Source: Malus domestica (Eukaryota; Streptophyta; Magnoliopsida; Rosales; Rosaceae). Taken from it: a DNA stretch of 64,000 bases. The DNA lies in assembly GCF_042453785.1 (NCBI RefSeq), contig NC_091677.1, forward strand, positions 27,653,501-27,717,500, given 5' to 3'. The notes below the pieces were generated by a model that was not told where the DNA came from, did no database searches, and worked only from the letters and a program-made list of their open reading frames with translations. The translations under genes were made by a program, and so were the position numbers. Shown here in pieces: positions 1 to 64,000 of the stretch (its first letter is position 1; every line of letters begins with the position of its first letter).

Positions 1-1530
1 AATACTCTTAGCTTTGGGTCCCATCCACCAACACCCTCTTCTTTCTATTGCCCTAAGTCCGATACCCTCTTTCCTTTTCTTTTAGCTTCGGTGAGGTTTC
101 GATGCTTGGTATGTCACATCTTATTTATGTAACATATTAATTTTGAGATTTCTCGTTTTAGTTGTGTGATTTGTGCTTTGGGTCTCACCCACCAAAACCC
201 TATTTATTCTTTTCTTTTTCTTTCTATTGTCCTAAGTCCAACCCTTGGAGATTGTCCTATATGTCGAGGTACAAAATGAGTTGAAAAAATGGTTTGCACT
301 ATTTGGGAGCTTGGTTTGAGAAATACCAAATATTAACTTGAATCTTCTTCTTAGTCGAAATAGAAAATTGCTTGTGTTAAGATTTAGAGTTTTCTTTGAT
401 ATTAACTTTAGAGATATGTTAAGAGGACTATTTCGAATATCACATGTTGTACAACACCATGTGAAGGAAATTATTATTAGGATACTGCTTGTGTTCTTCT
501 CATGAGAAAACTATTTGTTTCTCTACTTATAATTAACGTATGTTCACTTTAGGAACATTATAATCAGAACCGTTCATTCTCTTTATCAACATCTAAATAT
601 CATATTTGTAAAAAGATAATTCAATTTCGAAATTGTTTAGTCATTCATACGTGTTAGACCATCGATGGTTTTGGTAACAAATAAATTCCTCTTGATGAAC
701 CGTCCATTTGTTGATCCATAAGAATGATTAAAAGATCTTCAAATTGATTTTTTTCGGATATGATTTTTAGATGATGATAAAGAGAATTAATTGCTCTGAT
801 TATGATGTTCTTAAGGTGAACATAATTTAATGGTAAGTGGGGGAATAAGTGGGTTAACCATAGAGGGAACACAAGCATTATCCTTATTATTAATATTTTG
901 AAATGGAAGAAACTTGTCATGTTGTATTATTAACATGTCATATAATCTCAAAAACAAAATTCTCCAAATGCAGATGAGGAATTTCATCATGTATAAGGAG
1001 ACACGTGTGAATGAAGAAATGTATATATCATAAAGTTAAAAAAAAAAAAAGAACCTTACAATCAAGGGCTTCAGGTCAGAATTGAACTTGTAAACAGGAG
1101 TATAAATTAATTGAAGATTGTTTAGAGTCCTTTAATGTTTACCAGGTATTAGAAAGTTGGTGGACGGTAGGAGTCACCATCTCACCAACTCTCCTCTTGC
1201 ATTACTTTCAACATAAGGAGACAAACCCAAAGGCACAGTGTCACCCACCAACTCCAATCATCTCTTTCGTTCGTCTTAAAGCAAATTTTTTTTTTAAATA
1301 AAAAAAACGATATTGTTTATACGGGATAGGATAAATTTAGTCTTATGACAGTCTAATAATAATGTGGTTTAAATTCTTCTTTAATCATGATTAAACTTAA
1401 AATGTGTTCTAAAGCAAATTGAACCCACATTTTTTTTTCTTTTTGCAACAAAAATAGAGAAATGGGGAAAGTGCTGGGGTGGGCAAGGATTGGAAGTTGA
1501 CGTGGCATGTTGTGAGTAGCCAAAGTTGGG
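1..1530. other. AT-rich intergenic DNA, no gene seen
   Basis: No open frame here shows recognisable protein similarity, and base composition is that of non-coding plant DNA. Two related stretches near 10-70 and 175-245 (both with CCCACCAA-ACCCT and TTTCTTTCTATTG-CCTAAGTCC motifs) form a loose local direct repeat about 170 bp apart. The last few hundred bases lie immediately upstream of HCT and probably include distal promoter sequence. Confidence 0.6.
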
Positions 1531-1536
1531 TCACAC

Positions 1537-1614
1537 GGTAGGTAAATGACAGATGCTTCGCTCCTCCGCGCTCTCTAGAGATTACATGCACTTGGTTGGA
1601 AAGCGTCACCAACC
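1537..1614 (+). promoter_or_regulatory. Candidate AC-element (MYB) sites of the HCT promoter
   Basis: GGTAGGT at 1537-1543 is the reverse complement of ACCTACC (AC-I type). ACCAACC at 1608-1614 is an AC-II type box. A further GGTTGG lies at 1594-1599. AC elements are the known MYB binding sites of general phenylpropanoid and lignin genes, and these sit just upstream of the HCT leader. The motifs are seen; their function is inferred. Confidence 0.5.
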
Positions 1615-1714
1615 CCCTCCCCTCCCTCCTCCTTACTTAATAACCACTCTTCCTCTCCCTCCTTTCATTTTCCCTCCCAACTCCCAAATCACCATTTCCT
1701 TGCGCCTCTTATTA

Positions 1715-1716
<2 letters not shown>

Positions 1717-1754
<38 letters not shown>
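1717..1754 (+). repeat. (CT)n microsatellite in the HCT leader
   Basis: An almost pure CT dinucleotide run followed by more CT-rich sequence, located in the probable 5' UTR of HCT. Pyrimidine-rich leaders are common in plant genes, and this tract should be length-polymorphic. Confidence 0.9.
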
Positions 1755-1757
<3 letters not shown>

Positions 1758-1814
1758 TCTCTCTGCCTTCCCTCTGCTAAAGTCGTCGGTAGCTGACAAA
1801 CCCTACATTACAAG

Positions 1815-7831
<6,017 letters not shown>

Positions 7832-8384
7832 GGAAACGATATGCGTGAGAAGTTCATCCTGGTTTGAGTTACTGCCAGCTCGGTCATCTTCTGGTCTGCC
7901 TAAATTTTCGAAAGTGGTGGTGTTTCTTTCCTAGCGCTTTTTTGCTCATACATGGTTAATGCCTTTGGGAATACTTTTGTCGGTTGACTATTTGCTCGAC
8001 CTGATATAGAACATAAAGTTGTACGCATCTAAGGACTTTGACAACAATTGTATTACGCATTGACACTAAATTTACATAATGTTTAATTTTGTTATATCTC
8101 TTTGGTTGCGCGAAGGATAAGTCTGTGCTGAAGCTATATAAGTTCTCGAAAATTTGGAATCATATATGCAGAACCAAAAGATCTGTTTTTTTTTTTTTTT
8201 TTTTTTTTTACTGGTGTGATCTTGCTCTAGTCATATACACTTACCATGTTTCGTGCTATTGATCTTCGCATCTCTTTTCGGTTCTTTGGTTTAGGATTAA
8301 GGAGCTCATTTTTTTTCTTAATTTGCGGAAGTTGCAAAAATGTTGAAGTTCTGTTTCAGAGAGAGATTAAATGAATATATAGCA
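7832..8384 (+). other. HCT 3' UTR and intergenic DNA
   Basis: Sequence directly after the HCT stop is mixed-composition 3' UTR-like DNA, with AT-rich stretches and a poly-T run at about 8187-8209. No further coding signal was seen. Confidence 0.6.
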
Positions 8385-9510
8385 CAACATTCCTGGTACA
8401 AGCTTACAAACAATTTCTGAAAACTTACCAACAAAAAAAACACACCAAACCTGCATATTCAGTATATGTCTCCGACGGATCGGAACATGTCAAAGTAATT
8501 GAAGGGGAAGAACAAGAATCAAAGCAGAGGTTACTTGCAGTATGGTTTTAGTGATGAGAAAGGGCTGCTGGGACCTTGCTAGCACCGGTGTTGCGCTACT
8601 ATTGTCAGTTGGGTGCCGATGAACAAAATCCACACGGCCATTTCCCCTTTTCCCTCTTTGGTTCTTCCTCGAATCATCCGTTTCATGTTTTTCCATACAG
8701 AGCCACCCGCACCAGCACGCCTCACTACCACAGAACATTCAGTGCAACATTAGTCGGGGGTTCGAAATATCAATCAATTGAAATAATAAAGAAAGTTAAA
8801 TTCTTATGAAATTCTAGTACTTGTACACCACGTTCGTGTTCTAACTTGAAGACGCTTGTGCGAGGCAAGGTTGAAAGGGCATTAGTGTATAAGATGAAGA
8901 AGAAACATGTAAGTAATTTCATCCCCATTCCCTTCATTTTGTTTTAGACTGCCAAAGCTAAAGGCTTAGGCCCTAGCCTTAGGGTTGCTATATTATATAT
9001 TCTTTATTTTGTAGCTAGATATTTAGAGAATCTAAAAAGGAGCTCAGCAAATGGTAGCGTCAAAAAGAAGCAATCCATATCTTGGATAGGAAGGCACATT
9101 CTGAAAACCCTACCATTTTTGCCTTGGTGGAATATTTTTACACTACTGTTGTGTCTGTTAAGCTTAGCATAGGACCAACACCATGTAATTCATGTTGTCC
9201 CATCGTCAGGTCTTCACTATATTCTATATATCCAATAACGACAAACTAAACTGATCAACGAAGAAAAGGGGTTCGAACTTGAGGCCTCTTCCAAGTTCCA
9301 ACATCGGGAAGAGAATTACGACTCATACAATAACATATTCATTTTCTAGTTTATGTGACTGCTAGGAATATGATCATCTGATCATCTGATTCTGAAGGGA
9401 AATGAACAGTACGTAATACACTGGTTTTGGATACCGCCTGGACTGTTGCAATTTCTGTTTGATTTGAACACGTACAATATTTTTCCATTGATGATGTCTT
9501 GTTCTACACC
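8385..9510. repeat. Duplicated unit, copy 1 (unrecognised)
   Basis: Aligns by eye with 11720-12806 plus 17024-17290. Shared landmarks are AAGCTTACAAAC, GAATCAAAGCA-AGGTTACTTGCA, CCTCTTTGG-TCTTCC, GAATCATCCGTTTCATG, CACCAGCA-GCCTCACTAC, ATATTTAGAGAATCTA, CTCAGCAAATGGTAGCGTC and ACCCTACCATTTTTGC. Short frames exist on both strands but none is conserved as a protein that I recognise. It could be a decayed gene or an unknown element. Confidence 0.7.
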
Positions 9511-9589
9511 TATTGCCCTAAAGCTCTTATGGTTTGGGAGTCATTGACCTAAAGCTCGCTACATGGGTTGGATCGAAAGCTTAAGTGAA

Positions 9590-10013
9590 CCGACATTGCA
9601 CGGCCACTACTGTTACTGAAAAAAATTGTTATATACGAAAAAAAAAGAGAAAAAATATCGAAAAGAAAAAGAAAAAGAAAAATAGTTATATTTAAAGTTA
9701 GTATGTGTGAAATAAAGAAGGACAAGAAGTAAGGGTTTTAGTCAAGTCTCCTTAGCTATGTTGGTTCACTTTACACCAAAGGAAGTTTGTGAATTCTATT
9801 CTAATGATTCTAAATGGCTTAGACTCTATGGTGGGATTGGTTGGAACTTTTGAAAAGATGTTCTGATTTTTAACATGTTTTATGGATTGCAACTTTAAAG
9901 GTGAAAATTTTTGTCAGTTAGTTTTGTTAAGTTTCTAGTTTATTAGTTTTTATTGTTGTTTTCTAGATTTGTTTTGCTTGAGGACAAGCAAAAAGCTAAG
10001 TTTGGGGGTATTT
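9590..10013 (+). mobile_element. Internal 3' remnant of an LTR retrotransposon (gypsy-like)
   Basis: Ends with GAGGACAAGCAAAAAGC-TAAGTTTGGGGGTATTT directly before the LTR start at 10014. A purine-rich AAGTTTGGGGG tract immediately upstream of a 3' LTR is the expected polypurine primer of plus-strand synthesis and is common in plant gypsy elements. The left boundary is a guess, and no coding domain remains. Confidence 0.55.
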
Positions 10014-11510
10014 TGATGAGTCAATTTCATATTATATATTTTACCCTATTCTTAGTATATTTTGGTTAATATTTTGGAAGAATTTTGATACTTTGAATTG
10101 TATTTTCAATATAGGACTTTCGACTTCCTCTATAGCAAAACAGGACCAAATGGACGAATTTTGGAGTAATTCCAGTTGGATGACGTTTGTGAGTCACTTA
10201 GCTTGATCGTATCAAAATATCATATTTTTTTCACCAAGCGGTTATTTTCTGGCGATAAAATAAAGGAGCAATGCGCGGTTCTGGAATAGTGATATTTTGG
10301 GCTTGACTTGTGTTTTTGGAGCAGAAGATGACCTCGGATGGTTTCGTGGCCTTCTGGAGCCGTGTTCAGAATGTCCTTATCTTTAAAAAAAGTTATCTTG
10401 GGCCGGATTTGGAGGAGATTTGAGGCTTAAACGTGGCTAGACAGTTTCTGTGCAGATTCTCCTAGCTTAATTAGGACTCTATTTTCTAAGTTATTTTATT
10501 TTATTATTTAGTTTCCTAATTGGAGAAAAAGACTACATTTTAGGGTTTGTGCTATAGCTAGAGGGAATTTTAAGGTTTTTGCCGTCCTTAGTTTTTCTTT
10601 ATGCTTTCTTTTATGCAACTTTGGAGACACAGAGTAATTGCTATAGTTCTTGGAGATTTTCTATTTTAAGGTGTTTTCATTCCTTTTATTCTTAATAATA
10701 TTTTCTATGTTTTCAATTATGAATATACGTAACTAATTCCTTTTGCTAGGGCGAAGCCTTGAGCCTTAGCATGAATATGTGATTTTTATATTAATTGCTT
10801 ATGATTGATTGCATGCACACTTTGAATTATTAGTCACTGTGATTAAAACTATCTAATTGTCTTAATGCCTGATGACCATTAGGATCTCTACAAAAGTAAT
10901 TTGATGCAATTTTGGTCGGAAGGTTCATTGAAATTGACGCTGGTTTCTTGTGATTAATAATTGTAATTTTACTTAAGATGAACACCACGTTTTAAGGGTT
11001 GCATGGTTTTTCAAGGGGTTTTCATAAAACTTAATGAGTCTCTCATGTTCATATTTGATCCGAACGTTCGGACGGGTTGCATGTTAGAAATACGTTCTAT
11101 GTTGGAGGTTCCAACTAGAATATAAAGTAAGAAAACCTAACCTTCAAAGTGACATGTGTATATCATAAGTAATTGGTAAAAATACATAGGATTGCTTGGT
11201 GATGGTGGATCCCTAGTGTTTTCTTAATTTGATTTCTTCAAAACTGTTTTCTTTTTCTTCATCTTTAATATTGCAGCTTAGCTTACTTTTATTAATTAAA
11301 TTCGTTTTTAATTTAAGTAGGTTATAAAATCAATCATCTCAACTTTCTGCTTTACAATAATTAATTGGAATTTGGTGTGCTTCGATTTATTTAATAATCC
11401 CTGTAGAGAATAATCTTGCGAGATCCGTTTATACTACAATAACTTTATCATTCTTGCAAGTATTATAGGAGATTTTTAGCCCGTTTGTGTGTGTAGTAAT
11501 TTCCCTATCA
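10014..11510 (+). mobile_element. LTR copy 1 of a ~1.49 kb LTR family (3' LTR)
   Basis: Starts TGATGAGTCA and ends TTCCCTATCA, giving TG...CA termini. It aligns along its whole length with 19799-21280 and 41481-42970. The polypurine tract to its left marks it as a 3' LTR and fixes the orientation as +. The 5' part of the element is missing. Internal landmarks shared by all three copies are GGGCGAAGCCTTGAGCC-like, GATTGCATGCA, and GAATATAAA-TA-GAAAACCT. Confidence 0.88.
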
Positions 11511-11579
11511 GTGTCTTGTTTTGCAGTTTATTGCAACCTCCCTCTACCTCATTGGTTCTTCTATTCCCTTATTTGATTT

Positions 11580-12806
11580 ACTGACCATGCATGTTAATTC
11601 GGTCTTTTCTTTCATTTTGCAGAAGCATATGGATGCAAATGCAATTGTTGCAGAAACATGAGAAGACAAAAAGAACAAAAACAAGGAAAACAGATAAAAG
11701 ATGATGAAAGAAAATCAACAATCCTGGCAAGCTTACAAACAAACTTGCCAATAAAAATAAAGATATAAACAAAAACTTGCCCTAAACCCTTATTAATAGT
11801 AACAAATAAAATGGGAGAAAAATTCTCAATAAATAAAGCAAATTGACCAAAAACAAAAACAATCGAACGCTTCATGTCTGTTTCCGACAAACCGAAACAT
11901 GTTTAGAGTAATTGAAAGGGAAGAATGAAAATCAAAGCAAAGGTTACTTGCAACATGGTTTTGGTCAAGAGGAAGGGTTACTGGGACCTTCCAATCATCG
12001 GTGTTGCACTACTTTTTGGGCGTTGATGAGCAATATTTGAACCAACCCCTTTCCCTCTTTGGATCTTCCTTGAATCATCCGTTTCATGTTTTTCGCAATA
12101 TGGCTCGACTGAGCCACCAACACCAGCATGCCTCACTACTACAGAATATTCACTGCAACATTATTCAGTGGTTCGAAAGATCAATCAATTAAAATAATAA
12201 GTGGGTCAAATCTCTTACCATGAATTTCCCGTCCTTGTATATCTTCAAATTCTAACTTGAAGAAGCTCTGGAGAGCCGAGCTTGAAAGGGCATGAGTGCA
12301 TAAGATGAATAAAAAGCATGTGTGTAATTTCATCCCTTCATTTTTTGTAACTTGGTTGGAGGGGATAGGGAAGTACCTAGGGAATTAGGGGAAGACTGTG
12401 CCAAAAGCTGAAGGCTGAAGGCCAGGGATGCCTTGTTATATATTCTCTAGTTTGCAGCTACATATTTAGAGAATCTACAAAAGAACTCAGCAAATGGTAG
12501 CGTCAAAGAGGAGCAACCCATATATTGGATGGGCAGGGACATTCTGAAACCCTACCATTTTTGCTTTGGAGGAATATTTTTACTCTACTGTTCTGTGCAG
12601 ACCTGAGGTCCTTACATATACACGTCATGTTCCTTTATATTCGATAATGGCATACTAAACTCACAAGTTTTATTTTATCAACAGGGAAATGGGGTTTGAG
12701 CTTGAGACATCTTCCAACATGGGGAGAGAAATACCACCTCGTAGGGTATGGCTATTTGTGCAGGATAACATATTCGTTATTAATTTCTGCGGCTGCTAGT
12801 AATAAG
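11580..12806. repeat. Duplicated unit, copy 2 (left part)
   Basis: Second copy of the 8385-9510 sequence, continuing at 17024 after the copia insertion. It opens with TTTTGCAG-AAGCATATGGATGCAAAT and a following GTTGCAGAAACATGA, a segment seen again at 17309-17350. That could be an acceptor site plus a short terminal exon ending in the conserved residues VAET or IAET before a stop, but this is speculative. Confidence 0.65.
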
Positions 12807-13282
12807 TGTTAGAGTTCATAGCTTTTGGTATTTAGTTTTATGAAGGTTTTGAGTGTTTGGGAAGAAGGAAAATTGCAGAGAAAATGCAGTTATGGTGGTG
12901 CGAGAGTGATGAAGGTTCTGATTGTATTTCACACTCCACTAACCAAATATAACCGTTAGAGGAGAGAAATAAGTGAGATTCTTCTCTAACAACTTTACGC
13001 CAATATTAAATCCTAGCCTTTGATTCTATCACCCTATGAGGTGACTACACTTGTCATAATCTATCACTTAAATCCTAGGCTAGAGAAGAAACCACTTGGA
13101 CTATGATCCAATAACTAAGATTACATCAGAAAATAAACATATAAAAAGAAATTCAAAACTTATGACTTTAGTTGGACTATGATCCAATGACTAAGATTAC
13201 ATCATAAAATAAACATATAAAAAGAAATTCAAAACTTATGCCTTTGCCTCCAAGATATCAGCTTAAAGGTTACACATCAACA
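12807..13282 (-). repeat. 3' LTR of the copia element, with an internal 77-bp duplication
   Basis: It is 476 bp against 399 bp for the other LTR. The excess is a tandem duplication of a segment starting TTGGACTATGATCCAAT and running through ATAAAAAGAAATTCAAAAC; copies begin near 13097 and 13174. The second copy differs at a few bases, so the duplication is not brand new. Confidence 0.93.
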
Positions 13283-13284
13283 CT

Positions 13285-16200
13285 CTATTCTAACCCTTTA
13301 ACTGATTTCACACCAAGCAATCCTCTTAGACAAGCAAATCGATCCTTTGGCAGAGCTTTAGTTAGGATATCAGCAATCTGATCTTCTATTTTGCAATAAA
13401 TCAGTTCGATTTCCTTTGCTTGAATGGCTTCTCTGATGGAATGAAACTTTCGACTGATATGTCTAGTTCTCTGGTGGAGAACTTGATTCTTTGCCATTGC
13501 TATGGTAGAAGTGTTATCACACAGAATTGGTGTGCCATCCATTTATTCCTCCCAAAAGTCTTCAAGCACAAACCTTAGCCATTTTTTCTGTGATATAGCT
13601 TCTGCAGCACTGACATATTCTGCTTTTGAAGTGGACGATGGCACTGTGCTTTGTTTGATCGATGCCCATGAAAACACACCAGATCCTATTGTAAATACAC
13701 ATCCTGAAGTGCTTCTCATATCATCTTCACTTCCTGCCAGTCATTATCACAGTAGCCAATTAGAGTAGTTGTCTTTCCTTTCATGAAATCAATTCCAAAG
13801 TCAAGAGTGCCCTAAATGTATCTCAACACCCTCTTGGCTGTTTCCATATGTTTCTTTGTGGGGTTATGCATGAATCTAGCAAGTAAACTAGAAGCAAACA
13901 TTATATCCGGCCTTGTAGCAGTCAAGTATAGTAGGCTACCTACAACCTATCTATATTCACTCTCATTTGCTGCTTCATTGCCATTTACTTTGCATAACTT
14001 CTCATTCACAGCAAGTGGTGTTTCCACAGATTTGCAATCTTTCATCCCAAACTTCTCAATAAGCTTCATTGCATATTTCTTTTGATGAATAAAAATGCTT
14101 TTATCTGTTTGTATTACCCTCATGCCAAGGAAGTGATAAAGTAACCCCAAATCAGTCATCTCATAATGCTGCATCATGTCATTCTTGAATTCCTCAAGTA
14201 GTTTTGGACAACTTTCAGTGTATACAATAGCATCCACATAGAGTGAAACAATAATGATACCTGAAGTTTCACTAGTCTTGACATAGAGTGTTGCTTCACT
14301 AGAACTTTTCTTGAGGCCTGCCTTGCTGAAATATAAGTCTATTTCATCATATCAGGCTCTTGGAGCTTGCTTTAGCCCATACAAAGCCTTGTTTAACTTA
14401 TACACCTTTGTTTCCTCACTCTCTTTCACAAACCCCCATTGTGGCTGCTTAACATAAACCTCTTCATTTAAGACTCCATTCAGAAAAGCAGATTTTACAT
14501 CTAACTGGTATAAGCTCCATTCTTTCTGTACAGTAAGAGCTATCATGGTTCTGATTATGTCCAACCTTGCCACTGGGGCAAATGTCTCATTGTAGTCTAT
14601 TCCAGGCTTTCGGGAGTAACCTTTTGCCACGAATCTAGCCTTGTTAATTCATTTGATAAAAACTCTCCACCCCTATCACTCCTTAGACATTTCATCTTAT
14701 ATCCACATTGCAGCTCAGTCATAGCTTTGAACTTTTGAAACATTCATATGCACTTGATTTGTTCCTGAGAAAGTACACTCATGTCATTTTGATACAATCA
14801 TCTGTGAACAATAGAAAGTACCTATTTCCAGAGATAGATTCAGTTTGCATTGGTCCACAGATGTCTGTGTGGACCAACTCTAATGGGAGTTTAGCTCTCC
14901 AAGTAGATATTGATGGAAAAGAATTTCTATGTTGTTTCCCTAGCATGCAGCCTTCACACACAATAGAAGTCTTCTCCAAATGAGGCAATCCATGAACCAT
15001 TTCTTGGTCTTCAAGCAGTTTGATGCTTATGTCAGGTGCCCCAATCTCTTATGCCATAAATGCAAACAATGTGTTACACTTGCCTTCAAGGCCAACTGAT
15101 TTGCAAGCAACATTGTAAGAAGAAAGCACATATTGTTTGTCATCTGCACTCTAACCACAAGATTGTCTAGTGACTAACCATCAAAGATATTCACTACATT
15201 TCCTCCAAACACTAGATAATACCCATGCTCCATCATCTGTCCAACATTAAGAAGATTATCTTCAAGTCCTAGAACAAGCATCACTTCTTGAATATGCTTT
15301 CTTCCTAATTTGGTCTCTATCACTAGAGTTCCCTTTCTTGCCACCTAAACAATTTCTCCAGTTCCCATCTTCACTTTGGAAGTCAGATTTATTTGAATAT
15401 TAACTAGCAACCTTTTATCACCTGTTATGTGGTTACTGCAACAACTATCAATGTACCATGAATGGTTCACCTTCACATCTGTCACTGCATTACATACATA
15501 AAACAAAGAACCAGTTTCTTCTATCTGATTTGCATAGTTCACCTTCTGTACACCCTTATTTCCATTGCAATCTCTGAGCACATGCCCAAACTTCACACAG
15601 CCTGTGCATTTAGGCTTCCTTTCAAACCAACACTTGCCATAATGCACTTTATCAGTGTTTACAAGATGTTTTGTTTCCATCATGAGGGACATTTGGTTTG
15701 GGAGTAAAATTAGGCTTATTATGACATTTTTTTCCTTTGGATTACCAATTTTTTTGAAAATTTTGATTTCCAGAATAACCTCTACCTTTAGGATTTTTAC
15801 CTCTAACATTTAGACTTGTAAAAACCCTCTTTGTGGAGTTTTCAGCATGTCTATCCAATCTGAGCTCAAAGTATTTCAGAAAAGCAACTACTTCTTGAAC
15901 CTCAAGAGTTTCAAGGTTCTTAGAGTGTTCAATCACAGAGCAAATAGGGTCATATGATCTAGGCAAACTAATTAACAATTTATGCATAAACTCTTTCCCT
16001 AGACAGATCATCACCATAGTTTTTCATGTGATTCATTATATCAAACAGTCTAGCAAGATATACAGATAAGGATTCACTATCTTTCATACGAGTGTATTCA
16101 AATTCTCGACGCAAACCTTGCAATTTTACGCTCCTTACATGCTTAGCTCCTCTGAATTCTTGCTTCAGAATGTCCCAAGTACCCTTTGAGGTATCCTTGT

Positions 16201-16516
16201 TCCCAATTCTGGGGAAGATTTGATTTGAGATTGCACCTTAGATCAACCCAAGTGCGCGAGCATCCTTCATCATAATTTCAATCATCGTAGGCTTCTCCAC
16301 TTTAGCAATCACTTCCTTTTAATTTGCATCTTCTATCTTCTCCTTCTCATTCTTTGGATCTGAAGCATCAAACCCATTTTCAACAAGATCCCACAGACCA
16401 TGAGATTTCATAATGGTTTTCTTTCGAATACTCCATAACTCATAATTTTCTCCGTTAAAAACTAGCGTGCGAAGCTTAGCAGTGCTCAATCCTGCCATAT
16501 TAGACATTTGATTCAA
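13285..16516 (-). pseudogene. Degenerate copia gag-pol
   Basis: Pieces seen on the minus strand: the gag N-terminus at 16516-16319 (FNGENYELW); more gag at 16017-15742; a zinc knuckle and protease at 15809-15345 (CTGCVKFGHVLRDC, then the protease site reading DSC where copia normally has DSG); the pre-integrase and integrase start at 15000-14779 (CEGCMLGKQHR and HTDICGPM); reverse transcriptase at 14630-14352 ([17 protein letters not shown]) and 14237-13947 (HFLGMRV); and RNase H at 13542-13285 (CDNTSTIAMAKN, RTRHI, ADILTKALP). Several frame breaks and the altered protease residue make it non-functional. Confidence 0.93.
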
Positions 16517-16619
16517 GAAATCACACCACCTTGATCGTCAAATGAGCTCGATCATAACTCGAGTTTTCGTTTCACAGATTCACGCCCATTTTAGGCAACA
16601 GAACCTGGCTCTGAGGCCA

Positions 16620-17018
16620 TGTTAGAGTTTATAGCTTTTGGTATTTAGTTTTATGAAGGTTTTGAGTGTTTGGGAAGAAGGAAAATTATAGAGAAAATGC
16701 AACTATGGTGTTGTGAGAGTGATGAAGGTTCTGATTGTATTTCACACTCCACTAACCAAATATAACCGTTAGAGGAGAGAGAAAAGTGAGATTCTTCTCT
16801 AACAACTTTACACCAAGATTAAATCTTGGCCTTTGATTCTATCACCTTATGAGGTGATTACACTTGTCATAATCTATCACTTAAATCCTAGGCTAGAGAA
16901 GAGACCACTTGGACTATGATCCAATGGCTCAGATTACATTGAAAATAAACATATAAAAAGAAATTCAAAACTTGTGACTTTGTCTCCAAGATATCAGCTC
17001 AAGGGTTACACATCAACA
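16620..17018 (-). repeat. 5' LTR of the copia element
   Basis: A 399-bp LTR with TG...CA ends, followed on the right by the target duplication ATAAG. It differs from its partner by scattered substitutions and lacks the 77-bp duplication. Confidence 0.94.
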
Positions 17019-17023
17019 ATAAG

Positions 17024-17571
17024 ATCATTTCATTCCAAACAAAATGAATACACACATAAATACACCTGTTTCGGTGTGCCAGTACCACCTGGACGATTAC
17101 AAGTTGTGCTTGATGTGAGAAATTAAGTAAAAAAAAATATGTCTTTTATGGTTTGATTTTGAAATTGTAACGTCCATTACATCAAATTTCTGGCTCATTT
17201 GTAAGAAGCATTGCTTGAAGTCAATCTCTAGAAGAAGTAACCATTATTTTTCAATTTATGGTGTCTTCTATTGCTCTTAGATGATTTAATCACCATTTAT
17301 GTCGTTTTGCAGAAGAACATACCTGCAAATGCGATTATTGCAGAAACATGAAAAGAAAGAAGGAACAGAAACAAGCAAAAGGGTTTAAACAAAAAACAAT
17401 GAAAACAAATCATGTACTATGCTTTCAACTAATTCAACATTTATTTGAGTAATATGATCATAATTTTGGGTGCAATGATCATTAAAATGGACACTTCTAC
17501 GGTTGTAACATTGATGTAATACAAAATGAAAAGCTGGAATTTAAAGAATGAAAAATATGCGTATTATGAAA
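17024..17571. repeat. Duplicated unit copy 2 (right part) and start of copy 3
   Basis: After the copia target site the sequence resumes homology to 9420-9510 (CTGTTTCGG-GTGCC-GTACC-CCTGGACGATT-CAA). At about 17309-17400 it repeats the 11615-11700 sequence (TTTTGCAGAAG, GCAAATGCGATTATTGCAG, AAACATGAAAAGA). A third tandem unit therefore begins here and is cut off by the CDC48 copy. Confidence 0.6.
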
Positions 17572-21438
<3,867 letters not shown>

Positions 21439-23190
21439 TGTGAATGAAGACAGAAGAAGCACGAGAGAGAGAGAGAGAGAGGTTCGTCGATTGAAGACTC
21501 AAAAAGAGAGGGGAATGCAATTTGGTAGAAAAGGTTATTAGTAGTGATCGATAATTCTTAAGGATGGGGGATGACGAGGTATACTCATTTTCTTGTTAGG
21601 AAAGGTTTCCTGATGTTTCTAATTGAAAACAAATTTTAATTTGTTGAGGCATGCTAACTCCTTTTCTTTTTAGGGAAAAAATGCTTTCTAAATATAATTT
21701 TATTAACTCCTTTAAAATTGAAATTGTTAAATATATCATTTGTGATTTGTCAACAATGCTTACATGTATGTAATACAATCATCATCTTGACCATCAGATG
21801 GTGATTGTATTAAATTTATATATTCTCAGTGTGAGGCTTAGCACAATCTCTCACATTTTTAGATAAACAATATGGTATGTATTAAAAAAAGTTGTAACTA
21901 CATTACTTACTATACTTTGAGTTTGTTGCTTATATTATATATGTCAATCATTTTAATTTTCTCATAACTCAATTATCCAAATTTTCATTATTTATAAAAT
22001 TTCCTTGGATTGGATGGGTTTTATCCCGAATTATAAAATATAACAGTTTGATTTGGTTCTGTTTGATCAAAGATTTTAAAAAACCAAAATTGTTTTTATT
22101 AAAAATTTTCCCTTAGGAGATTCGGTAGTAAAAACTTAAAACAAACAATCATTTTTACTACTGGACTTTTAAACATGTGTTGAAATACCACCTAAACATT
22201 TATTTTTTATTTTTTACCACCTGTATTCTCTTAATTGTTAGAACCTACCACATACGTTACTTTCCATCCATTTTGTCGTTAAAACATGTCACTTGTAAAA
22301 ATATTTTCGTCAATTAACTTTATGGGTCTGACTAGAATCGGATTTGCTCCTAATAATACTAACATAGTCAACGTAGTGCCAAAATTGGGGGTTTGTACAA
22401 CCCCAGTTCAGCAATTCCCTATATAAGAGTTTGAAAATTAATATTTGAATAAATTATGGTCAATTGCACACGCAATTGCTGACATACAAAATAAATCTTG
22501 AAAACTCACTGCAAATGCATGACTGGATTTATGCATAATTTTCACTTCAGTCTTTAACAATCCTTCCCAAAATCAAACCTGACATCAACTTCTCCCTTTC
22601 TCTTCAGGACCTACTCCAATGCTGCTACAAGAACATGCATTTGGCCTTCGTAAAAATTGATTCCAGCGAGCCCTAGAAAATCAATTGACAAAAATATCCC
22701 TCCACATGAAAAGAGCGTGACATGTTTTAACAGGAAAATGAATAGAAAATAATGTGGGTGGTAGATTCCAACACTTAGGAGATTCGGTAGTAAAAATTAA
22801 AATTTAAAAGTTCAGGTGGTAGTTTTGCACATGCTTGCAACGTCATGTGATACTTGTGCAAAATCCTTTTAAAAGTTTTAGTGGAGTCAAGATTCAAAAC
22901 TAAACTAAAAGTTGGCCCTTTTCATTTTCAGTGATGCTATCCACACACTCATTTTACATTCACAAATCTTCTCAATTTTCGCCGTAGGATTGAATGAATT
23001 AAAATAATATTTATGGACAAAAATTAATAAGAATGTGTAAAAGATAAAATAGAGTGTGAATATCATTACCCTTAAATTTTTTTTTATTGATTTGTCAATT
23101 TTTTGGTTTTACATGGAAACTGGGAAGATAAACGACATAAGGAGTATAACGCACGACGTCGTCCTCTCCAGCAGCACAGCACGCGCTGGT
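21439..23190. other. CDC48-copy leader remnant and AT-rich intergenic DNA
   Basis: A (GA)n run at about 21463-21481 corresponds to a CT-rich leader of the CDC48 copy on the minus strand. Beyond it lies AT-rich sequence with no gene, apart from the inverted-repeat element listed separately at about 22168-22855. Confidence 0.6.
22168..22855. mobile_element. MULE-like element with ~120-bp inverted ends
   Basis: The left arm (about 22168-22295: ATACCACCT-AAC, GAACCTACCAC, CGTTAAAACATGTCAC) matches the reverse complement of the right arm (about 22717-22855: GTGACATGTTTTAACAG, GTGGTAGATTCCAACA, CAGGTGGTAGTTTTGC). Both arms carry the ACTACCGAATCTCC/GGAGATTCGGTAGT motif. Long terminal inverted repeats with a non-coding centre suggest a non-autonomous Mutator-like element. 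The target duplication was not resolved. Confidence 0.6.
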
Positions 23191-23265
23191 TTTTTCTTGG
23201 GGTCAGTTCGCCAACGCTCTTCTTCTTCTTTTTCTTCCCCATATTGGCTGAAGGCTGAGGATCTG

Positions 23266-23892
23266 GTTAGTTCTTCTCTCTTCGCTCATGTCAATTTAAT
23301 TTGGATGTTTATTTGTTTGTGTTTGAAATTTGTGCCATCGGATCCGACTGAGTTTTCCATTTCAATTGATTTGGGGATCTTCTCAACTTTGTAAATCCTA
23401 AAGTTAAATAATTGGATTCACTGTGAGTAATTTGCAATATCAATATCATCAATCGAAATCGCCCTTAAATTTTTATTTTTATTTTATTGTGAAAGTTGTG
23501 GAAAACCTAATTTTATATGATCGGCAGAGACATAAGTAACCCTAACCCCAGATGGAATGATCCAAAATTAGTACAGAATATAGAGCGAGCTTTGCAATTA
23601 GCCCTTTTTATTCAAAAAATTCAACCATTTTCTTTTTATTCAAACAATTCAACCATTTTTCCTTGATTTTATTTTATTTTCTTGTTAATTAGATTAATTT
23701 TAGTTTTATAGCTGTCTCTTTGAGCAGCTAAAGATGAAGCTTTTCACTTTTGGAAAGGTTGGTGATTGATCATGCGGTATGAATAGTAGAGGGACTCTAA
23801 TTTGAATTCTACTTATGATTTGAGCCTTTGCTCGTCCTCATTGTGTTTTGGATAGTCACAGCTTCGTATTGACGTTGAAACGCTAACTGCAG
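23266..23892 (+). other. Probable 5' UTR intron of the TRAPPC12-like gene
   Basis: Donor-like GGATCTG|GTTAG at 23259-23270 and acceptor-like CTAACTGCAG|GG at 23883-23894 enclose AT-rich sequence. The acceptor is 92 bases upstream of the coding ATG. The leader before the donor is CT-rich. Inferred from splice signals only. Confidence 0.45.
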
Positions 23893-23984
23893 GGTGTATC
23901 ATCTCCAGGGGAAGCCAACAAACCACTCTCTTCCTACCACTAAAATCAAATCTCGTATCTCTTTCCATCTTAGGAGTATAAAAT

Positions 23985-25091
23985 ATGGATGCGGAAACAC
24001 CTGATCCCCAAACTGTAACCACTAACTTGGAAACCCCAAACCTCTTCACTGACCCATTGACGGACCAGTTTGGCTCCCTCAACGACGTGGCCCATGAGCT
24101 CGCTTCGCTCCAGGACCTCGCCACCCGTGGCTCATGGCGTTCCATCCTTGACAAGGTCGCACGGGCCCGAGCCCAATCCCTCCTTCACAAACCCCATGAC
24201 CACCTTGTTTATTTCACCTACAATGTCCTTGCCTTGACTAAACTACGTAGTTTCCCTGAAGCCTCTGCCGAGATTGATTCCTTAGAAGACCTCGACAGCT
24301 CTCGCTACCACTATGAAACCTATCCAAAAGTGTACCCAAATCGGGTTGGCTCCATGGTACCTTTCTCCCTGAGGTGGCTTTATTCCCTATTGCCCATCAA
24401 GTTGGGCCAGCGACAAGAGGGACTGGATCGGCTGTACTGCTTGTTAGATTTCGTACGGAGCAAGATCAAAGGAAAAGAAAGAAATGTGAGTGTCTCTGTG
24501 TGGAAGAGAAGGGAGGTGTTTGTAATGAATGGTATTATAGGGGTCCATTTGAGTCAGAAGGAGGTATCTGTGTGCTTGAGCTTGATGAACGACTTGCTTA
24601 ACCGTGATTACACAGACCCCATATTGGTGTCAAAACTGGGTTACATTCAGATGCAAATGGGGGACTTGGAGGGAGCTAAGGGCTCCTTCAACGTGGTCCA
24701 AGGGTTGGTGGAGAAGCAGGGTGAAGCGAGCAACGAGTTTAAGAACCTAGTAAGCAGGAACAAGGCCTTGGTGTACGTGGTGGGGAAAGACTACGTGTCA
24801 GCAGTGAGGGAGTATGAGGAGTGCATTGAGAGGGAGCAAAACGACGTCGTGGCCATCAACAACAAGGCGCTTTGCTTGATGTACTTGCGTGACTTGTCCG
24901 ATTCAATCAAGGTGTTGGAGAATGCCCTCGAAAGGGTGCCTACGGTGGCATTGAACGAGACTGTTGTGGTGAATTTGTGCAGTATGTACGAGTTGGCTTA
25001 TGTTAATCATGCTGATATTAAGAGGACTCTCAATAGCTGGATTGCCAGGGTTGCTCCCGATGATTTTGATTCGTCATCTACGAGGATTTGA
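23985..25091 (+). CDS. TRAPP complex subunit 12-like TPR protein
   Basis: A single-exon 368-residue protein. The N-terminal third carries DLATRGSWRSILDKV, followed by a YPGRxGSMVPFSLR-type block (here YPNRVGSMVPFSLRWL at about residues 113-128). The C-terminal half is made of TPR-like helical pairs: KLGYIQMQMGDLEGAKGSF at about 215-233, VVGKDYVSAVREYEECI, and INNKALCLMYLRDLSDSIKVLENAL. This layout matches plant TRAPPC12 homologues, subunits of the TRAPP tethering complex acting in ER-Golgi and secretory traffic. The chosen ATG begins MDAETPDPQ with no better in-frame start upstream. It converges on HSP70 copy A, stops 445 bp apart. The family call rests on recalled conserved blocks. Confidence 0.82.
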   Translation: MDAETPDPQTVTTNLETPNLFTDPLTDQFGSLNDVAHELASLQDLATRGSWRSILDKVARARAQSLLHKPHDHLVYFTYNVLALTKLRSFPEASAEIDSLEDLDSSRYHYETYPKVYPNRVGSMVPFSLRWLYSLLPIKLGQRQEGLDRLYCLLDFVRSKIKGKERNVSVSVWKRREVFVMNGIIGVHLSQKEVSVCLSLMNDLLNRDYTDPILVSKLGYIQMQMGDLEGAKGSFNVVQGLVEKQGEASNEFKNLVSRNKALVYVVGKDYVSAVREYEECIEREQNDVVAINNKALCLMYLRDLSDSIKVLENALERVPTVALNETVVVNLCSMYELAYVNHADIKRTLNSWIARVAPDDFDSSSTRI

Positions 25092-25536
25092 TTCAATTTA
25101 TCTTCTTTGTTGCAGATTCCCGTATTATCTGATTGCTAATAGGTTCTGTTAAACAATCACTACTTGTTTGCTTGTTTCAGTTTATAATGAACGATTCGCA
25201 TTTATGTAACTATTTGAGTGTAATTTTATTCGTTCATCATTCTGTTCCTTGTTCAAGTACCTTCTTTGAAATTTGAGGAAACAAACTGGCTGCAAAAGTC
25301 GTCTGCTCGATTTGGAACATAAAATATGAAAGAGAATACGAAAACTTCCAGAAAACGAAAGAGAATAGAAAACTTGCAGAAAACGAAACAAGTTCTTATT
25401 TGATTTCAAAAGAGGCTGAAAGATACATCGGTAATAATATTATGCAAACCCTCCCTAATTCCTACAACTATGGCTATGCATTATTCCACACACACTAACT
25501 CAACATAACTCATCATACAAAGAGTAGAGTTCAAGC
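25092..25536. other. Convergent intergenic spacer with HSP70-A 3' UTR
   Basis: The 445 bp between the TRAPPC12-like stop and the HSP70-A stop hold the two 3' ends. From about 25253 rightward the sequence is homologous to 44707-44917, the DNA downstream of HSP70 fragment A' (shared TTCTTTGAAATTTGAGGAAAC, TAATAATATTAT-CAAACCCTC). This shows that A and A' are copies of one locus including its 3' flank. Confidence 0.8.
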
Positions 25537-27507
25537 TTAATCAACCTCTTCAATCTTAGGTCCGGCTCCTGATCCACCACCGGAGCTAGCGTTTCCAAAT
25601 CCACCTCCAGGCATCTGAGCACCACCGCCCATCGGCACATCCCCACCAGCACCTTGATACATTTTGGCAATAATCGGGTTGCACAATCCCTCCAACTCCT
25701 TTTGCTTGTCCTCAAACTCCTCCACCTCGGCCAACTGGTTCCTGTCTAGCCACTCAATTGCCTCGTCAATGGCCTTCTCAATCTTCTGCTTGTCTGCAGG
25801 GTCTAATTTTCCTGCAACCTTCTCATCCTTGACAGTGTTCCGCATATTGTAGGCGTAGTTCTCGAGTGAGTTCTTGGCATCCACCTTCTTCTTCACCTCC
25901 TCATCTTCAGCCTTGTACTTCTCTGCCTCCTGCACCATTCTCTCGATCTCTTCCTTGCTCAATCTTCCCTTGTCGTTCGTAATAGTTATCTTGTTCTTCA
26001 CTCCAGCTGTCTTGTCTTCCGCCGACACATTCAAGATACCATTTGCATCAATGTCAAAACAGACATTGATCTGAGGGACACCTCTTGGAGCCGGAGGAAT
26101 GCCCGTGAGTTCAAATTTACCGAGGAGGTTGTTGTCCTTGGTTCTAGCCCTCTCTCCTTCGTACACCTGAATTAGCACTCCTGGCTGGTTGTCGGAGTAG
26201 GTAGAGAAGATCTGCTCCTTCTTGGTAGGAATGGTTGTGTTTCTCGGAATCAAAACCGTCATGACACCACCTGCAGTCTCAAGACCAAGGCTGAGAGGAG
26301 TGACATCAAGAAGCAACAGATCTTGGACCTTCTCATTTCCTTCGCCGGTTAAAATTGCAGCTTGAACAGCAGCACCATAAGCCACGGCTTCGTCAGGGTT
26401 TATGCTCTTGCACAATTCCTTGCCATTGAAGAAATCTTGCAAAAGCTGCTGAACTTTGGGAATTCTCGTCGACCCACCAACCAAAACAACCTCATCAACC
26501 CGACTCTTGTCGATTTTGGAATCCCTCAAACACTTCTCAACAGGTTCCATACACTTCCTAAACAAATCCATATTCATCTCTTCAAATCTCGCCCTAGTAA
26601 TTGTAGAATAGAAATCAATACCTTCGTAGAGCGAATCGATCTCAATTGTGGTCTGAGCGGTGGAAGACAGTGTCCTTTTCGCCCTCTCGCATGCAGTCCT
26701 CAACCTCCTCAAAGCTCTGGCATTGCTACTAATATCCTTCTTGTGCTTTCTCTTAAACTCTTGCACAAAGTGATTAACAAGCCTGTTGTCAAAATCCTCA
26801 CCACCAAGATGAGTATCGCCAGCAGTAGCCTTCACTTCGAAGATGCCTTCCTCAATTGTGAGCAAAGAAACATCGAAAGTCCCTCCACCAAGATCGAAAA
26901 TAAGAACATTCTTCTCGCCACTCCGGGATCCCTTCTTGTCAAGACCGTAAGCAATGGCAGCAGCAGTAGGCTCGTTGATAATCCTCATCACATTGAGCCC
27001 GGCGATGGAGCCAGCATCCTTTGTGGCCTGCCGCTGCGAGTCATTGAAGTAAGCAGGTACAGTGACCACAGCGTTGTTGCAAGGGTGACCCAAATAAGCC
27101 TCGGCAATCTCCCTCATCTTAATCAGCACCATTGAGGAAATCTCTTCCGGTGAAAACTGCTTCTCTTCGCCTTTGTAATTTACCACAATCATGGGTTTGT
27201 CGCCAGGGCCAGCTACGACCTTGAAAGGCCAGTGCTTCATGTCGCTCTGGACAGAAGGGTCGGAGAACCGCCTGCCGATGAGTCTCTTGGCGTCGAAAAC
27301 GGTGTTTTGGGGGTTCATAGCGACCTGGTTCTTGGCTGCGTCGCCGATCAAACGCTCGGTGTCGGTGAAGGCGACATAGGAAGGGGTGGTTCTGTTGCCC
27401 TGGTCATTGGCTATGATCTCAACGCGGTCGTTCTGCCACACCCCGACGCAGCTGTAGGTGGTACCGAGGTCGATGCCGATGGCCTTACCTTGCGTCTTTG
27501 AAGCCAT
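25537..27507 (-). CDS. HSP70: Cytosolic heat shock protein 70 (copy A)
   Basis: A 656-residue ATP-dependent chaperone with no intron. HSP70 signatures are IDLGTTYS at residues 11-18, [12 protein letters not shown] at about 206-217 and [15 protein letters not shown] at about 341-355. The G-rich tail and terminal EEVD mark a cytosolic/nuclear form that can bind TPR co-chaperones. The start [11 protein letters not shown] at 27507 is preferred; extending two codons upstream would need a TTG start. Diagnostic A-type residues are [38 protein letters not shown] and the ending PKIEEVD. Most constitutive plant HSC70 genes carry one intron near codon 72, so the intronless form fits a heat-inducible member. 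Divergence from copies B and C is concentrated around residues 125-140 and in the last 100. Confidence 0.97.
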
Positions 27508-27830
27508 GGACAATAAATCAGTAAGAAACTATAGAATAATTGGTTTGAGAAAACAATGAAAAAGGAAGCAAAATCTGGTTGCTCTGGAAATTTGAATATG
27601 TGGTTGGCTGAAATGCTTTTGGTTTGATGGTGAGGTGGGGTTTGGGGGTTCGAATATATATGGGTGAGTAAGGTTCTTGGAGGGCTTCATTGGAGGGGAA
27701 GAGAAGGTGGTGGAAGGGACTAGGAGGTTGTGAGAAGAAATCAGTGGGAGAATTAGAACGTCGAAGGTCACACGAGAGACTTCTGGAGGGTGGTTGAATT
27801 TTTATGGAGTGGCTGAGTTGGCTTGTTTGC
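27508..27830 (-). promoter_or_regulatory. HSP70-A promoter and leader
   Basis: On the minus strand a TATATATT box lies at 27653-27661, about 150 bp before the ATG. Farther upstream is a weak heat-shock-like area (AGAACGTCGAAGG and TTCTGGAGGG at 27755-27790). It aligns throughout with the copy B promoter (48000-48335) but lacks about 30 bp of the clustered TTCTGGAGAG repeats seen there. Confidence 0.6.
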
Positions 27831-28777
27831 TTTTTCTCTCTTTGGGTGATGGGCTTGGGCTCGTATGTATTCTTATTTACTCTTAGGGCGGTTGGGTTTC
27901 TAATTTTTCCCTCTCTTTTTCTTTTTGAAGGAACAAAAGGAAGGAAATTTCCGGTGGTTTTTTATTTTTATTTTTATTTATTTATGAGAGATTAAATGTT
28001 CAGAACATAAAAGGATATACTAGGTGTCATGATATAATTGGTGGGATATTTGAAAAATATATCCTCGGATGGTACGTATCAATTATTTTGTTCATTAACT
28101 ACTTTGGGTGAAGTTAATGAATACTTTTAATTAAAGAGTTCCAACTACTTAGAGCACTTCCAGTGTTTGCTAGGCTTCCCCAGCATACAGACAACCAATC
28201 CCTTTTATTGTGGTAATTATATTTTTATATTTTTTAATATTTTATAATTTTTTTATTAGTGGCTAACGTCAACCTTGTGTCACATCCCTTAAGTGCTGTG
28301 CTCGTAGATTTCTACCTGGTGGAGAGCCCAAGCTCACCTGGAGCCCAAGCTATATGAATGGGCTAGAGCCAATTGTTGGGGGCATTGGGTCATTCAACGG
28401 CCAATTCCCAAGAGAACTGCTACACGTTAGAAATGCTCTTACAACTCTCTTGCAACGATGTTTTTTGTTTTTGGCTAGTACCGTGGTTTATGTGTTCGAA
28501 AATATTAGTATTTTAGCTCTATTTAATTATTTGAGTATTTTTGTTAGTTTAGGATTTTGACCTAGTATGCTGGAATTTGTGATTTGTTATGAAAATCTCA
28601 TCCGTATAGAGACGGGAAGTATTCAAATGCTATTCTTTATAAACCCTAACATCAACATATATGTTTTGTCTGTTTTGACTTTGTTTGCGTCTAAAATCTG
28701 CATGGTTTTAGTATCCGAAAATCTACAATCTTCAACGGCAATCTGCATCTGGATTTCTGTTGGCAAACTTGTGTATT
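27831..28777. other. Intergenic DNA between HSP70-A and the nested transposon block
   Basis: AT-rich spacer with no coding signal, containing one small Tourist-like MITE (28152-28438, listed separately). Confidence 0.6.
28152..28438. mobile_element. Tourist-like (PIF/Harbinger) MITE
   Basis: A 287-bp non-coding element with imperfect inverted ends (GAGCACTTCCAGTG... and ...CGTTAGAAATGCTC) and a TTA target duplication on both sides (28149-28151 and 28439-28441). A 3-bp TTA/TAA duplication and GAGCA termini are typical of PIF/Harbinger MITEs. Confidence 0.75.
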
Positions 28778-28887
28778 TGTTAGATTATAAGGGTTAGTCT
28801 CTTACGAGGATAACAAATAATACAATGAGTTCTTTGTGGTCATACAAGTACGTTGTCTTACTGAAGAGACACCAGATTTGGTCGAAA
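28778..28887 (-). repeat. Truncated 3' LTR of the second copia element
   Basis: Only about 110 bp of LTR homology remain. Directly beside it is pol sequence ending in the reverse transcriptase/RNase H connection (minus-strand residues like PYASIVGSLMYAQ), so a deletion has removed RNase H and most of U3. Confidence 0.75.
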
Positions 28888-31184
28888 TCTTCAAGCATAC
28901 TTATTGCAAAGGCCAAATCTGGTCTTGGGCATACATTAGACTCCCAACAATTGAAGCATAAGGTATGTTTGACATTCCTTGCATTTCTATCTCATTATTA
29001 GGACATTGAGACTTGTTTTACTTTTCTCCCTTGCTCATTGGAACCTCTCCTTTCGAACAGCTATGCATGTTAAACCTTTTTAACACTTTTTCAATGTGAG
29101 TCTTCTGAGAAGGACCCAAAAGACATCTCTTCCTAGAACAAAAATAGCCTCACCCATGTCCTTCATTTCGAAGGGTTTTGACAGTAATTTCTTTGTCTCC
29201 AGTGACAGATTGAGATCATTACTTGCCAACAAAATGTCATCAACGTACAGTATTAAAAATAAATAAAACTTGAGCCCCATACCTTGAGGTACAAGCAATT
29301 GTCAATTTTGCTTTCTAAGAAGCCAAAACTTGTCACTTTCTCATCAAATTTTAAAAATCATTGTCTTGAGGCTTGCTTCAACCCATAGATCAACTTTCTT
29401 AGTTTGCAAACCATTTGTTCTCACCCCATTTCAGCAAATCCAGGTGGTTGGACCATGTCAATATCTTCATCTAAAACTCCATTAAGGAATGCAGTTTTTA
29501 CGTCCATTTGGTGAAGTTTGAGGTCATAATGAGCAATCAAAGCAATGATGATTCTTAGTGAATCTTTGGAAGCCACTAGTGAAAATGTATCGGAGTAATC
29601 CAATCCTTCTCTTTGAGTATACCCTTTGACAACTGATCTTGCCTTATATCTCTCAACCTTCCCTGTGAGGGCTTCTTTTGAAAACCCACTTACACCTTAT
29701 GGGTTTGACAGACTCATTTGATTCCGCCAATTCCCATACTTCATTGGAATACATAGAATCCATCTCTTCTTGCATGGCCATTCTCCACCGCTCAGCCTTC
29801 TCACTTGCCAAGGAATACATAGAATCCATCTCTTCTTGCATGACCATTCTCCACCGCTCAGCCTTCTCACTTGCCATTGCTTGCTTGAAAGTAATTGGAT
29901 CATTTTCAATACCTTCTATATGTTCAGTTTCATTTGCACTTCCTTGCTAAAAAATAACTGAATCATCATCATCTCCCTGGAGTTGCTCACTTTCTCCCAC
30001 GTATTCCACGAAATCACCTGAAATTGGTGATTTCCTGATTCACTATAAGACTGCCTCCTTGATATTGGAATAGCTTGAATGATTGCTGAACACTGATAGA
30101 TTCCAACATTGTCTTGTGGCTGCACGTTGGGGCTGCTTGCATGGTTGCTGCATGCTGGAAATTGGTGATTTCCTCAATCTCACTTGGAACCATGGTGTCA
30201 TTTGACTGGTCTTGTACTTCCAGCGTCCCAAAATCAATGTTTTTGAAAGGCATCGCCTTAGGGTGAGAGAACGAAGATGATACCACTGCCTCAATTTCTC
30301 CAAACACAAAATCTCGAGACACTTCATCACTCAGATTCTTCCACCTCTATAAACCTGGCATTAGTTGTTTCAAATATCCTTGTATTCAAAGTGTGAAAAA
30401 TCTGTACCCTTTGGATCTCTCTGGAAAACCAATAAAATTGCAACTTATTCTTCTGCTTCTGCCTTGCAACCCCACTCGTGAAGGTGATTCAAACTTGGCT
30501 TCCTTGAAGTCAAAACCTCAAAATGAGTATTGTTCACTGATTTACTTTGAGACTATTGGATAAGTAATTAGCCACCTTGAGTGCCTCTCCCCACAAAAAC
30601 GTTCGAAGGTTGGTTCTGCTCATCATACACCTTACCATTTCTTTCAATATCCTATTCCTTCTCTCGGCTACACCATTTTGTGGTGATGTTCCGGGAGTGG
30701 TATATTCAGCCTAAATCCCATTTTCTTCCTAAAATTTAGGTATTGCACCCTTTCGTTGTCCGTCATCAGTATATCTGCGATAATAGTCCCCTCCATGGTC
30801 TGACCTCAAGATTTTAATTGACATTTCAAGTTGCTTTTCCACTTCATTTTTAAATGGTTTTAAAACAACTAAACACTTGAATTTTCTCAAATATTAGATA
30901 AACATATGTATATCTAGAAAAATCATCAATGAATTTCACAAAGTAAATTTTTTTGCAAATCGTTTGGATACGAAAAGGGTTACAAACATCTAAGTGTATA
31001 ATTTCTAGAAGCTTTTGACTTCAAGTTGATCCTTAACCAAAACAATCCTTTAAATCATCAAGATTCAACATTGGCAAAACGTTTTCCATAACCAAAAGTT
31101 CTAATCTTCCTTTATTATTATGTCAAAGCCTCCTATGCCAAAGCTTGGAGGACTGCTCATTAGTTAAGGACCTTTTAAGTGGCA
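28888..31184 (-). pseudogene. copia pol remnant (integrase, reverse transcriptase)
   Basis: Reverse transcriptase landmarks on the minus strand: YVDDILLASND at about 29240 (copia YVDD box), HQMDVKTAFLNGVLDEDI near 29500, and NEVWELAESNESVKPI-CKWVFK near 29710-29760. An integrase-like region extends to 31184, up to the residues RRL.HNNKGRLELL of the pre-integrase domain at about 31090-31140. A 65-66 bp tandem duplication (29748-29811 and 29812-29876) repeats the EKAERWRMAMQEEMDSMYS segment. Multiple frame breaks. Confidence 0.88.
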
Positions 31185-31467
31185 AAACACTACTACAAAA
31201 AAATATTTTGCACGACAAAATAAGTTTGTTGCACAAAGTACAATTTCGTCACGCAAAACCTTGCACGACGAAATTTTGTTTGTGCATGGTTCGTCGCGCA
31301 AAGCTTATGAAGATAGGGTTTGCACGACAAAAATTAATCTTTGTCGCACAAAGACTAATATCGTGCAAAGATTTTTGTTTTTTATTTATTTTTTTAACTA
31401 AAATAAATAAATTTAAAATTTTGCGCAATGAAATATTTTGTCACACAAGGTTTTTGATTTTTTTTTG

Positions 31468-33094
31468 GGTAAAGTACAAAAAACTACCTTAACTATTGGT
31501 GTCACGACACTTTCATACCTTATCTTTTAAAATTAACAATGTCATACCTCATCTTACGAATTTGTGCCAATGTCATACCTTCCGTCAGTTGTCTGTCAAT
31601 TCCTCAGTTAAATACTGATGTGGCTTGTGGCGTGGCACACTTTATATTAAAAAACTAATAAAATATTATTAAAAATAATTAAAAATATTTTTAATAATTA
31701 AATATTCAGAAAAAAAAAGTTTAAGGGATCCGGCCTTCCCTTTCCTCCACCCGCACTACTTCTTATTCTTCTTCTTCTGGGTTGCAGGGGGTTGGGGGGA
31801 TGATTTTTTTTTCTTCCTTCTTCTTCTTCTTCCTCATTTTCTTCTTCTTCCTTCCTTTCTAGGTTGCAGGGGGTTGGGGGGATGATTTTTTTTTCTTCCT
31901 TCTTCTTCTTCTTCCTCATTTTCTTCTTCTTCCTTCCTTTCTAGGTTGCAGGGGGTGAGGGGACGTTTTTTTTTTTCTTTCTTTCTTCTTCTTCTTCCTT
32001 CCTTTCTGGGTTGCAGGGGGTAGGGGGGACAATTTTTTTTTCTTTCTTCCTTCGTCTTCTTCATCTTCTTCTTCTTCTTCTTCTTCTTCCTTCCTTTCTA
32101 GGTTGTAAGGGGTGGGGGTGGGGATGAATTTTTTTTTCTTTCTTCCTTCTTCTTCCTCTTCTTCTTCTTCTTCTTCCTTTCTGGGTTGCAGGGGGTGGGG
32201 GGGACAAATACTTTTTTTTCTTCCTTCTTTCTTCTTCCTCCTCCTCCTCTTCTTCTTCTTCCTCCCCCCCCCCCTTCTCTCTCTTCTCTCCATCATCATC
32301 TTTTTCCCCCTTCCTGCAACTGCAACCCAGAAAAAGAAGAGAGAAACAAAAAACCAATTTGTCTTCCCCCCTCCCCACCCCCTCTTCTCCCGCACCCACT
32401 CTCCGCACCCAACCTCCCCACCTTCGCACCCAACCTCGCACCCACTACCTACAACAAAAAAAAAAAAAAACCTAGATCCCGTTGAGGTGGAATCGGGAAA
32501 CCTTCGCCAGGCCGATTTCGAAGGTTGAGAACCTGGGCATTGAGAAAATGGGGGAAATAGGTGTGAAGGGAAGATGGTGGGTGCGGCGGGGGACAGACGA
32601 ACTGGGTTTTTTTTTTGTTTTTTTGTTTTTTTTCTTCTCTCTATTCTTCTTCTTCTTCCTCTTCTTTTTCCTCCTTCTGTCTGGGTTTGTTGAGGGGGAG
32701 AACTGGGTTGGGTTGGGGTTTTTTTTTGTTTTTTGTTTTTTTTTCCTTCCTCCTCCTCTTGTTCTTTTTGGGTTGCAGGAAGATGGGGGGGAGAGAGAGA
32801 GAGGGGAAGGACGAACTGACCTTAGGTTTTTTTTTTAACTTTTTATTATTATTTTAATATTTAAAAAATATTAAATAATTTTTTTAGTTTTTAATAATAT
32901 TTTATTAATTTTTTAATAGAAAATGGGTCCCGGATCAAGCCACATAGCATTTAATTGAGAAATTCACTCCAACCCTAACGGAAGGTATAACATGGCACAA
33001 ATTCATAAGATGAGGTATGACATTGTCAATTTTAAAAGATGAGGTATGAAAGTGTCGTGACACCAATAGTTGAGGTAGTTTTTTGTACTTTACC
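31468..33094. mobile_element. MULE-like element with ~120-bp inverted ends
   Basis: The left end GGTAAAGTACAAAAAACTACC... (through TCACGACACTTTCATACC, about 31590) is the near-perfect reverse complement of the right end (about 32985-33094, ...GGTAGTTTTTTGTACTTTACC). Flanking runs of nine and eight T could be a 9-bp target duplication. The core is low complexity. Its ends resemble the left end of the insertion in the HCT intron. Confidence 0.82.
31775..32225. repeat. Minisatellite inside the MULE-like element
   Basis: About six units of 65-90 bp, each a (CTT)n-rich stretch followed by GGTTGCAGGGGGT-GGGGGGA and a T run; GGTTGCAGG cores start near 31780, 31862, 31945, 32010, 32101 and 32186. 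A diverged core recurs near 32773. The long open frames on both strands are by-products of purine/pyrimidine asymmetry. Confidence 0.9.
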
Positions 33095-33950
33095 TTTTTT
33101 TTATTATTTCTCTTATATTAATTTAATTATATTAATTGTTTACGCAATGAAATATTTGGTTGCACAAGATTTTTCGAATTTTTACTTTTTTAATTTAATT
33201 TAATTGTATGATTTTATTTTTTTAATTAATTTAATTTAAATTGACATATGAAAAATAGTGATCAAATTATCCAATATATATAATATATTCAAATGCACAC
33301 ATAAATTAACAAAGTACAATAATAAAATCTTAATACAAGTCTATTGTGGTGGTGGAAATGTTTCGATAGCGTCCTAATCCTCAACTTTAGCCATCAAAGT
33401 CTCGACAATTCCCTAAAAAAAAAAAATAACAAATATGGTCAAATAACAAAAAAAAAATAATAATAATACCAAAAAATTGGCATAATCTTCCCTAAATTTG
33501 GTACACTTCAAACTCCACTCCTCACCCTATACTCAACCCCAAACCCCTCACCAAACTCAAAACTAACTCCAAGAACACATATTAATGAAAAAAAAATTAA
33601 AATTTGGGGAGAATATACCTTTTGGCAAGATTGAGAGTGAGTGAGAATGAGAGGGAGGAGTGAGTGTTGAGAGAATTAGAGGAGATAGTGAGAGAGAGAG
33701 ATGAGAGATTGAGTGAGAGTGAGAGATAATGAAGAAAGAGAAGAGAGATTAAGTGAGAGGAGCGAGTGTTAGAGAGAGGGTCGGATTTGGGGAGAGGGAA
33801 AGAGAGATGAGAGGTAAGAGTAGAGAAAGACATTGAGAAAACGGTGGAGAAGTTATTTTGGTTTTAAAAACCGTGCGCGACGAAATATTGGTCTCGCAAA
33901 GTCTTAAATTTTTTTTTTTAAATTTCCCAAATCCTATTTTTGGTGCCCGC
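33095..33950. other. CACTA internal sequence
   Basis: AT-rich, then purine-biased DNA (a GAGAGTGAG-rich stretch at 33620-33830), ending in subterminal-type motifs (GTGCGCGACGAAATATTGG near 33870). Apart from the short minus-strand remnant noted with the CACTA element there is no gene. Confidence 0.6.
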
Positions 33951-35116
33951 TAGAGGTGGGTTCGATTCTGTTCGGTTCGGTTTTTCGCCGAAATCGAAAA
34001 CCAAACCGAAATTACTGTTTGGTTTGGTTCGGTTAGGTTTTTCTTCGGTTTTGGGTTTTTTTGGTTCAGTTTTTCCATGAATTTTTTTTTTCTTTTTAAA
34101 TCTGGAGGTAGAAGAACCCAGAAGAGCAAAGGAGGAATTGTTGCCATCTTGGTCTGTCAGAGAGCGAAATCCCAATAAGGAACCGTGCTTGCTCTTCGTT
34201 CATCATCAATTTCAATTGGTTTTCTTTTCTCACAAAGAAATCATCAAACAATAATTATAAAGAAAATCTAAAGGAAATTTGCTACCAACAAATCATCAAA
34301 CAATAATTATAAAGAAATATGTTCTTGCTTTGTTCCTGAGATCCCTCTCTTGCATCAGGAATAAAGATGGTGGATTGGGGGCAGCTTCCTCTCCTTGATG
34401 CCAAATTGAAAGATTATAATATGCAAAACCCCAACAAAATAATTAAAAGAAAAACCAATTTTAATTCAGCAAAATCACAATATAAATTATATTCGTTTTG
34501 ATTCGAAAATTACTTGTGAAAGATCGGAAAATCCGGATTAGAATCTTCCAATTTATATGGGTTCCGATTCGAAGAGGGCGAGGGAAAATCATAGTTTGGA
34601 AGATGGAATCTGCGAGGAGGATAGGAGAAGATTGGAGAGAAAGTGATTTGGAGGAAGAGAGAAAGGAGAGAGAGACTGAGGAATAGAGGAAGCATAGACG
34701 AAGAAAGTAGCGGAGGGGAGAGAGAGTGTAGAAGAAAAGTGAAAGCTAAAATGGAAGTCGGCTAGGGTTTGTAAACTTTAAAATTTTTATAAAGCATAAA
34801 GATTAGAATACCTATAAATAACTTAGTTGTACAATTATCGTATCATAAAGCCAACAACAAGTTGGTTTGAAGCAACTATCCGAACCTAGAGGGAAGGGGT
34901 TTGAATCCTCAAGCCACCAGGTTTTGACGTATTTGTATATGATTTTCATATATCGATTTGGTTCAGTCCGGTTCTGTTTCTAGACCTCAAAAACCAAAAT
35001 TGAACCAACCAGATTCGGTTCGGTTATGTTTGACAGCTTCGGTTCTATTTTTTTCTGTCTCGGTTCGATTTTCAGTCCGATTTTGTTTGGTTTTCGGTTT
35101 TTCCAACCTACCCCTA
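33951..35116. mobile_element. hAT-like element, 1166 bp
   Basis: Starts TAGAGGTGGGTTCG and ends CCAACCTACCCCTA (inverted repeat TAG-GGT-GGTT), flanked by 8-bp duplications GTGCCCGC (33943-33950) and GTGCCTGC (35117-35124), one mismatch. An 8-bp duplication with TA-G-GGTG ends is the hAT pattern. Inside are TTCGGTTCGGTTTT-rich subterminal repeats and no transposase. Confidence 0.82.
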
Positions 35117-35124
35117 GTGCCTGC

Positions 35125-36058
35125 CCAAATTTTTAGAGTTTTGCACAACGAAAAATTGATCTCGCAAAGTCTCAAAAAAAAATTTTTAAAAAAAATCCTG
35201 CGTCCCATTTTTGGCTCCCGTCCAAATTTAAGGATTTTGCACTACGAAATATTGGTCGCGCAAAGTCTGAAAAAAAATTCTGCGTCCCATTTTTGGTGCT
35301 CGCCCAAATTTTGAGAGTTTTGCACGATGAAGCGTTGGTCGCGCAAAGTCTTAATATATATATATATATATTTTTTTTTAAATTTTCGCGTCCTATTTTT
35401 GGCTCCCATCCAAATTTAAGGATTTTGCACGACGAAATATTGGTTTGTCGCACAAAATGTATAAAAATAATTTTTATAAATAATAAAAAAATAATTTTTT
35501 TACAATTTAAAATATAAATAAGATTTAGACGACCAAATATGTATTCGTCGTGCAAAGAAAATAATAAAAAAATAATTTAATTTAACAATATAAAATATAA
35601 AAATAAATAAATAATAAGTAAATATTGGTTAGGTGACAAAATATTGATTTTCGTCGCGCAAAGTTTAAAATAAAAATAAAAATTTATGAAAACAACTATA
35701 TTTTAAAATTTATAATATAAAATTAAATAAAAAACAAAAATAAATTGGTTTGCGGGACGCATGTATACATGATGACGTTGTGCTATTGGTTTTTGCACAA
35801 CAACCCCATTATGGTGTCGCACACGTTATATTTTAAAAAAAAATTATTATAAAGTTTACTGAAATATGATTTTACTCCCTTCAAATTCAATTTTTTTACA
35901 TAAAATCCACAACAATATATTTTCTAACAAAAATCCGATCCGAACTACAATAATAAATTTAAAACTACTTAATAAATATATATAATATTCAATTTTTTAA
36001 GTGTTATACATACAAAATAAATAAATTTAAAGCTACTTAATATATATACACACACACA
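35125..36058. repeat. CACTA subterminal-repeat-like stretch
   Basis: Four to five tandem units of about 90-110 bp between 35125 and 35440 each read CCCATTTTTGG-GC-CCGCCCAAATTT...TTTTGCACGACGAAATATTGGTCGCGCAAAGTCT. They are followed by AT-rich DNA with further single motifs to about 35830. This is an internally amplified transposase-binding-type motif rather than a gene. Confidence 0.75.
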
Positions 36059-38600
36059 CACCATTCAACGATCCAACCGTCAAACTTGTTTGTATACACT
36101 TCGAGATCGTATACATCAAAAATCACAAAAAGCAAATATTCAAAGATCAAGTAACGGGACAAAACTTTTTAACAGTTATAAACGAAAAATCATGATTTAA
36201 CGGTTATTTTAACTCCGATTTTGATGATTTTTTATAGCTACACTCCTTGACCGTATATGAATACAATGAATGAATTTGATCTTCAATTTAAAATATTTAC
36301 ACTAGTGTATGTTATTGTAGACATCGAAATTTCGGTAAATAAATGTTGACCGATAAATCAAAGTGTCAACGCTCATGTATTACATAAATTTTACACGTAG
36401 CGTGTGGCTCAACGAAAATTGAAATGAGTTGGAAAAGTCATCAAATAGGACACGTGTCAACACCTGGCAGAAACGACCTATTTCATCTGGAATATTATAT
36501 TCAAAATTAGGCCTTGGAAAATTCTATAAATACAAGCCCATTTCATTCATTTGAAGGACCAATTCATATTACACCTTGAAGCTCTGAAGCTCTGAAACTC
36601 CGAAGCTCTCAAGCATCCAGGTTCCCGAAGAATCAAGAAAGCCTTCTTCATTCTTCGTCCATCGTTCTTCCAAGATCAAGTCCCAACGGCCCTTTGGATC
36701 AACAAACAATCACCAACTCAAGATTAAGCCCCGACGGCCCTTGAAGAAAGTGTTCTTCATTCTTCGTCCATCGTTCTTCCAAGATCAAGCCCTAACGGCC
36801 CTTTGGATCAACAAACAATCACCAACTCAAGATCAAGCCCTGACGGCCCTTGAAGAAAGTGTTCTTCGTTCTTCGTTCATCGTTCTTCCAAGATCAAGCC
36901 CCGACGGCCCTTGGATCAACAACATCAACAAATCCACACATCCAACCGTTCTTCAAGATTAAGCCCAAAAGCCCTTGAAGATTCGTTCATCACCGTTATT
37001 CAAGATCAAACCTTAGCGGCCCTTGAAGAAACACTCATCCTCAAGATCAAGCCTCAACGGCCCCCTTGAAGATCCGCTCAAATCCACCTTCAAAGATCAA
37101 GCCCACGGCCCTTTGAAGAAACTTCCAACAGTTCATCCAAGATCAAGCCTCAACGGCCCTTGGATCAACGGAACATCCACGAATACACACCTCACGGAGA
37201 TCGAATCAGAGGATCAAAATTTGAGAGAGATTGTAACCCAAAACCATCAAAATACAAATATTTGTTTGTGCACGTTGTTCTTGTCTCTTTCGTTTCAGGA
37301 ATTTTCCGTGTTCACAGTTATACTTAATGAAAGTATAAATAAACCAAGTGTTAGTGAATCTATTGTTTTGATGAGATACGCATTCTACAAAACTAGTTTC
37401 AACGATTCACCCGTCAAACTTGTTTCGAGATCGCATACGCCAAAAATCACAAAAAACAAATATTCATATATCAAGTAACGAGACAAAACTTTTCAACGGT
37501 TATAAACGAAAAATTACGATTTAATGGTTATTTCAACTCCAATTTTGATAATTTTTTACAGCTACACTCCTTGACCCTATATGAATACAATGACTAAATT
37601 CGATATTCAATTTAAAATATTTACACTATTTTATGTTATACTTAATGAAAGTATAAATAAACTCTAAGTGTTAGTGAATCTATTGTTTTGATGGGATACG
37701 CATTCTACGAAATTAGTTTTAACGATCCAACCATCAAACTTTTTTGTATATACTTCGAGATCGCATACGCTAAAAATTACAAAAAACAAACATTCAGAGA
37801 TCAAGTAACGGGACAAAACTTTTCAATGGTTATAAACGAAAAATCACGATTTAACAGTTACTTTAACTCCGATTTTGATGATTTTTTACAGCTGCACTCC
37901 TTGACCCTATATGAATACAATGACTGAATTTGATTTTCAATTTAAAATATTTACACTAGTGTTATGTTATACTTAATGAAAGTATAAATAAACTCTTAAG
38001 TGTTAGTGAATTTTTTGTTTTGATGGGATACGCATTCTACAAAACTAGTTTCAACGATCCAACCATCAAACCTTTTTATATATACTTCGAGATCACATAC
38101 GCTAAAAATCACAAAAAACAAACATTCAGAGATCAAATAACGAGACAAAACTTTTCAACGGTTATGAACGAAAAATCACGATTTAACAGTTACTTTAACT
38201 CCGATTTTGATGATTTTTTACAGCTACACTCCTTGACCCTATATGAATACAATGACTGAATTTGATTTTCAATTTAAAATATTTACACTAGTGTTATGTT
38301 ATACTTAATGAAAGTATAAATAAACTCTAAGTGTTAGTGAATTTTTTGTTTTGATGGGATACGCATTCTACAAAACTAGTTTCAACGATCCAACCATCAA
38401 ATTTTTTTGTATATACTTCGAGATCGCATACGCCAAAAACCACAAAAAAAAACAAACATTCACAGATCAAGTAACAAGACAAAACTTTTCGATAGTTCTA
38501 AATGAAAAATCACGATTTAATTGTTATTTTAACTCCGATTTTGATGATTTTTTATAGCTACACTACTTGACCCTATATGAATACAATGAACTAATTCAAT
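36059..38600 (+). repeat. ~331-bp tandem array, about five units
   Basis: Units begin near 36059 (interrupted at 36316), 37371, 37688, 38020 and 38351, with spacing 331-332 bp between the last three. Shared landmarks are GGGATACGCATTCTAC, AACGATCCAACCATCAAA, ATACTTCGAGATCGCATACG, GAGATCAAGTAACGGGACAAA, CCGATTTTGATGATTTTTTA and TTATGTTATACTTAATGAAAG. Each unit leaves a similar 68-79 codon open frame, but its bounds are set by the repeat and it has no start context or known domain, so I treat it as non-coding. Confidence 0.92.
36316..37316 (+). mobile_element. Solo LTR inserted in the tandem array
   Basis: Starts TGTAGACATCGAAATTTCGG and ends TTCCGTGTTCACA, flanked by a perfect GTTAT duplication (36311-36315 and 37317-37321). 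A TATA-like TCTATAAATAC lies at about 36522. The 3' half holds a minisatellite of AAGATCAAGCCC-AACGGCCCTTG units (about ten between 36670 and 37160). No internal region is present. Confidence 0.93.
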
Positions 38601-39301
38601 CGTCAATTTAAAATATATTTTTCTAACAAAAACCCGATCCGAACTACAATAATATATTTTTCTAACAAAAACCCGATCCAAACTACAATAATAAATTTAA
38701 AGCTACTTAATAAATATATATACCATTCAATTTCTTATGTGTTATACGTATAAAATAAATAAATTTAAAGCTACTTAATACATATATATATATATATATC
38801 ATTCAATTTTGCAAGTTTATATTAATCATCATCCGAACTACAATAATAATTCTCGCTATCCTCACTACTTAATAAATATATATACCATTCAAATAGTCTT
38901 TGCACAACGGTGAACCAGAACGTAGCTCAAAGGCCATTTGCGCGACGTGGTTGGTCCGTCGTACAATTTTTTGGTGCCAAATCAAGGCTTTTACCGTTTT
39001 TTTTCTTCAACATTTGCGCAACGCGATTGGTCCATCTCGCTCAATTTTCTGGCGCCAAACCAAAACTTCATAATAAAAACTTATGAAAATAACTATATTT
39101 TAAAATTTATAATGTAAAATTAAATTAAAAAAACAAAAATAAATTGGTTTAGGTGACTAAATATTTGGATTACATCGCGCAAATATTTAAATTTTATTTT
39201 ATTTTTGTAAAGAATTTGCACGAAGTTGAAAGTTTTGTCGTGCAAAGTGACTTTGCGCAACGATATGTGTTTCGTCAAGCAAAATGTTTTTTGTAGTAGT
39301 G
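38601..39301. other. Right end of the CACTA element
   Basis: AT-rich with a (TA)n run near 38785-38800 and a duplicated TATTTTTCTAACAAAAACCCGATCC-AACTACAATAAT segment (about 38613 and 38651, also near 35920). The last 350 bp carry TTTGCGCAACG-type subterminal motifs. Confidence 0.7.
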
Positions 39302-39304
39302 AAA

Positions 39305-40510
39305 CCGACTCTATTGTTAAGCAATTAGGATTTACAACGATGTCACAATTCAACCGCCAAAGATCATTATTCAACAAACAAGTACCAAGCAATTTATTAA
39401 AATTATTTTTCTTAAAAAATCGTTATACTTTTTTCATCACCAATAACTGCATAACCATCCTTTACAAGTTTGGAAGCTGAAATCAAACTTCTAGTTAAAG
39501 ACGAAACATAAAGAACATCAAATACTCTAAAACAAATCCAGTTGACATCTTGAGCTTGAGGATGCCTATTACCTCCACAACTACTTTATTTCCATTTCCT
39601 ACATGGACACAATTTATTGTAATTGTCATTTTTGTGAATCCCTGCAAGGAAATGATAATATACACTTAACAGTAAGTGTCAAACCACCAAGAATTTGGAG
39701 GGAGCTCAACAAGATTAATGTCAACACAACAAAAACATTTTCAATGTCACCTCCTTCAGTTGTCCATTTCTTGCGTTTTTCACAATCTCTCTTCAAATGA
39801 CCATAGCCTTTGCAAAAATAACACATTACATTTTTCATGTTTTCCTTATAACCTTGAGGACCCTTATAGGAGGATGGAGTATCACGCCCCAGCAGAGTGA
39901 CTAAAGTTTAAAGGGTTTGTTTGGCTTACCAGAGATCGGGACATATTTCTTTGCAGTTTCAGCCTCCACAAAATTCACAGCTTCATGTGTTACTTGCTTC
40001 ATCCAACTCTCCTCTTGAACACATATTTATATGAGTTCCTTAAGGCTCCACTTCTCTTTCGATGTGTTGTACGAAGTCTTCAATTGCTCATAACTCTCTG
40101 GGAGGGAGTTAAGAGCCATGTGCACGGCAAATGCATCCCCAACTGGTACTTCAAAAGATGTATAAGTTTTGCAGCGGCTTCTACTAGCTTCAGAATATGT
40201 TATCTAACAGTGACTCTCCCATCGAATTTTAGAGTGGTCAGAGTTGTCATAATGTTGCCCATTTCACCCTTCTTTTGGTCACCAAGAGTGCCATGTGATT
40301 AGCTTTTTTCCATTTTCGAACTTTAGCCTCTGCTCTGTTGGCATTCAGCGCTGGTGGTCAATCCTCCCTAAGAGTGAGGTCATAGTCCATGATCAGTCCC
40401 AAGATTATCTCCACGTCGTCATGCCTCCATTTCTTATAGTTTTCTCCATTCAATGACTCGATGGAAAAACTCAGTGCAGTAGGGTTCTCTGAATATGCAT
40501 CTTACAATTG
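39305..40510 (-). pseudogene. copia gag and pre-integrase remnant (right of the CACTA element)
   Basis: The minus strand shows a zinc knuckle of CX2CX4HX4C form (MCYFCKGYGHLKRDC at about 39795-39835) and gag-like sequence from about 40510 leftward. The reading continues leftward toward the pre-integrase found across the CACTA insertion at 31184. Frame breaks throughout. Confidence 0.8.
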
Positions 40511-40977
40511 TTAGAATGACCAAAATTTTCAAGAGGTAACACAGTAAAAATGTAACATCTTTGGGCAAGAAACATTTATTGTAGAAACTTAATTCACGCA
40601 TAGCTACTTAGTTCAATGTTAAACTCTCTTACAACTCAGGTCTTTGAACAAGAATTTGAACTTATTTAACATCTTTCCAAATACTATGCTCTAATTCATT
40701 AATCGAACCATTCACATGTTGTCTACTTTAAAAGAACTTATATGTATTTTGTAATTGATGAATTACAATGTCATGCAATTATCATGCTGGAACAATATTA
40801 TCATGAACCCATTTTGATGTGGTATATGCAATAAATTTTCCCAAGAAATAATCACACGGTCTTTCTGAGATCCTTGTTTATTCTACAAACACACAAGAAC
40901 ACAGTGATGTATGGATATAAATTGGAATGATCGTAAAATACCAATCCAAGCGAGACTAAAATGGCTCTGTTATCAAA
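40511..40977 (-). other. Untranslated leader of the second copia element
   Basis: AT-rich, non-coding DNA between the gag start and the right LTR (5' LTR on the minus strand), with the primer-binding-like site beside the LTR at about 40962-40977. Confidence 0.55.
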
Positions 40978-41023
40978 TGTTAGATTATAATGGTTAGTCT
41001 GTTATGAGGATTACAAATATTAC

Positions 41024-44000
41024 ATTTTTATTTTTTATTTTTTATTTTTTTTGAGAAACCTAGATGGTACGAGGAAAATTTAATTGATAACGAAAAAATA
41101 AGTTACACCTAGTCAGATGGGAGATAAACCTTACCCCTCAGAAAACAAAGACAAAGGAAAGGAATACATGAAAAAGAAGGGGGACATAAACCTTACCTTT
41201 CTAGAAACAAAAACAAGAATGATACGAACAAAAGAGGGGGAACATAACACCTAACCCCTCTAAGACCAAACCTAAAGGTTTAAACATGCAAAACAAGTTG
41301 AACAACATCATAAAGTTAGGAGAGATAAAAAAAAAAGTGAGACAAACCTACTGCTGACATGCACATTAATTTGAGAAGCAGTAGCCAGACAAACCAACAT
41401 AGTCTGCAAACACAGTAAGTAGCATGAGCCGCCATCGGAGGAGAATCATGTCATGTTAAAGATGGAGAAGGCAAGCCCATTGATGAGTAGATTTTATATT
41501 ATATATTTAATCATATTCTTAGTATATTTTGGTTATTATTTTGGAAGAATTTTGATACTTTGAATTGTATTTTCAATATAGAACTTTCTACTTCCTCTGG
41601 AGCAAAACGTAGTCAAATGGACGAATTTTGGAGTAATTCTAGTTGGAGGACATTCGTGAGTCAGTTAGCTTGATCATGTCAAAATATCAGATTTTTCCAT
41701 TAGGCGGTTATTTTATGGAAATAGAATAAAGTAGTAGTGCGCGGTACTGGAATAGTGATGTTTTGGGCTTGAATTACGTTTTTAGAGCCCAAGATGACCT
41801 CAAATGGGTTCGTGGCCTTCTGGAGATATGTTCAGAACGTCCCGCTCTTCAAAACAAGCTATCATGGGCCGGATTTAAAGGATATTTGAGACTAAAACGT
41901 GGCTGGACAATTACTTGGCAGATTTTCCTAGCTTAATTCAGATTTTATTTTCTAAGATATTTTATTATTATTCTTCGTTTCCTAGCTGGAATAAAGGACC
42001 TGGTTTTTAGGGTTTGTGCGATGGCATAGCAACATATATTGTTTTGCCGTCCACAGTTTTTCACTAGGCTTTCTTTTATGCAACTTTGGATACAGAGAAA
42101 ATTGCTAGGGTTCTTTGAGATTTTCTACTTTAAGGTGTTTTCAATCATTTTCTTAATAATATTTTCTATGCTTTTAATTATGAATATGCATAACTAATTC
42201 CTTTTGCTAGGACTAAGCCTTGAGCCTTAGCATGAATATGTGATTTTTATTTAATTGCTTATAATTGATTGCATGCACACTTGAATTTTTAATCACTGTG
42301 ATTAAAACTATCTAATTGTTTTAATACCTGATCACCATTAGGATCTTTAGACAAGTAATTTGATGCAACTTTGGTCGAAAGGTTCCCTAAAATTGATGCT
42401 GGCTTCTTGTGATTAATAATTGTAATTTTACTTAAGATGAATATCACGTCTTAAGGGTTGCAAGGTTTTTCAAAGGCTTTTCATAAAGCATAATGAGTCT
42501 CTCATGTTCAGATTTGATTCGAACGTCCGGACGGGTTGCATGTTAGATATATGTTCTATGTTGGAGGTTCCAAATAGAATATAAATTAGGAAAACCTCAC
42601 CTTCAATGTGGCATGTGTAGATCATAAGTAATTGGTAAAAATTCATAGGATTCCTAGGTGATGGTGGAACCCTAGTGCTTTCTTAATTTGATTTCTCCAA
42701 AACTGGTTCCTTTTTCTTCATCTTTAATATTGCATATTAGTTTATTTTTATTAGTTAAATTCGTTTTTATTAAATTAGGTCATAAAAATCAATCATCTCA
42801 AATTTCTATTTTACAATAATCAATTGGAATTTGGTTTGCTTCGAATTATTTAATAATTCCTGTGGAGAACGACCTTACAATATCTGTTTATAGTACAATA
42901 ACCTTGTCATTCTTGCAAGTAATATAGGAGTTTTTATCCTTACTTTTGTAGGTGGTAAAAATCCCTATCACCTATGTTAGCAAAATTGTCCGCAACAAGA
43001 TTACCTTTGCTATATATGTGAGATGTGTAAAAAGTTATTTACCGAATGCAATCCAAACAAATAAACCATTGTGTACGAAGAGGCCAAGAAGGATCAAAAT
43101 TAGACGATTGAAGAGCAAAAATAATACTACAATTGTCACTTTCCAACCAAAGACAACGTCAACCCCGCTGATATGCAAACTCTACACCAATAATAATTGT
43201 TGATAACTCTACAAAAAAAAAATTGAGATGACCAATCCATTGACAGAAACCTCTAAGAAAACGACCATGGCAATTCCTGAAAACTCCTCTACAAGCAGTA
43301 AGACCAGGATTTCCTTTAGATAAACCATCTGTATTAAGCTTAACCCAAGGAAACCAAGGATGAGACCGAAGGACAAGAAGAATAGTAGGCGCCTTGCGAG
43401 GGATAGGTCGGATCCCCAAAGAAGAAATGGTCCGAGTGTCAAAACCCTGAGAGTAACAGGAATAAACTTCTCACAATGAACAATCGCAGAATTGATAGAT
43501 ATGCAAAGACGATGAAAATAGATTGGACGACCCTAAAAAATAAACTTAGTTCGAGCCTTCCAAATAGCTGAAATAGTAGAAAGACCTGTAAAAATCCATA
43601 GATTGTGCAACTGTTTGAAAAAGAGCTTACAGACGTAGACATCCCAAAAAATAGGAAAAGAATATGAAAGAGGCAAAGAGGTACCAAATTGACATACTAA
43701 CCACCTCCAAAGTTGCCTAGATATCCGACAGCCGAAGAAAAGATGAGCAGTAGATTCTTTAGAATTACAACATAAACAACAAATGGATGCCAAAGAAATA
43801 TCATGTCATTGTAGCGCACCCTCTGTAGGAAGTTTATCATGAAAAAGCCTCTAGGCCAATATAGATAGTCATGGCGGAATAAAATGTTGCCAAATAATTG
43901 TAGCCCAAGCACAATCACTATGTCTCCTTCAAATACGGTGATAACCAAAAGAAAAAAGAAAACTTCCTAGTAAGTGAGGGCTCCCAAATCAATTTGTTAT

Positions 44001-44213
44001 CCTCAATATTTAAAGGCAAAGGCATACGTAAAATCTGTTGCGCCATAGAAGGGAATAAATTTATTGAATAATCTGGCAAAGAACAACTTTGTGCTTCAAT
44101 AATCTGAAATCCGATGAAGAACCTTAGGAGAAATGACCGAAAATAAAGAAGGGCTAATAAAAAGATGGAAAAGACAAGCCCATGTTAACATCTGAAACCC
44201 GAGGAAGAACCTT
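41024..44213 (-). mobile_element. 5'-truncated LINE (non-LTR retrotransposon)
   Basis: The A-rich 3' tail on the minus strand (runs of A separated by T) lies at 41024-41055. A ~17-bp target duplication AGGATTACAAATATTAC / AGGATTACAAATAATAC (41007-41023 and 44214-44230, one mismatch) flanks the unit. The minus-strand coding remnants are a zf-RVT-like zinc-binding segment at about 43793-43533 (CLCCNSKESTAHLFFGC, WKAR) and a plant-LINE RNase H at about 43419-42976 (WVKLNTDG, GNPGLTACRGVFRN, ELSTIIIGVEFAYQRG, then YSKGNLVADNFANMG). The reverse transcriptase and endonuclease are absent. A solo LTR at 41481-42970 interrupts it. Confidence 0.9.
41481..42970 (+). mobile_element. Solo LTR (copy 3 of the ~1.49 kb family) inside the LINE
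   Basis: Starts TGATGAGTAG and ends AATCCCTATCA with flanks CCCAT (41476-41480) and CCTAT (42971-42975), a 5-bp duplication with one mismatch. LINE RNase H residues flow across the site when it is removed. Confidence 0.93.
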
Positions 44214-44230
44214 AGGATTACAAATAATAC

Positions 44231-44706
44231 AATGGGTTCTTTGTGATCATACATATATATAAGTACATGTTGTCTTACTGAAGAGACACCAGCATAAATA
44301 TTAGAGATTGTAAGGTTGTGCACAACTGGTGTTTCTACTGAAATACAAGTACCTGAAGATGCCATTGGAGTTGGATGAATGCACAGGGAAACACACGAGA
44401 GAGGCTTTCCACTCACGCAGTGCCTTATGCTCAATACTAGTGATGGGTGTGTGATCAAGTGAATGTATAAGCTTGTGTGCTAGGTCTAGTGATCGACCGT
44501 ATAAGCTTGTGAGCAGGACCGTCCCCTTAGCATATTCCTAACTGAATTCCAGCTATCAGTCAGTGCCCTAATAATCTACATGACTAACAGGTTGTTTAAC
44601 CACAACCTAATCACGTCACCCTAATATCCTGTAATCAAGGAAATCAGTTCTTCCACACGGTTCTTATCATGATCTGAGAGAGTCCAAATAGAAACCTAAT
44701 AAATCA
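44231..44706 (-). repeat. Remaining part of the right LTR of the second copia element
   Basis: Starts with sequence matching the left LTR (AATGGGTTCTTTGTG, GTCTTACTGAAGAGACACCAG to about 44292). The remainder has no partner because the left LTR is deleted. The end at 44706 is inferred from the start of HSP70-flank homology. Confidence 0.55.
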
Positions 44707-44917
44707 GTACATTCTTTGAAATTTGAGGAAACACGTTTTAATTCGATTCCAGAAGACGCTGAAAGATAAATCAGTAATAATATTATACAAACCCTCTCAT
44801 AATTCCTATGGCTACAGCCTACAGCTCTGCATTATTCCGCATCTACTAACTCAAGATAACTCAGTACACAAAGAGCAGAGTTCACAAGCTGTACGTCACT
44901 TGGAAACCTCTTCAAGC

Positions 44918-45476
44918 TTAATCAACCTCTTCAATCTTAGGTCCGGCTCCTGATCCACCACCACAGCTAGCGTTTCCACCTCCAGGCATCCGAGCACCAC
45001 CGCCCATTGGCACATCCCCACCAGCACCTTGATACATTTTGGCAATAATCGTGTTGCACAATCCCTCCAACTCCTTTTGCTTATCCTTAAACTCCTCCAC
45101 CTCAGCCAACTGGTTCCGGTCTAGCCACTCGATTGCCTCGTCAATGGCCTTCTCCATCTTCTGCTTGTCAGCAGGATCTAATTTTCCAGCGATCTTCTCA
45201 TCCTTGATGGCGTTCCGTATGTTGTATGCGTAATTCTCGAGGGAGTTCTTGGCATCTACCTTCTTCTTCACCTCCTCATCTTCAGCCTTGTACCTCTCTG
45301 CCTTTTGCACCATTCTCTCAACCTCTTCCTTGCTCAATCTTCCCTTGTCGTTGGTATTGGTGATCTTGTTCTTCACTCCAGCAGTCTCGTCTTCCGCCGA
45401 CACGTTCAATATACCATTTGCATCAATGTCAAAGCAGACATTGATCTGAGGGACACCTCTTGGCGCCGGAGGAATG
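44918..45476 (-). pseudogene. HSP70 C-terminal fragment (A')
   Basis: Reads about 185 codons from the [20 protein letters not shown] region (residue about 476 of HSP70) to EEVD and stop. It has A-type residues ([18 protein letters not shown]) plus its own changes: [21 protein letters not shown] with a deleted FG, and NASCGGG. It lacks the ATPase domain and any promoter. At 45471-45476 it is joined directly to the DNA downstream of copy B. Its 3' flank (44707-44917) is homologous to that of copy A. Confidence 0.95.
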
Positions 45477-46027
45477 ATAGAACAGACAATACACCAATGG
45501 CGCTAGATTCTGGTTCCATGTAAGTACACATCTAGAGGATCCTCTTTGTAGGATGCTGAAGATCCTCATCGTACAATCGTGCGGCCAACTTCTGTTAGGT
45601 ATTGTTTGCCTTTAATTTAAATAAAAAAAATTAAAATGATTTATAACCTCATGATATACGATAAATTGATAGGATGTAAAAATCCGAATGGGATCCAAAT
45701 CTTACATCTTAGTGCATTTTTTGGAGCAAATTACGGGGGTACCTCTTAAAACATTTGGCAGTGGAACCACCACAAATGAGTGGCTATGACAGACCACCAT
45801 AAACCCTAAATCCTAATGAACATGTAGCAATCAAATGAAAGTGTTAGATAAGACTAAGCAACCATTGCACCAAACAACTAATCGAGCAATAAACATAATA
45901 TGCCAGGAAAAGAAAGTTTACATCATTGTAAATCTAGGACATTAACAAAAACATTGTATATTTGTAGGCAATTATTCAAGCAGTCACAAACAGAGAAGAA
46001 ATAACCAACTAAACCAAACACTTAATT
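45471..46027 (-). repeat. C-type 3' flank downstream of HSP70-B
   Basis: The reverse complement matches 54886-55436 behind HSP70-C nearly end to end, including the 3' UTR and a small AT-rich MITE-like stretch with AGGATCC ends (about 45520-45715 here, about 55155-55380 there). Copy B has about 67 bp absent from C, bounded by CATTTG direct repeats, which suggests a slippage deletion in C. Confidence 0.92.
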
Positions 46028-47998
46028 TCAGTCAACTTCCTCAATCGTAGGCCCGGCTCCTGATCCGCCACCGGACGTAGTGTTTCCAAATCCGCTACCA
46101 GGCATCTGAGCACCACCGCCCATCGGCACGTTTCCGCCAGGACCCTGATACATTTTGGCAATGATCGGGTTGCACAATCCCTCCAACTCCTTTTGCTTGT
46201 CCTCAAATTCCTCCACCTCGGCCAACTGGTTCCGGTCTAGCCACTCGATTGCCTCGTCAATGGCCTTCTCAATCTTCTGCTTGTCTGCAGGGTCTAATTT
46301 TCCAGCAATCTGCTCATCCTTGATGGTGTTCCGCATGTTGTATGCGTAGTTCTCAAGCGAGTTCTTGGCATCCACCTTCTTCTTCACCTCCTCATCTTCA
46401 GCCTTGTACCTCTCTGCCTCCTGCACCATTCTCTCAATCTCTTCCTTGCTCAGTCTTCCCTTGTCGTTGGTAATAGTGATCTTATTCTTCACTCCAGCAG
46501 TCTTGTCTTCCGCCGACACATTCAAGATACCATTTGCATCAATGTCAAAGCAGACATTGATCTGAGGGACGCCTCTTGGCGCCGGAGGAATGCCCGTGAG
46601 TTCAAACTTGCCGAGGAGGTTGTTGTCCTTGGTTCTAGCCCTCTCTCCTTCATACACCTGAATTAACACTCCTGGCTGGTTGTCGGAGTAGGTAGAGAAG
46701 ATCTGCTCCTTCTTGGTAGGAATGGTTGTGTTTCTCGGAATCAAGACGGTCATCACACCACCTGCAGTCTCAAGACCAAGGCTGAGAGGAGTGACATCAA
46801 GAAGCAACAGATCTTGGACCTTCTCATTTCCTTCGCCGGTTAAAATTGCAGCTTGAACAGCAGCACCATAAGCCACGGCTTCGTCAGGGTTTATGCTCTT
46901 GCACAATTCCTTGCCATTGAAGAAATCTTGCAAAAGCTGCTGAACTTTGGGAATTCTCGTCGACCCACCAACCAAAACAACCTCATCAACTCGACTCTTG
47001 TCGATTTTGGAATCCCTCAAACACTTTTCAACAGGTTCCATACACTTCCTGAACAAATCCATATTCATCTCTTCAAATCTCGCCCTAGTAATTGTAGAAT
47101 AGAAATCAATACCTTCATAGAGCGAATCGATCTCAATGGTGGTCTGAGCGGTGGAAGACAAGGTCCTTTTCGCTCTCTCGCACGCAGTCCTCAACCTCCT
47201 CAAAGCTCTGGCATTGCTACTAATATCCTTCTTGTGCTTTCTCTTAAACTCTTGCACAAAGTGATTAACAAGCCTGTTGTCAAAATCCTCACCACCAAGA
47301 TGAGTATCACCAGCAGTAGCCTTCACTTCGAAGATCCCTTCCTCAATTGTGAGCAAAGAAACATCAAAAGTCCCACCACCAAGATCGAAAATAAGAACAT
47401 TCTTCTCGCCAGTACTGGATCCCTTCTTGTCAAGACCGTAAGCAATGGCAGCAGCAGTAGGCTCGTTGATAATCCTCATCACATTGAGCCCGGCAATGGA
47501 GCCAGCATCCTTTGTGGCCTGCCTCTGCGAGTCATTGAAGTAAGCAGGTACAGTGACCACAGCGTTGTTGCAAGGATGACCCAAATAAGCCTCGGCAACC
47601 TCCCTCATCTTAGTCAGCACCATCGACGATATCTCTTCCGCCGCAAACTGCTTCTCTTCGCCTTTGTAATTTACCACAATCATCGGCTTGTCGCCAGGAC
47701 CAGCAACGACCTTGAAAGGCCAGTGCTTCATGTCGCTCTGGACAGAAGGGTCGGAGAACCGCCTGCCGATGAGTCTCTTGGCGTCAAAAACGGTGTTTTG
47801 GGGGTTCATAGCGACCTGGTTCTTGGCTGCATCGCCGATCAAACGCTCCGTGTCGGTGAAGGCGACATAGGAAGGGGTGGTCCTGTTTCCCTGGTCATTG
47901 GCTATGATCTCAACGCGGTCGTTCTGCCACACCCCGACGCAGCTGTAGGTGGTGCCGAGGTCGATGCCGATAGCCTTGCCTTGCGTCTTTGCAGCCAT
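46028..47998 (-). CDS. HSP70: Cytosolic heat shock protein 70 (copy B, mosaic)
   Basis: Intact, 656 residues, intronless, with the same HSP70 signatures and terminal EEVD as copy A. Start [11 protein letters not shown] at 47998; the longer frame would need a TTG start. From about residue 125 onward it carries C-type markers ([54 protein letters not shown]). Before that it is mixed, with A-like VVAGPGDK. Private or shared-with-A differences from C are few (A3, MREVAEA, GSSTGEK, RVDEVV). Upstream DNA is A-type and downstream DNA is C-type, so this gene is a recombinant. It should work as a stress-responsive chaperone like its neighbours. Confidence 0.97.
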
Positions 47999-48144
47999 GG
48001 ACAACAAATCAGTGCGAAACTATTGAATAACTGGTTCGAGAAAACAACGAAAAAAGAAGCAAAATCTGGTTGCTCTGGAAATTTGAATTTTGTGGTTGTC
48101 TGGAATGCTTTTGGTTTGAGTATGAGGCGGGGTTTGGGGGTTCA

Positions 48145-48335
48145 AATTTATATGGGTGAGTAGGGTTCGTGGAGAGCTTCATGGGAGAGGAAGAGAAGGT
48201 GGTGGAAGGGACTGGGAGGTTGTGAGAAAAATCAGTGGGAGATGTCGAACGGTTCTGGAGAGTTCTGGAGAACACTCGAACCGTCGAAGGTTACACCAGA
48301 GAGTTCTGGAGAGTGGTTGAACTCTGAGTTGGCTT
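48145..48335 (-). promoter_or_regulatory. HSP70-B promoter: TATA box and clustered heat shock elements
   Basis: On the minus strand TATAAATT is at 48145-48152, about 150 bp before the ATG. The + strand at 48247-48282 reads GAACGGTTCTGGAGAG then TTCTGGAGAACACTCGAA, and 48302-48315 reads another TTCTGGAGAG. Alternating TTC and GAA/GAG blocks at 5-bp steps are heat shock factor sites. The cluster is longer than in copy A. Confidence 0.72.
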
Positions 48336-49677
48336 GTTTGCTTTTTCCACATATGTATGATCCAATTAAAGTAAAACACGCAGCTAGTTCTGTTTTGAAT
48401 GGTAACGTTGGATTTTGTCTTCTTGTGGTCTGAAAGCGAGAGAAGGGGGATTTGAAAAGGGATCTTTTGATAAGGGTGTGCCTTTTTTACCTCTCACATA
48501 TTTCTTGTTTATTTTTGTCCGTTGATCTTCTTTAATTCATCTGGTTCGATAATTGAAAATTAAAAATATGTAAGAAAAGTAAAAAGAAGTGTGTGGATAT
48601 CACACCCTTTTGATATGGATTAAAGTAACGAAAAATTAAACCTATTTCAAAAATTAAAAATCACTAAAAATTAAATCTATTTCAAAAGTAGGCTTATAAA
48701 ATTAAACCTATTTCAAATTTTTCCATTTGAAAAATTGCTCTGCGATGTCTCCTTTAATTCTTTAACAAGCAGGTGTACCTGCGCGGTGTTGAGGGTTTGA
48801 AAAATATTGAAGGTGTAAAAAGTTCTGAAAAATATATGTGCTTAAGAGTAGATTGTATATAGGTACATTACATCCTCAAATAATGACCTCAAAAATGCTC
48901 TCCGAGGACGACCTCGGAGTCATCTTGACACAACACTCTTCCAGACGTCAATATGCTCAGCTTCAAAACAAAAAAAAATTAAATTAATCACAAAATTAAA
49001 TTGTTTTAGAAACATAAACTTAAGAACACAAAAAATCAAAACATTTCGAAAGCACATATTCTTAATCATATATCAAAATTAAATTCAACCTTTTTTATCA
49101 TTTTCGACAAAGATCAAACCTTTTTTATGAACATTTCTTTCTCCTTTGATTATCATGGGACAATGAATCCTTTCTTTTGAATAAATAGAATCAAATGGAT
49201 TGATATTGGTACGACATGACCTATTAACAAAGATTCATTCCAATACACCGAACATTTCTTTTTAGGATATACGAAGTATGAGATTTCAGTAAATTGATTC
49301 TTTTGAAATCTTTAATCCATTTTGATCCACGCCCACTCATTCTTTCTTTATTTCTTTACTTTTTGCAGAGATATTTGCTTCTTAATTAAGCTAATATTGG
49401 TGCAGCCCAAACATGACTCTCTGAATCCAATTCCTAGAATTAGTTTTGTGTAGAAAATACAGCCTAGTAGAGTGAGGGGGTACTTTATAATGAAGAAAAT
49501 TTTCTTTGTGTTCGAAACACGAGTAATATACCACTTGTCTTTATATAAGCAGAGAAAAGTTTTATTTTTTAAGTTGTCAATTTTTTAACACAGGTATCTC
49601 ACAACTTGTACAGTGACACCTATCTCTCCTCCGAAGGAAGTGTTTTCCTCCATTAATCTCCACTCCTACTAACTCAA

Positions 49678-49682
<5 letters not shown>
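48336..49682. other. Spacer between the divergent HSP70 copies, AT-rich
   Basis: No coding signal. It holds the inverted copy of the HCT-intron repeat at 48632-48727 (listed separately) and otherwise unremarkable AT-rich sequence. Confidence 0.6.
48632..48727 (-). repeat. Dispersed AT-rich repeat (inverted partner of 2752-2860)
   Basis: Contains three AAATTAAACCTATTTCAAA-like units. The reverse complement matches the sequence just inside the HCT intron. Confidence 0.6.
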
Positions 49683-49730
<48 letters not shown>

Positions 49731-49938
49731 AATTGCTTAAGGGGAGGGATCCCCATTTTTTCAAAAAAATGGGGACACGCTCCACACCGTTGGATTTGAA
49801 TTAAATGAAATCCTGTGGTTGAGATTCTATGGCCTGTGTTTTAATCTCAACCACACAATTTCATTAAAGTCAATCTAACGGTGGAGAGCGTGTCCCCATT
49901 TTTTCAAAAAAAAATGGGGATCCCTCCCCTTAAGCTCC

Positions 49939-50005
<67 letters not shown>
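49683..50005. mobile_element. Fold-back MITE embedded in a (TA)n microsatellite
   Basis: The core is about 49734-49940. The left arm GCTTAAGGGGAGGGATCCCC...AAATGGGGACACGCTC is the reverse complement of the right arm GAGCGTGTCCCCATTTT...GGGGATCCCTCCCCTTAAGC, with a centre of about 85 bp that also folds (GTGGTTGAGATT / AATCTCAACCAC). It is bracketed by (TA)n runs at about 49683-49728 and 49942-50004, so it used a TA-type target or expanded one. Confidence 0.85.
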
Positions 50006-50007
<2 letters not shown>

Positions 50008-50219
50008 CTCTATGTCCTCAAATCCATAATTTGACTTTGAAAAAGCTTAATTACATTTAAACTTCTTAAAATTTTACTGGTGTCTCACTTAATTCCTTAA
50101 AAGTCAAATTATCACTTAACCTCTTGAATCTCAACTCATCAATGTTGATGCTGAGAAACAAGTGGCGATCTAAAATGTACAAGAAATTGGTGGTACAAAA
50201 AACAGAGGTATTTTGGAAT

Positions 50220-50350
50220 ACCTCATTTGGTGCAGAAAGGTCCTTGTCGTTGTTACATACACATTCATCCCCACCAAGCTTCGAACCCTATCCTTGTAGG
50301 TACCACCCATGCAAAAGCACTTAACCACAAGGCTAGGAAGAAGCATGGTG
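50220..50350 (-). repeat. tRNA-derived SINE-like sequence
   Basis: On the minus strand, GTGGTTAAGTGCTTTTGCATGGG resembles a pol III A box with its surroundings, and GGGTTCGAAGCTTGG, about 30 bp downstream, resembles a B box. It does not fold as a complete tRNA. Ends are not defined. Confidence 0.45.
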
Positions 50351-51213
50351 CCTTCTCTTGAAAAACAAACAATTTATTATAATCGAACATACTTGAATTG
50401 GATTTGGAATAGGGTGGTGCTATTAACACAATCATTTTTACATCTCACACAGGCCTTGTTAATTTTGTTATTTGATTCTCTTCAATTTATTTGATGATGT
50501 GAACTTCCGACAATGGTAGGTGACTAAGGGACTAGAATGGTCTCTGCGCCATCCTGCCTTTTTTTTCTTCTTGCTACTACAAGAGATGTTGATGTTGCAT
50601 ATTAGTCTCATACCCTTAAAATTTAAGTGTTTCCTCAATCCAAACGCTTTCTGTTCCAAGCAACGCCTCATTTTTCTCTCCATCTCTTTTACTACAGTGC
50701 AATCTTCACTTGCCTTCCTCTTATTCTATCAACTTTTCTTTGGCTTTAACTTATATATTTATTTTTTAATTTTGATTACTCTTTACCTCATATTTGAGAT
50801 TGTGTAATGTTTTTAGTTTTCTCTATTGAATTTAGGGTCTTTCAATTTTTATACAAATTACTCCAATCTTGCATATTATGAGTTCAAATTACCTATGTAT
50901 ATGAAAGGTTCTTCCACACATAAAATTTTCTAGAACTCCGCTACTAACTGTCGATATATCGTTAACTTTCTACTATACAATACACGGTATGGTGTCGACT
51001 GTAAATACACGGTATGTTGTCGACTGTTGAGTGATTGGGTCTCCCGCTCCACAACAATGGAGCTAAAGCTAATGGTCAATGGATGGAGGAGTTAACACAC
51101 TGAAACAATATACAAGCTATAAATGAACCATGTACAGAAACAATACAAAAGCTATAAAGTTAATTTCTACTATTCTTAAGAATTTAAAGTTTGTCAATCT
51201 CTTTTGAAATAAC
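50351..51213. other. AT-rich spacer, nothing recognised
   Basis: No conserved frame or repeat structure was seen. A short ACACGGTATG-TGTCGACTGT motif is repeated in tandem near 50982-51030. Confidence 0.6.
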
Positions 51214-51873
51214 TAGAGGTGCAACTCGGACGAGTTGGATGGTCAATCCAATTCTAATCTATTCTTTTATAATTCGGGTTGGGGTTGGGTTTCATCCAGA
51301 TTTAGTAGGGTTTGGATTTTAATTGAGTCCGGATATTCTAGATGGGTTCAGATTCGTCAACCTTATCAAGTCCAATTGTATAACACTTTGTTTTGCATGA
51401 TTTTTCAAGTTTTGAACCATACAACGTCAATATTAGTTAAAATTTCATTTACACATCATCATCCGCACAAAAATTAAAACAAACAACTTGGAGATTCTTT
51501 CTAATGTTTCAACTATGCAAATTTGAAATTAAACAGAAGGCGTACACCAAAGAGTCAATCAAAGAAATATAAAAGTAACACTATAATTCATTATCCATAT
51601 GACGACGGACTATAAAGAAGTATAGTCATTCCAAAACTTATACATAACTCATATAATATGCAGTGGGATGGTAATATGTGCATGGGTAAATTCGAGCTCA
51701 AAATCGGGTTGTGTTTGGGTTGACATGGGTGGGTAAGATATCAAATCAACTCAACCTAATAAATGATCAGGTTGATGGAGGGTTTTTCCTTTATTCTAAC
51801 CCGCCCCATCTATTTTAGAAATCAAGTTGAGCATGAGTGGATTTAGGTTGACCCAACCTAGGTTGCACCCCTA
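51214..51873. mobile_element. Degenerate hAT-like MITE, 660 bp
   Basis: Starts TAGAGGTGCAACTCGG and ends CCTAGGTTGCACCCCTA (inverted TAG-GGTGCAAC). The inside is rich in CGGGTTGGGTT-type motifs and non-coding. The flanking 8 bases do not match convincingly, so the family call rests on the termini. Confidence 0.6.
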
Positions 51874-52599
51874 AAAATCATCCATATTTTTCCTTTTGCT
51901 GTCATTACTTGCACTAAACAACAATTACATAAAAAAAATTAAAAAAAAAGAGATAAACTAATAATTTTAATTGATAGTGGGTATTAAAATTAAATAAAAT
52001 TAATCCTTCATTGGTTATTTTAGCAGGTCGGGTTTGAGTTTGGATCTTTCAACCCGTCACCTTAACGATATGACACAACACATGTTAACACGAGTACAAT
52101 AAATACGACCTATTTACCAAATAAACCATCAACCCTCGGGTGGTCCAAAGGAAGTTCCGGCTGGGTATAGTTTTTCTCAGATTTTGAATTGTTCAAAAAA
52201 AAAAAAAGTTTTATATTCACAAATCACAGGGTAAAAGAAAAATTAGAACTAACAAAAATTGGTGCTACGAGCACTAAATTTGTGCACCAAAGAATGCGTA
52301 CATTCTTAATATATATATAATTAAAATAAAATAAAACAGACCAGCTGATGACTTCAAGACGCAGTCCATTTTTTTGAGAGCCGAAAGACTCACAAAGACA
52401 TCGAACCCAGAATGTGCCTTGTAGAATATTTGCCTAAACTTCGTCCTCAACCATTTGACCACCCCATGATACATTAAATTCTAATATGAATTAATTATAA
52501 AATTAATTGGTGGCACATTATTTGACCAACATATTACGTATACATAATAATAATTAAAAAAAAAAAAAAACGATGATGCACAATCAGCTAATTAGCCCA
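51874..52599. other. Spacer upstream of HSP70-C
   Basis: AT-rich DNA. At about 52380-52480 the minus strand has TGGTCAAATGGTTGAGG and GGGTTCGATGTC-like boxes, possibly a second SINE-type remnant. No gene seen. Confidence 0.45.
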
Positions 52600-52914
52600 A
52601 ACGTGTTGATTAGCCCAATTCCCACTCCCTCCCAAACCCAAATCCAAATGTAGGAAGTTGGACACATTGGTTCAATGTTTCCAGATCTCTCTGGTTCCTT
52701 CCTTCTTCCCTCTTTTCTTCTTCTATACTTCTACATACCTCTCGAAATTTCTTGCCCTCCTCCTTCGTACTAGACACCCAATGCCTGTATATATGCATTG
52801 CCATGGTCTCCCAGGCAGACCATCAGGCAAACAACAACAGAAAAGCTCACTTCACCCACTCAACAACCCTAATCCTTCTTTTAAATTTTTTCGTGATTTC
52901 TTCTTTTCTTATTC
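52600..52914 (+). promoter_or_regulatory. HSP70-C promoter and leader
   Basis: Unrelated in sequence to the A/B promoter. A heat-shock-like CGAAATTTCTTG is at 52743-52754, and a TATA-like GTATATATG lies near 52786. The leader includes short upstream ATGs (52782, 52795, 52804). The leader ends TTATTC before ATG at 52915. Confidence 0.5.
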
Positions 52915-54885
52915 ATGGCTTCAAAGACGCAAGGCAAGGCCATCGGCATCGACCTCGGGACCACCTACAGCTGCGTCGGGGTGTGGCAGAACGACCGCGT
53001 TGAGATCATAGCCAATGACCAGGGCAACAGAACCACCCCTTCCTATGTCGCCTTCACCGACACCGAGCGTTTGATCGGCGACGCAGCCAAGAACCAGGTC
53101 GCCATGAACCCCCAAAACACCGTTTTCGACGCCAAGAGACTCATCGGCAGGCGGTTCTCCGACCCTTCTGTCCAGAGCGACATGAAGCACTGGCCTTTCA
53201 AGGTCGTTTCTGGTCCCGGCGACAAGCCCATGATTGTGGTAAATTACAAAGGCGAAGAGAAGCAGTTTGCGGCGGAAGAGATATCGTCGATGGTGCTGAC
53301 TAAGATGAGGGAGATTGCCGAGGCTTATTTGGGTCACCCTTGCAACAACGCTGTGGTCACTGTACCTGCTTACTTCAATGACTCGCAGAGGCAGGCCACA
53401 AAGGATGCTGGCTCCATTGCCGGGCTCAATGTGATGAGGATTATCAACGAGCCTACTGCTGCTGCTATTGCTTACGGTCTTGACAAGAAGGGATCCGGTA
53501 CTGGCGAGAAGAATGTTCTTATTTTCGATCTTGGTGGTGGGACTTTTGATGTTTCTTTGCTCACAATTGAGGAAGGGATCTTCGAAGTGAAGGCTACTGC
53601 TGGCGATACTCATCTTGGTGGTGAGGATTTTGACAACAGGCTTGTTAATCACTTTGTGCAAGAGTTTAAGAGAAAGCACAAGAAGGATATTAGTAGCAAT
53701 GCCAGAGCCTTGAGGAGGTTGAGGACTGCGTGCGAGAGGGCGAAAAGGACTTTGTCTTCCACCGCTCAGACCACCATTGAGATCGATTCGCTCTACGAAG
53801 GTATTGATTTCTATTCTACAATTACTAGGGCGAGATTTGAAGAGATGAATATGGATTTGTTCAGGAAGTGTATGGAACCTGTTGAGAAGTGTTTGAGGGA
53901 TTCCAAAATCGACAAGAGTCGGGTTCATGAGGTTGTTTTAGTTGGTGGGTCGACGAGAATTCCCAAAGTTCAGCAGCTTTTGCAAGATTTCTTCAATGGC
54001 AAGGAATTGTGCAAGAGCATAAACCCTGACGAAGCCGTGGCTTATGGTGCTGCTGTTCAAGCTGCAATTTTAACCGGCGAAGGAAATGAGAAGGTCCAAG
54101 ATCTGTTGCTTCTTGACGTCACTCCTCTCAGCCTCGGTCTTGAGACTGCAGGTGGTGTCATGACCGTCTTGATTCCGAGAAATACCACCATTCCTACCAA
54201 GAAGGAGCAGATCTTCTCTACCTACTCCGACAATCAGCCAGGAGTGTTAATTCAGGTGTATGAAGGAGAAAGGGCTAGAACCAAGGACAACAACCTCCTC
54301 GGCAAGTTTGAACTCACGGGCATTCCTCCGGCGCCAAGAGGCGTCCCTCAGATCAATGTCTGCTTTGACATTGATGCAAATGGTATCTTGAATGTGTCGG
54401 CGGAGGACAAGACTGCTGGAGTGAAGAACAAGATCACTATTACCAACGACAAGGGAAGACTGAGCAAGGAAGAGATTGAGCGAATGGTGCAGGAGGCAGA
54501 GAGGTACAAGGCTGAAGATGAGGAGGTGAAGAAGAAGGTGGATGCCAAGAACTCGCTTGAGAACTACGCATACAACATGCGGAACACCATCAAAGATGAG
54601 CAGATTGCTGGAAAATTAGACCCTGCAGACAAGCAGAAGATTGAGAAGGCCATTGACGAGGCAATCGAGTGGCTAGACCGGAACCAGTTGGCCGAGGTGG
54701 AGGAATTTGAGGACAAGCAAAAGGAGTTGGAGGGATTGTGCAACCCGATCATTGCCAAAATGTATCAGGGTCCTGGCGGAAATGTGCCGATGGGCGGTGG
54801 TGCTCAGATGCCTGGTAGCGGATTTGGAAACACTACGTCCGGTGGCGGATCAGGAGCCGGGCCTACGATTGAGGAAGTTGACTGA
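52915..54885 (+). CDS. HSP70: Cytosolic heat shock protein 70 (copy C)
   Basis: 656 residues, intronless, with [20 protein letters not shown] and [15 protein letters not shown] signatures and the terminal EEVD. Start [11 protein letters not shown] at 52915. Distinct residues are [15 protein letters not shown] and [10 protein letters not shown] (His where A and B have Asp; both occur in this family). It is head-to-head with copy B across about 4.9 kb and is the evident source of B's body and 3' flank. ATP-driven folding of client proteins in cytosol and nucleus is the expected role. Confidence 0.97.
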
Positions 54886-55436
54886 AATTAAGGGTTTAGT
54901 TTAGTTGGTTTTTTCTTCTCTGTTTGTGACTCTGCTTGAATAATTGTCTACAAATATACAATGTTTTTGTTAATGTCCTAGATTTACAATGATGTAAACT
55001 TTCTTTTCCTGGCATATTATGTTTATTGCTCGATTAGTTGTGTGGTGCAATGGTTCCTTGGTCTCATCTAACACTTTCATTTGTTGTGGTTCCACTGCCA
55101 AATGTTTTAAGAGGTACCCACGTAATTTGCTCCATCATAAAATGCACTAAGATGTGGGAATAGGATCCCATCCAAAGAGAATCTTAGGGACTCACAACCT
55201 ATTTGTTAATCTTACATCATGCGGTTAGAAATTATTTGGACTTTTTTATTTAAATTTAAACATAACAACATCTAACGAAAGCTGATCGAACGATGCACGA
55301 TGAACTAATAGAATGTGAGGATCTCTAGCATCCTCACAAAAGAGGATCTGGAGAGGGTCCTCATCCCTAAGATGTGTAGTTGCTTAAATCGAACCAGAAT
55401 GTAGTGCCATTGGTGTATCGTCTGTTCTATCATTCC
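54886..55436 (+). repeat. HSP70-C 3' UTR and flank (source of the B 3' flank)
   Basis: Matches the reverse complement of 45471-46027. Homology stops at CATTCC (55431-55436), the same 6 bases where the other locus switches to HSP70 fragment A'. Confidence 0.92.
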
Positions 55437-55888
55437 ACAAGTGAGATGCTGGAAGCCACTCCAAACAGTATATTCTCGGGGAGATGATATGATTGTGGAA
55501 ATGGCCGCACTCACACACTTTTTAGTTGACGTTTGACAATGAGTGAACATAAACCTTCAGGACTTAAGGCCTTCACACATCTTATCAAATATGTTGACAA
55601 ATCTGTAAGTTGTGTGATGGCGAGGAGTGGGCGTAGGAAACTCGGTTGGAGGCCGAGTCACTGAGCACAATCATGTATTCCTTCCTTATCATTGTGTTTT
55701 TGATTGCTTCCTCTCTCCACGGTTTTCACAAACTGTTCATGATGTTATGCATTATCTCCCTAATATTACAACATTTGTATGCATTAGAGCTGCACTTTGC
55801 TTCTTAATCATCACGTCTTGAAGACGAGATGATGATTAGTGGGTCAGTCCTGCAAGAGAAAGGACTAAACTTGACTAACCCTAAATTA
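55437..55888. other. Spacer, no gene recognised
   Basis: Mixed-composition sequence with only short frames. It includes an ATGATGATTAGTGGG segment just left of the solo LTR target site. Confidence 0.55.
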
Positions 55889-56562
55889 TGTTAGATCAAA
55901 TCAAATGTCAAGTGTATAATATATAACAATTGCACAGTTTATCTTGAACAGAAATTTCACGATATATCTTACAATATGAACAATTTAATGAATTTGAATA
56001 ACAAATCACAAAAAACACACTGACTTGTTTTCGGAAGATAGAGGCTTGCAGAGCAATCTCCTAAGACAGAAATACGCCCCTACACCAGTGCAATAGTTCA
56101 AAGGATGTCTATCTGGCAGGATACAACTATCTAATCCAAGTTCTTGCACACGAACTTGGATTCTAGGCGAATTTGTTGTGATGGTTCTCTCTAAAGTATA
56201 AAAGGAATTGATGGAAAATTATCTCTTGTTTCTGATCTTATGGCCATATTTATAATGGCGTAGTGGAGCAGTTGAAACCGTTTTTAGAATGGTTGTAACT
56301 GTTCGTCATCAGTTTTATCCTTTTGAAAAACTGAATGCAAAAATCAAAAACGTAAAAATTTAAACTTGTGTTTTCGTCAATCCAAGCCTGATGCCCATCT
56401 TTGAATATAATATATACACCCAAACCTCTATTTGTAAGGCCCAATGTCCATAACTTTAGCTCAATTCTTTTCAAAACATAAAGGAGAGAAGAGACTTATA
56501 AAGTGGACTTCCACCATGTGTTTGGGCGATGTGGGACTAAGTCCCACTCACAAGTTCCAACA
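55889..56562 (-). mobile_element. Solo LTR, 674 bp
   Basis: Starts TGTTAGATCAAATC and ends AAGTTCCAACA with a perfect 5-bp duplication AATTA (55884-55888 and 56563-56567). On the minus strand the right end reads TGTTGGAACTTG, then GGGACTTAGTCCCACATCG and a TATAAG box, which looks like the promoter half of a copia-type LTR. No internal region. Confidence 0.9.
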
Positions 56563-56567
56563 AATTA

Positions 56568-57260
56568 GTGGTGCAGTACGGGAAATGAAAGATGCATTTG
56601 GCATGGAGCACAATAATAAATGATTGGAAGATGAATTTATGTGCTGGAATAAAGAGCATTTTAATACATAATGGCTCATCAGATTAATTCCAAGGCGTTT
56701 TTGGCTAATCGTAGCAGCTAGGACGTTTTTATGGCTGATCATAATCCTTTCTTTATGTAATTTTCAGTTTTAGTGTTTTTAAGTTTATTGCCCTTTTAAA
56801 TTCTGAATGTATGTTACAAATTTGATATAAAACCAATTTCTTGCTGGAAGGTGGGGAGGTGGGACATTTTTTGTTGATAAATGAAATATTCAAAGAGATT
56901 TCTATCTTATATTTGTGCCTTTCTCTTGTTTAAAAGTATGCAGCTTTGTTCTTTCTAGTGTCTACGTCATAAACTGGTACTAGAACAAAAGTTTATAAGG
57001 TTTTTAGGTCTCTCCTTGAAGATAGTGGACTCTGCCTTTCGTTTTCTTTTTAATCATATTTATCAGTTCATATCACTTTATTTTGTTTCTACCCACTGCG
57101 CCCTGCATCAATTATTAGCATCTGTCTATTTGTTTTTATTTTTCTGCTCTATGTAAAACATATTTAGGAAATAATTGTAAGAAAATTGCATGGTGCCAAT
57201 GTTGCAGAAGCTTTTGAATCCAACTGTGATCATTGTTCTTACTGTTGATCGATAAGAATG
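56568..57260. other. AT-rich spacer, nothing recognised
   Basis: No conserved frame, repeat or RNA gene seen. Confidence 0.55.
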
Positions 57261-57265
57261 TAAGA

Positions 57266-57997
57266 TGTGGAGCCAAAAAAAATCACAAGGCGACACGTGG
57301 ATTTTTGACAAAAAAAGACAAAACTACCCTTGAGGTATACCGGGATTCCTACGCTCAAGCAGCAGACAATTATCCTTCAACCAAGTCAAAAGTGCCCAAA
57401 ATAGGTATCAACTTAAAACCTAATTTATTCATATATTTCCCATTTCATTATTTAGCTAATCAATTAGCTAAATAATATACTTATTCCTTTCATATTTCCT
57501 AAAATTGACTAATTAAAGGATTAATTACCTAATCAATCCCTTAATTATCAACTAAACCTCCAAATTATAACCAAAAACCCACTAGGCCGGCCATGCCCTT
57601 TATTTTCTGTTTGTTGCTGCCATTTTCTCCCCCTTTTTATGACATTCAAATATCTAGTTAATTAGGTTATTACTATTTGCTAATTAACTAGCCAATTATT
57701 TCCATAACTCCCCAAAATAACTAGCCCATTATCTCCATAACCCCCCAAAATAAATCATCCTTTTCCTCTCCTATAAATTGGGTCCCATTTTCACAAAACA
57801 CTAGTTCTAATTCTCTTACAAAAAATCCCAAATATTCTAAACACTATTTTTCTCTAAAATTATAACTTTGGCATCGGAGGTTCTTCGGCCAAAGCACCCC
57901 CATTCATCGTGGGCGCGTGAGGCTCTTGGTCTTAACCTAAGATGCTAGTTGTTTTGTAGGTGCAAAATCGTCCAAGCGGAGAAAATTTGCATCCACA
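57266..57997 (+). mobile_element. Solo LTR, 732 bp, beside the receptor kinase 3' end
   Basis: Starts TGTGGAGCCAAAAA and ends TTTGCATCCACA with a perfect 5-bp duplication TAAGA (57261-57265 and 57998-58002). A TATA-like CCTATAAATTGGG is at about 57769. The right end lies about 95 bp from the receptor kinase stop, inside its probable 3' UTR region. Confidence 0.92.
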
Positions 57998-58091
57998 TAA
58001 GAGATTCTATGCTGATTGCAAGACAAGTTTGACATAGAGCTAGAAACAGAAAGAAAGCATTTCGTTAAAAAAGTATACGGGATCCGAGATG

Positions 58092-61000
58092 CTAGTCATC
58101 GTCTAGGGTAGAAGAAGAAATTCCGAGTGAAGGGGCAAATGTTGCAGTGGTATCCCCACAGAGATATCTCTTCAGTCGATCCAAGTCATCCGCAGCATCG
58201 AGCATTGTCGGCCTAGTGGAGGGGGACTCCTGCGTGCAGAGGATTCCCAACTCTATCAACTCTCCAATTGCAACATCCCACATCTTTCTCACCTCGGCGG
58301 ATTGATCTCTAGAAGCTCTCATTAGGGAGAAGTCAACCACTTTTTCAACCCTTCCATGACAATGGTTCTTAACCCACCTGTGCAGGTTTAGCCCTCCAAC
58401 AAACATGTCATCTGTTGGCCTTTTTCTTGTCACCATCTCTAGAACCAGAACACCGAAGCTGTAAACATCACCTTTTGTAGATGCATTAGAACCATACCCG
58501 TATTCTGCACAAAGAATCGAGCGTGTGTTAGGCCTTATTCTAAGTTATTGAACAAATAATTGAGTTCTATCATCGCCGGTCTTTAAAAATGGCTTCAAAT
58601 AGAGAAATTGGGGAATTGTTTTCATTTTTTCTGAAGAACGAATGATCTTTGTTACCATGCTTAGATTTATATGTGTTCAGAAATGCTTGAAGTTCCAATT
58701 ACTGAGAATCTAGTTATGAACAAAACTCGTATTCTATCTGTTTGGCTTTGCGAATGGCTAGCTTAAGCAGAGGATAGATCGTTACCTGGTGCTATGTATC
58801 CAATGGATCCGAATAACATATTTGCAGTAGAGTTTCCCATGTTCTCAAGAGCTGAATTTCCACCTCCAGCTATCAGCAATCTTGCGATCCCAAAATCGGA
58901 AACTAAAGCTGTCATGTCATTGTTGAGAAGAACATTGCTCGGTTTTAGATCACAGTGTATAACTTTGACTGGAGAGTGGTGATGTAGATATGCCATCCCT
59001 TCAGCTATGTCACTGCAAATGTTCACCCTTTGGATCAGGCTCAAATCAGAAGAACCTGAACGCAGACCTGTCTTCGAATGTTGATAGAGACAGCTTTCTA
59101 AGCTACCGTTTGCCATATAAGGAAGAACAATGGCCTTAAAGTCCGGTAGACTGCATGCTGTTATAATCCTTATAAGGTTTCTGTGCCTAATTCTCCTCAA
59201 GACTTGGCACTCTCTGGTAAAACTCTTTGTTGAATTTCCAGATTGCAACTGTAAGACCTTGACTGCTATTGTTGTCCCATTTGGAAGAATTCCCCTGTAC
59301 ACGCGTCCATAGCTGCCAGTTCCAATCAGTCTCTGATCATCAAATCCGTTAGTGGCATCCGACAGATCTCGATATGTGACTCTTGGGAAACTGTGAACCA
59401 ATTCTGGTTGTGTTGGTTTTCTTGCTGTCGCAGTCCTCTGAGCTGAGATTAGTGCCTGAATGTGCCAGATTGCAATCACAGAGCATAGTATTGATAGGGA
59501 TGTTGAAATGAATATGACTAAGCTGAATAGGATTAAGAAAATGTGCGATCGAAACGGATGCATTTTGTGGGGGCAAGCAGGTCTGAAGGAAACAGTACCA
59601 CAAAGGTGCTGATTGCCCAAGAAAGATGTATATGAGACAGCTTCAAAGATGCCACCAGAGGGAATCATTCCTTCAAAGTTATTGAAGGAAAGATTTAGAT
59701 ATGTAAGCGTTCGGCTGTTGTTGAGGCTTAGTGGAATCTTTCCAGAGAAGCGGTTTCCTGAAATATCAAGGGACTCAAGATTCTTCAGCTCACCTATGGA
59801 ATCTGGAAGTTTCCCCTCCAAAGAATTGTGTGAAAAGTTAATCAGGGTCAATGCAATACAACTTGATATCTGTGGGAAGATACTTCCACTTAGGTTGTTC
59901 GATGAAAGATCCATCTCTTGAACATCTTCCAGTTTGCTGAGTTCAATCGGTATAGGCCCTTCGAGTTGATTGTGTGAGAGGTTTATAAAAATTCTGATCT
60001 CACTCAAACCCAATAATTGTGGGGGGATGCTGCCTGTCAATCTGTTGTATGATAAATCAAGCTTGTACAGTTGTATGCAGTGTCCTAATGTTGGAGGTAT
60101 TGATCCGGAAAGGAGGTTGTTGTTGAGGAACAGATAATTCAGGCTGACCAAATTTCCTATACCGCTTGGAATATCACCGGAGAATGAGTTATCAGAGAGA
60201 TCAAGCAGGCCGAGGTGAGTCATCTGACCCAATGCAGCTGGAATTGCGCCGGTGAACAGGTTGTGTGATAAGAAAAGCTGTTCCAAATTTGACAGCTGAC
60301 TGATGTTTGCTGAGATTGTTCCATTCAGACGATTGGATGTCAAATTCAGGACCACAAGCTTAGAAAGATTACCTATATTCGGAGGAATTGATCCAAATAT
60401 CTGGTTTTCTTGCAGCAAAAGATTCGTAAAATTGATACCAAGTCCACCGATGGAAGTGGGCAATATTCCTCCGAGGCCCATACCAGCCAGCTCAAGCTCC
60501 TCTAGAGAAGTGCAATTTGTGATGGCAGAGAAAAAGGGGTCAAGATTGGTGTTGCCATCGTGGCTTACCATATCATTGTTAGATAAATGAAGATAGAGAA
60601 TATTTGGCAACTTGTGTACAAACTTGATGGGCAGCTCGCCAGAAAGATGGTTATATTCGACATCTAAGTTGACCAGTGAGCTATTGGTCAGAAAGAGAGG
60701 AAGTTCTCCAGTGAACTGATTGTTGTATAAATTGAGGCTCCATAGTTTTGGACAATTTCCAATCTCTATCGGAATTTTTCCGGAAAGAAGGTTGTTGGAA
60801 AGGTCTAAAACCGCTAACATACTGCAGTTGGAGAAGAGTGTAGGTGGAATGGCGCCGGTTAAATTATTTTGCAATAGACTAACTGTAGTGAGGTCTGAAG
60901 GAAGGGCTAAGGAATCTGGTATTGAACCATGAAAGTTGTTCCCCTCTAGCAGTAGACGATGGAGGCGCCTGAGTGAGCCAATTTCAGCAGGGATAGTTCC

Positions 61001-61387
61001 ATAGAAGTGATTTCCAACTAGCACCAGGTTACGGAGGCCTGTAAGATTTGAAATGAATGGTGAAAGCCTCCCTGCAAGTGCATAATCCTTCAGAATGAGA
61101 TCTGATACGCGATAATGCTGTGTGTTGCAGCTGACACCCGTGAAGTTGCAGCTGACATCCGTGAAGTTGCAGCTGACACCCGTGAACTTGCAGACATCAG
61201 TAGCTTCCTTCCAATTAGCCAGCTTGGAATACGGATCATATACAATGGCCTTCTTGAACTCCAGCAGAGCAGCCTTGTCTGCAATCAAAGAGTGATGAGG
61301 ACTCTGGAGATGACCAATAACTGCATTACTAGATGCCGAGACCAAATGCTGGATTAGAAGAAAAAACATGGTTTCGACGAAAGCCAT
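58092..61387 (-). CDS. LRR receptor-like serine/threonine kinase
   Basis: Two exons: 61387-58786 and 58504-58092, joined across a 281-bp intron (minus CACCAG|GTAACG and TTGTGCAG|AATACG) within the APE motif region, giving 1004 residues. Order: signal peptide (MAFVETMFFLLIQHLVSASS); LRR N-cap (ADKAALLEFKKAI); about 20 plant-type LRRs with LxGxIP spacing; a transmembrane helix at about 615-645 (FLILFSLVIFISTSLSIL); and a kinase from about 687 with GTGSYGRVYRG, the catalytic Lys in IAVKVL, HCDLKPSN, DFG and GSIGYIAPEYG. Cys replaces Arg in HRD, so it is a non-RD kinase, a class linked mostly to immune receptors. It resembles the Arabidopsis At2g24130 subfamily. The ATG at 61387 is chosen because upstream in-frame starts are not ATG and this one opens the signal peptide. 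The ligand is unknown. Confidence 0.93.
61130..61196 (-). repeat. In-frame triplication of a 21-bp unit in the LRR kinase N-cap
   Basis: The unit encodes FTGVSCN / FTDVSCN / FTGVSCN. Relatives normally have a single C-x-W/F-x-GV-x-C motif in the LRR N-cap. The three near-identical copies add two extra Cys-containing heptads without breaking the frame. Confidence 0.88.
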
Positions 61388-61720
61388 ACTTGATAAACTG
61401 AAAGAGCCTAAGAAAAATATTTGTTTGTGAGATTCCCTTCGCTTCAACTTTCATCGTGCTTCCTTCTCATATCATTCAACAGTGGTAAATGATTTGTGGT
61501 AGTAAAAGAGAGACTGGAGAGAAGGTGGAAAGTGATATTTTCGGAATAAGAAGTCAATCAAGGCTATGATTTTGTTGAAGAACCGAGGAAACTCTAGTAT
61601 CTTTGGATGCAAACGCTGAAAGCATAATCGAGAGGAGAGAGGGAAAGGAGTTGACATTTTATAAGTTGTCTATCTCTAATGCACTGTCAAGTTTAGTTGC
61701 AAGTAACGATAGACAAATAC
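61388..61720 (-). promoter_or_regulatory. Probable leader and proximal promoter of the LRR kinase
   Basis: The minus strand has CTCTCTCC-rich sequence at 61500-61650 and a TATAAAATG at about 61660-61668 (plus CATTTTATAAG), a candidate TATA box some 275 bp before the ATG. No experimental start is implied. Confidence 0.4.
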
Positions 61721-61724
61721 TCAT

Positions 61725-62560
61725 CGGTTATGGGTAACTGCAGTTATCTATCTATTTAAATTTTACTGTTACGATTATAGGTAACCGTTTAGATAAATAA
61801 ACGGCTATGGGTATAACCGTTTACTCGCAAAATTTCAATGGGCGGTTATGGGTGTGAACCACGGTTATAAACGGATTACCGTTTACCTATTTATCTTATA
61901 TATGTAAAATTAACACAAACCATGTTCCCTATTGGACAAAACTTTGATCAATGCTATTGACTATAGTGTATGATTTATGTAGCTAATATAATATAGTTTT
62001 CCTTAACCACTTTTAATTTCATGGTCCATTATATATATTATGTTAATACTTTACATTCCGAGTTAAATAATCTAAAAATACTTTATTTTAACAGTTTTCG
62101 TAAAGAATACTTAGCAATTATTGTTAACAGTTAAAAATATTGTCCGTAAACTATTATTTCAATTATTGAAATGGTATAAGGACTTAAAAAAATTAAATGC
62201 GAAAATGTATGATGAATGTACTTATAACAGTGTTTAATTGTTAGAAAAAGAAAATTATGACAAATTTTAATTTTTTAATTTTCAAGTTGTTAAAAAATAC
62301 GTAGACGGATAAAAAAGGAGTAATGGTAAAAAAGAAAGGATAAACGGGTTAAAAAATGATAAATGGGTAAACGGGTACTAAACGGTTACAATTAAATAGG
62401 TACACGGTTATGGGCATGGTTAACTATTTATAAACAGTTATGGATATGGGTATAACCGTTTAGGCAATTACCCAACTGGTAAACGATTATACAGATATGA
62501 AAATAAACGATTATGAATATATAACCGTGGTTATCTATCCGTCGTAACCATTGACTACCC
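61725..62560. repeat. GGTTATGGGTAACCG-type dispersed repeat
   Basis: Many short direct and inverted copies of GGTTATGGGTATAACCGTTTA-like motifs cluster at 61725-61900 and 62380-62560 around an AT-rich centre. This suggests a degenerate transposon with subterminal repeats at both ends. Termini and target duplication were not resolved. Confidence 0.65.
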
Positions 62561-62608
62561 TGTGTGAGGGCACTGGAAACTTGAATGATGACAGCATTCC
62601 ACTCAAGT

Positions 62609-62609
62609 C

Positions 62610-62650
<41 letters not shown>
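62609..62650 (+). repeat. (CT)n microsatellite
   Basis: A pure CT run of about 40 bp followed by CCGGATGGATG. Confidence 0.92.
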
Positions 62651-62652
<2 letters not shown>

Positions 62653-64000
62653 GATGGATGTTCTTTTTACAAAGGCATGCATGCTTATTAGGGATCCACC
62701 ATTAATATCAGCACAGTGAGCTAAGAGGCCCCAGTTTTGTTATATGAATTTGGACTAAGCGCACTCAAGTTTATTTCTTACTCCAAAAAAAAAAAAAAAA
62801 ACATGCTGAGTTTTTATTTATTTATTAGATTTTGGTACTCAATGCAGAAAAACTATACTTCCATTGCTTAGTTTTTTAATTTAATTTTTAACTTTGGATT
62901 ATATTAGATATTATTTTATTTTCCTTTCAGTTGGTGCAGGCAAAACAATGAGACTATTATAACGAAAAGTTGTATTTTTATCTTTAGCATTTCTCTCACT
63001 TTGAAACTTTTCACCTTTCAAAATTTAGGACGAGCAATTGTATAATATTTTGGTGTGTAAGGTTTAACGAGGCAACCGATATTGATATATGGAACACCTA
63101 AAGAGGAGTGTTGTGAAATGAGTGGGAATATCTCTATAAAACAAGCACATATAATGGAAAAATGAAAGTAAAAAATTGTACAGTTGAATAGTAGAAGTTT
63201 GGTTTTTAGTATTTTGGCGTGTAAGTTTTCTTGGTACGTTAAAGGATGTGTCGGGTAAAAACCTCTCTATGTAGAGGTATGCTTGTATCATGCTAGTACA
63301 ACGCACAAAATCAAAAGCAGAAAGTGATATACCAGATTGTACGGGGTAATCGATAGCATGACAGAAAATACATGATCAAACATTATAGTGACGTCCCTGC
63401 AATTGCCATAATCACAAAACTTGAAATCCTAAACTACAGAAAATGACTTAATTAAACATTAAAATCGAATCATGAATCATGATTTATATTTTGCATCCAC
63501 CAAATCATGTTTTAAACAAGTGGATGTGTTACGTGTAATTAGGATCAAGACCAACCAAATGCTAGGCGTCCCTCGCTGCGATGTGATCCCGCAAACCCAA
63601 ACAAAAGGTAGCAACTGAGAACTAAATGGGCAGAAGGAGATATTAATCATTCCTTAATCAATGTTTCTTGTATATTCCAACTTGTCCAACTAAAGCACCT
63701 TTTGCATGCACGAAATATGTGTTATAGCTTTGCAATACCACAATGATTAATGCCATCTAATTATTGACCAAAAGAATTAGAAAGTAGTTAAACATACTAA
63801 GCAATGTTGTTTTTTATCATCAAATCTCAGTGATTAATTTCAAAATGATGGTCAAGGGTGCAACTATATTTGCGTCTATTCTGAAGTCCAAGAACTTGTC
63901 TTATCTACAAAATGTTATCATGATCTAGTTTTCTGAAAGTGTGTAAAATTAACTTGGATTGTTGAACAAAAGGTTTAGCACCTAACCAAACGGGTGTAAT
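62651..64000. other. AT-rich DNA without a recognisable gene
   Basis: Only short frames without known domains were found. A poly-A run lies at 62786-62802. Nothing else can be supported before the window ends. Confidence 0.6.

Follow-up and report, generated by a model that had tools for sequence, protein, structure and literature searches.

The HSP70 gene that we call copy B is a recombinant between paralogues, in that the flanks on its two sides belong to different paralogue lineages, and its formation by ectopic recombination is well supported. In the window, by which we mean the whole 64-kb stretch of DNA analysed (C17:27653501-27717500), there are three HSP70 genes, A, B and C, all open and intronless, each of 656 codons and plant-like in sequence. 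The coding sequences (CDS) of A and C occupy 25537..27507 (minus strand) and 52915..54885 (plus strand), and that of B occupies 46028..47998 on the minus strand; A and B are direct repeats by self-BLAST, and C is inverted relative to B. The protein of copy C matches chain 7n6g_6K, 'Heat shock protein 70A', over residues 7-656, and the A and B proteins are equal to it in length and near-identical in sequence. A C-terminal EEVD is the defining mark of eukaryotic cytosolic HSP70, and A, B and C all terminate in IEEVD, as does a truncated copy, the stub, that lies behind B. Full-length similarity and the EEVD end thus point to eukaryotic cytosolic HSP70 for all three genes, and with their open frames and low dN/dS they look functional (dS is 0.078 and dN 0.003 between B and C, and dS is 0.185 between A and B).

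Read along the minus strand, B consists of A-type upstream DNA, a coding sequence with a C-type 3′ end, and a C-type flank that runs to 45471, beyond which stands the A-type stub; this anatomy had been put forward in the original prediction, and self-BLAST bears it out. The alignment of B with A covers 48347-45971 and 27836-25480 (92%), while that of B with C covers 48008-45471 and 52905-55436 (91.9%) and ends exactly at the claimed junction. The match between A and C is confined to the CDS (27517-25541 and 52905-54881), and forced control alignments detected no homology between them outside it (p=0.60 for the promoter, 0.54 for the 3′ flank). A forced control alignment likewise detected no homology between the promoters of B and C (p=0.56), and that of the B and A 3′ flanks gave 0.53, in the same range as the A-C controls. 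Since A and C have no detectable homology outside the CDS, B therefore unites two lineages.

A search of the genome (651 Mb, 19 contigs) with 44700-48400 gave a similar picture. Within the listing, which gives the best 40 of 597 candidates, 93-98% was reached by A and C alone; the next long match stood at 79%, and long matches at a higher level to a fourth HSP70 gene were absent. The part of the query that is B's C-type flank found C's flank only among these matches, which omit A's own 3′ flank and are hence uninformative on A-type 3′ flanks. At least 20 partial HSP70-like matches (68-73%) fell within C1:23899083-24144655, which suggests an HSP70-related cluster there.

The window also holds several repeats. 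A 1.5-kb repeat occurs three times at ∼85% identity (10013-11512, 19796-21282 and 41478-42970), with no long open frames in the copy examined. Direct repeats of 93.9% identity (12807-13169 and 16620-16981) flank an ORF with a Pol beta-barrel domain (15345-15809), and the whole is likely to be a retrotransposon. Long near-palindromes lie at 457-906, 22171-22836 and, between B and C, 49682-50005, and several overlapping direct self-matches of ∼100-980 bases at 35117-38616 suggest tandem repeats.

The upstream region and leader of B (48008..48347, minus strand), with a TATA-like box at −154, match A, from which they differ at 31 of 310 aligned sites (K2P 0.108), and are without detectable homology to the C promoter, as had been predicted. 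The only genome matches to the A-type upstream region were A and B themselves (2 candidates). As regards the further label of a heat-shock promoter, a scan of the 600 nt upstream of A, B and C for heat-shock elements (at least 8 of 9 positions) gave no clear signal, with 0, 1 and 1 elements, respectively, and scores near a window background of 0.3 per 600 nt.

On the other side of B, the C-type 3′ UTR and flank (45471..46027, minus strand, aligned to C) give way to the stub across a 6-bp microhomology, CATTCC on the minus strand (45471..45476), which self-comparison finds in B, in C at 55431-55436 and in the CDS of A. The B-C self-BLAST alignment ends at 45471, as claimed, and GGAATG, the same six bases on the other strand, is indeed all that the two parents share at the junction. 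When C's flank and A's CDS are joined at random, six or more bases are shared in 0.17% of cases (P=0.0017), and so the microhomology speaks for a direct join of flank and stub.

The stub (44918..45476, minus strand) is an HSP70 C-terminus that starts from the last base of codon 469 and is open to the stop, with one 6-base in-frame deletion; behind it follows an A-type 3′ flank (44706..44917, minus strand). Self-BLAST aligned 45476-44728 with A 26101-25385 (85.7%), plus 28 bp at 44733-44706 (96%), and over 44921-44728 the flank differs from A at 29 of 152 sites (K2P 0.225). Among the stub's 68 variable sites, 23 unite it with A against B and C, and none unites it with C against A and B or with B against A and C. 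These counts and the self-BLAST alignments together sustain the proposal of an A-type C-terminus and 3′ flank from 45476 to ∼44706. Most of the 23 sites (19) lie in the stub's last ∼280 nt; by polarity, 11 are derived in B and C, 5 in the stub and A, and 7 are ambiguous. A tree of the stub region places the stub with B and C, not A, at 57%, and thus the A-type label rests on the last ∼280 nt of the CDS and on the 3′ flank. A 79-bp repeat (83.5%), probably a repeat element, occurs downstream of the stub at 44214-44292 and upstream of A at 28807-28875.

The stub has no in-frame ATG at its head, where the frame runs into stops upstream in the C-type flank. Its private changes number 24, of which 13 are synonymous and 11 nonsynonymous; the latter are fewer than neutrality throughout would give (p=0.0003) and more than constraint would allow if omega is taken as 0.06 (p=0.002). 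When these sites were polarised, 9 nonsynonymous and 5 synonymous changes were derived in the stub, 3 synonymous changes were derived in A, B or C, and 2 nonsynonymous and 5 synonymous ones were ambiguous. The stub was thus under gene constraint until about 0.02 (0.015-0.022) substitutions per site ago, and, lacking a start codon and with its constraint relaxed, it is classed as a pseudogene fragment. The upstream regions of A and B (31/310) are less diverged than the flanks of A and the stub (29/152, p=0.008), as expected if B's upstream region and the stub come from different genes, although constraint on the promoter would also produce this difference.

The alignment of the three copies and its informative sites support the outline of a recombinant, but the C-like sites are unevenly spread along the coding sequence of B. 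There are 84 variable sites at which B is A- or C-like (68 C, 16 A), 18 that are private to B and 3 at which all copies differ. In the first 293 nt (47706..47998, minus strand), B is the outlier, with a ratio of C-like to A-like sites of 1:1 and with 9 differences between A and B, 9 between B and C and 3 between A and C. B is C-like in nt 294-600 (47399..47705; 14:3, with 18, 7 and 18 differences for the same pairs), near-even in nt 601-1356 (46643..47398; 11:9; 18, 16 and 21) and clearly C-type in nt 1357-1971 (46028..46642; 42:3; 44, 5 and 45), all on the minus strand. The original prediction of a mosaic over the first ∼125 codons followed by a C-type body is thus too simple: nt 294-600 and 1357-1971 conform to it, but nt 1-293 and 601-1356 lean to neither A nor C. 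An A/C mosaic in the first 125 codons was rejected, as over nt 1-293 A is almost the same as C and it is B that stands apart.

This near-identical tract (A 27215-27507, minus strand; C 52915-53207, plus strand) differs at 3 of 293 sites, compared to 84 of 1678 (∼5%) in the remainder (p=0.001), and 7 of the 18 B-private sites fall within it (p=0.011). The near-identity suggests later conversion between A and C, and nt 1-293 of these two genes are likely to be such a conversion tract. Sites were polarised against an outgroup of five HSP70 genes from the same genome that are more distantly related, which left many sites without a polarity. The shared-derived sites were 3 for A and C in nt 1-293; 4 for B and C and 1 for A and B in nt 294-1011; 3 for A and B and 1 for B and C in nt 1012-1406; and 13 for B and C and 1 for A and B in nt 1407-1971. 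Trees of the segments are in conflict, as repeated conversion among three genes would cause. The first (nt 1-293) sets A and C apart from B (83%), those of nt 294-1011 and 1012-1406 place C beside the outgroups, that is, A with B (43 and 78%, respectively), with B in the former not joining C, and that of nt 1408-1968 unites B and C with 100% bootstrap. With the segment trees in disagreement, the upstream switch between A and C is bounded only to between −10 and about CDS nt 1357. A max-chi2 break between nt 1356 and 1389 (p=0.04) means only that A-like sites are rarer after it, and a candidate A-like patch at nt 1012-1356, which holds 8 of the 16 A-like sites, fell short of significance in a shuffled-label scan (p=0.29).

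The C-type flank of B bears on the age of the exchange. It differs from C at 68 of 497 sites, and the differences are concentrated in a MITE: 12 of 266 sites differ before it, 49 of 166 within it and 7 of 65 after it. In C, the 211-bp MITE (55157-55367, plus strand; 55148..55376 with its target duplication) has an exact 9-bp target duplication, TAAGATGTG, at 55148-55156 and 55368-55376. Alignment finds a copy in the corresponding place in the flank of B (45536..45702, minus strand), of which the left target copy matches in 8 bases and the right is imperfect; an automatic search found no exact target duplication at this MITE. Among 24 loci, including B and C, that search gave few convincing target duplications (L015, L018, L031 and L032), and for several loci none or spurious internal repeats. 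The family is dispersed, with at least 51 matches to the C MITE at 68-81%, itself aside (40 scored of 770 candidates).

The identity of the B and C MITEs is 67-77%, depending on the alignment: 66.5% in the multiple alignment, which is poor at B's left end, 70% in a pairwise MAFFT alignment (49/166 sites differ) and 77% with laxer gaps (38/165). We compared both with 22 other genomic copies, each chosen because it matched B's or C's well. With laxer gaps, the B MITE is 73-83.5% identical to these copies, 16 of which are closer to it than C's is, and the C MITE is 70-82% identical, with 14 of the 22 closer than B's. Neither MITE appears among the listed matches of the other (the best 40 of 770 and of 514 candidates). 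A jump in B-C divergence at ∼45703, considered as the end of a conversion tract, was reinterpreted once the MITE was recognised there, and independent insertions of MITEs in one site are unlikely, as the other copies have different flanking repeats, although the automatic search gave convincing ones at few of them.

Recent copying of the flank from C should have brought C's MITE with it; thus, the two flanks separated long ago, or else one of the MITEs has been exchanged for another or has evolved rapidly. From the MITE to the junction, the 65 aligned sites are less diverged than the MITE (p=0.002), and their 7 differences favour a replaced or fast-changed MITE, or patchy conversion. The clocks on the copied tract and the truncation disagree, with the non-MITE flank and the decay of the stub young and the divergence of the MITE high.

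We slightly favour, at a little under even chances, an older A/C hybrid followed by a recent microhomology deletion that truncated an A-type neighbour; the number, order and kind of events are what we infer from the features above. On this reading, two HSP70 lineages of the same cluster that had long been separate would have recombined ectopically to give chimera B, the A lineage supplying the upstream region and the C lineage the 3′ end with its flank. The exchange that produced the hybrid would be the older event and would lie within the coding sequence; a recent deletion would then have extended from the 3′ flank of B to codon 469 of an A-type gene standing in tandem with it. The stub would be the recently severed C-terminal end of that gene, attached to B's C-type flank by microhomology-mediated end joining. 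Gene conversion may later have homogenised B with C over the 3′ part of the CDS and the proximal part of the 3′ UTR, and A with C over the first ∼293 nt. The young decay of the stub against the high divergence of the MITE, together with the smaller divergence of the A-B upstream regions than of the A-stub flanks, gives this two-event route its slight preference. A MITE at 67-77% in a flank that otherwise differs by ∼6% means that a single recent event in which C was the donor is at odds with at least one of the clocks.

Counting against two events, the route needs a lost gene part besides and is less economical, and the 7 differences in 65 sites between MITE and junction fit a flank that is young and a MITE that was replaced or has diverged unusually far. 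Moreover, the non-MITE flank (19/331) is consistent with the B-C synonymous divergence (p=0.38) and roughly with the decay of the stub, as one young event predicts. Such a single event, which we place somewhat short of even odds and close behind the two-event route, would begin when an A-type gene at the site of B broke near codon 469; one-sided invasion of a C-type copy within homologous coding DNA, synthesis through its 3′ end and flank, and a microhomology join to the other broken end would follow. One event would then account for the upstream region of B, its 3′ end and flank, the stub, the orientation and the microhomology. The donor would be C itself, if one of the MITEs was subsequently replaced or changed quickly, or else a C-type paralogue that has since disappeared. 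The MITE, differing at 38-49 of ∼166 sites and with no special affinity between the B and C copies, speaks against it, and so does the lack of a fourth gene among the matches described above (above 79% over a long stretch, best 40 of 597 candidates). Of the one-sided conversion with a microhomology exit originally proposed, the recombinant and the microhomology join are upheld; a single event from the present-day C has weak support, given the MITE divergence. The rejection of the A-like patch and the narrowing of the C-type coding part do not separate the leading routes, and leave our odds as they were. The stronger claim of a one-step origin by homology-primed copying with a microhomology exit, after which B was kept for changed expression, is unlikely.

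Because B lies in inverted orientation to C and in direct orientation to A, both inversion and unequal crossing-over between members of the cluster are possible sources of a hybrid, with the stub an independent broken duplicate that adjoins it by chance. We regard this as quite improbable, as it requires an independent truncated duplicate exactly at the end of the C-type flank, where the 6-bp microhomology (P=0.0017) points to a direct join, and the best 40 of 597 candidates include no fourth close gene as the reciprocal product. Close paralogues within 30 kb can also be misjoined in assembly, but an error of this sort is very improbable given the private divergence of B's segments (18 private coding sites, 31/310 upstream from A and 68/497 in the flank from C) and the 24 private changes of the stub, which would not result from an exchange of A for C sequence.

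The locus is a readable natural record of the exchange of parts between linked paralogues in a plant genome, in which an upstream region and a 3′ end can be re-paired with the protein left intact. The stub, the co-located MITE and the homogenised tracts are separate clocks on one locus, and the order of events is thus testable in relatives. If the one-step reading is true, an upstream region and a 3′ UTR were newly combined in a working chaperone gene. No title on this locus was found among the top-ranked literature matches listed, an Rfam search gave no match, and a search for relatives in viral contigs gave 16 pattern matches, 0 of which were confirmed. In its processes the B locus is a fresh example of what is known, a clear but ordinary case of recombination between sister genes.

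Microhomology-mediated deletion between tandem paralogues is a known process, with which the locus shares a 6-bp junction and a truncated downstream copy; unlike in a plain deletion of that kind, the upstream partner here is itself an A/C hybrid. In one-sided invasion, homologous entry and an end-joined exit would leave an anatomy of B's type, although the route to B is deduced from sequence and the clocks disagree on a single event. One-sided invasion in plants is the subject of work cited by PMC6923311. The hsp70 genes of Drosophila and Stratiomyidae undergo concerted evolution by ectopic gene conversion, according to the parts of PMC3924832 and PMC3071340 drawn on here. In the fly systems as these parts describe them, as here, linked and partly inverted copies have homogenised coding sequences and more diverged flanks, conversion tracts extend into 3′ UTRs, and there are truncated or rearranged pseudogenes. 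Unlike the fly genes in those same parts, the locus described here, in a plant, combines the upstream region of one lineage with the 3′ flank of the other, and abuts a truncated copy over a microhomology.
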